DNA of 64,000 nt, from NCBI RefSeq assembly GCF_028606985.1, contig NZ_CP117416.1:3572001-3636000 (forward strand), given 5' to 3'. This document shows, piece by piece, positions 1 through 64,000 of this stretch. How positions within the stretch are numbered: the stretch's first letter is position 1; every line of letters starts with the position of its first letter. The DNA comes from Paenibacillus kyungheensis (GTDB lineage: Bacteria > Bacillota > Bacilli > Paenibacillales > Paenibacillaceae). The translations under genes and the position numbers were made by a program. The notes under the pieces were generated by a model, which was given only the letters and a program-made list of their open reading frames with translations, did no database searches and was not told the DNA's origin.

Positions 1-1956
1 TGCAAGGTTAATCGCTGTTTGTCCACCGAACTGTACGATAACTCCGATCGGATTCTCCTGTTCGATAACATTCATAACATCTTCAAAGAACAACGGTTCA
101 AAGTACAGTCGATCCGACGTGTTAAAATCGGTTGAAACCGTCTCAGGGTTGTTATTAATAATAACTGCTTCATAACCGGACTCTTGAATAGCCCATACCG
201 CATGTACAGTTGAATAATCGAACTCTATCCCTTGACCGATACGAATCGGACCCGAACCCAGCACTACGATTTTTTCTTTAGGGCTTTCGATTACTTCATT
301 TTCTGTCTCAAATGTAGAGTAATAATATGGTGTAGTAGCTTCAAATTCTGCGGCACAAGTATCTACCATTTTGAATACAGGCATCATATTATTTTCTTTA
401 CGATATGCACGAATGCTATGTTCGTTATTAAATGGATCTTCTGGATGATTGATATTGCGTAACTCCGCAATCGAGCGATCTGTAAATCCAAGACGCTTCG
501 CCATATATAATGTATCATCGCTTAGTGTATCTTCTGATGAAAGTACAGATTCATATGCGACAATGCGTTCAATTTTATCTAAGAACCACCAGTCAATATT
601 AGTAAGTTGTTGAATCTGTTCTAAGCTGTAGCCGCGGCGGAATGCTTCTGCCACCAAGAATAGACGCTCATCATCTGCTTTTATTAACCGTTCATCTAAT
701 ACACTATCTTCGATATGTTCTGCATCTTTTAGATGAATACGATGAACACCGATTTCAAGCGAACGTACTGCTTTGTGAATCGCTTCTTCAAATGTACGTC
801 CAATCGCCATTACTTCGCCTGTTGCTTTCATCTGTGTACCTAATTTACGGTTAGCACTGATAAATTTATCAAACGGCCAGCGTGGGATTTTAGCCACAAT
901 ATAATCTAGTGTAGGTTCAAAGCAAGCATATGTTTGTCCTGTAACAGGGTTGACGATTTCATCCAATGTATAACCCATTGCAATCTTCGCTGCCATTTTC
1001 GCAATTGGATATCCTGTTGCTTTGGAAGCAAGTGCAGATGAACGACTTACACGTGGATTTACTTCGATCACATAGTATTGATAGCTTTGTGGATCAAGGG
1101 CGAACTGTACGTTACATCCACCTTCAATATTCAGCGCACGAATAATTTTAAGCGATGCAGAGCGTAGCATTTGATATTCACGATCAGAAAGCGTCTGGCT
1201 AGGTGCAACTACGATACTATCGCCGGTATGCACACCTACTGGATCAAAGTTCTCCATGTTGCAGACTACGATACAGTTATCGTTTGCATCACGCATGACT
1301 TCGTACTCGACTTCTTTCATACCTGCGATACTTTTCTCTACCAGACATTGTCCGATCGGGCTATAACGAATACCTGCTTGTACCGTTTCGCGTAATTCTT
1401 CTTCATTGATACAGATACCACCACCTGTACCTCCTAATGTATACGCAGGACGAACAATAATTGGATATCCAATCTCATTTGCAAATGCTAACGATTCTTC
1501 AAGTGTAGTTACGATAACACTATCAGGAACAGGTTGATCCAATTCGCGCATCAAGTCGCGGAATAAGTCACGATCTTCCGCTTTTTCGATCGATTCTAAT
1601 TGAGTTCCTAGCAACTTCACGTTTTCGCTTTCTAGTACTCCTGCACGTGCCAATTCTACAGCCATATTTAAGCCTGTTTGTCCACCCAATGTAGGTAGTA
1701 GACCATCAGGACGTTCTTGACGAATAATTTGAGTGACGAATTCAAGTGTAATAGGCTCGATATAGACTTTATCTGCCATATTCGTATCAGTCATGATTGT
1801 TGCAGGGTTACTGTTGATAAGTACAACTTCTACCCCTTCTTCTTTGAGTGCCTGGCAAGCTTGTGTACCTGCATAGTCAAATTCAGCAGCTTGACCGATA
1901 ACAATAGGTCCGGAACCAATAACGAGTATTTTTTTGAGTTCATTATTTCTAGGCAT
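1..1956 (-). CDS. carB: Carbamoyl-phosphate synthase large subunit, 5' part (C-terminus outside window)
   Basis: Makes carbamoyl phosphate from bicarbonate, ATP and ammonia supplied by CarA, the first step of pyrimidine and arginine synthesis. The reading frame opens at ATG 1956 ([17 protein letters not shown]) and stays open to the window edge, giving about 652 of the usual ~1070 residues. Seen are the first ATP-grasp half with [23 protein letters not shown] and [20 protein letters not shown], then the oligomerisation domain, then the start of the second half, which repeats the opening motif as [18 protein letters not shown]. It follows carA directly and is the most distal pyr gene visible; pyrD, pyrF and pyrE probably lie beyond position 1. 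Control would come from the PyrR attenuator upstream of pyrR. Confidence 0.96.
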
Positions 1957-1957
1957 A

Positions 1958-3088
1958 TCAGTTAGCTCCTTTCACAGCAGCCATCATTTCGGCTTGACGC
2001 GTTTTTTGAGGGTGTTGTTCTTTATATTCACGAATCATTGTTAAAAATTGATCGAATAGATAGCCGTTATCAAAAGGCCCTGGTGCTGCTTCTGGATGAT
2101 ATTGTACAGAAAATGCTGGATATTTCTTATGCTTCAAGCCTTCAATCGTTTTGTCATTGTTGTTGATATGAGTTACTTCCAGTTCTGTTCCTTCGATTGA
2201 AGCTTCTTTCACTGTATATCCGTGATTTTGTGATGTAATGTAACAACGACCTGTTTGCAAATCTTTGACAGGATGGTTACCACCACGATGTCCGAATTTC
2301 AATTTGTCTGTATCTGCTCCGCAAGCCAAAGCGAACAACTGGTGTCCGAGACAAATACCGAAGATTGGATATTCTCCAAGCAATTCTTCAATTACTTTGA
2401 CAGCAGCCGGTACATCTTTCGGATCTCCTGGACCGTTAGATAATTGAATACCATCTGGATGTAAGCGGCGAATCTGTTCTGCTGTTGTATCTTGAGGTAC
2501 AACAACCACATCGCAACCACGCTGAGACAACTCACGTACAATCCCTGTTTTTGCGCCGTAATCGATAAGCACAATACGTTCTTTTGGACCCGGACTTGTA
2601 TAAATATGAGAAGTTGATGTATGACTTACTTGGTTGGTAGCCGATACGCTACTGTTTAGACGCTCCATCAATTCTTCGGTTGATAATGATCCGCTTGTCA
2701 AAATGCCTCTCATTGTTCCTTGATGACGAATACGACGTGTTAACATGCGTGTGTCGATATCGCTGATTCCGATAATGCCATGTTCGCGTAGCAACTCATC
2801 AATCGTATATTGAGCACGCCAGTTACTAGGTACAGGCTCATGTCGACGAACAACGAATCCATTAATATACGGACGAACTGATTCAAAGTCATCACGGTTA
2901 ATACCATAATTGCCGATCAGCGGATAAGTCATGGTTACGATCTGCCCGCAGTACGAAGGATCAGATAGTACCTCCTGGTAACCGGTGATTCCGGTATTGA
3001 ATACAACTTCTCCAGTGGTTTCGCCTTCTGCTCCGAAACTACGGCCTGTAAATAATGTTCCGTCTTCTAATAACAATTTTGCCTGCAT
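1958..3088 (-). CDS. carA: Carbamoyl-phosphate synthase small (glutaminase) subunit
   Basis: Hydrolyses glutamine and passes ammonia to CarB. The 376-residue length is normal. The N-terminal CPSase domain begins [19 protein letters not shown] and carries [14 protein letters not shown]. The C-terminal class I glutamine amidotransferase has the nucleophile in GICLGHQLF (Cys about 246) and the His/Glu pair in YHPEAAPGP (His 331, Glu 333), so it looks active. The ATG follows a GAGGAG site. One base separates it from carB, implying coupled translation. Its place inside the pyr operon indicates a pyrimidine-linked rather than arginine-specific enzyme. Confidence 0.97.
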
Positions 3089-3161
3089 CCCGTTTCACTC
3101 CTCTATCTATCTTAAAAGTTAGTTATATTCAAATGAATATTTTTATCATTTTTTAGTATAT

Positions 3162-4487
3162 TTATGCTTTGGAAGCCGTAGCTTCCTGCGACCACACGAC
3201 TTGACCGTCTACGATCGTTGTCTGTGGCCAACCTTGTAATGTCCAGTTGGTAAATGGGGTATTTTTTCCTTTTGTTGCAAATGTAGCTGGATCGACCGTT
3301 TGCTTTGTTTCCAGATCGATTAATGTGATATCTGCTGGAGCCCCTTGTTCTAAGCGCCCTGTTGCCAAACGGAATACTTTAGCTGGATCAGATGTCATCC
3401 GATCTACAAGCATTTGTAATGTCCAGCGTCCTGTTTGGACGAATTTGGTATATAGCAATGGAAATGCGGTTTCGAATCCAACGATACCAAACGGTGCTAA
3501 TTCCATTCCTTTTGCTTTTTCTTCTTCACTATGAGGGGCATGATCGGTCACAATGATATCGATCGTTCCATCTTCTAGTGCTTCAATACAAGCTTCTACA
3601 TCACGTGGTGTACGTAGAGGTGGATTCATTTTCCAATTCGCATCCATACCCGGAATATCTTCATCGGATAAGATTAAATGATGCGGGCATACCTCAGCAG
3701 TTACTTTGATACCAATCGATTTGGCTAAGCGAATCAATCGAATCGATTGCTCTGTACTCACATGACACACATGATAATGAACTCCTGTTGCTTCTGCTAG
3801 TAAAATGTCGCGTCCTACATGGATTGCTTCCGATTCATTAGGAATCCCTTTCAGACCATGTTTGCGAGCAAATTCGCCTTCACTTACAGCCGCTCCTACC
3901 ACCAGTGAATCATCTTCGCAGTGTGCAATAACCGGCATATCCATCGATGCTGCAAGCGCCATTGCATTTTTCATCATTTGTGCATTTTGTACGCCTACAC
4001 CATCATCTGTGAATCCGATAGCTCCAGCTGCTTTGAGTGCTGCAAAATTGGTTAATTCCCGTCCTAACTCGTTGACTGTGATGGCTGCATAAGGCAGTAC
4101 TTTGACGCTCCCTGCTTCTGCTGCTTTGTCCAGTACCAATTTCACTACATCGGCATTGTCTGTAACCGGTCGTGTATTTGGCATACAAGCGATAGTTGTG
4201 AATCCACCTTTTGCCGCTGAAGCTGTTCCGGTAGCAATCGTTTCTTTATGTTCAAAACCAGGCTCTCGTAAATGTACATGCATATCGATCAATCCTGGCG
4301 TAACTAACTTGCCGGTTGCATCAATCTCTGTTATTTCTTGTCCTGCTCCATATTGTTGAAGCAATTCTGCTGTATTTTGATCTCCTGCAAAAATGTGTTC
4401 AATCTGACTGCCTTCTACCCATATATGTTTGATTTCCAGTTCATTTTGTCCGTTCAATACGTTTGCGTTTTTAATAAAAAGTGTCAT
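3162..4487 (-). CDS. pyrC: Dihydroorotase (class I type)
   Basis: Cyclises carbamoyl aspartate to dihydroorotate, the third pyrimidine step. The 441-residue protein has the amidohydrolase metal motif DMHVHLREPG (His 70 and 72), the CMPNTRP segment that follows the carboxylated-lysine region, AHCED, and the catalytic TDHAPH near residue 310. This is the longer Bacillus-type enzyme rather than the short E. coli type. The start follows a GGAGG site (CGGAGGTTAACA-ATG). It lies between pyrB and carA; 73 gene-free bases before carA show no terminator, so one operon is likely. Confidence 0.97.
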   Translation of the reverse strand: MTLFIKNANVLNGQNELEIKHIWVEGSQIEHIFAGDQNTAELLQQYGAGQEITEIDATGKLVTPGLIDMHVHLREPGFEHKETIATGTASAAKGGFTTIACMPNTRPVTDNADVVKLVLDKAAEAGSVKVLPYAAITVNELGRELTNFAALKAAGAIGFTDDGVGVQNAQMMKNAMALAASMDMPVIAHCEDDSLVVGAAVSEGEFARKHGLKGIPNESEAIHVGRDILLAEATGVHYHVCHVSTEQSIRLIRLAKSIGIKVTAEVCPHHLILSDEDIPGMDANWKMNPPLRTPRDVEACIEALEDGTIDIIVTDHAPHSEEEKAKGMELAPFGIVGFETAFPLLYTKFVQTGRWTLQMLVDRMTSDPAKVFRLATGRLEQGAPADITLIDLETKQTVDPATFATKGKNTPFTNWTLQGWPQTTIVDGQVVWSQEATASKA

Positions 4488-4526
4488 TGTTAACCTCCGA
4501 AATTGTATTGTTGATTATCGTAGTGC

Positions 4527-6146
<1,620 letters not shown>

Positions 6147-6244
6147 GTAGTCATAGACACACGTCATGACAGTCATACTCAGACGCACTGTAGTATGCAC
6201 CACTCCACACAGAGGGTGTCCTACAGTGAACATCGTTCACGTTA

Positions 6245-6270
6245 CCTTGCCAGTCTCACGGGACTGAATT
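6245..6270 (-). promoter_or_regulatory. PyrR-binding anti-antiterminator hairpin
   Basis: The minus strand reads TTCAGTCCCGTGAGACTGG then CAAGG, closely resembling the conserved PyrR-binding loop of Bacillus pyr leaders (TTCAGTCCAGAGAGGCTG type). CAGTC/GACTG closes the hairpin. The trailing GGCAAGG can instead pair with the terminator 5' arm, so the two structures are mutually exclusive. Protein binding is inferred from this similarity and from pyrR being the next gene. Confidence 0.85.
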
Positions 6271-6295
6271 AAAGGTGCTTATTCATCTGAAATGA

Positions 6296-6324
6296 ATTAT
6301 GACAGAAACAACAGTACCTGTCAA
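6296..6324 (-). promoter_or_regulatory. pyr operon promoter
   Basis: The minus strand has a consensus -35 TTGACA (plus 6319-6324), a 17-base spacer and -10 CATAAT (6296-6301). Transcription would start near 6289 and run through the PyrR loop and attenuator into pyrR. Confidence 0.82.
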
Positions 6325-6329
6325 CCGCA

Positions 6330-6540
6330 CAACTTACCGTGGGATGATGAAGAAATGATTATATAGTTGTAAAAGAATAGTTATACTTTGTTTCAATAAT
6401 CATAATTATACAATATATACGAATAAATATCCACAATTATAAGTAAATATATCATTATTATCATTTTTTATTCATAAATTATTCATAGCGATCAACTTTA
6501 CGAATATAAATATTCGCTCTTTTACATATGGGTAGATATA
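6330..6540. other. Gene-free AT-rich stretch between the rluD terminator and pyr promoter
   Basis: About 210 bases, very rich in A and T with many TATA-like runs, between the pseudouridine synthase terminator (6541-6576) and the pyr promoter. I see no convincing reading frame, repeat or RNA structure in it. It may hold upstream promoter elements for the pyr operon. Confidence 0.6.
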
Positions 6541-6576
6541 AAAAAAGAAGCCAATCTGAATATCAGACTGACTTCT
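6541..6576 (-). terminator. Terminator after the RluD-family gene
   Basis: The minus strand forms AGAAGTCAGTCTG / CAGATTGGCTTCT around a 5-base loop, followed by at least six T. It sits 17 bases past the stop of the pseudouridine synthase gene and closes the lspA operon. Confidence 0.88.
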
Positions 6577-6592
6577 AAAATAAAAATGCTTA

Positions 6593-7633
6593 TTAACGAT
6601 TACGCAATGACAACAATACTTGTTCCAGATCATCAGGGATAGGTGCTTGAAATTCTAAATATTCCCCTGTAGTCGGATGAACAAAACCAAGTACAGCCGC
6701 ATGCAGAGCTTGTCCATCTAGTGTAGAAGCTTTGGCTCTTACACGTCCATACATTGGATCAGCAACTAACGGATGATCGATAAATTTCATATGCACACGT
6801 ATTTGGTGAGTACGTCCTGTCTCAAGACGAAGCTCTACTAATGAAAAATCACCAAAACGCTCTGTCACTACAAAATGAGTAACAGCATGCTTACTATTCT
6901 TCTCGGTAACGGTAAACATTTTACGATTTTGGCTAGAGCGACCAATCGGTGCATCAATAGTGCCTTGATCATGTTCTATATTACCATGAACCAGTGCAAT
7001 ATATTTACGGGTAACGGTATGATTTTTGAGCTGTTCCGATAATGAAGCATGCGCTTTATCATTTTTGGCAGCCATCAATAATCCAGTTGTGTCTTTATCA
7101 ATACGATGCACAATACCTGGACGCACTTCGCCATTAATACCTGATAAGTCTTTGCAATGATACATCAAAGCATTAACCAACGTATCAGAAGAATGACCGA
7201 CTGCTGGATGAACAACCATACCACGAGGCTTATTAATTACGATTACATCTGAATCTTCATAGACGATCTCAAGCGGAATATCTTGTGCTTCGATTTCTAC
7301 AGTAGATAGACTAGGAAGTTGAACAACAACCTGTTCATTTTCTATCAATTTATGATTAGCTTTGATTACTTTGCCATCTACTGTGACTAAGCCATCGGTT
7401 ATCCACTGTTGTACTTGAGAACGTGAGAAACCTTCTGGTAATAAATCAGTAATATATTTATCGATACGTGTTTTAGCATCTTCTGCATCAATCGTCCATT
7501 CCATCACTTGAACAGCACCGATCTCTGTCTCATCTTCGCCTGTTTCTTCCACATGTTCTAGATCAGGTAATTCTTGCTCTACCCAGTCTTTATCTTGAAC
7601 TTCATTCATCTCTGATTTGTCTTGCTTACTCAC
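6593..7633 (-). CDS. rluD: RluD-family 23S rRNA pseudouridine synthase
   Basis: Converts uridines in structured RNA, probably 23S rRNA, to pseudouridine. After an acidic N-terminal extension of about 45 residues come an S4 RNA-binding domain (TRIDKYITDLL ... VTVDGKVIK) and the catalytic domain with HRIDKDTTGLL (catalytic Asp about 179), GRTHQIRVHM and HPLVADPMYG. At 346 residues it is about 40 longer than B. subtilis YlyB because of that extension, which is rich in Asp and Glu. The start is GTG, overlapping the lspA stop by one base (TAGTG), behind a GAGGAG site. The exact target uridines cannot be told from sequence. Confidence 0.92.
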   Translation of the reverse strand: MSKQDKSEMNEVQDKDWVEQELPDLEHVEETGEDETEIGAVQVMEWTIDAEDAKTRIDKYITDLLPEGFSRSQVQQWITDGLVTVDGKVIKANHKLIENEQVVVQLPSLSTVEIEAQDIPLEIVYEDSDVIVINKPRGMVVHPAVGHSSDTLVNALMYHCKDLSGINGEVRPGIVHRIDKDTTGLLMAAKNDKAHASLSEQLKNHTVTRKYIALVHGNIEHDQGTIDAPIGRSSQNRKMFTVTEKNSKHAVTHFVVTERFGDFSLVELRLETGRTHQIRVHMKFIDHPLVADPMYGRVRAKASTLDGQALHAAVLGFVHPTTGEYLEFQAPIPDDLEQVLLSLRNR

Positions 7634-8124
7634 TAAACATTCTCCTCTTCATGACCGGCAGTTTGTTTCTTCTGACGGCTCATATCCAGCAGTGCGTCTA
7701 TGATAATCAATGCAACCCCGACTACAATACAAGAATCAGCTACATTGAAAATCGGAAACGTATAACTGCCAAAGTTAAATTGTAAAAAGTCCACTACTTC
7801 ACCCATACGTGCACGATCAATAAAGTTACCAATCGCTCCACCCAAAACAAGTGATAAAGCAACAGGCAATAATTTATCCGGTTGTGATTTCACTTTTTGG
7901 ATATACCATATAATCGCAACAACGACTATTAACGTAATCACGACAAAAAACCAACGTTGATTTTGCAAAATACCAAAAGCAGCGCCTTGATTACGGTGGG
8001 AAGTAATCAAAAAGAAATTGCCGATCACTGAAATCTGATCTCCTCGTTCCATTCCAGTAGCGATCCAGTATTTGGTTAACTGATCTACAATAATCGCTAT
8101 AATTGCAATCACATAATATATCAC
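7633..8124 (-). CDS. lspA: Lipoprotein signal peptidase II
   Basis: Membrane aspartyl protease that cleaves prolipoprotein signal peptides, for example that of the OppA lipoprotein in this window. The frame extends up to ATG 8157, but a GGTGGAGG site lies six bases before GTG 8124, giving MIYYVIAIIAIIVDQLTKYW, the usual LspA opening, and 163 residues. Four hydrophobic segments and the catalytic-Asp motifs GAIGNFIDR and FNVADSCI are present. It is the first gene of a two-gene operon with the pseudouridine synthase, a common Bacillales pairing. Confidence 0.93.
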   Translation of the reverse strand: MIYYVIAIIAIIVDQLTKYWIATGMERGDQISVIGNFFLITSHRNQGAAFGILQNQRWFFVVITLIVVVAIIWYIQKVKSQPDKLLPVALSLVLGGAIGNFIDRARMGEVVDFLQFNFGSYTFPIFNVADSCIVVGVALIIIDALLDMSRQKKQTAGHEEENV

Positions 8125-8196
8125 AATAATCCTCCACCCTATAGATATCTCGTCCATATGCTTAGTACGATAACCTCACTAAACATAGCTTTGTTT

Positions 8197-8226
8197 ATTG
8201 TAGCACAGCCTAGAATCAGTCGTCTA
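8197..8226 (-). promoter_or_regulatory. Probable lspA promoter with extended -10
   Basis: The minus strand has TGC-TACAAT, an extended -10 element (TACAAT at plus 8197-8202), with a weaker TAGACG 18 bases upstream. It lies about 75 bases before the lspA start and below the ileS terminator, so lspA appears to have its own promoter. Confidence 0.5.
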
Positions 8227-8243
8227 TTGAGAACCTTTATAAT

Positions 8244-8296
8244 AAAAAAACATGGGTATGATCTTCCTACTATAAAAGTAGATAGATCATACCCAT
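8244..8296 (-). terminator. ileS terminator
   Basis: A long hairpin on the minus strand, CATGGGTATGATCT pairing with AGATCATACCCATG, is followed by seven T. It lies 46 bases past the ileS stop. Confidence 0.92.
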
Positions 8297-8341
8297 GCTT
8301 ATGTTAGATCAGATATATGATCTGCTTCATCCTGTCTTTTT

Positions 8342-11300
8342 TTACGAAATACGGATACCTACATTTTGTCCCATCAATTCAACTTGTTCCATGCCTTCTT
8401 CAGTAGCAAATGCTACATCGTTAACCAATACATTTTCACGTAATACATGATCAAATGTTTGGATTGCTTGACGAAGATCATCGTTCACAGACAACGTTAA
8501 ATTCACGTATTTTTCGATAGGTAGATCTAATTTTTTACGATAGTCTTGAACCGCACGTACAATCTCACGTACCCATCCTTCTTGCTCTAGTTCAGGTGTT
8601 ACATCTGTATTGAGTGCCACTGTTAGACCATACCCTGAAGCAGAAGCAAATCCAGACTTCGCTTTTTTCTCTACTAATAATTCTTCATTCGTCACTTGTA
8701 GCTCTTCGCCTTCTGGTGAAAGAATATGCAAGAATCCATCTTCAACCACTTTACGTGTTTCTTCTACAGACATGCCTTTAAAGAAGTTTTGCAAGAAGCC
8801 TACATTTTTACCGTATTTTTTACCGGCTACTTTAAGATTTAATTTCAATGTAAAGTCTACAAATCCAGAATCATCGGTTTCGGTATGAATACCTTTCACG
8901 TTGATCTCGTCTTTGATGATTGATTCATAGCTGGTCAAATCAAAATCTTTGTCCAGCGAAACGATCAATTCAGATAAAGGTTGACGTGTTTTGAGACCTG
9001 TCTCATTACGTACATTACGTGCTAGTTCGACAATGCGACGAGCTGTTTCCATATCGCGTTCTAGCTCAAGATCGATCAAGTCTTCATTGGCAACAGGATA
9101 ATCATCCATATGCACACTTTCGCCACTGCTGAGGTTAAGATAGATATCTTCCGCTAACATTGGTGTAAATGGTGCAATCAATTTAGCTGTCGTTAATAGG
9201 ACTTCCGTTAAAGTACGGTAAGCATCTAATTTGTCTTCTGTTAGACCACTACCCCAGAAACGGTCACGCGAGCGACGGATATACCAGTTACTCAATTCAT
9301 CTACAAAAGCTTCGATCGCTTTAGAAGCATTTAAGAAATCATTTACAGCAAGCCCTTTTTCAACTTGCTTGATCAAACTGTTCAGACGAGACAGAATCCA
9401 ACGATCCAACTTATGCTCTGACGGTTGGAAAGGATGTTCTGCTGGATCGAATCCATCAATCGTTGCATACAATGTCATAAATGCATGTGTATTTACAAGT
9501 GTATCCACCATTTTGGATTTCGCTTCACCTACGATACCTTTGGAGAAACGTTTACTGTTCCATGGCGCACTATCAGATAGCAATGCCCAACGGAAAGCAT
9601 CTGTTCCATATTCATCAATGACTTCCCACGGATCGATTACATTTCCTTTAGACTTGGACATTTTCTGTCCTTGTTCATCCAATACATGACCTGTCGCCAT
9701 AACTGCTTTGTAAGGAGCTTTACCTGTGATTAATGTAGATACCGCAAGTAGACTGTAGAACCAACCACGGGTCTGATCGATACCTTCACAGATCATATCT
9801 GCCGGGAATTGCTCTTGGAATGTATCTTGATTTTCAAAAGGATAATGCTGTTGCGCAAATGGCATTGATCCACTATCAAACCATACATCGATCACTTCCG
9901 GTGTACGGAACATCTCATATTGACCACATGAACTACGTACTTTGATATCATCTACATATGGTTTGTGTAGTTCGATATTTTCAGGCACATCACCAATCGC
10001 GCGCGCGCGAAGTTCTGCAATACTGTGCGGTGCAAACTGTTCACCTGTTTCTGCACATACCCATACATTAAGCGGTGTACCCCAATAACGATCACGACTA
10101 ATATTCCAGTCCACCAAGTCTTCCAAAAATTTACCAAAACGTCCATCACGGATATGACCTGGATACCAATCTACTTCTTTATTGTTAGCGATCAATTGTT
10201 CTTTAACGGCTGTCGTCTGGATAAACCAGCTATCCATTGCATAGTATAATAGTGGTGTGTCACAACGCCAGCAGAATGGATACGTATGCTCATATCTTTC
10301 TTTGCTGAACAAACGATCTTTTTCAGACAACAAACGCACGATATCGATATCGCAATCTTTTACAAAACGACCTGCAAAATCAGTCACTTCAGCTACAAAT
10401 TTACCTTCTAGATCTACCATATTCACAAAACTAATACCATTTTCACGACATACACGGTAATCATCTTCACCATGTGCTGGCGCCATATGAACAATACCTG
10501 TACCACTTGCATCGGTAACAAAGTCTGCTCCTAGAATGATGTTCGCTTTTTCTGCTGTAAAATAGTTAAATGGCGGAGCATACGTTTTTCCTACTAATTC
10601 TGCACCTTTTAATGTGCTCAGTACTTCGTATTCGCCCTTACCATCTTTCATAACATCGTCTACCAGATTTTTGGCAACGATATATACACTTCCATCTTGA
10701 CTTACACGTACATAATCCATATCTGGATTAACTGCTAAAGCAACGTGAGAAGGCAATGTCCATGGTGTTGTTGTCCAAGCAAGAACATATTCACCACTGT
10801 CATCAAGCTTGAATTTCGCTGTTGCGCTCAAATCTTTGACATCTTTGTATCCTTGAGCGACTTCATGTGAACTCAGTGTTGTCTGACAATCAGGGCAATA
10901 TGGACTTACACGGTGTCCACGATACAATAGACCTTTATCATGAATTGTCGCAAGATTGTTCCACACACTTTCGATATAGTTATTTTCAAGCGTTACATAT
11001 GGATGATCTAGATCAGTCCAATATCCAATCCCAGACGTAAGATCACGCCATTGTTGCTCATATTCGAATACACTTGCTTTACATTCTTGAATAAATTTCT
11101 CTACACCATACTCTTCAATTTCATGTTTGTGAGAGATTCCTAATTTTTTCTGAACACCTAGTTCAACAGGAAGACCATGTGTATCCCATCCTGCTTTACG
11201 AACAACACGGTATCCTTTCATCGTCTGATAACGACCGACAAAATCTTTGATGACACGTCCCAAAACGTGACCGATATGTGGCTTACCATTTGCTGTTGGT

Positions 11301-11437
11301 GGACCTTCATAAAAAACGAAGTTAGGCTTACCTTCCCGATTCTGAATCGAACGTTGGAATGTATTTTCCTCATTCCATTTATTTAAAATCCGTAAATCCC
11401 GTGTGCGTGCTTTTTCTTTGACATCGACTCTTTGCAT
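8342..11437 (-). CDS. ileS: Isoleucyl-tRNA synthetase, type 2 (eukaryote-like) form
   Basis: Charges tRNA-Ile. Class I motifs are GPPTANGKPHIGHVLG near residue 45 and QKMSKSKGNVIDP near 610, with the editing (CP1) domain between, including AWTTTPWTLPSH. The length (1031 residues from ATG 11437, 1038 from ATG 11458) and the wording KAGWDTHGLPVELGVQKKLG and VSPYCPDCQTTLSSHEVAQG fit the IleS2/eukaryote-like subgroup better than the ~920-residue B. subtilis IleS1, and I see no C-terminal zinc finger. ATG 11437 follows GGGGAAGGAT at some distance and ATG 11458 lacks a ribosome site. The gene is controlled by the T-box directly upstream. IleS2 enzymes are known for low mupirocin sensitivity; that trait here is an inference. 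Confidence 0.95.
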   Translation of the reverse strand: MQRVDVKEKARTRDLRILNKWNEENTFQRSIQNREGKPNFVFYEGPPTANGKPHIGHVLGRVIKDFVGRYQTMKGYRVVRKAGWDTHGLPVELGVQKKLGISHKHEIEEYGVEKFIQECKASVFEYEQQWRDLTSGIGYWTDLDHPYVTLENNYIESVWNNLATIHDKGLLYRGHRVSPYCPDCQTTLSSHEVAQGYKDVKDLSATAKFKLDDSGEYVLAWTTTPWTLPSHVALAVNPDMDYVRVSQDGSVYIVAKNLVDDVMKDGKGEYEVLSTLKGAELVGKTYAPPFNYFTAEKANIILGADFVTDASGTGIVHMAPAHGEDDYRVCRENGISFVNMVDLEGKFVAEVTDFAGRFVKDCDIDIVRLLSEKDRLFSKERYEHTYPFCWRCDTPLLYYAMDSWFIQTTAVKEQLIANNKEVDWYPGHIRDGRFGKFLEDLVDWNISRDRYWGTPLNVWVCAETGEQFAPHSIAELRARAIGDVPENIELHKPYVDDIKVRSSCGQYEMFRTPEVIDVWFDSGSMPFAQQHYPFENQDTFQEQFPADMICEGIDQTRGWFYSLLAVSTLITGKAPYKAVMATGHVLDEQGQKMSKSKGNVIDPWEVIDEYGTDAFRWALLSDSAPWNSKRFSKGIVGEAKSKMVDTLVNTHAFMTLYATIDGFDPAEHPFQPSEHKLDRWILSRLNSLIKQVEKGLAVNDFLNASKAIEAFVDELSNWYIRRSRDRFWGSGLTEDKLDAYRTLTEVLLTTAKLIAPFTPMLAEDIYLNLSSGESVHMDDYPVANEDLIDLELERDMETARRIVELARNVRNETGLKTRQPLSELIVSLDKDFDLTSYESIIKDEINVKGIHTETDDSGFVDFTLKLNLKVAGKKYGKNVGFLQNFFKGMSVEETRKVVEDGFLHILSPEGEELQVTNEELLVEKKAKSGFASASGYGLTVALNTDVTPELEQEGWVREIVRAVQDYRKKLDLPIEKYVNLTLSVNDDLRQAIQTFDHVLRENVLVNDVAFATEEGMEQVELMGQNVGIRIS

Positions 11438-11502
11438 GATTTTGTCATCCTTCCCCATCTATTAATATCGAATGCACTCTAACTATCCCGTATGAAAACA
11501 TC

Positions 11503-11823
11503 AAAAAACCCCATCCCATAAAAGGGACGAGGTTGCTCGCGTTACCACCCTTGTTTCACTTCGACCTTTATACATCTATACAAACTAAAATCCAGTATTT
11601 CTACTGTTTTTGTCTGTATTCAGGTGAAGTGACACCTTAGATCCGCACAAATGATGCGGTGCCTCTGTAACGGTTGGCACTCCGGCTTGGCTTACTTGAT
11701 GCTCGTTCAGCCTCGCTTCTCCAGGGGGATATTCAATCATACGATGTTCATTGGCTTGCACCAACCGCCAACTCTCTGTGAACACAATGTATGATTTACT
11801 GACCCTATCAATGAATGTTGATG
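11503..11823 (-). promoter_or_regulatory. T-box riboswitch leader of ileS
   Basis: The minus strand carries the T-box sequence AAGGGTGGTAACGCG (plus 11538-11552), followed by a terminator with stem CCTCGTCCC / GGGATGGGG and TTTTTT (11503-11532). Further upstream AGAGAGTTGGCGG fits the base of stem I, and GAATATCCCC (plus 11724-11733) offers ATC, an Ile codon, as the likely specifier. Uncharged tRNA-Ile would bind and promote readthrough into ileS. A possible promoter TTCAAT-17-TATAAA lies at 11830-11858. An apparent 66-codon frame inside is only a by-product. Confidence 0.9.
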
Positions 11824-11919
11824 TTCATATTTATATTCGTCTACACGAATCAATTGAAATAAAGTTATAGAATATTTATAGCGCTTTAGACTATAAATGT
11901 CAACTTAGAACCCTTAATC

Positions 11920-12525
11920 TTAGTACAAATCACCTGAACTATGTTGTTCTTCGTTATCGCGGTCTCTATCACGATCTCTGTCTCTATCGCGGTCACGGTC
12001 GCGATCTTCTAGACGATCTCTTTCACGATCACGTTCATTGCTTGTGCGTTGAAGTTCACGCGTTTGATTTTCCAAAGCATCCCATCCATCTTGGCTAAGT
12101 AGCTCTAATTGAGCTTCTACCAATGTACGGAAACGTGTGCGGTAAATAGAAGCTTGTTTTTTGAGTTCTTCTACTTCCATCGACACTTTGCGAGATTTGG
12201 ATAAAGACTCATTGATAATACGATCCGCATTTTTCTCGGATTCTTTAATAATCAATTGAGCTTCTTTTTTCGCATTGTTACGAACTTCATCTGCAGCTTC
12301 TTGAGCAACAATGATCGTTTTGCTCAACGTATCTTCCAGATTTGCAAAATGATCCAGACGTTCTTGAATAGACATTAACTGACTTTGCAGTTCTTTGTTT
12401 TCACGAATCGCCCCTTCATAATCTTTGATCACTTGATCTAGAAATTCATTCACTTCGTCTTCGTCATAACCACGCAAACGACGCGAGAATTCCTTATTAT
12501 GTATATCCAGCGGGGTTAATGGCAT
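11920..12525 (-). CDS. divIVA: Septum/pole-targeting coiled-coil protein DivIVA
   Basis: Binds curved membrane at poles and septum and recruits division partners. The N-terminal membrane-binding domain reads MPLTPLDIHNKEFSRRLRGY, then DEDEVNEFLDQVIKDYE, followed by a long heptad-rich coiled coil to about residue 160. ATG 12525 lies eight bases after AGGAGG; the longer frame starts at GTG 12534, too close to that site. The C-terminus is unusual: about ten Arg-Asp repeats in the last 40 residues, encoded by near-repeats of six bases, then an EEQHSS tail. It is the last gene of the ylm cluster; an independent T-box promoter for ileS follows. Confidence 0.94.
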   Translation of the reverse strand: MPLTPLDIHNKEFSRRLRGYDEDEVNEFLDQVIKDYEGAIRENKELQSQLMSIQERLDHFANLEDTLSKTIIVAQEAADEVRNNAKKEAQLIIKESEKNADRIINESLSKSRKVSMEVEELKKQASIYRTRFRTLVEAQLELLSQDGWDALENQTRELQRTSNERDRERDRLEDRDRDRDRDRDRDRDRDNEEQHSSGDLY

Positions 12526-12683
12526 GTTGGACACCTCCTGTAATGTTTAGGCCGTTGAATTGCCTCGTTATTGCTATGATACTTCATTTCGACGCATAAG
12601 GATATATCCCTGCCAAAGACGTTAAAAAATAAATAAATTTGCTGTATATTCACGATTTAAATAGAAGCCTATTCTATTCTTTA

Positions 12684-13487
12684 TCAAACAAATTTACCTA
12701 CTTTGACTCGATATCTTCCTTTTTTTGTAATTCCATCCATTTCTAATACTTTGAAGCGACCAAGTCCCTGAATAGAAATCATATCGCCTTGTTGCAAAGC
12801 ATGAGAAGGATTTTCTTCTACTTTCCAATTCACCCGACAACGTCCCGCTTTGATTGGCACCAGGATTTTACTACGGCTTAGTCGGTATACATCACTTGCT
12901 ATCCCATCTAAGCGTAAAGAAGCTACAGTTAGCTCCATCGATTGCAATTCTGGAGTAGCGACCTGTAATTCAGTAATCGGTAAAATCTCTGTCATTACAT
13001 GCAAACGATGAACTTGTGTTAAATTTAGATGCAAATAAGAAGCAATCTCAGACGATACCACCGTATGACAACCATCCGCCAACGCGTGGATATCTCCAAT
13101 TTTACCTCGCTTGATACCCAGTCCCAAAATAGAACCCATATAATCGCCATGTTCCAAATCAGCGAATTTACGCCCTTCTGGCGTGATCGATAATACTGAT
13201 AACTGCATATCTTCGTTATCCAAATCCATATAATCCGGTCCGATGACGGCACGTTTACGTTCTGAATGTTCTGATCCTCCATCCAAACGAATATGCACAT
13301 CTAGATTACGAGCAGCGAGAATATTCAGAATATAAGCTTGACGTGGATCTAAAAAATCGGTCAGCTTTAGCTCATGATAACGGGCTGCGTTATCGATCCA
13401 CTCCGCAGCCCGTTCCACAAACTCTCGCTCATCTGGATGAAAATGATGATAAATATTGCTTTGCATGATGTTGTTCATACCTTTCAT
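12684..13487 (-). CDS. ylmH: YlmH, S4-domain RNA-binding protein
   Basis: Conserved division-cluster protein; YlmH-type proteins have an S4 RNA-binding domain and are reported in recent work to act on stalled ribosomes. The 267-residue protein has the typical N-terminal part (FHPDEREFVERAAEW, FLDPRQAYIL) and a C-terminal S4 fold containing ILVPIKAGRCRVNWK and QGDMISIQGLGRFKVLE. Of several in-frame ATGs, the one at 13466 (MQSNIYHHFHPDE) may be the true start; no strong ribosome site decides. It lies between ylmG and divIVA in the usual order. Confidence 0.92.
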   Translation of the reverse strand: MKGMNNIMQSNIYHHFHPDEREFVERAAEWIDNAARYHELKLTDFLDPRQAYILNILAARNLDVHIRLDGGSEHSERKRAVIGPDYMDLDNEDMQLSVLSITPEGRKFADLEHGDYMGSILGLGIKRGKIGDIHALADGCHTVVSSEIASYLHLNLTQVHRLHVMTEILPITELQVATPELQSMELTVASLRLDGIASDVYRLSRSKILVPIKAGRCRVNWKVEENPSHALQQGDMISIQGLGRFKVLEMDGITKKGRYRVKVGKFV

Positions 13488-13532
13488 ATTTAGAGCAAGT
13501 GTAATAGATTGTTTGTTACAAAATAATTAAAA

Positions 13533-13802
13533 TTAGTAAATAAGACTTCTTAATAAAAATACTAATCCGCTAAATGCCAATTGTAATACGAATAAAGCTA
13601 CAATCGGAGATATATCAATTGCTCCCATAATCGGTGGTATAAAGCGACGGAAAGGAGCAAGATAAGGTTCTACTAATCGTGCCAAAATTTGCCCAAAAGA
13701 ACTTTCACGCGCGCTAGGCAACCAGGACAGCAAAATATAAATAATAATCATATACGTGTAGATTCGATATAAAGCATTTAAAACTGCAAAAGCCGTTTCC
13801 AA
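13533..13802 (-). CDS. ylmG: YlmG/YggT family membrane protein
   Basis: Small integral membrane protein of 89 residues with two hydrophobic segments (about 5-25 and 65-87) around the signature LVEPYLAPFRRFIPP, which identifies the YggT family. Its precise role is unsettled; family members affect cell-envelope and division-site or nucleoid organisation. The start is TTG behind GAGGTGA, and the gene lies seven bases after sepF, as in other Bacillota ylm clusters. Confidence 0.92.
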   Translation of the reverse strand: METAFAVLNALYRIYTYMIIIYILLSWLPSARESSFGQILARLVEPYLAPFRRFIPPIMGAIDISPIVALFVLQLAFSGLVFLLRSLIY

Positions 13803-13809
13803 AATTGCG

Positions 13810-14259
13810 TCACCTCATCTTGTTATATTCGTAATCTTCGCCTAAAATTTCAGCGATCGTGCCCTCAATTTCGACGGTATCCGGTGTACACAGAAAAATG
13901 TTGCCCCCGATTTTTGAAATACTGCCTCCAAGTGCATAGACGGTACCGCTCATAAAATCAATAATACGTGTCGCTTGATCGATACGAACACGCTGTAAAT
14001 TGACGATAACCGATCGGTGAGATCGCAAATGGTCTGCAATATCTTGAGCCTCATCATAACTGCGCGGCTCATTCAAAATCACTTTTACATTTTTCTGAGA
14101 ATGAATACTAACTACATTGCTGGCTCTATTGTTCTTACGTAATTCTGTGCCAGAGGTTTCACGAGGTTCTTCATCATCATCCATAATCTGTTCGCGCTCA
14201 ACAATTTCCTCTTCTTCTTGAAGCCCTAAGAAGTTCATAAAGCGATTCATTACTCCCAT
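13810..14259 (-). CDS. sepF: Cell division protein SepF
   Basis: FtsZ-binding protein that anchors and bundles FtsZ at the division membrane. The 149 residues comprise the amphipathic N-terminal membrane anchor MGVMNRFMNFLGLQ, an acidic linker, and the SepF core with EPRSYDEAQDIADHLR, VIVNLQRV, ATRIIDFMSGTVYALGG and FLCTPDTVEI. ATG 14259 follows GAGGAGG and lies two bases after the ylmE stop. It can overlap functionally with FtsA, also encoded in this window. Confidence 0.96.
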   Translation of the reverse strand: MGVMNRFMNFLGLQEEEEIVEREQIMDDDEEPRETSGTELRKNNRASNVVSIHSQKNVKVILNEPRSYDEAQDIADHLRSHRSVIVNLQRVRIDQATRIIDFMSGTVYALGGSISKIGGNIFLCTPDTVEIEGTIAEILGEDYEYNKMR

Positions 14260-14261
14260 CG

Positions 14262-14951
14262 TTAATCCTCCTCTTTCCCTACTAATATGGAACCCAGTCG
14301 CACTAGTGTAGCGCCTTCTTCTATAGCAATCTCAAAATCACCCGACATGCCCATAGATAAATGCGTTAGTGGATTTTTAGTTAATCCACGCTTATTGATA
14401 TCATCTTTTAATTCACGAAGTCCTCTAAAAACAGGACGTGTCATTTCTGCATCATCAACTTCTGGAGCCATCGTCATCAAACCTACTACTTCTAGATTTG
14501 AGAACGAAGCAATACTTTCAAAAAACGAATTCACTTGCTCAGGTGGCAAACCATATTTGGATTCTTCACCAGAGATATTAACTTGTACTAATACTTTAAC
14601 ACGAATATCCATAGAACTTGCTTTTTTTTGTATTTCTTTTGCTAGTGATAAGCGATCTAAGGAATGAATATATTCAAATTTGCCAATTACATCTTTTACT
14701 TTATTGGTTTGTAAGTGACCGATAAAATGCCACACTCCACGTTCGTGTAATTGATTCCATTTATCTTCAGCATTTTGCCAGCGATTTTCTCCTAGATGTA
14801 ATAGCCCTGCATCTAGTACCTCCGCTGTTTTGGCAACAGAAACATATTTGGTTACAGCTACAAGCTGAATGTCTTCACGCTTGCGTCCGCTTCGTTCACA
14901 GACTTCATGAATTCGTTGTTCGACTTGCTCTATTCGTTCTTGTAATCCCAA
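14262..14951 (-). CDS. ylmE: YggS/PROSC-family PLP-binding protein
   Basis: Pyridoxal-phosphate-binding protein involved in PLP homeostasis; no enzymatic reaction is established for the family. The 229 residues contain the PLP lysine motif LVAVTKYV, HLGENRWQ, HFIGHLQTNKVKD, LVQVNISGEESKYG and LSMGMSGDFEIAIEEGAT, all typical. The start is TTG behind GGAGTG. It lies between ylmD and sepF in the normal order and is probably co-transcribed. Confidence 0.95.
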   Translation of the reverse strand: MGLQERIEQVEQRIHEVCERSGRKREDIQLVAVTKYVSVAKTAEVLDAGLLHLGENRWQNAEDKWNQLHERGVWHFIGHLQTNKVKDVIGKFEYIHSLDRLSLAKEIQKKASSMDIRVKVLVQVNISGEESKYGLPPEQVNSFFESIASFSNLEVVGLMTMAPEVDDAEMTRPVFRGLRELKDDINKRGLTKNPLTHLSMGMSGDFEIAIEEGATLVRLGSILVGKEED

Positions 14952-14958
14952 CTGTATT

Positions 14959-15804
14959 TCACTCCGTTTCTATACCTATCCAACTCGCCATTCTGCCGGT
15001 TGTTCCTCCGTCAGCTCGATACGAGAAAAAAAGATCGTGGTTACGGTAAGTACACCAATTACTCATTTCGATATGGTCAGCAGGAATTCCTGCAAAAATC
15101 ATGAATTGTCGATTTAATTGTTTGAGGTCTAGCCAAGTTTTACCATTATCACCCGGACGGGCATAAAGAGGTTGTTCACCATTACCCATTAACTTGCTTT
15201 TCCAAACGTTTACGGCATCCATCACTTTATCATCGACTTCATAACTTTCGCCACCGATAGAAGGACCTATCGCAGTATGGATATCAGATATAACACTTCC
15301 ATATTGCGTTCTCATCGCTTCGATCATTTCACCTGCAATATTAGCGACTGTGCCTTTCCAACCTGCATGAGCAAGCCCTACGACTTGTTGTACAGGATCT
15401 ATAAAGTATAGCGGCACACAATCTGCATAAAACGAAGTTAATAAGATACCTGGTACATTGGTGATTAATCCATCGGTATTTTGAAAAGCACTTTCTCGAT
15501 CAAGCCAACCTTTGCCTGCATGTTCTGCTGTAACGATCTCTATATGATTACTATGTACCTGTTCACCAGATACCCAGTGAGTATAATCAAACTTTAATTC
15601 ATCGCATAATAGTTTGCGATTTTGCAATACATCTTCCGGTTGATCTTCTACATGATAGGCGAGATTAAACGAATCATAAGGCGCTTTACTGACTCCGCCT
15701 TTACGTCCGGTGAATCCTGCTGTGATTCCTTGACTATAGGCAGAAGTATCTAACTCAAATAATTCAGGTCCGCTCTCTATCGTACGGCTTACAAACTTCT
15801 CCAT
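14959..15804 (-). CDS. ylmD: YlmD, LACC1/YfiH-type purine nucleoside-cleaving enzyme
   Basis: Family once annotated as polyphenol oxidase or laccase; members such as YlmD act on adenosine and inosine (phosphorylase and deaminase activities). The zinc-site motifs FYADCVPLYF, GLAHAGWKGT and AIGPSIGGESYEVDD are present. ATG 15804 (MEKFVSRTIE) lies six bases after AGAGGG; a longer frame begins at 15825 with a non-ATG codon. The protein is 281 residues. It heads the ylm cluster; upstream lies a terminator and an unrelated secreted protein rather than the sigE-sigG genes seen in spore formers. Confidence 0.93.
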   Translation of the reverse strand: MEKFVSRTIESGPELFELDTSAYSQGITAGFTGRKGGVSKAPYDSFNLAYHVEDQPEDVLQNRKLLCDELKFDYTHWVSGEQVHSNHIEIVTAEHAGKGWLDRESAFQNTDGLITNVPGILLTSFYADCVPLYFIDPVQQVVGLAHAGWKGTVANIAGEMIEAMRTQYGSVISDIHTAIGPSIGGESYEVDDKVMDAVNVWKSKLMGNGEQPLYARPGDNGKTWLDLKQLNRQFMIFAGIPADHIEMSNWCTYRNHDLFFSYRADGGTTGRMASWIGIETE

Positions 15805-15867
15805 GTATATCCCTCTATTTTTCAAATTTTCAATGCATTAATTATACTCTAATGATATAAAAACAAC

Positions 15868-15917
15868 AAAAAAGTTCTTTCTACTTTTAAATTTAGCTAA
15901 AGTAGAAAGAACTTTTT
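15868..15917 (-). terminator. Terminator after the secreted protein gene
   Basis: A near-perfect inverted repeat (AAGTTCTTTCTACTTT against AAAGTAGAAAGAACTT) with T-runs on both sides lies just past the stop of the 303-residue secreted protein gene. It can terminate in either direction and isolates this gene from ylmD. Confidence 0.88.
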
Positions 15918-15932
15918 TAAACAAATATCAAA

Positions 15933-16844
15933 TTATGAGGTTGAGCCAATAATAAAACTATTTTTCCAAGAAAATTTATCACCTAGTTCGGAAAATACTA
16001 TACTAACCGGACCAATGGTAGCAGAACCAGGTACATCTGAATAAGGATGAGTATACGCACTAGCAAAAAGTCCAGTAGTACCTTTAAGACTAACAGGTAT
16101 TCTAATTTCAGAAGCTAGATAACCACTTCCCCCGCTAGTTAATGTCTTAAATTTAGCATGAACACCATATACTGAAGATTCATCAATACTCTTGAAACCA
16201 TTGACTGGCTGAAATACTCCTTTAGACCCTACTCCAGTAACTCCTGATTGCCAAGCCATTCCAACGCGATCAGTAGTTGCTATAATAGGCAAAGCACTCC
16301 ATGAAAAATTTGTTCTATAAGAATACTTAAACTCTTTTGCATTAGCAGTTTTACCAATATATATTAATGAGCCACTACCTTTAAAAATCCCTTTACCATC
16401 ACTGCCCATCAAACTTTTGTTCTGTGGTATCCCTAAGCTCTTTAGATCATTTTGTTTTATTTGTTCAATCTCAGATTTATTGCTATTATCTATACTATGA
16501 TTTTTACCTTCTAAATCTGTATAAGACTCTTCATAGTTTTCGGTATTGGTATTTACTTTTATTCCTCCTTCACTGATGATTTCATTTTTTTCTTGATCCG
16601 ACATCAGACTTATTTCATCCTTATTAAAATTCATTGCTGCTAAGAAATTATCTTTCTCGTTAGTTTCTAGTTTATCTTCAGGATTTTGAATTGCTTCGAT
16701 TCTTCCATCTTGTAATTCTGTTACATAATTGTTCTCTACTATCTGCGTATTACTTTTTTGTTCTAATTGATTCGCATTTGAAAAACTTGGAAAAAGAGCT
16801 AGGGATATAGCTAAAGTAACTCCAGTAAATATTTTTTTGTTCAA
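15933..16844 (-). CDS. Secreted protein of unknown function between ftsZ and ylmD
   Basis: Not recognised. The 303 residues start with a clear signal peptide (MNKKIFTGVTLAISLALFPS, then FSNANQ, likely cleaved near residue 25). A charged Asn/Glu/Lys-rich region to about 145 contains FLAAMNFNKDEISLMSDQ. The C-terminal 150 residues are rich in Gly, Ser and aromatic residues (SLIYIGKTANAKEFKYSYRT), suggesting a beta-rich domain. The start is TTG behind AGGAGG. It has its own terminator and lies below the ftsZ terminator, so it is a single-gene unit. It occupies the place where spore formers carry spoIIGA-sigE-sigG, and its codons look more AT-rich than the flanking genes, which would fit acquisition. 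Confidence 0.85.
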   Translation of the reverse strand: MNKKIFTGVTLAISLALFPSFSNANQLEQKSNTQIVENNYVTELQDGRIEAIQNPEDKLETNEKDNFLAAMNFNKDEISLMSDQEKNEIISEGGIKVNTNTENYEESYTDLEGKNHSIDNSNKSEIEQIKQNDLKSLGIPQNKSLMGSDGKGIFKGSGSLIYIGKTANAKEFKYSYRTNFSWSALPIIATTDRVGMAWQSGVTGVGSKGVFQPVNGFKSIDESSVYGVHAKFKTLTSGGSGYLASEIRIPVSLKGTTGLFASAYTHPYSDVPGSATIGPVSIVFSELGDKFSWKNSFIIGSTS

Positions 16845-16925
16845 AATAAGCCTCCTGTATATATGTATTTTGAATATTTGTAAAGTCTAACACTACTGAA
16901 CTATAATGTCTAATTTACCAAAAAA

Positions 16926-16966
16926 AGAAAAAAGTATGTAACTAATAAAAGTTACATACTTTTTTA
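16926..16966 (-). terminator. ftsZ (dcw cluster) terminator
   Basis: The minus strand forms AAGTATGTAAC / GTTACATACTT with an 8-base loop followed by six T, 11 bases past the ftsZ stop. It ends the division cluster transcript. Confidence 0.9.
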
Positions 16967-16976
16967 AGGTTTAATT

Positions 16977-18125
16977 TTAATCGTTTTTATGACGAGAACG
17001 ATTGCGTAGGAATGTTGGAATATCCAACTGATCTCCACTAGGTTGTGTAGTATTTGTATTGTTGTACGGACGTGATGTCGGAGCTTTGTCTTCTGCATTC
17101 GTTGGTGCAGTAGGTGTAGATTCATCGACAGGCTGAGACGGACGACGTACCGGTGGCAATGGTTGTGCTGGTTTGTGTTCAAATCCTGTTGCGATAACAG
17201 TAACTTTGATCTCTTCTTTGAGGTCTTCATCAATAATCGCACCGAAGATCATATTTACTTCTGGATCAGAAGCTGAAATAACGATCTCTGCTGCTTCATT
17301 GACTTCATACAAGGAAAGGTTATTACCGCCAGTGATGTTCATAATCACACCACGTGCACCTTCGATCGAAGTTTCAAGCAATGGACTCATAATCGCTTTA
17401 CGTGCTGCTTCTGCTGCACGATTTTCTCCTGTAGCTTCACCAATACCCATCAAAGCTGAACCACGTTCAGTCATGATCGTTTTTACATCGGCAAAGTCAA
17501 GGTTGATTAGTCCCGGTACAGCAATTAGATCAGAGATACCTTGTACAGCTTGACGCAACACATTATCTGCTTCACGGAAAGCTTCTAACATCGGTGTCTT
17601 TTTATCTACAATTTCAAGCAAGCGATCATTAGGAATAACGATCAATGTATCGACTTTTTCTTTCAATCCTTCGATACCTAGCTCTGCTTGTGAAAAACGC
17701 TTACGTCCTTCAAATGTAAATGGACGTGTTACCACACCTACTGTTAATGCGCCACATTCTCTAGCGATTTCAGCAATAACCGGTGCTGCACCTGTTCCTG
17801 TTCCGCCACCCATACCCGCAGTAACAAAAACCATATCTGCACCTTTAAGAGTGCTCATAATCAAATCACGAGATTCTTCAGCTGCTTTTTTACCTACATC
17901 TGGATTAGCTCCTGCACCCAAACCACGTGTCAGTTTATCACCGATTTGCAATTTGTGTTCAGATTTAGCCAAGTGCAATGCTTGAGCATCAGTATTAACT
18001 GTTATAAATTCCACGCCTTGAACACCATTCTCAATCATACGGTTAACAGCATTACTTCCGCCGCCACCTACACCGATGACTTTGATCTGGGCTAGGCTTT
18101 CCATTTCGAAATCAAATTCTAACAT
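16977..18125 (-). CDS. ftsZ: Cell division GTPase FtsZ
   Basis: Tubulin-like GTPase that forms the Z ring. The 382 residues include the GTP-binding glycines in [14 protein letters not shown] and the tubulin signature [10 protein letters not shown] (about 106-115), the catalytic loop [11 protein letters not shown], a proline- and threonine-rich linker from about 320, and the C-terminal peptide DIPTFLRNR that binds FtsA, SepF and other partners. ATG 18125 follows a GGGGGAG site. It lies 63 bases after ftsA and is followed by a terminator. Confidence 0.98.
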
Positions 18126-18188
18126 ACTTTCCCATCTCCCCCTCGTTGTCCATGAATAGCTTGTTTCAATATAATATTGAACTCTAGC

Positions 18189-19445
18189 TTATATAAACTC
18201 ACTGAACATATTTTTTAACCGTTCAATCAAGCCCGGCTTGGCACTGCTTTCCGGGGTCGAGGTTGTTTTGTTACGTGCTGGTGCTTTTTTGTTAGCTCCA
18301 GCCGTGCTTCCACCACCACGGATATTGCGGATGACATTGTACAAAATGCCTACCCCGCTTGTATAAGCAGGATCACGTACACCAATATAATCAGGAACTG
18401 CTATTCTTACAGAAGCTGCCAGTTCTTCGCGAGCTACTTCTAAAACGCCCGGCATTGAAACTGTACCTCCTGTCAGTATATAACCACCAGCAAGCTCTTG
18501 ATAACCGAGTCTTGTGACTTCTTGACGAATCAGTTGAAAAATTTCTTGCACACGAGGCTCAATAATGGCTGCTAAATCTTGCTGTGTAAATTCTTTGTCT
18601 ACGTTACTGCCAATACGCATAACTTTGAATACTACATCAGATGCAGCATCATCTATCAAAGCACAACCATATTTCAGTTTTACTTTTTCAGCATGCTCTG
18701 TTAATGTGCGTAATCCATAAGCGATATCATTCGTTACAAATTCTCCACCAATCGGTAAAGTTGATGTCGCTTTAAGCGAACCTTCTTCAAAGATTGCAAT
18801 AGTAGATGAACCTGCACCAATATCAACTAGAATCGATCCCATCGATTTTTCATCTTTGGACAAAGCCAATTGACCTGCACCTAATGAAATCAATACAAGA
18901 TCTTTGATACGCAAATCTGCTTTTTCTACACAACGAAGAAGATTATGGATCGAAGTTTTAGCACCTGTAATAATAGTAGCTTCTACTTCTAGACGAACAC
19001 CAATCATTCCGCGCGGGTCTTGAATTCCTTCTAACCCATCTACCACGTACTGTTTAGCAACAACGTCAATAATTTCCCGTTCAGGTGGCAGAGCGATTAC
19101 TTCTGCCGCTTTCAAAACACGTTCGATATCTTCTTCACCAATCTCACGATCTTCATTGGATACGGCAACTACTCCGTGGCTCGTTTGAAGTCCGATATGA
19201 TTGCCTGAAATACCAACGATAACTTCAGATATCTGAATGCCGACCATACGCTCAGCATGATCAACAGCACTACGGATGGATTGCACAGTTTGATCAATAT
19301 CTACGATCGCACCTTTGCGAATTCCTTCCGAGTCGGCAGATCCAACTCCAATAATATTAAAGGTTCCATTGTTGATTTCCCCGATAATAGCACGAACTTT
19401 GGATGTACCGATGTCCAAACTAACAATGATGTCATTGTTGCTCAA
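18189..19445 (-). CDS. ftsA: Cell division protein FtsA
   Basis: Actin-like ATPase that tethers FtsZ to the membrane. The 418 residues show the actin-fold phosphate motifs VSLDIGTSKVRAIIGE and LVDIGAGSSTIAIFE, the 1C-domain region, GGYILTGGTVSMPG, and a C-terminal amphipathic membrane helix GLIERLKNMFSEFI after a basic, Ala/Thr-rich linker. The start is TTG behind GGAGGTG. It is the penultimate gene of the dcw cluster. Confidence 0.97.
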   Translation of the reverse strand: MSNNDIIVSLDIGTSKVRAIIGEINNGTFNIIGVGSADSEGIRKGAIVDIDQTVQSIRSAVDHAERMVGIQISEVIVGISGNHIGLQTSHGVVAVSNEDREIGEEDIERVLKAAEVIALPPEREIIDVVAKQYVVDGLEGIQDPRGMIGVRLEVEATIITGAKTSIHNLLRCVEKADLRIKDLVLISLGAGQLALSKDEKSMGSILVDIGAGSSTIAIFEEGSLKATSTLPIGGEFVTNDIAYGLRTLTEHAEKVKLKYGCALIDDAASDVVFKVMRIGSNVDKEFTQQDLAAIIEPRVQEIFQLIRQEVTRLGYQELAGGYILTGGTVSMPGVLEVAREELAASVRIAVPDYIGVRDPAYTSGVGILYNVIRNIRGGGSTAGANKKAPARNKTTSTPESSAKPGLIERLKNMFSEFI

Positions 19446-19810
19446 GCCCTAGGCACCTCCCGCTATCCTGTAATAAAAACGGTGTATTCGAATATTTTAG
19501 AATCACACCATTATGTGTTGGAAATTGAATTTCCGAAATAAATTGTTTCCCAAAATTGCTCTCTACATTAATATTCAACATTACATATGCTTTCCCTCTT
19601 TTTTCTCCAAACTTTTTGAACACTGGTTTGCATTATAAAAAGGTTGAAGAAAAAACGATCAGGTAGGCTATTTCACCGTAAATTTTTAAAAGTTTACAAA
19701 ACTTTAATATCTACAACTTTCATTCTAGCATCTTTCGGTCATTGCAGAAAGTATTGTATCTATATGATTTTACAAAACGTTCGCATTTATCGATTACAAA
19801 AGGCTAAATC
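19446..19810. other. Gene-free spacer between divIB and ftsA
   Basis: A 365-base gap without a convincing gene. A 63-codon minus-strand frame (19432-19623) lacks a ribosome site and family resemblance. In B. subtilis this interval holds ylxW, ylxX and sbp; no trace is seen here. The middle is AT-rich and may hold an ftsA promoter, but I cannot pick one with confidence. No T-tailed terminator hairpin is evident. Confidence 0.6.
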
Positions 19811-20596
19811 TTACGGTGCAACTTCCTGATCTGCTACGTCTTCCGGGTTGAAAGGCGTATAGGCATCTGCTTCAAGCATTGTAATGACACCTGGCGGTTG
19901 AGTCTCAATAACCTGATTTAGATACTCTACTTTGTCTGCCAAAAGTGACACACTTGTGATCACTTCAAAGCGAGAACGTGTATAGATTTTGATCCGGTCT
20001 GGAAACGAAGGCGTTGGTGAAGGGCTAATTTCAGAAATATCAGAAGACAATTCATTAGGAATAGTCCCTAATACTTTGCATAATTGCACTTTCTGAGCTT
20101 CAAAATCAGACCATCCTGTAAGCACAGGTTTTTCAACAGCCACTCCGCGTGTATCTGCTCTTACCAAAGCTCCACTTTGTAAAATAGCTGTGAGTTCTCC
20201 TGAATCTTGCAGTTCATAAGCAACTACAGGATATTCTTTGATCGTCACATCAATTTGACCTGGAAAATGCTTGATTACTTCTGCATCTTGGATCGAACTG
20301 ATCGTTAATAATCGCTTTTCGATCGTTGTAGCCGATGTACCAAAAAAAGCATTTCCTTTCGCCAATCCACTTACATTTAACAAATCGGTTTTGGCTGTAA
20401 ACGTATTTCCTTTAAACGTGATCTGAGATATTTTACCAATAGGCGAAAACCAAAATACAATTCCGATTACGACTAAAAGGATAAGCGACAATAAAATAAT
20501 CAGTCGCGTTTTACGAGTTATTTTTGGATTAAAGGAAGGTCTCCGATTGCCAGCCGGTTTGTTATTTGGAATAACAGTTAATTTTTGCTTTACCAT
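19811..20596 (-). CDS. divIB: Cell division protein DivIB/FtsQ
   Basis: Bitopic division protein that works with FtsL and DivIC to control septal wall synthesis. A basic cytoplasmic tail is followed by one membrane helix (LIILLSLILLVVIGIVFWF, about 30-50), then a POTRA domain starting ISQITFKGNTFTAKTDLL and the FtsQ/DivIB domain. About 261 residues from ATG 20596, which lies six bases behind GGAG; the longer frame begins GTG 20608. An acidic tail ends the protein. It heads the divIB-ftsA-ftsZ section. Confidence 0.93.
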   Translation of the reverse strand: MVKQKLTVIPNNKPAGNRRPSFNPKITRKTRLIILLSLILLVVIGIVFWFSPIGKISQITFKGNTFTAKTDLLNVSGLAKGNAFFGTSATTIEKRLLTISSIQDAEVIKHFPGQIDVTIKEYPVVAYELQDSGELTAILQSGALVRADTRGVAVEKPVLTGWSDFEAQKVQLCKVLGTIPNELSSDISEISPSPTPSFPDRIKIYTRSRFEVITSVSLLADKVEYLNQVIETQPPGVITMLEADAYTPFNPEDVADQEVAP

Positions 20597-20691
20597 AGCG
20601 ATCTCCACAAATCTTTTTTAGGTTTTATTCAATATAGTCTTTTGTACCAACTGAATTCAGTCATCCACTTGTCTGAAATAAAGTCTTTGTC

Positions 20692-20700
20692 ATTATATCA
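20692..20700 (-). promoter_or_regulatory. Possible divIB promoter (extended -10)
   Basis: In the 147-base gap between murB and divIB the minus strand has TGA-TATAAT, an extended -10 element (TATAAT at plus 20692-20697). The -35 region (TTAGGT-like) is weak. It could give divIB-ftsA-ftsZ an internal start. Confidence 0.45.
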
Positions 20701-20755
20701 TGCAGAATGCTGAATACCTAAATGTGCTTTGGCTACGGTTTGATACGGTTCACTT

Positions 20756-21661
20756 TTACTTTTCACCCATCAGATATACTTCAGGTTGAAGTTGTACGCC
20801 AAACTGTTTAGATACTTCTTGTTGCACATATGATATTAACTCTAATACATCAGCTGCGGTACTTTGTCCCACATTTACAATAAAGTTAGCATGTTGAGTC
20901 GATATTTCGGCTCCACCAATCCGGTACCCTTTGAGTCCTGCTGATTCGATTAAGCGAGCAGAATGATCTCCAGGTGGATTGCGGAAAACACTTCCTGCTG
21001 AAGGTTGCTGTAAAGGTTGTGTAATCCGTCTACGATCTTTATGTTTATTCATTTCAGCCATAATGGTATCGCGATTGCCTGTTTTCATTTGAAATGAGGC
21101 TTCAACAACAATTCCAGGTTGTTCTTGCAAAATCGAATGACGGTAAGCATATTGCATATCTTCTAAGCTATAGGTCACGATTTGTCCATCATGAAGAACT
21201 ATTCGAGCAGACTGCAAAATCTTAGATGTATCTGATCCATGAGCTCCTGCGTTCATATAGACAGCGCCACCTACAGACCCCGGAATACCGCCAGCAAATT
21301 CAAGACCAGATAATCCTTTTTTAGCAGCTAAAACACAAAGTTTGACGACAGAGTGTGCACCACCTGCAATAATCCGATCTTCTTCAAATCTAGCGTAATC
21401 AAAACCTTCGCCTAATTTGATAACCACTCCGCGAATTCCTTTATCTGCGACTAACAGATTAGAACCTCGTCCTAACTGTGTCCACTGAATATCATGCTCA
21501 TGCAAAATAGTCATAAGTGTACTTAGCTCATCTTGATTGCTGGGTATCACCAGTACATCAGCAGGTCCGCCAATTCTCCATGTTGTATATTTTGCTAACG
21601 GTTCATTGATAAGAACTTGACCGACAGCATGCTGGGATAAAAGATTCATCCACTGCTGCAT
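20756..21661 (-). CDS. murB: UDP-N-acetylenolpyruvoylglucosamine reductase
   Basis: FAD enzyme that reduces UDP-GlcNAc-enolpyruvate to UDP-MurNAc in the cytoplasm. The 301 residues carry the FAD-binding TTWRIGGPADVLV and LGRGSNLLVADKG, GIPGSVGGAVYMNAGAHG, and the catalytic SAGSVFRNP and GAEISTQHANFIVN motifs, typical of type II MurB. ATG 21661 follows AGAAGGGGGAAG. It lies 18 bases after murG. Confidence 0.97.
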   Translation of the reverse strand: MQQWMNLLSQHAVGQVLINEPLAKYTTWRIGGPADVLVIPSNQDELSTLMTILHEHDIQWTQLGRGSNLLVADKGIRGVVIKLGEGFDYARFEEDRIIAGGAHSVVKLCVLAAKKGLSGLEFAGGIPGSVGGAVYMNAGAHGSDTSKILQSARIVLHDGQIVTYSLEDMQYAYRHSILQEQPGIVVEASFQMKTGNRDTIMAEMNKHKDRRRITQPLQQPSAGSVFRNPPGDHSARLIESAGLKGYRIGGAEISTQHANFIVNVGQSTAADVLELISYVQQEVSKQFGVQLQPEVYLMGEK

Positions 21662-21679
21662 TTTGTTAACTTCCCCCTT

Positions 21680-22801
21680 CTAGCGGGACAGAACACCTGA
21701 CAAACGCTTCATTTCTTCAACAATCAAAAATGCAGATTGAGGTGTACCCAAGCTTGTTGCTGCTTTGGACATGTTCTGTCTAACCTCTTCATCACTCATT
21801 ACTTTATCTATTCGAGCTAACAATGATTCCCCTGTCAACTCACGCTCTAATAATACTTCTGCTGCGCCTGCTTTTTGTAAAGCCCAAGCATTAGCTTCTT
21901 GATGATTATTTGTAACATTAGGTGACGGTATTAATATAGATGGCGTACCTAATGAAGTGACCTCAGCCAACGAAGAAGCACCTGCACGACCGACTAACAA
22001 CGAAGTAGCTGCTAGAACTTCGGGCATATTAGGAATATACGGAAGTACATGAAGATAATAAGGAAATGATCCTACAGCATCTCGAATACGTTCGCGAATT
22101 TCTTCGTAATAAATTTCGCCTGTTACAAATACATAATGTACTGCTGGATTGTTTTGTTTGAGCAAAGGAGCAATTTGAACCATTGCTTCTACAAGTGCTC
22201 TAGCGCCCCGGCTACCTCCTACAACTAATACAATCTGTGCATCAGCAGGTAGACCTAAGGAAGCAAGTCCACGTTCACGATTTGCATTTTGTACCATAGT
22301 CGCCCGCGGGTTGCCTGTAAACATCACATGCTTTGAACGCGGAAAACGATTCACTGAATCTTGAAAACTTACAGCTACTGTACTTGCATATCCACTCAAA
22401 AATTGATTCGTTAATCCAGGAATCGCATTTTGCTCATGTACAATAGTTGGTATTTTAAGCTTGGCAGCAGCATACACTACAGGACCACATACATAGCCAC
22501 CTGTTCCTATGACTACATCAGGCTTAAATTCTTTCAGTAACTGTTTTGAAGTTTTCACACCCTGAATGAAGCGATTTATCGTTTTGAAATTTTCTAAAGA
22601 AAATAACTTGCGTCTAAAACCGGTAATATCAATAGATTCAAAAGGGATTTTTTCTTCAGGAACAATTTTGTTCTCCAATCCTCTTTTGCCACCAATATAT
22701 AAAAATTCAGCATCTAATCCTTCGGTCTCACACTGTTGAGCAATCGCAAGTGCTGGATAGATATGACCACCTGTACCTCCGCCGGTCAATACGACCCGCA
22801 T
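21680..22801 (-). CDS. murG: Lipid II synthase MurG
   Basis: Peripheral membrane GlcNAc transferase that converts lipid I to lipid II. The 373 residues have the GT28 N-terminal VVLTGGGTGGHIYPALAIAQ, VIGTGGYVCGPVV, TIVHEQNAIPGLTNQ, and in the C-terminal half LVVGGSRGARAL and GRAGASSLAEVTSLG for UDP-GlcNAc. ATG 22801 follows AAGGAGGTGA. Upstream, a 111-base gap leads to murD; the spoVE/ftsW gene usual at this place is absent. Confidence 0.97.
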   Translation of the reverse strand: MRVVLTGGGTGGHIYPALAIAQQCETEGLDAEFLYIGGKRGLENKIVPEEKIPFESIDITGFRRKLFSLENFKTINRFIQGVKTSKQLLKEFKPDVVIGTGGYVCGPVVYAAAKLKIPTIVHEQNAIPGLTNQFLSGYASTVAVSFQDSVNRFPRSKHVMFTGNPRATMVQNANRERGLASLGLPADAQIVLVVGGSRGARALVEAMVQIAPLLKQNNPAVHYVFVTGEIYYEEIRERIRDAVGSFPYYLHVLPYIPNMPEVLAATSLLVGRAGASSLAEVTSLGTPSILIPSPNVTNNHQEANAWALQKAGAAEVLLERELTGESLLARIDKVMSDEEVRQNMSKAATSLGTPQSAFLIVEEMKRLSGVLSR

Positions 22802-22912
22802 GATAAATCACCTCCTTAATTCAAATTTCATCATTGTTATTTATTCGTTAAGTAGCTGAATGATCTATTGTAAAGTAGATGTACGTTTTATGCTACTTAT
22901 CTCAGTTGAACC

Positions 22913-24391
22913 TTATAGCTGGTGTACAGCTTCTTTAAAAGCACGACCACGTTCTTCATAAGACGAGAACATATCCCAGCTTGCACATGCAGGAGATAAT
23001 AATACAATATTATCCGGTTCAGCAAACATTGCTGCTTGCTCTACTGCTTGCTTAATAGCTAGTTCTGGTTGCTCTGATTCTTCGATAATTTGCACTTTTG
23101 TAATTCCAGCAAGTTCTGCCACTTTAGCTAATTTGTGACGGGTTTGTCCCAAAACGACTAACGCTTTAACCTGTTGCTGAAATACAGGTAACAAATCCAT
23201 ATAATCAGAACCACGATCCAGACCACCAGCAATCAGTACAATGCCTTTATCTTGAAAAGCGGATAATGCTGTCATCGTTGCTTTGGCATTGGTTGCTTTG
23301 GAATTGTTGTAATACTGCACTTGATCATGTTCTTTTACATATTCTAAGCGATGTTCTACACCTCGGAAATCACGTAAGACATCAGCCAGATCTTGAGGAC
23401 GACATCCAGCTGTAATAGCAATCGCGCAAGCTGCTAACGCATTGGCGACATTGTAACGACCAGGTATACCTAATTCTTGTACAGGTAAAATAGCCACTTC
23501 TCCATCTTGATCACAATACATCATTGTACGCGGTAATTCATCTTCCATTTCTGGAATATAGGCAGGAGATACGTATAATCCTGCTGATAATGGTGAATGC
23601 GTAGCTGAAGCGGATGGCTTGGCTGCTGATATATAATTGCCCAAGTTCTCTGTGATCGAAAATGGAATTAAAGTACCTGCTTGAATATAAGGCACAAGGC
23701 TACGACAATAACTGTCATCCCAATTAATGATTGCTGTATCGTCTTTGCCTTGATTTTCAAAAATTTTACGTTTGGAAGAAACATAATCATCCATCGAACC
23801 ATGATAATCCAGATGTGTCTCTGCTACATTTAATAGACAAGCGATTTTCGGATTAAAATCACGTGTGCCTTTCAATTGAAAGCTACTTAATTCGGCTACG
23901 ATCCAATTCTCTGGCTGAGCATCACTAACAGCTTCACATAATGGAATCCCTATATTACCACCTACAATAGGATGAAGATGATTAGCTTCCAACATTTTGC
24001 CTACCCAAGTTGTTGTGGTCGTTTTACCGTTAGATCCTGTAATCCCAATCATAGGCACATCAGAGATACGATAAGCTAATTCAACTTCTGTGATCACTTC
24101 TATCCCTAGATCGAGTGCTTGTTTGATTGGAGGAGCTGTATAAGGAATACCTGGATTTTTGACCATAAGGGCGATCCCTTTATGAATCAAACCTTCCGGA
24201 TGCCCTCCACAAATCACTTGAATATCCAAAGCTTCTAACTCTGCTGCTTCTGGTGATTGTTCTCTTGGCTTCAAATCGTTAACCGTTACGATGGCTCCCA
24301 GACGATGCAAAGCTTTGGCTGCTTCTACGCCACTTCGTGCTAATCCGATTACGATCACTTGTTGTCCACGATATGTCTCAGGATCATTCAT
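22913..24391 (-). CDS. murD: UDP-MurNAc-L-alanine:D-glutamate ligase
   Basis: Adds D-glutamate to UDP-MurNAc-L-Ala. The 492-residue Mur ligase has the Rossmann N-terminal VIVIGLARSGVEAAKALH, the ATP loop GITGSNGKTTTTTW, the middle-domain motif LNVAETHLDYHG, and C-terminal YYNNSKATNAKAT with LIAGGLDRGSDY. ATG 24391 follows AAGGGG, four bases beyond mraY. The length is at the upper end for MurD, mostly from an insertion around residues 255-290. Confidence 0.97.
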   Translation of the reverse strand: MNDPETYRGQQVIVIGLARSGVEAAKALHRLGAIVTVNDLKPREQSPEAAELEALDIQVICGGHPEGLIHKGIALMVKNPGIPYTAPPIKQALDLGIEVITEVELAYRISDVPMIGITGSNGKTTTTTWVGKMLEANHLHPIVGGNIGIPLCEAVSDAQPENWIVAELSSFQLKGTRDFNPKIACLLNVAETHLDYHGSMDDYVSSKRKIFENQGKDDTAIINWDDSYCRSLVPYIQAGTLIPFSITENLGNYISAAKPSASATHSPLSAGLYVSPAYIPEMEDELPRTMMYCDQDGEVAILPVQELGIPGRYNVANALAACAIAITAGCRPQDLADVLRDFRGVEHRLEYVKEHDQVQYYNNSKATNAKATMTALSAFQDKGIVLIAGGLDRGSDYMDLLPVFQQQVKALVVLGQTRHKLAKVAELAGITKVQIIEESEQPELAIKQAVEQAAMFAEPDNIVLLSPACASWDMFSSYEERGRAFKEAVHQL

Positions 24392-24394
24392 GTA

Positions 24395-25363
24395 TTACAA
24401 CCCCTTGCTCAAATAAATTCCGATCACTGCTAATACTAGACTAACTGCCCAGAATGTAGTTACTACACGCCATTCAGACCAACCTGACAATTCAAAATGA
24501 TGATGAATCGGCGCCATCTTAAAGACTCGTTTCCCGTTTCTTGTTTTGTAAGATACAACCTGTATTACAACAGACAGCAATTCAATCACGAAAACAGCAC
24601 CAATAATTAAAAAGAGCAATTCGCTTTTAGTTACAATCGCTATGCCACCAATCGCTCCGCCTATACCCAAAGAACCCATATCACCCATAAATACTTTAGC
24701 TGGATGCATATTAAATATTAAAAATCCAATCACAGCACCGATCATAGCTGCTGCACATACTGCTGCCGCAGGTGAAGTCGCTTGAACCGCTACTACTGCA
24801 TATGCTGCAAAAGCTATCGCACTTACCCCGGACAATAATCCGTCTAATCCATCGGTAAAGTTAACCGCATTACTGATCGCCAGCAACATAATCACAATAA
24901 ATGGATAATAAAACCAAGGACCCCAATCAAATGAAAATGATGTAGCAGGAATACCTAATGCTGTACTATGTCCGCTTTTGAGCAAAATATAACAGACAAT
25001 TGCAGAAAATAACAACTGTCCAAACAACTTTTGTTTTGCTGTTAGTCCAAGTGAACGTTTTAAACCAATTTTGATAAAGTCATCCAAAAACCCTACTAAC
25101 CCGAATCCAAGTGTAGCCACCAATAACACCCAAAAGTTAGTATCTACTACAGAAAATTTTACGTACGCTAATGTAAAAGCAATCATAATAATAATACCGC
25201 CCATAGTAGGCGTGCCTGCTTTTTTCAAATGACTCTGTGGTCCATCATCACGTACTTGCTGTCCAAACTTCATACGGCGCAATACCGGAATTAAAAGCGG
25301 TGCAGCAATCACTGCTAATACAAATGAAACTGCTGCTGTTAAAAATAATATTCGAAAATCCAT
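24395..25363 (-). CDS. mraY: Phospho-MurNAc-pentapeptide translocase MraY
   Basis: Integral membrane enzyme that makes lipid I from UDP-MurNAc-pentapeptide and undecaprenyl phosphate. The 322 residues show about ten hydrophobic segments and the signature cytoplasmic loops KKAGTPTMGGI, the Asp-rich GFLDDFIKIG, SNAVNFTDGLDGLLSG, VFMGDMGSLGIGG and MAPIHHHFE. ATG 25363 follows CTGGAGGAG. It lies between murF and murD in the typical order. Confidence 0.97.
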   Translation of the reverse strand: MDFRILFLTAAVSFVLAVIAAPLLIPVLRRMKFGQQVRDDGPQSHLKKAGTPTMGGIIIMIAFTLAYVKFSVVDTNFWVLLVATLGFGLVGFLDDFIKIGLKRSLGLTAKQKLFGQLLFSAIVCYILLKSGHSTALGIPATSFSFDWGPWFYYPFIVIMLLAISNAVNFTDGLDGLLSGVSAIAFAAYAVVAVQATSPAAAVCAAAMIGAVIGFLIFNMHPAKVFMGDMGSLGIGGAIGGIAIVTKSELLFLIIGAVFVIELLSVVIQVVSYKTRNGKRVFKMAPIHHHFELSGWSEWRVVTTFWAVSLVLAVIGIYLSKGL

Positions 25364-25369
25364 GTCGTT

Positions 25370-26779
25370 TTACTCCTCCAGCGCCTCTGCGTTACTTGTT
25401 GAATCAGGCATCAGCGCCTGTACGACTTCTTCTAACTTCATCCCGCGCGATGCTTTAAATAAAATAGCATCTTTCTCCTGAGCCATTTGCAATAGATCGT
25501 TAATCAGTTCTTGTTTGGAAAGATAAGAATGAATCTGAGAAGCATCTAATACTTTAGCAGCTCCATTAGCTATCTGTTGTCCAAGCACACCATACGTGAA
25601 TAACAGATCTGCTTGTCCATCGATATATTTTCCTACTTCCTGATGATATATCGCTTCCTCTTCGCCCAACTCTAACATATCACCGAGCACTGCAATTTTA
25701 CGATGATATCCTTTGAGATTACCTAATACGTCTATAGCGGCTTTCATTGAAGTAGGACTTGCATTATAAGCATCATTTAACAAAGTGATTCCATTACGAC
25801 CTTGAATGATCTCAATTCTCATTCCTGTCAGTTGTAGCTTGGATAAGCCTTGACGGATCTGTTCTGCTGTGACCCCATAATGTTGAGCTACTGTTATCGC
25901 TGCTAAAGCATTAGTCACATTGTGCATACCTAGCAAAGGCAATGTCCATGCTTCGTCTGCTTCACTATTTGTTGTGAAAACAGTATGTTTTCCTTGAAAC
26001 ATTACCCCTGTTGGATACACATTGTTCGTATGATCCAGCCCAAATGTTATTTTACGCATCTCTTTTTGCTCAAATTCGGGTTCCGCCAAAATTTGTTTTA
26101 ATAAAGGTTCATCACCTAAATAGACAAGTAAGCCTTCTGAACGTAATCCACTGACAATCTCTAATTTGGCACGTGCGATTTCTTCTCGACTGCCCAATTG
26201 CTGAAGATGAGATTCACCAATATTGGTAATAATCGTTGTCTCCGGATGAGCGATATTTGATAGCAGTTCAATCTCACCGCGTCCACTCATACCCATTTCT
26301 AAAATCAAGATTTCAGTCTGTTCAGGCATTGCTAATATGGTCAAAGGCAATCCTATATGATTATTGAAATTACCTTCTGTTTTGTGCACTTGATATGCTT
26401 CTGCTAGCAAAGCATAAACGATATCTTTTGTTGTCGTTTTACCATTCGAACCTGTAATACCGACTACTTTTACACCTGTTTGTTGAACATACGCTTCAGC
26501 TAGTTGTTGTAGTGCTTGTAGAGTATCTTGAACAATGACTATATTTCCAGACGGTGGTGTTCCATGATCATGTTGCCATAATGAAGCTACCGCTCCTTCA
26601 GTTAACGCTGATGTCACAAATTCATGTCCATCGAACTTTTCACCAACAATAGGAATAAATAATCCGCCTTCAACCAATTGACGGGAGTTAATACTAACGC
26701 CTTTTAAACAGGTATCTGCTGAACCTTGAAGCTGTCCACCACATATATCGGCTATTTGACCGAGTGTTGTATTTATCAC
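25370..26779 (-). CDS. murF: UDP-MurNAc-tripeptide:D-Ala-D-Ala ligase
   Basis: Completes the pentapeptide precursor. The 469 residues have the ATP loop GITGSNGKTTTKD, EMGMSGRGEIELL, LNDAYNASPTSMKAAID and AVLGDMLELGEE, which separate MurF from MurD and MurE. The start is GTG, sharing four bases with the murE stop (GTGA), so translation is coupled. Finding murF inside the dcw cluster, rather than next to ddl as in B. subtilis, fits Paenibacillaceae. Confidence 0.97.
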   Translation of the reverse strand: MINTTLGQIADICGGQLQGSADTCLKGVSINSRQLVEGGLFIPIVGEKFDGHEFVTSALTEGAVASLWQHDHGTPPSGNIVIVQDTLQALQQLAEAYVQQTGVKVVGITGSNGKTTTKDIVYALLAEAYQVHKTEGNFNNHIGLPLTILAMPEQTEILILEMGMSGRGEIELLSNIAHPETTIITNIGESHLQQLGSREEIARAKLEIVSGLRSEGLLVYLGDEPLLKQILAEPEFEQKEMRKITFGLDHTNNVYPTGVMFQGKHTVFTTNSEADEAWTLPLLGMHNVTNALAAITVAQHYGVTAEQIRQGLSKLQLTGMRIEIIQGRNGITLLNDAYNASPTSMKAAIDVLGNLKGYHRKIAVLGDMLELGEEEAIYHQEVGKYIDGQADLLFTYGVLGQQIANGAAKVLDASQIHSYLSKQELINDLLQMAQEKDAILFKASRGMKLEEVVQALMPDSTSNAEALEE

Positions 26780-28263
26780 TTGTAAAGACCCCTTATCGCT
26801 TCTTTGGCTACCAAACGATCATCAAAATCCAATGTTTGTTGACCGATAATCTGATACGTCTCATGACCTTTGCCCGCAATCAATACTACATCTCCTGGCT
26901 TAGCCATTTCAACCGCTTTTTCAATCGCTTGTCTGCGATCAACAATAGATTCGTATTTGTCTGTAGCAATCTGTTGCTCTTCTAATCCTTTTTGAATATC
27001 TTCCAAAATAGTAGCTGGCTCTTCTGTACGCGGATTGTCTGAAGTGATCAATACATAATCACTATATTTAGCAGCAATCTGTCCCATCAAAGGTCGTTTG
27101 CTCCGATCACGATCACCACCGCATCCAAAAACAGTAATAATATTACCTTCTGCAAATTCATTGATCGTACGCAATACATTTTCCAATCCATCCGGTGTAT
27201 GAGCGTAATCCACAATCACTGCAAAAGGTTGACCGCCATCTACAGACTCTACACGCCCATCTACACCGGCAATCTGTTCAAGACTAGACTTTATGTGTTC
27301 TAACGGAATATTCTCAATTAGAGCAGCTGTGATCGCTGCTAAAGCATTATAAACATTGAATTTGCCGACCATTTGAAGTGTGATTTCTGTATTGCCTTTA
27401 AACGTATCCACTTGGAAAGTCGTGCCTTGAGATGTAATTCTAATCTGTGAAGCATGTACATCGGCAGGATGATCGACTCCATATGTAATCACATCTGCAG
27501 CTGTAATTTTACGGAAATATTCAGCAGCAGGATCGTCGTTGTTCAAAACAGCATATTTACGCTTTGCAGGATCTATTTCATAACGGTTCCCCAAACGTGC
27601 AAAAAACAGCCCTTTGGCTGCAATGTATTCTTCCATCGTCTCATGATAATCGAGATGGTCTTGACTTATATTTGTAAAAATAGCTGTACGGTAATCTGTT
27701 CCTTTTACTCTTCCTTGCTCTAGAGCATGAGAGGATACTTCCATCACACAACTTTTCACATCTGCTTGCACCATTTCGTGTAACAAACGTTGTAATTCTA
27801 ACGCTTCTGGTGTTGTACGAGGCATAGGTGTTGCTGTACCGTTATAACGCATTTCAATAGTTCCGATCAACCCTGTATTGATATGCGCATCATTCATAAT
27901 ACGCTCAATCAGATAAGAAGTTGTGGTTTTACCATTTGTTCCTGTAATTCCGATCATATTTAACGTTCTACTTGGATATTCAAAAAAATGATCAGATAAT
28001 ACAGCCATCGCGTGACGGCAACTACTAACGATCAATTGTGGAATATCTAATTCAAGTTGACGTTCTACTACTAAGGCAGTAGCACCTTTTTGAATCGCTT
28101 GAGCGGCATAATCATGTCCATCTACTGTAAAACCAGGCAGACAGATAAACAGATCACCTGACTTCACTTTGCGAGAATCAATCTCCATACCGGATATTTT
28201 CGTTTGAACATCACCTAGCACTTGAGATGTGATCAGCAGATGTGCTGCTTCTGACAAAAGCAT
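26776..28263 (-). CDS. murE: UDP-MurNAc-dipeptide:meso-diaminopimelate ligase
   Basis: Adds the third stem-peptide residue. The 495 residues have the ATP loop GITGTNGKTTTSYLIE and MEVSSHALEQGRVKG, and the substrate-selecting loop reads SDNPRTEEP. The DNPR motif marks diaminopimelate-adding MurE and predicts DAP-type peptidoglycan. It follows pbpB after a 111-base gap with a terminator-like hairpin, where spore formers usually have spoVD, and overlaps murF by four bases. Confidence 0.97.
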   Translation of the reverse strand: MLLSEAAHLLITSQVLGDVQTKISGMEIDSRKVKSGDLFICLPGFTVDGHDYAAQAIQKGATALVVERQLELDIPQLIVSSCRHAMAVLSDHFFEYPSRTLNMIGITGTNGKTTTSYLIERIMNDAHINTGLIGTIEMRYNGTATPMPRTTPEALELQRLLHEMVQADVKSCVMEVSSHALEQGRVKGTDYRTAIFTNISQDHLDYHETMEEYIAAKGLFFARLGNRYEIDPAKRKYAVLNNDDPAAEYFRKITAADVITYGVDHPADVHASQIRITSQGTTFQVDTFKGNTEITLQMVGKFNVYNALAAITAALIENIPLEHIKSSLEQIAGVDGRVESVDGGQPFAVIVDYAHTPDGLENVLRTINEFAEGNIITVFGCGGDRDRSKRPLMGQIAAKYSDYVLITSDNPRTEEPATILEDIQKGLEEQQIATDKYESIVDRRQAIEKAVEMAKPGDVVLIAGKGHETYQIIGQQTLDFDDRLVAKEAIRGLYK

Positions 28264-28314
28264 AGTTTTACCTCTTTTCTAAATATTAATAACGATACCC
28301 GACAAATAGCAGAC

Positions 28315-28344
28315 AAAAGATAGAGTCAGTTGCACTCTATCTTT
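28315..28344 (-). terminator. Hairpin between pbpB and murE
   Basis: The minus strand forms AAGATAGAGT / ACTCTATCTT with a short loop and a weak TTTT tail. An outer pairing ACCCGGCA / TGTCGGGT brackets it at about 28295-28365. It lies 30 bases past the pbpB stop and may act as a partial terminator between pbpB and the mur genes. Confidence 0.55.
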
Positions 28345-28374
28345 GCTGATGATGCCGGGTGATCGTAGATTACA

Positions 28375-30858
28375 TTAATTCGTTGGCGCCCCGGTAGGCT
28401 CTGGAATTTTAAGACTACTTGTAGGGCTTTGCTCTGTACTGCTTTCCGATTTACCCTTACTATCCGTACTACTTTCAGTGGTAGTGCCAGAATCTGTTTT
28501 GGTATCGGAAGATGTTGTATCTTTTGATTCTGTAGCATTTGGATCTGTAGAAGTATCTTTGTCTGTTGAAGACCCTTCAGAAGATGTAGATTCTGTACTG
28601 TCTGTTGCTCCATCTTTTGGTGTAGTGGCTTCAACTGAAGTCGCTGGATCTTCTTCTGTATCGTCGACTCCTGTGACTGTTGCTCGAGCAGATTTAAGTG
28701 TAAGTGTTACAGATCGTCTACCACTACTAGAAGACTCTACCTGTTCAGATACATATCCTTCACCAGTCGCTGTTACTTCTACTTTCATCAACGATAAGAT
28801 TTGCAGAGCATCCCGCAACGATTCACCTTTTAGATCAGGAATACTCATTTTGGTTGGATCTTCTGTCATCAAATAAATGGTTTGTCCGCCTGTCATAGCT
28901 GCTCCACTAGCTGGATACTGCTTGACGACTTTTGTACCTGATCCTACTGTTGTATAGGAAATACCATCTGCAAGCAATTTTTTCTTCGCATCTGCAAGCA
29001 TTTTACCTGTTAGTGTAGGAGCAGTATAGGAAGCCATTAGTTTTTTAGAATCCACTTCTGCTTTAGGTTTTTTTTCACCATCGTCAAAGACTTTAGAAAT
29101 ACCCATATACGGCAACACTTGACTCACGATTTTTTTAAATACTGGAGCTGCTGCTGTACCTCCGCCTAGCTTCGAATCTGACGGTTGGTCAATCACTACG
29201 ATCATAGCGATCTTAGGATCATTAGCAGGTGCAAATCCTACAAAAGATACCACTTGCTTCGTATAATCATACTTACCATTGATAACTTTAATAGCAGTAC
29301 CTGTTTTACCTGCAACACGATAACCATCAATATAAGCATGACGACCTGTTCCAATTTCCTGATCCGAAACGACCTGTTCCAGATAACCACGTACTTTCTC
29401 AGAAGTTAACGGGTCAACCACTTGACGAACGACTTTAGTCTGTGTATTTTCAGTGACTCCTGTATTGGGATCAGTGATCGATTTGACTAGATGTGGTGTT
29501 AATAATTTCCCACCATTGGCTACCGCAGAAATAGCAGCTAACTGTTGAATCGGTGTCACCTGTACCAATCCATGTCCGTAAGCAGCGGTTGCTACTTCTG
29601 TGGGAATATTAGGATGGAAAGTAATAGCACCTTTAGCTTCACCAGGCAATTCGATGCCTGTCTGTTCACCAAATCCAAACGAATCGATATATTTACGCAA
29701 ACGTTCTGCACCAAGCATCTTATAACCAAGATTAACAAAAGCTACATTACTTGAACGCTTTAGACCTTCTAAGTAACTAATCGTTCCCCATCCGCTATGA
29801 TTCAAGTCATGCAGTGTTGTACCTCCTACTTGAATAGAACCTGATTGATAAGTAGCATTAGGATTGAATAAATTTTCTTGTACTGCTCCAGAAAGAGTAA
29901 CAATCTTAAATGTAGAACCTGGTTCATAGATCGCTTTGACAGCCAGATTACGGAAATCTTTAGGATCGGTAACTTCATTAAACTTATTAGGATTAAAAGT
30001 TGGCATATTTGCCATACCTAGAATTTCCATCGTATTAGGATCTGCTGCAATCACTGTAATACTTTCAGGTTTCAATTGTTCATAAGCATCTTTCATAGCT
30101 TGTTCAATATAATACTGAATTGTCTCATCAATCGTTAACGTCAGATTATCTCCATCTTTAGCAGGAGTATAGACATCTTTGGAATCTGGTAATTTATCTC
30201 CTTGTTTATCACGAAGATATTGAATATGACCATCTGTCCCTTTAAGCTTTTCATCATAATACGCTTCAATTCCCGCAACAGCATTGCCATCTTTGTTCGT
30301 ATAACCAATAACATGAGCCGCTAATTCGTTTTTAGGATAAAAGCGTTTGGAATCAGCGCTTAAATACACACCGACATCCCATTTTTGACCGGTTTTTTCT
30401 TTCAGTTGTTTGATAAAAGCATTGATTTGATCAGCTTTTTCTTGATCGATTAGACGACCACCTGAATTGAGCTCACGCCAAGTACGAAGTTGACCGATAT
30501 TATCTCCACTGGTCAATACAGAAGTGGCTTGCTTTTCAATTTCTGTTTCATCGGTGCCTAAAATAGCGTGAAGCTGGCTTACAACATCACTTTTAATCCC
30601 ATACTCAGCGATGATTTTAGGATTAAGAGCAACATTATAAGCCGGAGCATCCATTGCTAGATCATTACCATTACGGTCTGTAATCGTACCACGTTTAGCT
30701 GAAATATCGCTGTTAGCTGTCCATTGTTTAATAGCTTTGTCAGTCCAGTTACCTGTTTGAACCACTTGTAGCCAGAATACTTTAATAATCAGTACAGCAA
30801 AAAAGAGGGTAATACATCCCCCTATAAATAAAGTACGAAGTTTTATTCTCTTATTCAC
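28375..30858 (-). CDS. pbpB: Division-type class B penicillin-binding protein with PASTA domains
   Basis: Septal transpeptidase (PBP2B/FtsI type). A short basic tail is followed by one membrane helix (LFIGGCITLFFAVLIIKVFW), the dimerisation domain, and the transpeptidase domain with YEPGSTFKIV (active Ser), KRSSNVAFVN and VAGKTGTAIKV. Two PASTA domains occupy roughly residues 600-725. The last 110 residues are nearly all Ser, Thr, Asp, Glu and Gly, a tail unusual in length. GTG 30858 lies eight bases after GGGGG and just past the ftsL stop; the frame also extends to ATG 30894 without a ribosome site. No second, SpoVD-like paralogue follows. Confidence 0.93.
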   Translation of the reverse strand: MNKRIKLRTLFIGGCITLFFAVLIIKVFWLQVVQTGNWTDKAIKQWTANSDISAKRGTITDRNGNDLAMDAPAYNVALNPKIIAEYGIKSDVVSQLHAILGTDETEIEKQATSVLTSGDNIGQLRTWRELNSGGRLIDQEKADQINAFIKQLKEKTGQKWDVGVYLSADSKRFYPKNELAAHVIGYTNKDGNAVAGIEAYYDEKLKGTDGHIQYLRDKQGDKLPDSKDVYTPAKDGDNLTLTIDETIQYYIEQAMKDAYEQLKPESITVIAADPNTMEILGMANMPTFNPNKFNEVTDPKDFRNLAVKAIYEPGSTFKIVTLSGAVQENLFNPNATYQSGSIQVGGTTLHDLNHSGWGTISYLEGLKRSSNVAFVNLGYKMLGAERLRKYIDSFGFGEQTGIELPGEAKGAITFHPNIPTEVATAAYGHGLVQVTPIQQLAAISAVANGGKLLTPHLVKSITDPNTGVTENTQTKVVRQVVDPLTSEKVRGYLEQVVSDQEIGTGRHAYIDGYRVAGKTGTAIKVINGKYDYTKQVVSFVGFAPANDPKIAMIVVIDQPSDSKLGGGTAAAPVFKKIVSQVLPYMGISKVFDDGEKKPKAEVDSKKLMASYTAPTLTGKMLADAKKKLLADGISYTTVGSGTKVVKQYPASGAAMTGGQTIYLMTEDPTKMSIPDLKGESLRDALQILSLMKVEVTATGEGYVSEQVESSSSGRRSVTLTLKSARATVTGVDDTEEDPATSVEATTPKDGATDSTESTSSEGSSTDKDTSTDPNATESKDTTSSDTKTDSGTTTESSTDSKGKSESSTEQSPTSSLKIPEPTGAPTN

Positions 30859-30874
30859 TGTTGTTTCCCCCGTT

Positions 30875-31291
30875 TTACTTGCCTTGTGTCTCATCCGTCG
30901 TCGAGGTTGTTGCTTCTGTTCCCTTTACCCGGGATACTTGGATCGGAGCCGTATCCGTAGGCTCTATGTAACCTAGAGCAGTGGCACGTTCAACAATTTG
31001 ATCTTGTAACGAATATTTGCGAATTTCGTTTTGTGTCGTTTGCTTTTTAATACTTGCCGTTTCACTATCCATACTTTGAATATTTTTATTCACTTCATAG
31101 ATATGTGCATATTGAAAAACAATTACACTTGCTACTGTCGCACAAAAAATGATAGTCATCAAATAAAGCAGCTTTTCTTTCGTTGGAAGTGCGCTACGAC
31201 GTAAGACTACCTTTGTAGTCTCACGATATCGTCGAGCAGCTTTTTCAGCCGATTGTTCTTTGACAGCTAGATTGCCGCGCGTATAAGCCAT
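30875..31291 (-). CDS. ftsL: Cell division protein FtsL
   Basis: Small bitopic protein that partners DivIB and DivIC at the septum. The 138 residues consist of a basic cytoplasmic part (KAARRYRETTKVVLRR), one membrane helix (LLYLMTIIFCATVASVIVF, about 42-60), and an extracytoplasmic coiled coil (NKNIQSMDSETASIKKQT) ending in a Thr-rich tail. Identification rests on position between rsmH and pbpB plus this topology. ATG 31291 follows GAGGAG. Confidence 0.9.
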   Translation of the reverse strand: MAYTRGNLAVKEQSAEKAARRYRETTKVVLRRSALPTKEKLLYLMTIIFCATVASVIVFQYAHIYEVNKNIQSMDSETASIKKQTTQNEIRKYSLQDQIVERATALGYIEPTDTAPIQVSRVKGTEATTSTTDETQGK

Positions 31292-31309
31292 TGATCCGTC
31301 TCCTCTAAA

Positions 31310-32275
31310 TTAAGTTTTCGTTTGTTTTTCCACCTTTTCGGCAACACGCAATTTAGCCGATCTTGCACGCGAATTCTCTTCCAATTCTTCTTCCGAAGGA
31401 AGGATTGGTTTGCGATTAATCAATTTCAGTTCTCCACCAGTACTAACATAGACTGGAAAACCAGGTGGTGAGACGTTTTTTTCCACGTATTCTGCAAAAA
31501 TTTGTTTGCAAATACGGTCTTCTAAAGAATGAAACGTGATAACCGCTGCTCTTCCCCCAGGCGTTAGACAACGTACTGCTTGATGAAGAGCTTCTTCAAA
31601 AGCACCTAATTCATCATTTACAGCAATACGAAGTGCTTGAAAACTCCGTTTCGCAGGATGTCCCCCTGTTCTTCTTGCTGCTGCTGGAATGCCTTCTTTG
31701 ACAAGTTCAGCCAGTTCCCCCGTTGTTTCGATCGGCTGGATACTTCGCTTGGCAACAATGACTTTAGCAATCCGTCTTGAAAATTTTTCTTCACCATATC
31801 GATATAAAATGCGGGCGATTTCTTCTTCCGGCCAGGTATTCACTATAGTTTTGGCTGTGAGTTCGGCAGATTGATCCATTCTCATATCCAAAGTTGCATC
31901 ATGGTTATAGCTGAATCCTCTGTCACCGTCGTCGAATTGAGGTGAAGAAACGCCAAGATCGAACAAAATGCCATCTACTTGCGGAACTCCATCTTTGACC
32001 GGTACTCCTGCTGCCAATAGCGACTCTTCCAATTGACGGAAATTGCTTTTGATCAACGTTACTCGATCTTCATAAGGTGCAAGTACTATTTTCGCATTGG
32101 CAAGTGCCGTATCATCTTGATCAAAAGCTATTAGTCTTCCGCCTGCTCCAAGTTCAGCAGCAATAACTGAACTATGACCAGCTCCCCCGAGTGTGCAGTC
32201 AACGTAAATACCATCAGGCTTAACCTGAAGTGCTTTTGTCGCTTCTTCTTTTAATACTGTGATGTGATGAAACAA
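31310..32275 (-). CDS. rsmH: 16S rRNA m4C1402 methyltransferase RsmH (MraW)
   Basis: Methylates N4 of C1402 in the 16S rRNA decoding centre using SAM. The 321 residues have the opening [14 protein letters not shown], the SAM loop [49 protein letters not shown] and [12 protein letters not shown]. The start is TTG behind GGGAGG. It lies 20 bases after mraZ, the standard start of a dcw cluster. Confidence 0.96.
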
Positions 32276-32295
32276 GATGTAAACCTCCCGGACGA

Positions 32296-32733
32296 TTACA
32301 GGTCGAAATCAAAATCAACCAGCTTTTCTGCAATTTCATTAAAAGATTGTTCAGAAGTATCATAATACTCTGACCATGTTTCTTTACTCCAAATCTCTAC
32401 CCGATTCGAAACGCCAATAATAACACACTCTTTTTCGAGTTTGGCATACTGCCGTAAATTTCCCGGCAGATTGACTCTGCCCTGCTTATCCCATTCCACT
32501 TCGGTTGCACCGGAGAAGAAAAAACGACTAAATGCACGGGCATCCGCTTTCATCAGCGGTAGAGATTTGAGCTTTTGCTCAAGGAGGGACCACTCCTCCA
32601 TAGGATAGACGAATAGACAATGATCCAATCCGCGGGTGACTACAAACGAAGTTCCGAGTTGTTCACGAAATTTGGAAGGAATAATAATCCGACCTTTTTC
32701 ATCAATGCTATGTTGAAATTCTCCCATAAACAT
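32296..32733 (-). CDS. mraZ: Transcriptional regulator MraZ
   Basis: AbrB-like protein with two swapped-hairpin halves that binds repeats in the dcw promoter. From ATG 32733 it has 145 residues: [20 protein letters not shown] opens the first half, and [17 protein letters not shown] carries the second DxxGRxxLP motif. The frame continues upstream to 32823, but AGAGGAG precedes ATG 32733 and the extra stretch covers the promoter and the MraZ-box repeats, so the short form is preferred. It is the first gene of the cluster and probably autoregulates it. Confidence 0.93.
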
Positions 32734-32751
32734 TGACGTTTCACTCCTCTT

Positions 32752-32786
32752 AACCATAGTCTCCCACTTTGTCCCACTATCCACCA
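32752..32786 (-). promoter_or_regulatory. MraZ operator: four TGG-type repeats with 10-bp period
   Basis: Reading the minus strand downstream of the promoter: TGGTG, then five bases, TGGGA (plus 32772-32776), five bases, TGGGA (32762-32766), five bases, TGGTT. MraZ is known to bind TGGGN repeats separated by five bases, so two sites are exact and the outer two degenerate. They sit directly after the predicted start point and before the mraZ ribosome site, suited to repression. Confidence 0.8.
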
Positions 32787-32794
32787 CTACCATA

Positions 32795-32823
32795 AGCATA
32801 ATAGATTCGACGCAGAAAATCAA
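32795..32823 (-). promoter_or_regulatory. dcw cluster promoter
   Basis: The minus strand shows TTGATT (plus 32818-32823), a 17-base spacer and TATGCT (32795-32800). Transcription would start near 32788, immediately ahead of the MraZ boxes. Confidence 0.6.
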
Positions 32824-32912
32824 AATCCTTTTTTAATATCATTTTTTTTTAGAAAAATACTGAAAAATTTTATTTTATGTAAATCAGCCAATTCATTTGC
32901 AAAAATAGGCAT

Positions 32913-32957
32913 AAAAAAGAACTGATTTCTCTTTATCGGAAAAATCAGTTCTTTTTG
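32913..32957 (-). terminator. ahcY terminator
   Basis: The minus strand forms AAGAACTGATTT / AAATCAGTTCTT with T-runs on both flanks, 56 bases past the ahcY stop. It separates bshC-ahcY from the dcw promoter and may work in both directions. Confidence 0.88.
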
Positions 32958-33012
32958 TTATGCATGAGTAACTTTTATTTTATTTTTTAAATATATTGAG
33001 ATTGCTTGCAGA

Positions 33013-34272
33013 TTATGACCAGCTATCTAAATATAATTTTTGTTCTTCAGTCAATGTATCAATATGAATGCCTAGACTTTCTAGTTTAAATCGTGCCACT
33101 TGTTCATCCAGTTCATAAGGGACACTGATTACTCCTGCTTCCAACTGCTCATAGTGTTCGCTCACATAACGAAGACCTACTGCTTGTAAAGCAAAAGTCA
33201 TATCCATAATTTCAACAGGATGACCATCTGCTGCTCCCAAGTTAACCAGACGACCTTCTGCAAGAAGATAAATACGGCGTCCATCATTCAATTTGTATTC
33301 TTCAATATTTTTGCGAACCGTACGAATCGATTGAGAACGAGCTGCTAGATCAGGCTTATTCGCTTCAACGTCAAAATGTCCAGCATTGGCAATCACAGCG
33401 CCATCTTTCATCACGTCATAGTGCTCGCCTGCAATAACACTTTTATTTCCTGTTACTGTAATAAAGAAGTCACCATGCTTGGCGGCTTCATTCATCGGCA
33501 TCACACCAAAGCCGTCCATATGTGCTTCTACCGCCTTAATTGGATCAACCTCGGTTACGATAACATTAGCACCCAAACCTTTAGCACGCATCGCTATACC
33601 TTTACCACACCAGCCATAACCTACTACTACAACTGTTTTACCTGCGATAATTAAGTTGGTTGTACGAATAATACCATCAAAAGCGGATTGTCCTGTTCCG
33701 TAACGGTTATCAAATAGATGCTTACAATACGCATCATTTACAGCAACCATCGGAATTTTCAACGTTCCTTCTTTTTGCAATGCTTTTAAACGGATAATTC
33801 CAGTCGTTGTTTCTTCTGCTCCACCACGAATCGTTGATAATAGATCAGGACGTTCTCCATACAAAAATGTAATCAGATCGCCACCATCATCAATAATCAG
33901 GTCAGGCTTCGCTTCTAATGCTTTTAAGTTCAAGCTTTTATATTCTTCCACACCTGGATTATATTTTGCAAATACAGTAATACCGTCTTCTACCAAAGCT
34001 GCACATACATCATCTTGTGTAGACAAGGGATTGCTACCTGTAATAGTGACATTAGCTCCACCGGCTTGGATAACTTTAGCCAAATAAGCGGTTTTAGCCT
34101 CCAAGTGCAAACAGATCGTTACATTCAAACCTTTGAAAGGCAAATCTCTTTCAAATTCTGCTCGAATACGATTTAATACCGGCATATGAGAAGATGCCCA
34201 ATCAATTTTAAGATGTCCCTCAGGAGCAAGTGCCATATCGGCAACAATACTTGCTTGAATAGATGATGTCAT
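33013..34272 (-). CDS. ahcY: S-adenosylhomocysteine hydrolase
   Basis: Splits S-adenosylhomocysteine into adenosine and homocysteine, clearing product inhibition of methyltransferases. The 419 residues include the NAD-binding [50 protein letters not shown] and [13 protein letters not shown]. The C-terminal end [20 protein letters not shown] matches shorter bacterial and archaeal forms lacking the eukaryotic insert. ATG 34272 follows AAAGGAG. It lies 41 bases after bshC with no terminator between, so the two are probably co-transcribed. Many Bacillota use the Pfs/LuxS route instead. Confidence 0.95.
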
Positions 34273-34313
34273 TGTACAGTTCTCCTTTGTTAGTTGGAAT
34301 AGATAACCTATTT

Positions 34314-35960
34314 TTATAAATAAACAAGACGATGCGAACCGTTAAAATCAGGCTCAAGGGTTAACAATTGATCGATCCAGCGCTCTCCGTAACGTCCAAG
34401 ATAGTAATAGCTGTTGATCGTACGTTCTTGTGGCTTGCCAAACGGATACAACGCATACGCGATTCGATCCAAACGTTGTAATCCTGTCTGATGTTGACGT
34501 GCTATCGCATTTTGACTTTTGCGGTACAAATAATCAATTTGCAAATCAATCTTATGCTGAGTCGTTTCTCCGAGATGCGGTAATGAAGGATCAATCTCAT
34601 GCAAAGAGTCTACAAAAGGCGCATACAATTGTTGAAATTGCTCGCGGAATGTAGTGAATCTTTTTTCTAAATGATAATCTTCTTGCTCACTTAACCAGGT
34701 CTGACGAATATCATCAAAGCGTTGTCTGACATCATCAAATGTTAATTGATACTGTTGCATCAAAATTTTAACTTTTTCTTCCACCATTGTAAATAACATT
34801 CTAGGAACAATCGGAGGCATTTGTAGATTCAAGACAGGAAATGCTTGTTTTGTTAACGCCCAATATGCAATCTCGCCTGTTCCCAAAATGGTACTAAGTA
34901 CAGGGAATAATGAATCCTGCATCAAAGGACGTGTTAATACATTGTTGCTAAACCGTTCTGGATATTGTTCTAACAACTGTAACAACTCTTGTTTGGTAAA
35001 AACAACTAATCCTTTACGATCTGTAAACATCCCATTGCGTTTGAACAATAACAAACGTTCGTTGGTATATACTTCATCACTATGGATATAGAACAAATTA
35101 GCACTTTCTTCATCTACTGTTGCTTGTTCTTCATATCCATACTGTCTTACTTGCTCAGCAGCAGACATATATGCTTGAGTCAATTTATCATTATGTTCTA
35201 TCAATTGACGAAATACTGGAATTTCTAAGCGACGAATAGCAGCATCATCTGAATCGATGAGTACCAATCCAAAACGGCCAAATAAAAGACCCAATTGTTC
35301 AGCAAAGGCACTACTCAAATCTGTAGCATGCTCCATAATATTTCGCAATGTCTGTGTCCATTGATTTTTATTTTCCGTATCCGGTAACAGACTTTCAAAT
35401 TGATTCAAAATATGTTCAGTATTCTGTTCATGAATAAATGTACGACTCACCGGTGAATGTCCACCACGTTCATGATCTAAGCGAATTTTGACAGCCGCTC
35501 CATCTTGATCAGGTAGATACGTATGATTCACTTCATCCCAGTCATGATCTTCACCTGCTATCCAAAATACAGGTACGATTGGACGTTGTAGACGCTGCGA
35601 TGCTTCACGCGCAGATGCTAACAATGTAATCACTTTGTAAATGACTAACAATGGGCCTGTAAATAGTCCGCTTTGTTGTCCACCTACCATCACAAGTGCT
35701 TCATCTGTTCGTAGTGTTGCTAAAGATTGCTGTACAGCTTCATGATTATTGTACTTACCGTTATATATGGTTAAGCAGTCAACTAAAGCTCCACGGTCGA
35801 TTCGGGAGTCTTTACTCTGATCCAGCCATTCTGCACGTTTGATCCATGTTTGTGGATCAGAGACATTCATATTATACAAACTGCTTACCGATGCAAAATC
35901 ATTGATGTACCGCTCAGCGAGCGGCTGATTCGCGGGTAGGCTCTCCGGAATCACATTCAT
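34314..35960 (-). CDS. bshC: Bacillithiol biosynthesis cysteine-adding enzyme BshC
   Basis: Proposed to add cysteine to GlcN-malate in the last step of bacillithiol synthesis, the thiol cofactor of many Bacillota. The 548 residues match family length; recognisable segments are [37 protein letters not shown] and [21 protein letters not shown]. The ATG follows GAGGAGG. Placement just upstream of mraZ is common in Bacillales. The 180 bases before it include the opp terminator and AT-rich sequence that must hold its promoter. Confidence 0.94.
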
Positions 35961-36098
35961 GGGGTGAAGTCCTCCTCATCGCTATTGCTTTTGATTGTTA
36001 CTAATCGTAACTTATTAAATCTTATTTGATTGTAACGAAGTTAGTACTGTTTAGTCAAAAGCTATTCTTAAAATATTTGAATATTTTTAGTAACAACC

Positions 36099-36127
36099 AA
36101 AAAACCGCCAGCAAATGGCGGTTTTTT
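36099..36127 (-). terminator. opp operon terminator
   Basis: The minus strand forms AAAACCGCCA / TGGCGGTTTT followed by a run of T, 17 bases past the oppDF stop. The GC-rich stem and T-tail are unambiguous. Confidence 0.92.
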
Positions 36128-36143
36128 GATTTGAAAGTATAAA

Positions 36144-37916
36144 TTAAGCAGAAGGTTGAGAAACCCAGTGACCTTCAGATACTTCGATCAACTGAGAATT
36201 TTCTAAATTAAACGGATCTTTAGCTGCCAAAGTTGCTGCTGCTTCTTGAGAAGCGGCAAGATGTTCTTCAGGCAATAAGATTCTACGTTTATTTGCTTCT
36301 ACTTCTGGATCAGGAATAGGAATCGCAGATAGCAAAGTTTTGGTGTAAGGATGTAGAGGATTAGCATACAGTTCTTCACTTTCAGCCAATTCTACAATTT
36401 TACCCATATACATAACCGCTACACGGTCACTAATATGTTTTACCATGGATAAATCATGCGCAATAAACAAATAAGTCAATCCAAGACGTTGTTGTAGTTC
36501 TTCTAGCAATTTAACAATCTGTGCTTGAATCGATACGTCCAAAGCAGACAATGGCTCATCACAGATAATAAATTTAGGATCTACAGCAAGTGCACGCGCA
36601 ATCCCGATACGTTGTCTTTGACCACCGGAGAATTCATGCGGATAACGAAGAGCATGACTTGGGTTCAAGCCTACCATATCCAGCAATTCTTCTACACGTT
36701 TTTTACGTTCAGCACGGCTATTCACTAGACCATGAATATCTAGAGACTCGCCGATAATGTCCATAATATTAAAACGAGGGTTCAAAGAAGCATATGGATC
36801 TTGGAAGATCATTTGCATATCTTTACGCATGTTTTTCATTTTGCGTGGAGACAGATCATAAATGTCTGTTCCGTTAAACTTTACACTACCACCGGTAGGT
36901 TCGTATAAACGAAGAATTGTACGACCTGTTGTTGATTTACCACAACCAGATTCTCCTACAACTCCAAGTGTCTCACCTTCGTAGATGTTGAAGCTAATGT
37001 CATTAACCGCTTTAAGGATATTACCTTTACCTAGATTAAAATGTTGTTTTAATCCTTTTACTTCAACCAACGGTTTACGTGGGTCTAGATTAAGTTTAGC
37101 AGACGCTAATTTAGGTTTTTTAGGCTCATCCAAACGTGGCAATGCATTAAGCAAACGTTGTGTATATGGATGTTGAGGGTTTTTGAAAATTTCAGCAGTT
37201 GTTCCTGTTTCAACAACATCGCCTTCTTTCATAACAACCACGCGATCACACATACCTGCTACTACACCAAGGTCATGTGTAATCAAAATGATTGAAGTAC
37301 CCAATTTTTGTTGCATATCTTTCATCAGATCAAGGATCTGAGCTTGAATCGTTACGTCTAGTGCTGTTGTAGGCTCATCCGCAATTAGCAATGATGGACG
37401 ACAAGCTAGAGCGATTGCAATCATCGCACGTTGGCGCATACCACCAGAGAATTGGTGAGGATATTGATTAAAACGAACATCAGAATTTTTGATACCAACC
37501 AGTCGTAACATTTCAAGCGCACTTTCTTTAGCTTGAGCAGAAGACATATTTTGATGTTTACGCAATACTTCTGTAATTTGTTTACCTACTTTGATTGTTG
37601 GATTCAAGGAAGTCATCGGATCTTGGAAAATCATGCCGATATCCTTACCACGAATTGCTTCCATTTGTTTATCCGTTTTAGCAAGTAGACTTTGACCTAG
37701 GAATTCAATCTCTCCACTTTTGATCTTAGAAGGCGGAGAAGGAATCAGACGCATAATTGTTTGAGCTGTTACACTCTTACCACTACCGGATTCCCCAACA
37801 ATACCTAGCGTTTCGCCTTTGCCAATTTCAAAATTGACATCTTTTACCGCATCAAATTCACCAGCACGCGTTTGAAAGGATACGCTTAAATTCTTTACTG
37901 TTAAGATTTTCTCCAC
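36144..37916 (-). CDS. Fused OppD-OppF oligopeptide ABC transporter ATPase
   Basis: Provides both ATPase subunits of the importer in one chain of about 590 residues. The first half has Walker [14 protein letters not shown] near 45, signature [13 protein letters not shown] and Walker [15 protein letters not shown]; the second repeats these as [26 protein letters not shown] and [14 protein letters not shown]. Each half ends with the oligopeptide/dipeptide-type C-terminal region ([24 protein letters not shown]). GTG 37916 lies eight bases after GGAGG; GTG 37925 overlaps that site. B. subtilis uses separate OppD and OppF proteins; dual-domain forms such as GsiA and YejF are known elsewhere. Confidence 0.94.
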
Positions 37917-37937
37917 TTGTTCCACCTCCTATAGATT

Positions 37938-38858
37938 TTATTTTCTCAATTTTGGATCCAAAGCGTCTCTAAGACCGTCGCCTAGCAAGTTAAATGCAAG
38001 CATTGTCAAACAGATTAGAGCAGCCGGGAACCACATACGCCAAGGATACAAATTCCATCCTGTTAATGCATCATTGATCATAGAACCCAATGAAGCGACA
38101 GGAGCCTGTACACCTAGACCCAAGAAACTCAAAAATGCTTCAGAGAAGATAGCACTTGGTACAGAAAGAGTTACAGTAACGATAATAGGACCCAAAGCAT
38201 TAGGCAAAAGATGTTTGAACAATTGACGTCCAGCACCTGCACCCATAGAACGAGCTGCTAATACGAAGTCTCTACTTTTCAGTTGCATAATTTCACCACG
38301 AACAATCCATGACATCGTAATCCAACCTGTTACAGTCAAAGCAACGATAATTGTTCCCAAACCTGGCTCAAATACAACCAACAATAGAATAACAACTAGC
38401 AAATAAGGAATAGAATAAAGAATTTCGGAAAATTTGTTCATAATGTTATCTACACGGCCACCGAAGTAACCCATGATTCCACCATAAATAATACCGATAA
38501 TTAAGTCAATTGCTGCTGCTGCCAAACCTACGATAAGAGAGATTCGTGCACCCATCCAGGTACGAACCCACATATCACGTCCAAGGTTATCTGTACCAAA
38601 CCAGTGAACTCCAGAAGGTGGCTTATTAGTATTCATCAAATCATTAGAGTAATAGTTAAAAGCAGAGATCATTGGTCCAACGATCGAAGCGATAATAATA
38701 AGAATCAAAGTACCTAAGCTAAACATAGCTACTTTATTACCTTTTAAACGAATCCAAGCATCCTGCCATAAAGAGATACTTTCCTGTTGCAGTGCGATTG
38801 GTTCGCCGACCACATCTGTAGTCGCATTTTGATTGTTTTTGTTTCCGCTAGCTGACAA
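37938..38858 (-). CDS. oppC: Oligopeptide ABC transporter permease OppC
   Basis: Membrane subunit of the peptide importer. The 306 residues have a cytoplasmic N-terminus, a first membrane helix (VAMFSLGTLILIIIASIVGP), the OppC N-domain motif HWFGTDNLGRDMW, and the permease EAA-type loop AARSMGAGAGRQLFKHLLPN near 205-225, with six predicted helices. The start is TTG behind GGGGAGC. It lies between oppB (three-base gap) and oppDF. Confidence 0.95.
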   Translation of the reverse strand: MSASGNKNNQNATTDVVGEPIALQQESISLWQDAWIRLKGNKVAMFSLGTLILIIIASIVGPMISAFNYYSNDLMNTNKPPSGVHWFGTDNLGRDMWVRTWMGARISLIVGLAAAAIDLIIGIIYGGIMGYFGGRVDNIMNKFSEILYSIPYLLVVILLLVVFEPGLGTIIVALTVTGWITMSWIVRGEIMQLKSRDFVLAARSMGAGAGRQLFKHLLPNALGPIIVTVTLSVPSAIFSEAFLSFLGLGVQAPVASLGSMINDALTGWNLYPWRMWFPAALICLTMLAFNLLGDGLRDALDPKLRK

Positions 38859-38861
38859 CGT

Positions 38862-39794
38862 TTAGCTCCCCTTCCGACCTGATAATTTGATCCGCGGATC
38901 TACCAGCACATATAAAATATCTGTAACAAAACGAGCAAGCATCAACAACACGCCATAGAAAATAGTTACTCCCATAATCATTGTATAATCACGGTTAGTA
39001 ATACTATCTACGAATACTCTACCAATACCACCGATACCGAAGATTTGCTCGATAACAACAGAACCCGTTACGATATTTGCAGTCATAGGACCTACATACG
39101 TAACTACTGGAAGAATACCATTACGTACAACGTGTCTAGTCATAATAGTAAAACCATTTAGACCTTTTGCTTTAGCTGTTTTGATATAATCTGCATTCAA
39201 TACTTCTAGCATACTTGAACGAGTTAATCGTGCTATAAATGCAATCGGTTGAACAGCAAGTGCTATAACTGGAAGTACAAAGTCACTTGGTTCATTAAAG
39301 CCCATAACATCAAACCAACCTAGTTTTAGAGCAAAAATATACTGGATCAATGTTGCCAATACAAAACTCGGAACAGCGATACCTAATACAGCAATAATCA
39401 TAGCTACATTATCAATTAATTTGCGATGGTAAAGTGCAGCGATTAATCCCAATACAATACCCGCTACAATCGAAATAATAATAGCGAAAATACCGATTTG
39501 TAATGAAGGTGAGAATGTATCAGCGATACGTTGTGTAACCTCCTGATTTTGGTATTTCATCGAAATCCCCAAATCACCTTTAACTAAATTTCCTAGGTAC
39601 TGTAAATACTGTTCAGCAATTGGTTTATTTAATCCATACTGCTCCATTAGACGTTCTTTGATTTGAGGCTGTACATTTTTTTCTGACATAAACGGATTAC
39701 CAGGTATAGCTTTCATCAGGAAAAATGTAGCTGATGCCAAAATGAACAATGATAACAGCATATACAAAAATTTACTGGCGATATAACGAATCAT
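38862..39794 (-). CDS. oppB: Oligopeptide ABC transporter permease OppB
   Basis: Second membrane subunit. From ATG 39794 (MIRYIASKFLYMLLSLFILA) it has 310 residues, six helices and the conserved loop KTAKAKGLNGFTIMTRHVVRN with VVIEQIFGIGGIGRVFVDSI. An AAAGGAGG site precedes this ATG; the frame extends 28 codons further to 39878, but that would hide the normal N-terminal helix start. It lies 169 bases after the hairpin that follows oppA. Confidence 0.94.
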   Translation of the reverse strand: MIRYIASKFLYMLLSLFILASATFFLMKAIPGNPFMSEKNVQPQIKERLMEQYGLNKPIAEQYLQYLGNLVKGDLGISMKYQNQEVTQRIADTFSPSLQIGIFAIIISIVAGIVLGLIAALYHRKLIDNVAMIIAVLGIAVPSFVLATLIQYIFALKLGWFDVMGFNEPSDFVLPVIALAVQPIAFIARLTRSSMLEVLNADYIKTAKAKGLNGFTIMTRHVVRNGILPVVTYVGPMTANIVTGSVVIEQIFGIGGIGRVFVDSITNRDYTMIMGVTIFYGVLLMLARFVTDILYVLVDPRIKLSGRKGS

Positions 39795-39962
39795 TTCCCC
39801 AAGAACCTCCTTTATCACATTTTCTAGTTTATTGAATATGTTTAAAAACAGCTCGTCATTATTCAACAACTTTTTCATTTTAAAACTTCATCTAATAGAT
39901 AACAAGTAGAACTTGAAATTATCATGTTTAGAATAGCAATATATGGAAAAATGATAAACACG

Positions 39963-40010
39963 CAAAAACGGGATATATATGGATGGAGAATCCACACATA
40001 CATATCCCGC
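39963..40010 (-). terminator. Hairpin between oppA and oppB
   Basis: The minus strand forms a long imperfect stem closed by CGGGATAT / ATATCCCG and followed by TTTTTGCG, 30 bases past the oppA stop. It could end most transcripts after oppA, allowing more binding protein than permease, with some readthrough to oppBC. Confidence 0.72.
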
Positions 40011-40039
40011 TGCAATCATTAAACCGAAATCTTACTTAA

Positions 40040-41707
40040 TTATTGGAAATAAGCACGAGTAAAGTCAATTGCACCACTAAAGTCTACAAATATACCTTTA
40101 AGATTTGGTTTAACCAATGAAACGCTAGTGTAGTAATAGATTGGCATCATAGCCATATCATCTTGCACTAGAATTTTTTCTGCTTTAGACATATCATCCA
40201 TACGTTTAGCATTATCTTGAGTTGCTTGCGCATCTTTCAACAATTTGTCATATTCAGGATTGCTGTATTTTGCATCATTGTTGCCATTACCAGTCATCCA
40301 CATATCCAAGAAAGTCATAGGATCGTTATAATCCGCTGTCCAACCTGCACGTGCGATTTGGTAGTTACCACTTTGACGATTATCCAAGAACACGCTCCAC
40401 TCTTGGTTTTGTGTTTTAACACTTACACCAAGATTGTTTTTCCACATATCAGCAATTGCCAAAGCAATTTTTTGGTGAGCTTCACTAGAGTTGTAAATCA
40501 AAGTAATTTCAGGAAGAGTAGTATAACCTTCTTCTTTCATACCTTCAGCTAGCAATTGTTTAGCTTTAGCAGCATCTTCTGTGAAGTAGCTATCTTTGTA
40601 CTCTGTACGGAATTCTTCGTTGTTACCTTTGATTCCTGGTGGTACATAACCATAAGCTGGAATTTGTCCACCTAATGTTACGTTGTCTACAATCGCTTGA
40701 CGGTTGATCGCCATAGAGAATGCTTGACGGATTTTCAAGTTGTTAAATGGTTTTTCTTTAACGTTAAACAAGTAGTAGTACGTACTTGCAATACCTTTAG
40801 CTTGGAATTGATCTGGGTATTGTTGTTTTGCAGCTGGAATTTGGTCTGTTGGAATTTCACCAGTAGGTGCTCCAGCATAATCCAATTGTCCACTTTGGTA
40901 ACTTGAGAACTCAGTAGCTCCAGAGTTAACCAATGAAGAAGTGATTGTATTTAATTTAATACTAGAAGCATCCCAATACTTAGCATTTTTTGTCCAAGCC
41001 AATTCTTGACCTGTTGTCCAAGTTGTTAAGTTGAATGCACCGTTAGTAATCATTGTATCCGCTTTAGAAGCCCATTGTGGGTTAGCTTCTACATTCTTTT
41101 GATTAACAGGGTAGTACGTGTAGAAAGAAGTCAATCCCAACCAGTAAGAAGTTGGATTAGCCAAAGTCACTTCTAGTGTTTTGTCATCTACGACTTTAAC
41201 ACCAACATCAGCGAAATCTTTAACTTTTCCTTCGTTGAATTCTTGTCCATTTTTGATGTAATAAAGTTGGTAAGCGTACTCAGATGCTGGAGTTGTTTTT
41301 GGGCTTAGAACGCGTTCCCAAGCATAAGCGAAATCTTTAGCTGTTACAGGTTCGCCGTTACTCCATTGTGCATTATCACGAAGATGGAAAGTATATTTCA
41401 ATCCGTCTTCAGAAACATCCCATTTTTCAGCAACGCCTGGAACAGGATTACCATCTGTACCTGGACGTGTAAGACCTTCATACATTAGTCTCAAGGCAGT
41501 GTTTGTTTGACTATCTTTTGCCTGAGCTGGATCAAACGTTGGAGGCTCAGCGCTCATGTTAATGTGTAAGTCTTGAGCTGCTGCTGTAGTGCCATCTCCT
41601 GATTCTCCACTTGTTCCTGTGTTGCTAGAACCGCTGCCGCAAGCTGCAAGCAAAGTTCCGAACGCCATGACAAGCGCCATAAGTACTAACCAACTTTTTC
41701 TCTTCAT
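40040..41707 (-). CDS. oppA: Oligopeptide-binding lipoprotein OppA
   Basis: Extracytoplasmic substrate-binding component of the importer. The 555 residues begin with a lipoprotein signal peptide and lipobox LLAACGSG (modified Cys about 23), followed by a Gly/Ser/Thr linker. The SBP family 5 body includes TFHLRDNAQWSNGEPVTAKD, AFSMAINRQAIVDNVTLGG and GWTADYNDPMTFLDMW. The last two are typical of OppA-like proteins that bind oligopeptides. ATG 41707 follows AGGGGG. Actual ligand length or specificity cannot be told from sequence. Confidence 0.94.
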   Translation of the reverse strand: MKRKSWLVLMALVMAFGTLLAACGSGSSNTGTSGESGDGTTAAAQDLHINMSAEPPTFDPAQAKDSQTNTALRLMYEGLTRPGTDGNPVPGVAEKWDVSEDGLKYTFHLRDNAQWSNGEPVTAKDFAYAWERVLSPKTTPASEYAYQLYYIKNGQEFNEGKVKDFADVGVKVVDDKTLEVTLANPTSYWLGLTSFYTYYPVNQKNVEANPQWASKADTMITNGAFNLTTWTTGQELAWTKNAKYWDASSIKLNTITSSLVNSGATEFSSYQSGQLDYAGAPTGEIPTDQIPAAKQQYPDQFQAKGIASTYYYLFNVKEKPFNNLKIRQAFSMAINRQAIVDNVTLGGQIPAYGYVPPGIKGNNEEFRTEYKDSYFTEDAAKAKQLLAEGMKEEGYTTLPEITLIYNSSEAHQKIALAIADMWKNNLGVSVKTQNQEWSVFLDNRQSGNYQIARAGWTADYNDPMTFLDMWMTGNGNNDAKYSNPEYDKLLKDAQATQDNAKRMDDMSKAEKILVQDDMAMMPIYYYTSVSLVKPNLKGIFVDFSGAIDFTRAYFQ

Positions 41708-41906
41708 CTAGCAGTTTCCCCCTAAAAAATGTGGTATATGCTTTTAAATTATACAACCAGTGGTCAAAAAAATCTATAACTTATATTTAAAAAATCATCT
41801 TTTTTTCGTTATTTTATATAAAACTGTCACATTTAAGCGTATATTATGCTTCACGTCACGGTCGAATACCTAACATCAAGCAAATATATTCCATTTTTCG
41901 ACAAAA

Positions 41907-42299
41907 TTATTGTGTTATGTATTGCAGAATACCAGTAATCAATAAAGCAATGTAACCTATACTCAACAATAAAAAAGAAACACGCCAAACGGCACGAAAT
42001 AGTCGTTTGTAGTCCACTTTTCCTTTTAATCGGTTTTGTGCACCACCAATTAGACCAATACCTAACAATAAAATCAATAAGAAAATATAGAATCCTGTTT
42101 TGGTATTGAATGTATTATTGAACAAAGCGGCTACAGAAATATATAAAAAAGGAGTCGTTACATCCATAGCCATACCTATCGCTGGTTTCTTTTCTTTCCC
42201 TTTTAGCCTATTGATCACATATGTTAATACAAATGGAATAAATGGAACTAGACTTAAAAAGATAAACCCGTTCAATAATAATCCCAAAAATACCCCCAT
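41907..42299 (-). CDS. DUF3397 family membrane protein
   Basis: Small integral membrane protein of 130 residues with four hydrophobic segments (about 5-30, 48-64, 68-88, 104-126) and conserved charged loops NRLKGKEKKPAIGMAMD and GKVDYKRLFRAVWR. Function unknown. It resembles the DUF3397 proteins found between panE and the mraZ region in Bacillales; this family call is from memory of the pattern. ATG 42299 lies seven bases after GGAGG and shares one base with the panE stop (TGATG), so the two are coupled. Confidence 0.8.
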   Translation of the reverse strand: MGVFLGLLLNGFIFLSLVPFIPFVLTYVINRLKGKEKKPAIGMAMDVTTPFLYISVAALFNNTFNTKTGFYIFLLILLLGIGLIGGAQNRLKGKVDYKRLFRAVWRVSFLLLSIGYIALLITGILQYITQ

Positions 42300-43303
42300 C
42301 AATTATCCTCCTGTCTATTCATAGCCTCAACTAAATGGTATACCCAGTAATTTGCTGGTGTAGCTATACCGTAATCTTGACCCATTTTAATAATACTACC
42401 ATTAATCCACTCTATTTCTGTTGTTTTACCTTGTAATACATCTGCAAGCATAGATGATGTATTGGTAGATGTAGCACGACATACTTCTAAAATCTCTTCC
42501 CACCATAAAGAAGAACTCTCTATTCCTGCGGCTTGATATACTTCAATAACTTCATTATACAATTGCTGCATTACAAATAGTCTCTGTTCAGAAACAAGTA
42601 ATTCACCATTCATTATACGCCAAATCGCTGTTAATGGATTGATTACAGCATTTATAATAAGCTTCCGATATATATCTTTATCGATATTATTCGACAACCG
42701 AATATCAAATCCTGCTTGTTGTAGTTCGTTTAGCAAAGGTTGTATTAATAGTTGCTCTTCTTTATCTATTGATTTGGTCTTATTACCTACTCTAGCACTA
42801 GAAAGATTACTTAGACTACCTATAACCGTTTTTCCTATACCGGTATGATGGATTTCGTTTATAGACATTCTTTTAGCACCTTCTGTGGTAATTGCTGCAT
42901 AAACCTGCCATGGTGAAGGCCATAAGCTATCGGTTCGCAATCCATTTTGCAGGCAGATTATACGAGTATGTTGCCCTGCTCGTTGCTGAATTTTACCAAC
43001 TAAATCTGCTGTTATATCTTTCTGCTTAACCGTGACTAATATATAATCCGCTTTGGGTATATGAGAATAGTTATTTAATTCGTCGATTGCATAAGCATTC
43101 TGTGTAGCAGATGGAATCCATAACTGTGGTTCACTATGATGATCTATAGTAGATGTTTGGATCGTTATACCTTGTTGATTCATAATAGATGCTTGTTCTA
43201 CGGTACGTGTCCACAAATGAATAGTAGCTGAAGAATCATTACTTATTAATTTGCTATAAAAAAGTAATCCTATAGCTCCTGCTCCAAAAATATCAATAAT
43301 CAA
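42299..43303 (-). CDS. panE: 2-dehydropantoate 2-reductase (ketopantoate reductase)
   Basis: NADPH-dependent reduction of ketopantoate to pantoate for coenzyme A synthesis. The Rossmann start IIDIFGAGAIGLLFYSKL is followed by VTVKQKDI, RIICLQNGLRTD and the ApbA C-domain with RKLIINAVINPLTAIW (catalytic Lys) and SSMLADVLQGKTTEIEWING. TTG 43303 lies eight bases after GGAGG and puts the NADP loop at the very N-terminus, giving about 334 residues; the frame also reaches 43354. It is divergent from the plus-strand gene at 43458. Confidence 0.93.
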   Translation of the reverse strand: MIIDIFGAGAIGLLFYSKLISNDSSATIHLWTRTVEQASIMNQQGITIQTSTIDHHSEPQLWIPSATQNAYAIDELNNYSHIPKADYILVTVKQKDITADLVGKIQQRAGQHTRIICLQNGLRTDSLWPSPWQVYAAITTEGAKRMSINEIHHTGIGKTVIGSLSNLSSARVGNKTKSIDKEEQLLIQPLLNELQQAGFDIRLSNNIDKDIYRKLIINAVINPLTAIWRIMNGELLVSEQRLFVMQQLYNEVIEVYQAAGIESSSLWWEEILEVCRATSTNTSSMLADVLQGKTTEIEWINGSIIKMGQDYGIATPANYWVYHLVEAMNRQEDN

Positions 43304-43349
43304 TTTTGTAACCTCCATGCATTTTAAAATAGGTATAATTAGACTCATA

Positions 43350-43378
43350 TTCAACAGTAATACGTACGATGCTATAAT
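43350..43378 (+). promoter_or_regulatory. Probable promoter of the plus-strand pair
   Basis: Plus-strand TTCAAC (43350-43355), 17-base spacer and consensus TATAAT (43373-43378), about 75 bases before ATG 43458. The -35 is weak, the -10 perfect. Confidence 0.5.
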
Positions 43379-43457
43379 AATGATAGATTATGCATTATTC
43401 GGAATAATATTGTAAAAAATTGCGCTTAGATATCCAAGTGCTAAGGAGGGGCGATCT

Positions 43458-44564
43458 ATGAAATACTTATATTCGGTTAAAATCGTCTGCTTCTGTTTGA
43501 CTTTAGCTCTAACTTCGCAGTGTTTGCTCTCTTCGGCGCAAGCACAAGCATTAGAAGCACCACCACAATTAGACGAAGCAACACGACAGTTATTAGAAAA
43601 TAGTCTATCTGTGAATGAATTAGATCAAGAAATCAAACGGATTACAGATCAGCAACATGTAGCTCAAACGAAATATACTCAATTAGAAAAAAGTTTGACT
43701 CATCAAGAAAAGCTATTGTCACAAGCAAGACATCAAGCAGATTCTGTGCTTGTTTCTTATTATACAGGAGAAAGAGATGATTTTTGGGCTCTTTTTTTAT
43801 CTACAGGTAGTCTATCGGGAATGATCGCTTTTTACGATTACTATCGAATGATTATTGATCATGACCAGTTGCTATTAAGTGATTATCAAGAGCAGTATAC
43901 ACAACTTACACAGCAAAAAAATGAGTTATATGCTACAGCAACAGAATTAGGAGAGATTAGCAGTAATTTATCTAATCAGCGTATACGTGTAGCTAATTTG
44001 CAACAATCGATTCATCAAAGTCTTGCTACAAGTTCTAATCCTGAGATTGCTCGTCAATTAATGAATGAAATGAATGAGTATTGGAAAAATATTGGACTGT
44101 ATGAAGTCAAAAAATATTTCAGAGCTATTGCTATATCGATGCAACAGTTCCCGGATTACTTGAAATCACAGCCCGGAGCAATCCAGATTAGTGGAACACA
44201 TTACACCATCTCGATTGATGAGCAACAACTGAATCAATTTTTACATGTACAAGGACAGTTACCAGAATCATTTCAATTCAAATTTGCACAAAATCAATTG
44301 AGTATCCATGGCAAAGAAGGCAATTTAGATTTGGATATTACAGGTCATTACGAAATCGTGAATCAGCCTCAAAATGCAATCCAATTTTATGTAGACAAGC
44401 TTGTTTTTAATGGTCTGCAATTGCCTGATACTACCTGCCGGATGCTTGAAAACGAATTTGATCTTGGTTTTTATCCACAACAAATTATAGCTTATTTAAA
44501 AGCTACTGCTGTAACTACAGAACCACAACTCATGAAAATTCAGCTAGAGCTATCATTGAATTAA
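43458..44564 (+). CDS. Secreted coiled-coil protein of unknown function
   Basis: Not recognised as a named family. The 368 residues start with a signal peptide (VKIVCFCLTLALTSQCLLSS, then AQAQA, cleavage near 31). Residues 40-190 are a long coiled coil (LDQEIKRITDQQHVAQTKYT; LEKSLTHQEKLLSQARHQAD) interrupted by VLVSYYTGERDDFWALFLST, a layout like the N-terminal halves of CwlO/PcsB-type division or hydrolase-regulating proteins. The C-terminal 180 residues are mixed alpha/beta without a peptidase motif. A strong AAGGAGGGG site precedes the ATG. It is one of only two plus-strand genes and is divergent from panE. A cell-envelope role is an inference. Confidence 0.85.
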   Translation: MKYLYSVKIVCFCLTLALTSQCLLSSAQAQALEAPPQLDEATRQLLENSLSVNELDQEIKRITDQQHVAQTKYTQLEKSLTHQEKLLSQARHQADSVLVSYYTGERDDFWALFLSTGSLSGMIAFYDYYRMIIDHDQLLLSDYQEQYTQLTQQKNELYATATELGEISSNLSNQRIRVANLQQSIHQSLATSSNPEIARQLMNEMNEYWKNIGLYEVKKYFRAIAISMQQFPDYLKSQPGAIQISGTHYTISIDEQQLNQFLHVQGQLPESFQFKFAQNQLSIHGKEGNLDLDITGHYEIVNQPQNAIQFYVDKLVFNGLQLPDTTCRMLENEFDLGFYPQQIIAYLKATAVTTEPQLMKIQLELSLN

Positions 44565-44614
44565 TCGGCTAACATGTATGTACTGGATAGGCTAGATGTG
44601 AAAGGATTTTGTAT

Positions 44615-45091
44615 ATGATTAACGAAGCTGATATTTTAAAGCTATTCTAACTCTATACCGACATGGCTAGAGAATTATGTGCTTCTATGCAACAAGTGAT
44701 TCCCGATCATCAAAAATCTTTGTTATCGAAGCCACTTACATCTACTAATTTCGAATGGTTGTTTGATCTTATTTATGATGTAGAGCCAACGGAGGAATTT
44801 GTGTTTTATTCGGATATGCAGTGGACATGGCATTGGCATGGTGAACATTGCTTATTCGAAAGTGAGCAAGGAACAATGATCGAAGCCAATATCTCTAATA
44901 CAGACTTTGTAGATATCGCTTTTTTTAATCATTTTATCCAAAGTTATGATGGTGCTCAGTATGTATTGCAATCTATCGATCATCTGGATTTTAACTTTAC
45001 TGCTAGTTTATTTGATCAATTTGTTGAAAAGAATCTTTTACATCAGCAAAATGGTACTGAATTTACTCTAGTGAATCCTTCAGATCATTAA
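44615..45091 (+). pseudogene. Hypothetical gene interrupted by an early in-frame stop
   Basis: ATG 44615 has a proper AAAGGA ribosome site eight bases upstream and reads MINEADILKLF, then TAA (44648-44650), then continues in the same frame as LYTDMARELCASMQQVIPDH through to a stop at 45089. The downstream ATG 44663 has no ribosome site. The most economical reading is a 158-codon gene with a nonsense change at codon 12; translation from 44663 (142 residues) or a sequencing error are alternatives. The acidic, aromatic-rich product (FYSDMQWTWHWHGEH) matches no family I know. It follows the secreted coiled-coil gene and ends before a shared terminator. Confidence 0.65.
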
Positions 45092-45128
45092 GCCATATAT
45101 TTACGAGTATAGTAATAGATAATAAACA

Positions 45129-45167
45129 AAAGACTCTACTGTGCTACTAATGCACAGTAGAGTCTTT
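45129..45167. terminator. Bidirectional terminator between convergent genes
   Basis: A 16-bp perfect stem (AAAGACTCTACTGTGC and its complement) with a 7-base loop, flanked by A-rich and T-rich tails. It lies between the plus-strand gene ending at 45091 and the minus-strand phoH gene ending at 45188, so it should serve both. Confidence 0.93.
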
Positions 45168-45187
45168 GTTATAAAATAATAATGACG

Positions 45188-46531
45188 TTACAACAAATCA
45201 GCAGCCAGTTGAGCCAGTTTGGAACGCTCTCCTTTTTCCAGCGTAATATGACCACTGATTCCTTCTTGTTTGAAATGCTCTACGACATGCGTTAATCCAT
45301 TGCTGATTGAATCGAGATAAGGATGATCTATTTGATCAGGATCGCCGACCAGCACAATTTTACTGCCTTCACCTACACGCGATACAATCGTTTTGACTTC
45401 ATGACGGGATAGATTCTGAGCTTCATCAATAATAATAAATTGACCCGGAATAGAACGTCCACGAATATACGTTAAGGCTTCAACTTGAATACTACCCAGT
45501 CCCATCAAAATTTTGTCGATATCGCCTGCTTTTTTGGTATCAAATAAAAACTCTAAATTATCGTAAATCGGTTGCATCCATGGACGCAATTTTTCATCTT
45601 TCTCTCCAGGTAGATAACCAATATCTTTACCCATAGGCACAACAGGTCTCGCAATGAGTAGCTTTTTATATTTTTGTTCATCTTCTACTTTGGACAATGC
45701 AGCCGCTAAAGCAAGTAACGTTTTACCTGTTCCTGCTTTACCTGTAATTGTGACTAACGGAATATCATCATTTAGTAACAATTCTAGTGCCATTCTTTGC
45801 TGTGCATTACGAGCAGCGATTCCCCAGATTGGATCATTACTCAAAAATAAAGGTTCCAATTTGCTAGCATCTGCATTTACTTTAAGCAATGCAGATTTGG
45901 CACTACCCAATTCATCTTTTAAGATCACAAACTCATTGGCATAAAAAGAATGTTTGATATTTAGAGATTGGATAGGTAAATAGCGGTTACTATAAAATTC
46001 ATCAATTACCGCAGGATGTACTGTTAAGGTGCTATATCCTGTATACATTTCATTAGGATCAGCCGCTCGATCAGAAAGATAATCTTCTGTATTAACACCC
46101 AATACATCTGCTTTGACTCTAACCAATACGTCTTTACTCACCAGCACGACTTGCGAGCGAGACAGTTGACTTGCTTCTTTTTCCTGTTCTTCTAATTCAT
46201 AGTTCAAAGCTACTGCCAAAATACGATTATCGTTCGAAATTTCTCCAAACATATCTTGTACTTTAGCAAAGCTACGATGATTTAATTCTACACGTAACGT
46301 ACCACCATTTTCTAAGTGGACTCCGTCATGTAAATATCCTGATTCTCTTAATGAATCAAGAGAACGTGAGATACTGCGGGCATTCCGTCCAATTTCATCT
46401 GCATTTCGCTTTTTAGAATCAATTTCTTCGAGTACGACTGCGGGTATAATAACATCATTTTCTTCGAAAGCAAAAATGGCATTTGGATCATGAAGAAGCA
46501 CATTGGTATCCAGTACAAAAATCTTTTTCAT
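45188..46531 (-). CDS. phoH: PIN-PhoH family protein (YlaK-like)
   Basis: The 447 residues join an N-terminal PIN ribonuclease-like domain (FVLDTNVLLHDPNAIFAFEE; acidic residues include VVLEEIDSKK) to a C-terminal PhoH ATPase with Walker A TGKAGTGKTLLALAAAL and the Walker B motif FIIDEAQNLSRHEVKT, then GDPDQID. PhoH2-type proteins are thought to be RNA helicase/RNases. ATG 46531 follows AAGGGGG. Upstream lies an independent promoter, about 190 transcribed bases and an intrinsic terminator, suggesting attenuation. Confidence 0.92.
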   Translation of the reverse strand: MKKIFVLDTNVLLHDPNAIFAFEENDVIIPAVVLEEIDSKKRNADEIGRNARSISRSLDSLRESGYLHDGVHLENGGTLRVELNHRSFAKVQDMFGEISNDNRILAVALNYELEEQEKEASQLSRSQVVLVSKDVLVRVKADVLGVNTEDYLSDRAADPNEMYTGYSTLTVHPAVIDEFYSNRYLPIQSLNIKHSFYANEFVILKDELGSAKSALLKVNADASKLEPLFLSNDPIWGIAARNAQQRMALELLLNDDIPLVTITGKAGTGKTLLALAAALSKVEDEQKYKKLLIARPVVPMGKDIGYLPGEKDEKLRPWMQPIYDNLEFLFDTKKAGDIDKILMGLGSIQVEALTYIRGRSIPGQFIIIDEAQNLSRHEVKTIVSRVGEGSKIVLVGDPDQIDHPYLDSISNGLTHVVEHFKQEGISGHITLEKGERSKLAQLAADLL

Positions 46532-46642
46532 CGAGAGTTCCCCCTTGAGTAGAAAGTCTTATGATCTCTGATGCCATTTACTTTATGGATAACTATGCTT
46601 ATCCCTTCTTGATCAGCCAAGCCTCACCCTCCTCTTAATACA

Positions 46643-46834
46643 CAAAAACCAGACGCTAAACAGCATCCGGTTTTTTATAAGATCATACACGTATAGACAT
46701 ACTCCATCAGACACCAGGGTACATAACAGTATAGAGCCTCTCCGGCACATACGTTCAACATATAGCATACGATCAAGCAACATGGATTCCTGCATCATCG
46801 AGACCTCCAATCACTGGCATGAATATACTGGTGT
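46643..46834 (-). ncRNA. Candidate regulatory leader or small RNA upstream of phoH
   Basis: Predicted transcript of about 190 bases from the promoter at 46841-46868 to a terminator at 46643-46676, where ACCGGATGCT pairs with AGCGTCTGGT (two G-U pairs), A-tract before and TTTTTG after. It contains GGAGG five bases before ATGATG (46793-46798), opening a short frame that runs through the terminator stem and ends near 46613. It matches no riboswitch I recognise. It could be a leader-peptide attenuator for phoH or an independent small RNA. Everything beyond the sequence elements is inference. Confidence 0.5.
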
Positions 46835-46840
46835 TTCTTC

Positions 46841-46868
46841 ATTATAGCATAGGTCAAATTCATTTCAA
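46841..46868 (-). promoter_or_regulatory. Promoter of the phoH leader
   Basis: Minus-strand TTGAAA (plus 46863-46868), 16-base spacer and consensus TATAAT (plus 46841-46846). It lies just below the terminator of the LCP gene. Confidence 0.68.
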
Positions 46869-46906
46869 ATCTATAATCTGCTGACCCTTATTCGCTGTCT
46901 GTATGC

Positions 46907-46938
46907 AAAAAAAAGAGCCTTCGCCTGGGCGAAAACTC
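46907..46938 (-). terminator. Terminator after the LCP-family gene
   Basis: The minus strand forms GAGTTTTCGC / GCGAAGGCTC with a tight loop, followed by eight T, 51 bases past the LCP stop. Confidence 0.9.
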
Positions 46939-46988
46939 TATCATTTATTTCTACATTATAGTTCACTTTATTTATTACAAAATGAATA

Positions 46989-48119
46989 TTATTGACTCGG
47001 TTTGCTTGTACTTGCTGGCTGATCAAATTGATCCGTATGCGTAGCTGTACCTGCTAATTCATCTTGTAGTGCTTTTTTAGCATTCGCTAACTCTGTTTCA
47101 TTAATGTAGACATAAGGACTTTTCCAATCACCTGTTACTGGCATGTATTTGATATTCTGTTTCGGAATATCCCAATAGGTTGTCAGTAAGTTTTTAAATT
47201 GTTCGCCTTCAATATCAGTTTCCATATTTTTATCTACAGATTCGATAATAGAGCCCAATTTAGTCACACCGCTAAACGATTGAATTTTGTCTACAACAGC
47301 ATTCAATACTTGGTTTTGGCGTTGGTTACGGCTAAAGTCGTCTGATCCTTGTGTACGAGGACTACAATTTGATTTACGGTAACGTACATAATCTAGAGAG
47401 TTTGCACCATTTAGATGTTGTTGACCGGTAGACAAATTAATATTCGTACCATCTGCTTTATCTACATAACACATTTTCATATCTACATTGATATCAATAC
47501 CACCTACTGAATCGACAACATCCCGGAAACCCTGGAAGTTCAACACAGTTGTATACTCTACATCTACACCCAAATATTTACCAAGCAATGTTTTCATTTC
47601 ACTCATCGCTAGATCTGTACCATCTTTTTTATCTTTCGCATAAAACTTCGGATAATAAGAGTTCAGTTTATTGGGAATATAACCTTCGAGTTGTAGGTAC
47701 GTATCACGCGGCAAAGAAACAATCGTGGCTGATTTGGTATCTGGGTTCAGTGTAGCTACCATAACAACGTCTGTTAATCGTGTTCCTGTTTCTTGACGAT
47801 AATCAGTTCCCAAAAGTGCCATCGTAATCGGTTTTACTTTTGCTGATTTTTCAGGAGCGACAGGTTGACTAATAACAGTACCGCCACTATCTTTTGGACC
47901 TACACCATTAAACATACCTTGAACCTGATAATATAAATATCCTGCATAAGCCATAACTCCTACAATTGCCAAAAGAACAACGATCAGCAAAATCTGCATA
48001 AATCGTTTAAAGCCACTGGCCTTTTTCTTTTGCTTTTTTTTGGGATTAGGATTACCGGATTTTTGTGTTTTGGATTTGGTTCCTGCACGCGGCGGAAGCC
48101 CACCTGTTGTCGTACTCAT
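46989..48119 (-). CDS. LCP (LytR-CpsA-Psr) family glycopolymer ligase
   Basis: LCP proteins attach teichoic acids or other glycopolymers to peptidoglycan at the outer face of the membrane. A very basic cytoplasmic tail (NPKKKQKKKASGFKRF) precedes one membrane helix (LLIVVLLAIVGVMAYAGYLYY), then the LCP domain: TMALLGTDYRQETGTRLTDV, ATIVSLPRDTYLQLEGY, INVDMKMCYVDKADGTNINL, YVRYRKSNCSPRTQGSDDFS and NQRQNQVL. About 376 residues from ATG 48119 behind AGGTG; the frame extends to TTG 48170, so the start is uncertain. It is a single-gene unit with its own terminator. Confidence 0.9.
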   Translation of the reverse strand: MSTTTGGLPPRAGTKSKTQKSGNPNPKKKQKKKASGFKRFMQILLIVVLLAIVGVMAYAGYLYYQVQGMFNGVGPKDSGGTVISQPVAPEKSAKVKPITMALLGTDYRQETGTRLTDVVMVATLNPDTKSATIVSLPRDTYLQLEGYIPNKLNSYYPKFYAKDKKDGTDLAMSEMKTLLGKYLGVDVEYTTVLNFQGFRDVVDSVGGIDINVDMKMCYVDKADGTNINLSTGQQHLNGANSLDYVRYRKSNCSPRTQGSDDFSRNQRQNQVLNAVVDKIQSFSGVTKLGSIIESVDKNMETDIEGEQFKNLLTTYWDIPKQNIKYMPVTGDWKSPYVYINETELANAKKALQDELAGTATHTDQFDQPASTSKPSQ

Positions 48120-48233
48120 TGCTCTCAACACCTGTTCCATCATTTTAGATAATGAAGTTATAGTCTTCAATTATGTTGCCTTATCATACGTTCAGCTTAT
48201 GCATCTTAGTATGTAGTGGCATGTACTGTTGTC

Positions 48234-48293
48234 ATCCGGTCAATACAAGATTGACCGGATATCCAAACAGTATTTAACCTGTTGAAACAGGTA
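48234..48293. repeat. Two perfect hairpins without T-tail downstream of typA
   Basis: A perfect 11-bp inverted repeat ATCCGGTCAAT (48234-48244 and 48250-48260) around a 5-base spacer, and a smaller hairpin ACCTGTTGAAACAGGT (48278-48293). Both lie in the 3' region of typA. Neither has a T-run, so they may be mRNA-stabilising or processing structures rather than classic terminators. Confidence 0.6.
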
Positions 48294-48328
48294 CTTAAGC
48301 GCAGTGGTCTATCCAACAATATATGATA

Positions 48329-50167
48329 TTACGATTGCATTGCAGATTTACGTTGTTTTTCCGCACGTTCGCGCTCACTCTTATTCAAAATCTTTTTACG
48401 CATACGAATTGATTTTGGAGTGATTTCACAATACTCATCTTCGTTCAAATATTCCAAAGCTTGCTCTAGAGAGAAGCTACGAGGAGTTTTCATTTTAACT
48501 GTATCGTCTTTTGTTGCAGAACGAACGTTAGTTAATTGTTTTTCTTTACAAATGTTAACAACAATATCGTTATCACGAGTATGCTCACCAACGATCATAC
48601 CTTCGTAAATTTCAGCACCTGGCTCAAGGAACAAAGTACCGCGATCTTCAACAGACAAGATACCGTACAAAGTTGAAGAACCACTTTCACTTGAAACCAA
48701 TACGCCTTCATGACGTCCGCCTACTTGACCAGCAGCAACTGGACCATAGCTATCGAATGAATGGTTCATAATTCCGTAACCTTTAGTCAATGTTAAGAAG
48801 TATGTTCCGTATCCGATCAAACCACGAGCAGGAATCAAGAATTCTAAACGAACTTGACCACTACCATTGTTAATCATATTTACCATCTCAGCTTTACGTG
48901 AACCCAAGCTCTCCATAACTGCGCCCATGCTTTCTTCAGGCAAATCAATTAGTAGATGCTCGATAGGCTCCATACGTTTACCATCGATTTCACGTACGAT
49001 AACTTCTGGTTTGGATACTTGCAATTCGTAACCTTCACGACGCATATTTTCGATCAAGATACCAAGGTGAAGTTCACCACGACCAGATACGATATAAGCA
49101 TCAGGGCTATCTGTTTCGTCTACACGTAGACTTACGTCTGTTTCTAATTCTTTGAACAAACGGTCACGAAGACGGCGAGAAGTTACCCATTTTCCTTCGC
49201 GTCCAGCAAATGGACTGTTGTTTACAAGGAAAGTCATTTGCAATGTAGGCTCATCAATTTTAAGAACCGGCAATGCTTCTGGGTTTTGTGGATCAGCAAT
49301 CGTTTCACCGATATTGATGTCTTTAATACCAGCGATAGCAATAATATCACCAGCACCAGCTTCTTCGATCTCAATACGTTTTAGACCTTGGAAACCAAAC
49401 AATTTCTCAATACGAGCTGTTTTCTTTTGGCCTTCACGGTTAATAACTGTTACCGATTGACCTTGACGGATAACACCACGGTTAACACGACCTACCGCAA
49501 TACGACCCAAATATTCGTTATAGTCCATCAATGTAACCAAGAATTGCAATGGCTCATCGATTTTCTCTTTTGGTGAAGGGATATGTTCGATAATTGTTTC
49601 GTACATAGCTTGCATCGTTTCGTCTTGTTTTTCTGGATCAAGACTAGACGTACCATTCAAAGCAGAAGCGTAAACAACCGGGAATTCCAATTGCTCGTCA
49701 CTTGCACCAAGTTCAATAAATAGATCCAATACTTCATCAATAACTTCTGTCGGGCGAGCAGCAGGACGGTCAATTTTGTTTACGACAACAGTAGGAGTCA
49801 AATTTTGCTCCAATGCTTTACGCAATACAAATTTAGTCTGAGGCATACAACCTTCATAAGCATCAACAATAAGAAGTACTCCGTCTACCATTTTCATGAT
49901 ACGTTCTACTTCACCACCAAAGTCGGCGTGACCCGGTGTATCCACGATATTGATTAAATAGTCTTTATACGTAATAGCTGTATTTTTTGCAAGAATCGTA
50001 ATACCGCGTTCACGCTCCAGATCATTAGAATCCATCGCACGCTCCTGTAAAGTCTCGTGATCCCGGAAAATACCTGACTGTTGCAACAATTTGTCCACTA
50101 GCGTTGTTTTACCATGGTCAACGTGGGCAATGATTGCGATATTGCGAATTTGTTCTCTTGATTGCAT
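48329..50167 (-). CDS. typA: Ribosome-associated GTPase TypA/BipA
   Basis: Translational GTPase that binds ribosomes and affects large-subunit assembly and stress growth. The 612 residues from ATG 50167 ([20 protein letters not shown]) contain G1 [11 protein letters not shown]2 [12 protein letters not shown]3 [14 protein letters not shown] and G4 VVNKIDRP, followed by EF-G-like domains and the BipA C-terminus ([30 protein letters not shown]). GGAG lies ahead of ATG 50167; the longer frame starts TTG 50179. It is a single gene below the terminator of the membrane-protein gene. Confidence 0.97.
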
Positions 50168-50190
50168 AAATTTCTCCAAATCCTCTCCAT

Positions 50191-50224
50191 AAAAGGAGCG
50201 TCGGTCAACTAAGCCGACGCTCTA
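50191..50224 (-). terminator. Terminator between the membrane-protein gene and typA
   Basis: The minus strand forms GAGCGTCGG / CCGACGCTC followed by CTTTT. It lies close before the typA ribosome site, so it either ends the upstream transcript or acts on typA. Confidence 0.75.
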
Positions 50225-50322
50225 CTATTTGTTAACACAGTGTTCAAAAAATCGGCATCCATAATCTTGCTTATTATAATTATACGTCATTGTTGCTATA
50301 AATCAAGCAAATTCGCATTTTA

Positions 50323-50820
50323 TTACCAACCTGTTTTTGAATTACTCCGGCTAGCTAGTATCCATAATCCAGATAAGATCAACAGTAGCGCAATAAAATA
50401 AAAAGCAAAATTTCCTAATAAACTAAAAATAAGCAGAATTACTGATAACCAAGTAAGTGCAATTGAAGCAAAACCAACGTTGCGTGATACTGGTGAGGCT
50501 GCACATACATAATACTCATACATTCCTATAGAGACTCCCAAAATAAGCACAGGCCATAGATGTCCCATGAGCCACCATCCCCAAGTATTGCAAAGGAAGA
50601 ATAAGGCTCCATATACTGTAAGTATTCCAGCCGGAATCAATACAATAGCAGGTGCACTACGGCTAAAATACAGTAATTGTAATATAATACCTGGCAAAAG
50701 AATCGCCAGTGGCCAGAAAATATGACCAATAAAACTGAATACGCCCAATTTGCCAAGTAGGATAATCAAACCTGCACATACAATAAACAGTCCGATTAAC
50801 CCTTGATTACGATTGGTCAT
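50323..50820 (-). CDS. Polytopic membrane protein, LiaI/LiaF-transmembrane-like
   Basis: Hypothetical protein of 165 residues with about six hydrophobic segments. The opening GLIGLFIVCAGLIILLGKLG and IFWPLAILLPGIILQLLYF, with a repeat of that pattern near GHLWPVLILGVSIGMYEYY, resembles the DUF5668/LiaF N-terminal membrane domain seen in envelope-stress proteins. No catalytic motif. ATG 50820 lies eight bases after AAGGAGG; the frame continues to 50868. It lies between thiI and typA with its own terminator. An envelope-related role is only a guess. Confidence 0.78.
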   Translation of the reverse strand: MTNRNQGLIGLFIVCAGLIILLGKLGVFSFIGHIFWPLAILLPGIILQLLYFSRSAPAIVLIPAGILTVYGALFFLCNTWGWWLMGHLWPVLILGVSIGMYEYYVCAASPVSRNVGFASIALTWLSVILLIFSLLGNFAFYFIALLLILSGLWILASRSNSKTGW

Positions 50821-50907
50821 TCCAGCTTCCTCCTTCATCGATCTGTCCCTATTTATATCGGTTTTCATTTTGGCATCATGAAGATATAAAAGGTAATCTA
50901 ATCTTCT

Positions 50908-52131
50908 TTAAAACCAATCTTCATTTATAGCAGTAGAAGCAAGCTGTAAAGGGCTTCCTGCTTCGATCGTTAACACTTCCGTCTGCTCTACAGCACGTTC
51001 AATCATCGGCTCCAGTTCCAAAAACGATTCTACTTTTTCAATAATTCTCAAATTGGGATTGGTTGTCGGTGATTTCGGGATAAATAGTGTACAGCAATCT
51101 TCATAAGGCAAAATCGATAAATCATATGTGCCGATTTCTTTGGCAATTTGAATAATCTCATCTTTACCTGTCATGACTAACGGACGCAAAATCGGTAACT
51201 CTGTAGCACGTTCGATAGCGTTCATACTGGATAATGTCTGACTGGCTACCTGACCCAAGCTTTCCCCGGTGATCAAAGCTAATCCTTTTTGCTGTTCAGC
51301 GATCTTAGTCGCAATCCGTAACATCGCCCGGCGCATCAATGTAATCATTAAATTATCTTGTCCTGTAGTCGTAAAAGCGGTCTGTATCTCTGTAAAAGGT
51401 ACCACATGCAATTTGACGACTCCTGCATATCCTGCTAATACACGCGTAAGATCGACGACTTTTTCTTTAGCACGTTCACTGGTAAACGGATAACTATGAA
51501 AATGAATACATTCTACTTCAAGTCCGCGGCGCATCGATTGCCATCCTGCGACAGGGCTATCTATCCCTCCAGAAAGAAGCAACATCGCTTTACCATTACT
51601 TCCGCGCGGGAAGCCACCTACTGCTGGAATCAATTCACTATAAATATAAGCCGCTCCATCTCGAATCTCTACTCGTAATTCAATCTGTGGTTGTCTTACG
51701 TCGACTTTGAGTAATGGATATGCACGTAATACAGGTGAACCTACCAAATGATTCATTTCTTGCGATGAATGAGGGAACTCTTTCCAGACTCGCTTCACAG
51801 ATACTTTGAATGTAGTAAGTTGGTCAATATGTTGCTCTCCGATTAATTCAATAGCAGCTGCAATAATGTCATCCAATTGAGGCAATGTCTGCTTGACTGG
51901 AATAATATCCATAATGCCAAATACATTTTTTAACACTTGAATTAACGCTTCTACCGATTCTCCACCTGTTTCCACATACATTCTACCGTATTCACGACGA
52001 ACATGCGCTTTAGGATAAGGACGTAAAACCGCACGTACATGTTCTGAAATTGTTTTTTCAAATCTGGATCTATTTTTACCTTTGAGTGTAATTTCACCTA
52101 ATCTTAAAATCAAACGATCTATATTTTGCAT
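50908..52131 (-). CDS. thiI: tRNA 4-thiouridine synthetase ThiI (no rhodanese domain)
   Basis: Adenylates U8 of tRNA for sulfur insertion; in some bacteria also supplies sulfur for thiamine. The 407 residues comprise the N-terminal ferredoxin-like region (RLGEITLKGKNRSRFEK), a THUMP domain, and the PP-loop ATPase (MLLLSGGIDSPVAGWQSMRR). The chain ends after EDCCTLFIPKSPTTNPNLR without a rhodanese domain, as in Bacillus, where a dedicated cysteine desulfurase delivers the sulfur. That partner gene lies two bases upstream. Confidence 0.96.
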   Translation of the reverse strand: MQNIDRLILRLGEITLKGKNRSRFEKTISEHVRAVLRPYPKAHVRREYGRMYVETGGESVEALIQVLKNVFGIMDIIPVKQTLPQLDDIIAAAIELIGEQHIDQLTTFKVSVKRVWKEFPHSSQEMNHLVGSPVLRAYPLLKVDVRQPQIELRVEIRDGAAYIYSELIPAVGGFPRGSNGKAMLLLSGGIDSPVAGWQSMRRGLEVECIHFHSYPFTSERAKEKVVDLTRVLAGYAGVVKLHVVPFTEIQTAFTTTGQDNLMITLMRRAMLRIATKIAEQQKGLALITGESLGQVASQTLSSMNAIERATELPILRPLVMTGKDEIIQIAKEIGTYDLSILPYEDCCTLFIPKSPTTNPNLRIIEKVESFLELEPMIERAVEQTEVLTIEAGSPLQLASTAINEDWF

Positions 52132-52133
52132 AC

Positions 52134-53288
52134 TTAACGGGTTCTCCTCTCCAATGGGCGAAGCTGTGTAACAGTCTGACGAAGCGCTGTGATTAAATGT
52201 TCAATATCTTGATTTGTATGTTGATCGCCCAAGCTGATCCGTATTCCACTTGCAGCATGTTCTCGCGTGATCCCCATCGCTACTAATACACGACTTGGTT
52301 CAGCTTTACGGGAAGAACAAGCAGACTGTGTAGATACGATACAACCCTGCTGTTCTAGACTATGCAATATTACTTCCGATTTCATACCGGGATAACAGAA
52401 ATGAATAATATGCGGTGATGCGATAGCAGGATTCGTTAACACTAGTCCATCTATCGCTTGAATTTCTGTTTTTAACAATTGGCTAAAAGCAGTTAATCGT
52501 TCTGCTAGTGTATATTGTTCTGTTGCTGCTAGACGTAGCGCCTTGGTCATGCCTACGATACCGGCTACATTTTCTGTACCCGAGCGATAGCCATTTTCTT
52601 GTCCACCACCTGCCAGTAATGGAAAAAGTTCAGTCCCTTGTTTGATATATAATAATCCAGTTCCTTTGGGACCTCTTATTTTGTGAGCAGATAAGCTATA
52701 TAGATCGATATTCCATTTTGCTAATACTACAGGCAATTTGCCGAATCCTTGTACACCATCGACATGCATCAGTGTACGAGGTTGTACTTTTTTCAGCCAT
52801 TCTGATACTTGTTGCACAGGTTGAACAGCGCCTGTCTCATTATTCACATGCATCATACTGACTATAATCGTATCTGCTCGTAAAGCATTCTGAATATCTT
52901 CCAATAATACAATGCCGTCAGGTGCAGGATCGATATAACTAATTTCAAATCCTATCTGCTCCAATTGACGACAACACTCATACACAGAAGGATGCTCAAT
53001 ACTCGTAGTAATAATATGTCCCTGTGTACGTCCGCCACGCATCGCTGCTCCTTTCAGAGCAAAGTTATTACTTTCTGTAGCGCCTGATGTCCAAATAATT
53101 TCGTTTGGTTTGACTCCAAGTAGTTGAGCAGTGACTTCTTTGGCATGTCGAACCAATCGGTCTGCTTCTTCTCCATATTGATGTAAAGAAGATGGATTGC
53201 CAAAATGCTTTTCCATAATCTCAGCCATCGATCGTATCACTTCAGGATAAGGAGGAGTCGTAGCGGCATAATCAAAATATTTCATCAT
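52134..53288 (-). CDS. Cysteine desulfurase (NifZ/IscS-like) partnered with ThiI
   Basis: PLP enzyme that takes sulfur from cysteine and passes it to an acceptor, here probably ThiI. The 384 residues open MMKYFDYAATTPPYPEVIRS and contain WTSGATESNNFALKGA, MHVNNETGAVQPVQ, the PLP lysine in LSAHKIRGPKGTGLLY (about 205) and the catalytic cysteine loop STQSACSSRKAEPS (about 326). The adjacency and two-base gap to thiI match the nifZ-thiI pair of B. subtilis. It is probably dedicated to tRNA thiolation rather than Fe-S assembly. Confidence 0.94.
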   Translation of the reverse strand: MMKYFDYAATTPPYPEVIRSMAEIMEKHFGNPSSLHQYGEEADRLVRHAKEVTAQLLGVKPNEIIWTSGATESNNFALKGAAMRGGRTQGHIITTSIEHPSVYECCRQLEQIGFEISYIDPAPDGIVLLEDIQNALRADTIIVSMMHVNNETGAVQPVQQVSEWLKKVQPRTLMHVDGVQGFGKLPVVLAKWNIDLYSLSAHKIRGPKGTGLLYIKQGTELFPLLAGGGQENGYRSGTENVAGIVGMTKALRLAATEQYTLAERLTAFSQLLKTEIQAIDGLVLTNPAIASPHIIHFCYPGMKSEVILHSLEQQGCIVSTQSACSSRKAEPSRVLVAMGITREHAASGIRISLGDQHTNQDIEHLITALRQTVTQLRPLERRTR

Positions 53289-53348
53289 TTGTTCCTCCCG
53301 TTCCTATACTATTGGCTTAATGTGTAGCTATCCAACTATCGTTCTATC

Positions 53349-53392
53349 AAAAAAAGATCAAAAAACGGAACCTACGCTCCGCTTTTTGATCT
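53349..53392 (-). terminator. Terminator after the lytic transglycosylase gene
   Basis: Minus-strand stem GATCAAAAAGCGGA / TTCCGTTTTTTGATC with a short loop, then a long T-run. It lies 110 bases past the transglycosylase stop and 60 bases before the cysteine desulfurase start. Confidence 0.85.
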
Positions 53393-53501
53393 ATCTCATA
53401 TTGATATATCGTACTCATATATGATGATCAAATCTCTATATCGCTAAAACGTTCGTGTACTATTATACCATGTACTTAGGTACTATGAACGTTAATTATG
53501 A

Positions 53502-54377
53502 TTATAATTCGTATTTGGCTTGAGCATTTTCAATCTTACCAATATAGCGCTGTGTTTCTTTTGGCAATTGGCTTAATTTCGCCATTAATTCTTCGTCATT
53601 TGAGATACCCAAACGTTGTAATCGACCTGGGCCTGCATTGTACGCGGCAAGGGCTGTTTTCACATTACCATCATAACGCTTGATCTGATAAGACAAATAT
53701 TTGGTACCGCCATCTATATTTTGCGCCGGATCAAAAGAGTTGCTTACTCCCAGACCAGCAGCTGTTCCGTCCATTAATTGCATTAATCCTTTTGCTCCTG
53801 CGGAAGAACCTGCATTCGGATTAAAAGAAGATTCGGTATCAATAACAGCTTTGATCAATGATTCAGAGATACCGTATTTGCTACTAGCTGCACTGATTAA
53901 ATCGTTATAAGCTGTTGGTTTACTCGCACCTGTACCTGTTGCTGCAATAGCAGAAGAAGGATCTGCTCCTCCAATACCTGCTGTGCCTGTAGATGGAAGT
54001 GGTGTATTCACTTTAGCCGTTGTTGTAGATGTACTAGGATCGACAGGAGCCAGTTGATCAAATTGATACCACGGGTCACTTTGTCCTGCACCACTTGTTG
54101 CATACGTATTGCCTGTAACAGAACTTGAATCTACATCTCCGACACTTGCAGCAGAAGGCAACACACTGGCAAGACTCACTGGATTTATATTAGAACCTTT
54201 TGTTTCAGCCGTTGTTCCTATATTTTGTTGCAACATCATATCAAATAATTTGCTACTATCATCGGTATTGGCTGTCAATTGGTCTGCACTACCTACACCA
54301 GAAGTATTCAAATATTTTAGTTCTATTAACTGTTTTGCCACTTTTGCATCAATTTGCATTCTGCTCGTGACTCCCAT
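53502..54377 (-). CDS. Lytic transglycosylase domain protein (CwlQ/YjbJ-like)
   Basis: Peptidoglycan-cleaving SLT domain in the C-terminal 125 residues: SLIKAVIDTESSFNPNAGSS with the catalytic Glu, then AGAKGLMQLMDGTAAGLGV, GGTKYLSYQIKRYDGNVKTA and AAYNAGPGRL. Residues 75-160 are a low-complexity Ser/Thr/Gly/Pro linker. There is no signal peptide; the N-terminus (MQIDAKVAKQLIELKYLN) is helical like B. subtilis YjbJ, so export may be non-classical or linked to flagellar or other machinery. The 291-residue length reflects the long linker. Confidence 0.9.
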   Translation of the reverse strand: MGVTSRMQIDAKVAKQLIELKYLNTSGVGSADQLTANTDDSSKLFDMMLQQNIGTTAETKGSNINPVSLASVLPSAASVGDVDSSSVTGNTYATSGAGQSDPWYQFDQLAPVDPSTSTTTAKVNTPLPSTGTAGIGGADPSSAIAATGTGASKPTAYNDLISAASSKYGISESLIKAVIDTESSFNPNAGSSAGAKGLMQLMDGTAAGLGVSNSFDPAQNIDGGTKYLSYQIKRYDGNVKTALAAYNAGPGRLQRLGISNDEELMAKLSQLPKETQRYIGKIENAQAKYEL

Positions 54378-54768
54378 CTATATAATGTATTCCATCGCCG
54401 TTATCTATATGCTATCTATACTATTGATTATAGTTGTAAAAGGATGCCTATTCTATAAGAAACAATACTCATAACTGCCTCTTCCTATCAAAATAGGAAC
54501 AATCTCCTTTTGTCTTGGTGATTATGGTCAGAACCTATCTCTAAATTAGTCTCTATAATACTTTTCGTCCAAAAAGCTATTTTTGTGAATAACAGCTTTA
54601 TTAATTTTTTAAAATTAAAGTCTCATTAGATTTTTATCAAGTTCTACAATTATGTTTTTTAATTCCATTGTTAAGATATAAAATGACGTTTTACTTTGCT
54701 TCATCATTTCCACCCTTTATATGTAATATTTTATATCATTTATCGTTATATTATATATGTACACAAAT
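54378..54768. other. AT-rich spacer between ypuI and the transglycosylase gene
   Basis: About 390 bases with no credible gene. It must hold the promoter of the transglycosylase gene; a TATAAT lies on the minus strand near 54430 with a poor -35. A small inverted repeat TTCCTAT / ATAGGAA lies at 54481-54499. Nothing else stands out. Confidence 0.55.
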
Positions 54769-54798
54769 AAAAAGATGCCCTTCAAGGACATCTTTTTT
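54769..54798 (-). terminator. ypuI terminator
   Basis: Minus-strand GATGTCC / GGGCATC stem with loop TTGAA, preceded by A and followed by five T, about 25 bases past the ypuI stop. Confidence 0.87.
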
Positions 54799-54821
54799 TA
54801 GTATTTCGTATCTAACAAAAA

Positions 54822-55322
54822 TTAAGCGTGACGTTGGTTCATACGACGTTGAGTTAAATAATCACTTTCGTAGTAAGCTAGATCATCGCGTAATTCTTCG
54901 TAAATTTTTGTGATTTCTAAAATAATGTCTCTAACCGGTTTGACAGGAGTCTGACGGAAACGAATCGCTTCCTGACCTGTATAAGCATAACGTCCATCTT
55001 CAGAGTAGCACTCATTTTTGGGATAAAAAAAGCTATTGATACAATGGTGATACGCATTATAAAGTGCTTTTTCTGCAAAATCCATATCGAAATTCGCACG
55101 ACGGATCACTACACCTAATTTTTCGTAAGAAACTTCGGAAAACACAAGCAAATGACGTAAATCGGACAAAAATCCTTTGTAGAAAGCAACACTATCGACA
55201 CCATTTTCAGCTGTCAATGCTTGTAAAGAGTATTCGTTTAAGAACTCTTCCATCTTCTCAATTGCTGGTTTCAATTTTTCCCTAGTGCTTTCACTTAACT
55301 TTTGGACATTCGCTGCTAACAT
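54822..55322 (-). CDS. ypuI: YpuI/DUF3907 family protein
   Basis: Cytoplasmic protein of 166 residues, function unknown. Features matching my memory of the DUF3907/YpuI family are the helical N-terminus, YKGFLSDLRHLLVFSEVSYE, LYNAYHHCINSFFYPKNECY, YAYTGQEAIRFRQTP and the Tyr/Glu-rich helical end. ATG 55322 follows GGGGGAG. It is transcribed alone, ending at its own terminator. I know no partner or reaction. Confidence 0.82.
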   Translation of the reverse strand: MLAANVQKLSESTREKLKPAIEKMEEFLNEYSLQALTAENGVDSVAFYKGFLSDLRHLLVFSEVSYEKLGVVIRRANFDMDFAEKALYNAYHHCINSFFYPKNECYSEDGRYAYTGQEAIRFRQTPVKPVRDIILEITKIYEELRDDLAYYESDYLTQRRMNQRHA

Positions 55323-55615
55323 GTCTGTAGCTCCCCCTTAAAATTGGTTCCTTAGAGACTGGGATGTGTCTTGAGAAAGACAACATTACCCTGATTTTTA
55401 ATTACAATCCTACCATAAAATTAATACTTATGGTATCTCTGATGTGTACAAAATCTTCTTAACTTCATTTTAACCACTTTTTAAATATTAAAAACGTTAG
55501 CTTGTGAAACGGAATCTCATTAATATTCCCATCCATGAATGGTTTATTATCATATACATTACTTCGATTTTTACAAAGAAGCAAGTTTGTTAGAAGTAAG
55601 CACCATTTGATCGCA
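55323..55615. other. Spacer upstream of ypuI
   Basis: About 290 bases, AT-rich in the half next to ypuI, with no gene visible. It must contain the ypuI promoter; I cannot identify one with confidence. Confidence 0.5.
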
Positions 55616-55659
55616 TCAAAAAGCGGCGTGCTCTCCAAAGATGGAAAGACACACCGCCT
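55616..55659 (-). terminator. Strong hairpin terminator downstream of rnpB
   Basis: Minus-strand stem GCGGTGTG / CACGCCGC continuing inward as CTTTCCA / TGGAGAG, followed by TTTTT. It lies about 100 bases beyond the rnpB 3' end and may be a backup terminator for rnpB. Confidence 0.75.
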
Positions 55660-55758
55660 TCTTCCAGCGGATATACAACCGGTACAGAGTGTCTATCTCT
55701 CTATATCGGACTATGATAAATGCTTATGAATGGTATTCTGTCAGACATACAAAAAAAG

Positions 55759-56196
55759 TAGCGTTAGTGGGGAAAGCTTCTCGTAAGCCGGGTTCTGTGC
55801 CTTTTGTGGTTCAGACGGGAACTACCCTCCCACTTTAGGCGACAATCATCTATCTAGGCCAAACATTACTGTTTGGCTCCAGCGACCAACCTCGATACAC
55901 CTCGGGCAAAGGCTGCTTTTCCGAAGAAAAGCTGTATCTCTTTAGGTCTTGCTCCAGATGGGGTTTACCAGGAACGAAGTCACCAGCGTTCCTCGGGGTC
56001 TCTTACACCCCGGTTCCATCCTTACCTGTGCATAATTTCCGAAGAAATCAGCCATCGGCGGTCCATTTCTGTGGCACTATCCTTCAACTCGCGCTGACTG
56101 GATGTTATCCAGCACCCTGCCCTGTGGAGCCCGGACTTTCCTCCCGTGACGATAAGTCACCGGCGATTGTCTGTTTAGCTTTCCGCGAACGCAACA
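55759..56196 (-). ncRNA. rnpB: RNase P RNA, type A-like
   Basis: Catalytic RNA that matures tRNA 5' ends. On the minus strand the hallmark GAGGAAAGTCCGGGCTCC (5' P4 side) is followed by ACAGGGCAGGGTGCTGG, AAACCGCC-like and GGTAAACCCC-like segments, then CCTAGATAGATGATTGTCG, ACAGAACCCGGCTTA and the 3' end. P1 is formed by GGAAAGCT and AGCTTTCC plus GCGTT/AACGC. GGGC in the 5' half and GCCC in the P17 loop region allow the P6 pairing characteristic of type A; the B. subtilis type B elements are not seen. Length is about 438. A T-run follows P1. Small frames across this region are not genes. Confidence 0.93.
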
Positions 56197-56202
56197 CTTC
56201 AC

Positions 56203-56231
56203 ATTATATAATTATTCTATAAGAGTGTAAA
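56203..56231 (-). promoter_or_regulatory. rnpB promoter
   Basis: Minus-strand TTTACA (plus 56226-56231), 17-base spacer and consensus TATAAT (56203-56208), placing the start at about 56196, where the P1 helix begins. Confidence 0.8.
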
Positions 56232-56411
56232 GCATACATTACACTTTTTAAAAGTTCTCATTACAAAAATGCAGATTTGATTGTATTCTCTAGCTATTTC
56301 GATGTATTTTGTACAGTATATGTTGTAAAGCACAAGATAATTAACATAAAGGGATACGGTCTCAAATCTTTACATACAAAGATTAATATAGCTTTTGTAC
56401 CCCATTACATT

Positions 56412-57527
56412 TTACACAAACTGAAAAGGTTCAGTATCAATCGTAGAAGCATGTACTTGTGTATCGTATTTATCTGCTTCCAAACGCTTACGAATCACTT
56501 CAGCCAGTCCTGACTTCATAATCTTCTCTGTATTATGACCCGGATCAATAATCGCTATGCCAGCCATTAACGCATCCTGAGCGGTATGATAATCGATATC
56601 TCCAGTAACAATCACATCTGCGCCTTTGAACAACGCTTGATTGACATAACGACTACCTGATCCTCCAAGCACAGCTGCTTTTTTGATCGTGCGGTTAAGA
56701 TCACCTGTGACACGTACAATCGGTACATCTAATCCTTGTTTGACTGTATCTACAAATTGAGCAAGACTCACTGGAGCATCTAATTTACCGACACGACCTA
56801 ATCCATAGACTTTACCGCTATCTGCCAAAGGATATAGATCATATGCTACTTCGTCATACGGATGAGACTTAATCAGTGCTTGAACAATTTTATTCCGTAG
56901 ACTGGAAGGAACAACTGTTTCTAATCGGATTTCAGAGACAGATTCTAATTTACCTGTAGTGCCTATGTAAGGCTCACTGCCTTCTTCTGGTTGAAAAGTA
57001 CCTGTCCCTTCTGAAGTGAACGTGCAATGGCTGTAATCTCCAATATGACCGCCACCCGCAGCAGTTATCGCATGGCGTACCCCTTCTACATGAGAAGCTG
57101 GCACAAATGTTACTAATTTGAATAATGAATCAGTAGACGTCTGTTCGATAGGAACTGTATGACGAAGCCCTAGAGCATCAGCCATCCAATCATTGACTCC
57201 GCCTTCTGCAATATCCAGATTGGTATGACTAATATAGACAGCAATATCATGCTTGATAAGCTTTTCATATAATTTGCCCATCGGTGTACTGGTATTAATA
57301 CTTTTGAGCGCACGGAAAATGATGGCATGATGCGCAATAATCAAATCTACATCAAGCGCAATCGCTTCATCCACGACTTCATCAGTCACATCAAGAGCAA
57401 CCAGAATATTGCGAATATCTTTTTGAAGTGTTCCTAATTGCAGACCGATACGATCATCAGGTACAGCAATACTTTTAGGTGCAAATTGCTCCATATATTG
57501 AATTACAGTTTGTCCTTTTGCAAGCAT
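56412..57527 (-). CDS. yqfO: Nif3-like dinuclear metal-centre protein (YqfO type)
   Basis: The 371 residues have the NIF3 metal motifs IIAHHAIIFRAL, AVYISHTNLDIAEGGVNDWM and, near the end, DIDYHTAQDALMAGIAIIDP and GHNTEK. The central insert (about 130-230, starting LVTFVPASHVEGVRHA) is the CutA-like YqfO domain found in the longer Bacillus-type proteins. Molecular function is not established. ATG 57527 follows GAGG and overlaps the trmK stop by 25 bases, so the two are coupled. Confidence 0.93.
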   Translation of the reverse strand: MLAKGQTVIQYMEQFAPKSIAVPDDRIGLQLGTLQKDIRNILVALDVTDEVVDEAIALDVDLIIAHHAIIFRALKSINTSTPMGKLYEKLIKHDIAVYISHTNLDIAEGGVNDWMADALGLRHTVPIEQTSTDSLFKLVTFVPASHVEGVRHAITAAGGGHIGDYSHCTFTSEGTGTFQPEEGSEPYIGTTGKLESVSEIRLETVVPSSLRNKIVQALIKSHPYDEVAYDLYPLADSGKVYGLGRVGKLDAPVSLAQFVDTVKQGLDVPIVRVTGDLNRTIKKAAVLGGSGSRYVNQALFKGADVIVTGDIDYHTAQDALMAGIAIIDPGHNTEKIMKSGLAEVIRKRLEADKYDTQVHASTIDTEPFQFV

Positions 57528-58285
57528 AATAGAACCTCCTTCACCGTTTGCAGCTGTTGCCGAAACACAGCCGATTTAGCTTGTGCTTCTTCATTTTCAG
57601 ATTTACCTGTGGAAGCAGCTACTTTTTCAAGCTTATGGATTTCTTGAGACCATTTATATTGAAAAATGGAAGACCCTTCTTGGATCAAATACGGCCCAAA
57701 ACGCAACAAACTATCTCGATCCACATCATAATCATGTGCCTGATTGGTCTCACTATGAGAAGTTAACGTTATGCCTTTATACAATTGTTGATTCATTTCT
57801 ACTGCATCAGGTAAACGATCTGCTGTCAAAATCTCATAAATACGTCCGTCTTCTTCTAAAATTTGCTCATGACTCAAATACCAATTATGTTCTAACAACC
57901 AGCGACGTACATTTTCTTCGCCGACATTAGGTTGAAGAATAAGGCGCTGTACTCCTTCTAACTTATCCAGTCCTTCAGATAAAATAGAGACGATCAATAC
58001 ACCACCCATACCGGCAATAGTCACTACATCTACTTCACCTGGCTGGATCACAGCAAGTCCGTTGCCTAATCTTACATTGATCTTTTCTTTCAGCCCTGCT
58101 TCATTAACCTGACGCTGAGCCGCATCGCGAGGACCTACATTGACTTCCCCTGCGATTGCTTCTGTAATCATTCCTTTACGCATAGCAAAAACAGGCAAAA
58201 GGGCATGATCGGAACCAATATCCGCCAACCGGCTTCCTGTCGGAATTTGCTCTGCAATTTTTGTTAATCGTGTTGATAATTTCAT
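57503..58285 (-). CDS. trmK: tRNA (adenine-22-N1)-methyltransferase TrmK
   Basis: Methylates A22 of some tRNAs with SAM. From ATG 58285 (MKLSTRLTKIAEQIPTGSRL) it has about 260 residues with the SAM motif LADIGSDHALLPVFA, VTIAGMGGVLIVSIL and LILQPNVGEENVRRWL. The longer frame to 58360 lies inside the upstream gene; ATG 58285 overlaps that gene's stop as ATGA and follows GGTGG. It lies upstream of the Nif3-like gene, the usual pairing near rpoD. Confidence 0.94.
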   Translation of the reverse strand: MKLSTRLTKIAEQIPTGSRLADIGSDHALLPVFAMRKGMITEAIAGEVNVGPRDAAQRQVNEAGLKEKINVRLGNGLAVIQPGEVDVVTIAGMGGVLIVSILSEGLDKLEGVQRLILQPNVGEENVRRWLLEHNWYLSHEQILEEDGRIYEILTADRLPDAVEMNQQLYKGITLTSHSETNQAHDYDVDRDSLLRFGPYLIQEGSSIFQYKWSQEIHKLEKVAASTGKSENEEAQAKSAVFRQQLQTVKEVLLCLQKDKL

Positions 58286-59106
58286 GCAGCCACCCACGCT
58301 ATCCATTTTTTTCGAAGTACAAATAAAATAATACATATTAAAGCTACTTTGACCATACAAAATAATGCAAAAGCTTCTGGCATCTGTCCACGCAGAAACA
58401 CTTCATCAATTTCAGGCATAAACCAGACAGCCAGACTGGTTGTAAAATAAACAGCCGCCAATTTTTTACCACGATGATGCACAAGCCAGCAAAACCACAT
58501 TAATAACAAACTAATAGGTAACCACAGCCCTTGTAACATCAACCATGAAGCTACAGGTTTAACCTGAGCAAAGAAACCTGCGTACAGTAATACAAAAGCA
58601 CCAAACCCTATATACAATAACACAGGGCTCGAAATAATATAACCGAGTATACACCAAATGAGCGCACAACCCAAAACCAATAGCGTTATAAATACACGTT
58701 CATCCATACCATGCTCACGAATTAAAAAGATGCCTAACCCTAGCATCAACAGACTACCTATCGCTAGTAAAAAGGCTGATGCCAGTGAATTGCGTGTGCG
58801 TAAACGAATTCCGCCAGTATAACATAAAGCAGTAAATAACGGGATACATACCAACTGCACTAAAAATGGAAACGTAGCAAAATACAGAATAGTTAAACAA
58901 ATAAAACAGACTACAATAAATGTAAAAATCCATGTCCGAATATTTCCTTGTTTTAACGAGTTCATCGATAGTACTTTTTTGTCACCACGTTCTTGGTCCA
59001 CATCATACAAATTCATTAAAAAATCGCAATAATGCCCTGGAAGTAAGCGATTTTCACGCCAGTATTCAATTTCATCTAAAATAACTTCCCGTTTCCCCCG
59101 ATCCAC
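58282..59106 (-). CDS. Polytopic membrane protein of unknown function
   Basis: Not recognised. The 274 residues begin with a soluble part of about 50 residues (REVILDEIEYWRENRLLPGH, YCDFLMNLYD) followed by about nine hydrophobic segments to the C-terminus. The start appears to be GTG behind GGGAGTGGG. It overlaps trmK by four bases, so the unit membrane protein-trmK-yqfO is one operon starting below the rpoD terminator. The N-terminal part is the kind seen in DUF2157-like membrane proteins, but I would not assign it. Confidence 0.82.
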   Translation of the reverse strand: MDRGKREVILDEIEYWRENRLLPGHYCDFLMNLYDVDQERGDKKVLSMNSLKQGNIRTWIFTFIVVCFICLTILYFATFPFLVQLVCIPLFTALCYTGGIRLRTRNSLASAFLLAIGSLLMLGLGIFLIREHGMDERVFITLLVLGCALIWCILGYIISSPVLLYIGFGAFVLLYAGFFAQVKPVASWLMLQGLWLPISLLLMWFCWLVHHRGKKLAAVYFTTSLAVWFMPEIDEVFLRGQMPEAFALFCMVKVALICIILFVLRKKWIAWVAA

Positions 59107-59331
59107 GACTTTCCCACTCCCTATTCATCACTAGGCAATTGCTTGATCCACGCTCTGCCAGCCGATTGAAACCGTTTATTGGATACTTGTATACAGCTAT
59201 ATTTTTTATTATAGCGTGTTCTGTTCTTCTATAGTTATATATCGCTTAATTGAAGCCAAAAGTAAACCCCTTACATCATACATATGTAAAAAAGAAAGCG
59301 TGCTACTTTAAAAAGAATGACACTATTATAT

Positions 59332-59371
59332 AAAAAAAGAGACCTTACCGCTATAAGCAGAAGGTCTCTTA
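59332..59371 (-). terminator. rpoD operon terminator
   Basis: Minus-strand stem AAGAGACCTT / AAGGTCTCTT extended inward by CTGC/GCGG, followed by seven T, nine bases past the rpoD stop. Confidence 0.92.
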
Positions 59372-59379
59372 CTATCATT

Positions 59380-60507
59380 CTATTCTAAGAAGTCTTTCAG
59401 ACGTTTGCTACGGCTTGGATGACGAAGCTTACGAAGTGCTTTTGCTTCAATCTGACGAATCCGTTCACGCGTAACACCAAATACTTTACCTACTTCTTCA
59501 AGCGTTCTTGTACGTCCATCGTCTAGACCAAAACGTAGACGAAGAACATTTTCTTCACGCTCTGTTAAAGTATCCAATACATCTTCCAACTGTTCTTTTA
59601 ACAATTCATAAGCAGCAGCATCTGCTGGAGCCAAAGCATCTTGGTCTTCAATAAAGTCTCCCAAGTGAGAATCATCTTCTTCACCGATAGGCGTCTCTAA
59701 AGAAACAGGTTCTTGAGCAATTTTCATAATCTCACGAACTTTTTCGACACTTAGTTCCATTTCAGCAGCAATTTCTTCCGGTGTAGGTTCGCGTCCTAAT
59801 TCTTGTAGCAATTGACGGGATACCCGGATTAATTTGTTGATCGTTTCTACCATATGCACAGGAATACGAATCGTTCTTGCCTGATCGGCAATCGCGCGTG
59901 TAATCGCTTGACGAATCCACCATGTTGCATACGTACTGAATTTGTATCCTTTAGTATGATCGAACTTCTCAACTGCTTTGATCAGACCCATATTTCCTTC
60001 TTGGATCAAATCAAGGAACAGCATTCCACGTCCTACATAACGCTTAGCGATACTTACCACGAGACGTAAGTTAGCTTCAGCCAATCTACGTTTTGCTTCT
60101 TCATCTCCATCTTCAATACGTTTAGCCAATTCCACTTCATTATCTGCTGATAATAGAGGAACACGACCGATTTCTTTCAAATACATACGAACAGGATCAT
60201 TAATCTTGATTCCTGGTGGAAGAGCAAGATCATCGTCGAAATTAAATTCGCTATCAGAACTTTCACGATCTGTATTCGAACGCATCGTAATTTCTTCGTC
60301 GCCTTCATTGACAACCTCGATGCCCATATCACCTAATTGTTCGTAAAACTCATCAATTTGCTCGGAATCCTGGTCAAATGGAGCCAGTCTTTCCATAATA
60401 TCTTTGTAATTCAGAGAGGATCTTTTTTTGCCGACCTCTATTAGTTGTTCTTTTACCTGGTCTAATGTTAATTCAGTTTCTAATTCAGTATGCTGATCGT
60501 TCGCCAT
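59380..60507 (-). CDS. rpoD: Primary sigma factor SigA (RpoD)
   Basis: Housekeeping sigma factor. The 375 residues match Bacillus SigA length. Region 1.1 occupies about 1-80, then regions 1.2-2.4 with [60 protein letters not shown] and [20 protein letters not shown], region 3, and region 4 with [15 protein letters not shown] and the helix-turn-helix [23 protein letters not shown] 60507 follows GGAGGAGG. It lies 41 bases after dnaG, the classical macromolecular-synthesis operon order. Confidence 0.98.
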
Positions 60508-60548
60508 CTTTCGACTCCCTCCTCCCTAGAACTATCCGTACAAGACAA

Positions 60549-62369
60549 TTACTGTCTTTCTAGGGCGATAATCTCACTTGCAATTTGTGCAGCACGTAAA
60601 AAATCACCTGATTTTTCAACGCGTAGCATTTCTTCTCTTTTTTGCTCTAATTGTTTCTGTTGTGGAAACTTTTTGATCTGTTGAATACAGTCTTGCAAAA
60701 CCTGCGTACTGTCACCATGAGGTGTATCCATCATCAGGATTGAAGTCGCTGTTTTTTCTAACCGATCATCCTGAAGCGACGAAATAAATCGGCTTACATC
60801 GGGTGGCTTACCTTGTGCATAATAAGCATAAATATAGGAAGCAATCGCAGCATGATCAGCAATATTAAAAGCATCTCCCAAATGTTCTGATACATAAGTT
60901 GCTGCTTCAGCATCTTGTAGCATCATCGCAATCAGACGACGCTCTGCCGCATGATAAGCCGGTAACAGAGTAGGCGTGCCCTGAGCTTTTCTTGAGTTAC
61001 CGCCTGTAGAACTACGATTTCCATTTTGTCCTTGCGGACGAGTCCTATTCAGGGTTTGGCGCATTAAGTTACAATCTTGCTTAAGACTTTCAAGCGATAC
61101 GCCTACCTCGGTAGATAACTCTCTAAGGTATACTTCTCGCTCTGTCGGTGAAGAAAGCTGAGCAATCACTTTTAATGCTTCTTGAGCATAGGACGCTTTG
61201 CCATCTTCTTCTAACAAGTTGTAATTTCGTTTTACATAAATAAGCCTGAATTTGGTTGTCGACACCGCTCCATCAATCACTTGGCTTGCAAAACGTTCCG
61301 CCCCATATGTTTTGATATACTCATCTGGATCAAGCCCATTTTGCAATAAAGCGATCTTGACGCGCATGCCTGCTTCTTCCAAAATAGGAATACTTTTGAG
61401 TGCTGCTGCTTGCCCGGCATTATCACCGTCATAGCAAATCACTACTTCTTCTGTGAGTGTTCTCATCAACGAAGCATGATTTTCAGTAAGCGCTGTGCCC
61501 ATTGTCGCTACACTATGTTGTACCCCCGCATCCCATGATGCAATCACATCACCGAAACCTTCCATCAATACCAGTTGCCCTTGCTTGCGAATAGCTGACT
61601 TGGCAAGATTGAGATTATAGAGAGTTCGACTTTTGTTAAATAAACGACTCTCCGGTGAATTGAGATACTTGGGTTGCCCTTCTCCCAAGATTCTACCTGC
61701 AAATGCAATAATCCTGCCACTGCGGTTCATAATTGGAAACATGACTCGCCCGCGAAACCGATCTACATATCCAGAGCCATCTTGTTTGGAAGAAAGCAAC
61801 CCGCCTTTTTCCATTTCTTTGAGATCAAAAGAGCGCTTTTCAAAAAATTGAACTAGCGTATCCCAACGATCAGGCGCATAGCCAATTTGAAATTGATCAA
61901 TCAGCTTATCCCCGAATCCACGGGCACGTAAATATTCCATTGCTGGTTTGCCATGTTCCGTATTTTTCAAAAGGTAATGAAACAACTTCGCTGTCCATTC
62001 ATGAGCTTGTAATAAACGCTCAAGTTCTTGATCACGAGGAGCCACGCCACCGCCTTTACCATCCTGGAAAGGAATATGTGACTCTTCTGCCATCAACTTC
62101 ACAGCTTCTGGAAATGAAAGCCCGTCAATTTCCATTCTGAACTTGATCGCATTGCCACCTGCGCCACAACCATAACAATAAAAGATCTGTCGATCAGGTG
62201 TCACTGTAAACGAAGGCGTCTTTTCGGAATGAAATGGACAGAGGCCTTTCATATATTTCCCCTGTTTGGTCAAATGAACATATTTGCCTACCGTATCAAC
62301 AATGTCATTGTGCTGAAGTACAGCTTCAATAACCTCGTCAGGAATACCACCATTATGTCCGGTGCTCAT
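60549..62369 (-). CDS. dnaG: DNA primase DnaG
   Basis: Makes RNA primers at the replication fork. About 606 residues from ATG 62369, six bases after AAGGTGG; the frame extends to 62384. The N-terminal zinc finger shows CPFHSEKTPSF and FYCYGCGAGG (C-x2-H ... C-x2-C), the catalytic core has FPIMNRSGRIIAFAGRIL, the TOPRIM motifs VLMEGFGDVIASWDAG and VICYDGDNAGQAA, and a C-terminal helicase-interaction domain follows a Gly/Asn/Arg linker near 450. It lies between yqxD and rpoD. Confidence 0.97.
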   Translation of the reverse strand: MSTGHNGGIPDEVIEAVLQHNDIVDTVGKYVHLTKQGKYMKGLCPFHSEKTPSFTVTPDRQIFYCYGCGAGGNAIKFRMEIDGLSFPEAVKLMAEESHIPFQDGKGGGVAPRDQELERLLQAHEWTAKLFHYLLKNTEHGKPAMEYLRARGFGDKLIDQFQIGYAPDRWDTLVQFFEKRSFDLKEMEKGGLLSSKQDGSGYVDRFRGRVMFPIMNRSGRIIAFAGRILGEGQPKYLNSPESRLFNKSRTLYNLNLAKSAIRKQGQLVLMEGFGDVIASWDAGVQHSVATMGTALTENHASLMRTLTEEVVICYDGDNAGQAAALKSIPILEEAGMRVKIALLQNGLDPDEYIKTYGAERFASQVIDGAVSTTKFRLIYVKRNYNLLEEDGKASYAQEALKVIAQLSSPTEREVYLRELSTEVGVSLESLKQDCNLMRQTLNRTRPQGQNGNRSSTGGNSRKAQGTPTLLPAYHAAERRLIAMMLQDAEAATYVSEHLGDAFNIADHAAIASYIYAYYAQGKPPDVSRFISSLQDDRLEKTATSILMMDTPHGDSTQVLQDCIQQIKKFPQQKQLEQKREEMLRVEKSGDFLRAAQIASEIIALERQ

Positions 62370-62415
62370 TGCTACCACCTTCATCTCTTTTCACACGATA
62401 CATAATATTCGATAA

Positions 62416-62895
62416 CTAGGAGTCGATCTCCTGCAAATTTGTTAAAAGTTTTGTTAATTGCATCTGAAAATTTTTCTTATCTTCTGTTGTTAAAGGCTTA
62501 GGGCCCTTACCATACTTACCACTACGACGTGCTTTGGCTTGTGCATGACGACGTGCTAACAGAAATTCTATATTGTCTTTATCAAATTCCATTCCGCGAA
62601 AAGAAAGGATACGACATTGCTTGGCAAGCGCAATTGTCGCCAAACCATAATCTTGCGTAATCACAATATCTCCTGGACGTACATGATTCACAATATAGAG
62701 ATCAGCACTCTGATCACTACGATCCACTTGCACCACAGATACGCCTTCTTCGGCATATATCTTATGATCAAAAGAAGACACCATTAATACAGGTGTATGA
62801 AACATTCGTGCAGTCTCAGCAATTTCTGCTTTGACAGGACAAGCATCTCCATCCACCACTATCGTACGCGGGTGGAATGGCTTGTTACTTTCCAA
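62416..62895 (-). CDS. yqxD: YaiI/YqxD family protein (DUF188)
   Basis: Small protein of 159 residues of the NYN/PIN-like DUF188 family. Signature segments are IVVDGDACPVKAEI near residue 12, VQVDRSDQSADLYIVNHVRP, GDIVITQDYGLATIAL and EFLLARRHAQAKARRSGKYG. The acidic residues fit a nuclease-like metal site, but no activity is established. The start is TTG behind a GGGGGG site. It precedes dnaG, as in many Bacillales. Confidence 0.92.
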   Translation of the reverse strand: MESNKPFHPRTIVVDGDACPVKAEIAETARMFHTPVLMVSSFDHKIYAEEGVSVVQVDRSDQSADLYIVNHVRPGDIVITQDYGLATIALAKQCRILSFRGMEFDKDNIEFLLARRHAQAKARRSGKYGKGPKPLTTEDKKNFQMQLTKLLTNLQEIDS

Positions 62896-62957
62896 TGTCC
62901 ATCCCCCCTCTCATTGGGACTTCATGTGGAGCATACGTTCGTTTATAAAAGTAGAAA

Positions 62958-62995
62958 ATACGGAACGACAAGACATAAATGTCGTCGTTCCGTAT
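62958..62995 (-). terminator. glyS terminator
   Basis: Minus-strand stem ATACGGAACGAC / GTCGTTCCGTAT extended inward by GACAT/ATGTC, followed by TTTTC. It lies 56 bases past the glyS stop. Confidence 0.85.
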
Positions 62996-63050
62996 AGCTG
63001 TATTTAGTCGTTCATTTAAAGTTATATCCAGAGTGCACGTTGTCTTTCTT

Positions 63051-64000
63051 TTATTTAACCAGCTTCGAGAAGTCTGCATAACTACGAATATCTTGATCTA
63101 CTGCTGCTAATAAAGCAAGACGATTTTCTCGTACTGCTTCATCTTCAGCCATAACCATCACCTGATCAAAAAAGGCAGTGATTGCTGGACGTAAAGAAGA
63201 TAATAACGCTAATGCTTCTGCTGTACGATTCGCTGTTAGCAGTGTACGATACTCTGTTGTTGCAGCTTGCCATGAAGCGTATAATTCACGTTCTGCTGGC
63301 TCTACAAACAATGCAGGTTGTACAGCAACACCAGAAGATTTAGCTGCAAGATTAGAAACACGTCCAAAAGACTCGATCGTCAACTTGAAGTCTGGCGTAT
63401 GTTGAACTACTTTCATTAAATCATGACCACGAGCAACAACAGAACCAATATGATTAAATCCTGATGCGATCACTGCATCAACCACATCATAACGAAGATC
63501 TTCAGACAACAGTTTTTTTACACGAAGTCCGAAGAAGTCATATAGTTCTATACGTATTATATCGCAAGAACGTTTCATATTCCTTAAATTTTGATGAATA
63601 TTTAACGCGATATCAAATAATTGCTCTAATGTTAGTGATAATTGGTGCTCAAGTAAGATTTGCACGATTCCTGCTGCTTGACGACGAAGTGCATATGGAT
63701 CTTGTGAACCGGTAGGAATAATACCGATTGAGAAACAACCTACAATCGTATCTAGCTTATCGGCAATACTGACAAGTGCTCCGGTTAATGATGCTGGAGA
63801 AGCTTCGCCTGCAAAACGTGGTTGATAATGTTCAAAGATCGCGCGCGATACTTCTTCACTTTCCCCAGCTTTGCGTGCATAATCTTCACCCATAACCCCT
63901 TGCAATTCAGGGAATTCATAGACCATTTGAGTAACCAGATCGAATTTACAAATATCTGCTGCCCGGCTAACAGCTATTGCTTGCTCAGGCGTCACATGAA
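63051..64000 (-). CDS. glyS: Glycyl-tRNA synthetase beta subunit, C-terminal part (5' end outside window)
   Basis: Beta subunit of the alpha2beta2 bacterial glycyl-tRNA synthetase. About 316 of ~690 residues are inside. Seen are AADICKFDLVTQMVYEFPEL and QGVMGEDYARKAGE, VSIADKLDTIVGCFSIG, TGSQDPYALRRQAAGIVQIL, and the C-terminal DALR-type anticodon-binding region around DQVMVMAEDEAVRENRLALL, all diagnostic of GlyS. The frame is open to the window end. glyQ should lie beyond 64000. Confidence 0.96.
   Translation of the reverse strand, partial: HVTPEQAIAVSRAADICKFDLVTQMVYEFPELQGVMGEDYARKAGESEEVSRAIFEHYQPRFAGEASPASLTGALVSIADKLDTIVGCFSIGIIPTGSQDPYALRRQAAGIVQILLEHQLSLTLEQLFDIALNIHQNLRNMKRSCDIIRIELYDFFGLRVKKLLSEDLRYDVVDAVIASGFNHIGSVVARGHDLMKVVQHTPDFKLTIESFGRVSNLAAKSSGVAVQPALFVEPAERELYASWQAATTEYRTLLTANRTAEALALLSSLRPAITAFFDQVMVMAEDEAVRENRLALLAAVDQDIRSYADFSKLVK

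Follow-up and report, generated by a model that had tools for sequence, protein, structure and literature searches.

The Paenibacillaceae genus formed by Paenibacillus kyungheensis, P. nuruki and Saccharibacillus apparently lost sporulation once, in one ancestor, while Spo0A seems to retain an older stationary-phase role in transition-state control. A single ancestral loss of the endospore programme, with Spo0A kept for transition-state control, is the best reading of these genome sequences and one that we hold to be highly probable. The three names make up one genus in the taxonomy used (n = 16 genomes, 4.3-6.3 Mb). It was compared with four relatives that carry sporulation genes, among them G117, the source of the queries, and, for SigE, with a set of 394 Paenibacillaceae genomes at a match threshold of E≤1e-30.

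The window, a stretch of 64,000 nucleotides to which the coordinates below refer unless stated otherwise, belongs to a P. kyungheensis genome that is a single contig of 5,260,882 bp and 99.98% complete. Its dcw cluster, by reading of the open reading frames, runs on the minus strand in the order mraZ, rsmH, ftsL, pbpB, murE, murF, mraY, murD, murG, murB, divIB, ftsA, ftsZ, a 303-aa ORF and pgeF/ylmD; pbpB, murD, murG, divIB, ftsA, ftsZ and pgeF were named from Pfam matches, and the others by reading and collinearity with G117. The preliminary description had proposed that sporeformers carry spoVD, spoVE and spoIIGA-sigE-sigG within this cluster and that all are missing here. The proposed arrangement is real: all five of SpoIIGA, SigE, SigG, SpoVE and SpoVD were present in 66 of 80 named reference loci, the best 80 of 590 confirmed. 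A further 13 of the 80 had one to three of the five genes unseen, apparently where the stretch ends before the site, and among these best 80 of 590 only the P. nuruki locus (L007) lacked all five with the sites covered.

All three sites in P. kyungheensis are empty, as had been claimed. The division transpeptidase gene pbpB (28375..30894, minus strand; Transpeptidase 268.3 bits, plus PASTA) and murE (26776..28263, minus strand; 69% identity over 495 residues with its collinear counterpart in G117) are separated by 111 bp (28264..28374), compared to 2162 bp with a SpoVD match of 794.7 bits in G117. The sole penicillin-binding protein remaining in the cluster is PbpB and not SpoVD, because it scores 583.9 bits against a SpoVD cut-off of 688. 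Likewise, murD (22913..24391, minus strand; Mur_ligase_M) and murG (21680..22801, minus strand; Glyco_transf_28 and Glyco_tran_28_C) flank a spoVE site of 111 bp (22802..22912), where G117 has 1143 bp and a SpoVE match of 505 bits. Beyond ftsA (18189..19445, minus strand; FtsA 142.6 bits), the site of spoIIGA-sigE-sigG-ylmC (15826..16976) is bounded upstream by ftsZ (16977..18125, minus strand; Tubulin and FtsZ_C) and downstream by pgeF (ylmD; 14959..15825, minus strand; Cu-oxidase_4 281.3 bits), with the flanking matches 1181 bp apart versus 3448 bp in G117. No remnant was detected at any of the three sites by tblastn at E≤0.1. The same search of P. kyungheensis against G117 covered 17 syntenic sites in all, 14 of which were without a remnant, and the other three gave weak matches of 13-32 residues that are either relics or chance. 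The combined absence of 'spoVE/ftsW' had also been proposed; spoVE is indeed gone, but an intact ftsW lies roughly 80 kb off (genome positions 3508079-3509413), its product scoring 367.5 bits with the FtsW model (cut-off 337.5) and 388.2 bits with the SpoVE model, below its cut-off of 448.8.

The sole ORF between ftsZ and pgeF encodes 303 aa (15933..16844, minus strand) and has, by reading, a signal-peptide-like start. It had been described as an unrelated enclosed gene. It matched no Pfam family, matched phrog_28540, of unknown function, at E 9.2e-21, and is 27.8% identical to a hypothetical protein of a P. peoriae plasmid. P. kyungheensis is the only one of the 16 genus genomes with this ORF at the site. 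The ORF was therefore inserted later and does not belong to the loss, and for the same reason a role as a substitute for the sporulation genes was rejected.

We then consider the whole P. kyungheensis genome, in which nothing exceeded the SigE model cut-off of 348.6 bits. The model matched only SigA, SigH, SigD and a SigB-like factor; the best match, at 67.6 bits, was SigA (rpoD; 59380..60507, minus strand), which scores 677.5 bits with the RpoD model (cut-off 572) and is 27% identical to a relative's SigE. As SigF and SigG also reach more than 100 bits with the SigE model (103.9 and 116.9), the same search showed neither of them in this genome, and we infer that SigK is absent too. SigH is kept by model search. 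SpoVD, SpoVE, YabG, SpoVT, YqfCD and some others were not found at the syntenic sites and in one fifth of the genome. A SpoIIID match of 22.1 bits was below cut-off and falls in a DeoR/GlpR-type regulator. The names spmA, spmB, dacB and dacF were given from gene order or generic models. That loss of the bc complex strictly accompanies spore loss was considered and is unsupported, since the complex is absent also from one of the four relatives with sporulation genes (G081).

The absence extends across the genus. At E≤1e-30, SigE was matched in none of the 16 genus genomes and in 378 of the 394 family genomes (376 over cut-off); the 16 genomes without a match coincide with the P. kyungheensis/Saccharibacillus genus. 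Two or more matches were seen in most relatives; two family genomes (G170 and G273) match below cut-off only. SigF and SigG were searched genome-wide in P. kyungheensis, and in the other 15 genomes they were covered indirectly, through the SigE search at E≤1e-30. Nine core proteins or parts (SpoIVA, SpoIVB, SpoIIIAE, SpoIIIAA, SpoIIGA, SpoIIM, Gpr, and SpoIIP and SpoIIE, both searched as protein parts) were found in 0/16 genus genomes and in all four relatives, query source included. The same 0/16 versus 4/4 distribution was obtained for SASPs and for GerA germinant receptors. Furthermore, the ftsZ-pgeF interval lacked SpoIIGA in 16/16 genus genomes, whereas SpoIIGA followed ftsZ in 13 of 14 other genomes. 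An assembly artefact was rejected, as 16 genus genomes agree and the P. kyungheensis genome is a single contig. Thus, with sigE, sigF, sigG, spoIIGA, the spoIIE part, gerA, the remaining core proteins and SASPs all missing from the whole P. kyungheensis genome, the suggestion that sporulation had been dismantled is supported; spo0A and an ftsW are present, unlike the genes of the sigma cascade.

In a midpoint-rooted tree of FtsA and FtsZ, the 17 rows without SigE formed one branch with support of 95/92, and a single change sufficed in 92% of 200 bootstrap trees. Because this clade sits among genomes with SigE and its syntenic sites have been emptied, the absence reflects loss, and primitive absence of sporulation was rejected on both grounds. 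Two independent losses, one in the P. kyungheensis/nuruki group and one in Saccharibacillus, would accommodate the long branch (0.33) leading to the Saccharibacillus group and the 8% of the 200 bootstrap trees without a single change. Against this, both groups lack everything tested in the 16 genomes, and both lack SpoIIGA between ftsZ and pgeF while sharing one supported branch; we consider separate losses unlikely. On the reading of a single ancestral loss, an ancestor of P. kyungheensis, P. nuruki and Saccharibacillus would have given up the sigma cascade along with the functions of engulfment, the feeding tube, the coat, SASPs and germination, probably by deletion operon by operon, which would have left mostly short junctions and kept the housekeeping order, as in P. 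kyungheensis.

Spo0A was over cut-off and without stops in 16/16 genus genomes, with extra copies in four; the P. kyungheensis protein scores 402.7 bits (cut-off 200). Its dN/dS was 0.021-0.048 in the seven unsaturated orthologue pairs of 16 computed; dS was saturated in seven of the 16, including all sporeformer pairs, so these values stand without a sporeformer control. The Spo0A segment SRVERAIRHAIE was invariant in the aligned orthologues, which represent 12 of 16 (the alignment lacks four orthologues as well as the third G002 copy). AbrB was kept in 20/20 genomes, and upstream of abrB all 20, which are mutually related, carry TGTCGAA, expected 0.012 times per 220 bp on one strand. We take this motif, after the B. 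subtilis sequence, to be a putative Spo0A box; a second abrB-like gene of P. kyungheensis has no TGTCGAA. For the phosphorelay, a receiver-domain protein of 128 aa that reads as Spo0F is 77% identical to its G117 counterpart and gave no match to a Spo0F-specific model. Spo0A could instead be a decaying leftover, or serve something unrelated to abrB, and substitutions in the output domain of the Saccharibacillus group point in this direction. However, the open frame in every genus genome, the low dN/dS, the unchanged SRVERAIRHAIE, the putative box at abrB and the extra copies argue against both readings, which we regard as improbable. If Spo0A does retain transition-state control, its phosphorylated form would bind the putative box that immediately follows the abrB promoter and repress abrB, and stationary-phase genes would be released, with the sporulation branch gone.

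Against the loss, Saccharibacillus is described in print as endospore-forming, and for S. soli terminal endospores were reported by phase contrast and malachite green; none of the 16 genomes has the size of that of S. soli (5,716,101 bp). Endospores might still be formed through highly diverged or different genes, yet no SigE-level match, SpoIIE part, SpoIIIAA, SpoIIIAE, SpoIVA, Gpr, SASP or GerA was detected in the 16 genomes, and divergence beyond detection is implausible because the SpoIVA proteins of the three other relatives are 90-91% identical to that of G117. Such endospores are thus very improbable, and we give as little credence to the round terminal bodies of Saccharibacillus being real resting cells without known endospore machinery, possibly under Spo0A control, that would replace endospores. 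Relocation of the genes, put forward earlier as the main alternative, draws on local absence alone and on SpoVD and SpoVE having been sought at syntenic sites and in one fifth of the genome, but it is excluded for the genes searched across the whole genome, where SigE/F/G-like sigmas, the nine core proteins or parts, SASPs and GerA all came up empty while the four relatives were positive for the last three groups, and its probability is next to nil.

A genus of bacteria from plants, food and soil thus appears to have lost the endospore programme wholesale and kept the master regulator Spo0A together with a putative abrB box. Since collinear relatives retain the programme, this offers a natural experiment on the role of Spo0A after sporulation loss. 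Strain sources include magnolia flower, leaves and cabbage seed, nuruk by name, and soils for other Saccharibacillus. We found no earlier statement of genus-wide sporulation loss in the open-licence PMC literature. The finding affects the description of Saccharibacillus as endospore-forming and a 2025 survey of the same family and genes (PMC12826061), which gives SigE/F/K/G in 100% of 1,460 Paenibacillus genomes (BLASTP, E≤0.05), in contrast to 0/16 for SigE in this genus. At E≤0.05, P. kyungheensis SigA, the SigB-like factor and SigD all match a relative's SigE, SigF and SigG, and a survey at that threshold would therefore miss a real absence. Sporulation loss in gut Firmicutes (PMC8340488) is likewise lineage-level but tied, by its title, to host adaptation, whereas the genomes here are of 4.3-6.3 Mb and from plant, food and soil strains. 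Also close are the asporogenous Firmicutes with Spo0A of Galperin et al. (2012; PMC3533761), in which Spo0A was likewise kept and sporulation genes lost; here, by contrast, zero tested core families are left, a whole genus of 16 genomes is affected, and a SigE-level match was obtained in the remaining 378 of the 394 family genomes.

The Paenibacillus kyungheensis genome (5,260,882 bp in one contig, of which the window spans positions 3572001-3636000; the published complete genome of strain KACC 18744T is one circular chromosome of 39.3-39.5% G+C) carries its division and wall (dcw) cluster on the minus strand, without spoVD, spoVE and spoIIGA-sigE-sigG-ylmC; an intact FtsW is encoded outside the cluster. 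This absence, claimed in a preliminary description, was borne out by the open reading frames and by synteny with relatives. SpoIIGA, SigE, SigG, SpoVE and SpoVD were all present in 66 of 80 named loci (stretches around MurB, the best 80 of 590). In 13 loci one to three of the five went unseen and the stretch apparently ends short of the site, and only P. nuruki (L007) was without all five while its sites were covered. P. nuruki is also the nearest named locus, with a 93% identical MurB (next named locus, 66%). SpoIIGA lay between ftsZ and pgeF in none of the 16 genomes of the genus, and came after ftsZ in 13 of 14 other genomes, the single exception being G034, where SigE lies ~2.4 kb downstream. 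Between ftsZ and pgeF P. kyungheensis, alone among the 16, carries an insertion, a 303-aa ORF (window 15933-16844) whose product is probably secreted and is related to phrog_28540 and to a protein encoded on a P. peoriae plasmid.

The preliminary description had read these gaps as loss of endospore formation, with relocation as the main alternative. A profile search of the whole P. kyungheensis genome found no SigE over the model cut-off: the only matches were SigA, SigH, SigD and a SigB-like factor, SigA being best with 67.6 bits against a cut-off of 348.6. Since the model scores true SigF and SigG (from G117, a collinear relative with sporulation genes) at 103.9 and 116.9 bits, these factors are also excluded in P. 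kyungheensis. The other 15 genus genomes gave no match at E<=1e-30, the only threshold asked there; most relatives have two or more at that level, SigE and, by inference, SigK. When nine core sporulation proteins or protein parts of G117 were concatenated into one query, nothing matched it at E<=1e-5 in the 16 genomes, while all nine parts were matched in each of the four relatives searched, one of which is G117. The SASP and GerA families were likewise each found in 0/16 genus genomes, compared to 4/4 relatives. SpoVD, SpoVE, SpoVT, YabG, YqfCD and some others were absent from the examined fifth of the P. kyungheensis genome, in which SpoVD and SpoVE matched only PbpB, FtsW and, weakly, a second PBP.

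Among 394 family genomes, the SigE model matched 378 at E<=1e-30, of which 376 were over the model cut-off; the 16 without a match were exactly all 16 of the genus. Two genomes outside it, G170 and G273, matched below the cut-off only (1.3e-75 and 9.1e-77); SigE may be lacking or diverged in these two. In a midpoint-rooted FtsA+FtsZ tree of 59 rows (30 genomes and 29 of the 80 named loci), the 17 SigE-less rows formed one branch (support 95/92), and one change sufficed in 92% of 200 bootstrap trees. P. nuruki L007 and genome G009 had identical rows and may be one species. The clade unites Saccharibacillus with P. kyungheensis/nuruki, and Saccharibacillus brassicae ATSA2T is one of its members (G003). 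Endospore gene loss with Spo0A retained is real and genus-wide, larger than originally stated.

The P. kyungheensis and G117 regions were largely collinear. G117 genes named with NCBIfam and Pfam and absent from the P. kyungheensis regions were those for SigF, SpoIIAA, SpoIIAB, SpoIIM and YtfJ; SpoIVB and SpoIIIAA-AG; SigG, SpoIIGA, YlmC, SpoVE, SpoVD and SpoIVA; YpjB and YqhR; and SpoIIE, YabG, SpoVT, YabP, YabQ, SpoIIP, Gpr, YqfC, YqfD and RsfA. The spacing between matches of retained neighbours was smaller in P. kyungheensis at 16 of 17 sites: 679 bp compared to 7222 bp in G117 at spoIIIA, 332 to 1559 bp at spoIVB (with spoIVB gone, recN now precedes spo0A), 163 to 823 bp at spoIIM and 124 to 3997 bp at spoIVA. 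The ytfJ site, with ORFs taken as spmAB by order, was larger (6481 bp vs 4036 bp). No gene remnants were found at E<=0.1 at 14 of the 17 syntenic sites; the spoIIIA, spoIIP-gpr and yqfCD sites gave matches of 32, 17 and 13 residues, respectively. The 32-residue match (37.5%, to SpoIIIAF) lies in the 679-bp gap, G000:C1:3407167-3407845, and is possibly a relic or a chance match.

The full set of cytochrome bc complex (Rieske, cytochrome b, cytochrome b/c) and ResA/ResB/CcsB cytochrome c maturation genes was present in three of four relatives; those at G117:C1:3382664-3384841 and 3431873-3435368 are missing from the collinear P. kyungheensis regions. The genus is also without this set, with weak partial matches only, in 11 of 16 genomes (best 1.5e-11), ten of the 11 around the thioredoxin-like part. 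G081, a relative with sporulation genes, is likewise without it, so these losses do not always go together.

The gene for Spo0A, which the preliminary description had listed for searching, was not lost along with the sigma cascade: it is present with an open frame in 16/16 genus genomes, and the P. kyungheensis protein passes the Spo0A model. The 12 orthologues extracted from the 16 all have LDIIMPHLDG (receiver) and SRVERAIRHAIE (output domain) unchanged. Of 16 pairs for which dN/dS was computed, nine were unsaturated, seven between orthologues (0.021-0.048) and two between paralogues (0.041 and 0.050); dS was saturated in spore-former pairs. Extra Spo0A-like regulators occur in four of the 16 asporogenous genomes (L249-L253, at G002:C1:3628052, G004:C1:523535, G015:C1:42296, G007:C5:181751 and G002:C2:26124), two of them in G002. 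One G002 gene lies near lexA and beside glnA, with the same flanking ORFs, by reading, in G004 and G015. The master regulator of sporulation is here duplicated in organisms that lack the programme itself. A receiver protein of 128 aa, taken for Spo0F by reading, shares 77% identity with its G117 counterpart and is unmatched by the Spo0F-specific model. SigH, in B. subtilis a stationary-phase sigma factor feeding sporulation, is kept at G000:C1:4438488-4438991 although the sporulation cascade is gone.

AbrB was retained in 20/20 genomes. In all of them the 220 bp preceding abrB contain TGTCGAA, which is the longest stretch that does not vary in the alignment. In P. kyungheensis the motif lies just downstream of the TTGACT-17-TATTAT-like abrB promoter; in G007 it is farther from the abrB start, and the promoter is outside the stretch examined. 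As background, 1,044,000 bp contained the heptamer 115 times with both strands counted, or ~0.012 times per 220 bp on a single strand, and it was missing from 350 bp at the second abrB-like gene of P. kyungheensis (3443074). B. subtilis Spo0A represses abrB via such boxes, and we take the motif to be a putative Spo0A box. To the extent tested, then, the structural and sigma programme is lost genus-wide, and Spo0A and the putative abrB box are conserved. Spo0A would still be phosphorylated and would repress abrB on stationary-phase entry; transition-state functions such as biofilm and antibiotics would therefore survive as a branch of the circuit, with the sporulation branch gone.

Published descriptions differ. 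The introduction of one paper labels Saccharibacillus as endospore-forming, and another describes terminal endospores by microscopy in S. soli, whose genome (5,716,101 bp) is outside the 16 examined. Of 1,460 Paenibacillus genomes surveyed elsewhere, a set that may include P. kyungheensis, 100% were reported to carry SigE, SigF, SigK and SigG, using BLASTP with a threshold of E<=0.05 (PMC12826061). When the queries were SigE, SigF and SigG of a relative, P. kyungheensis SigA matched at 1e-14, 2e-24 and 2e-22, and other sigma factors also passed E<=0.05; this cut-off therefore cannot show sigma factor absence. The searchable open-licence PMC literature yielded neither this instance, nor its breadth, nor the clash with published descriptions; the type of event itself is already known.
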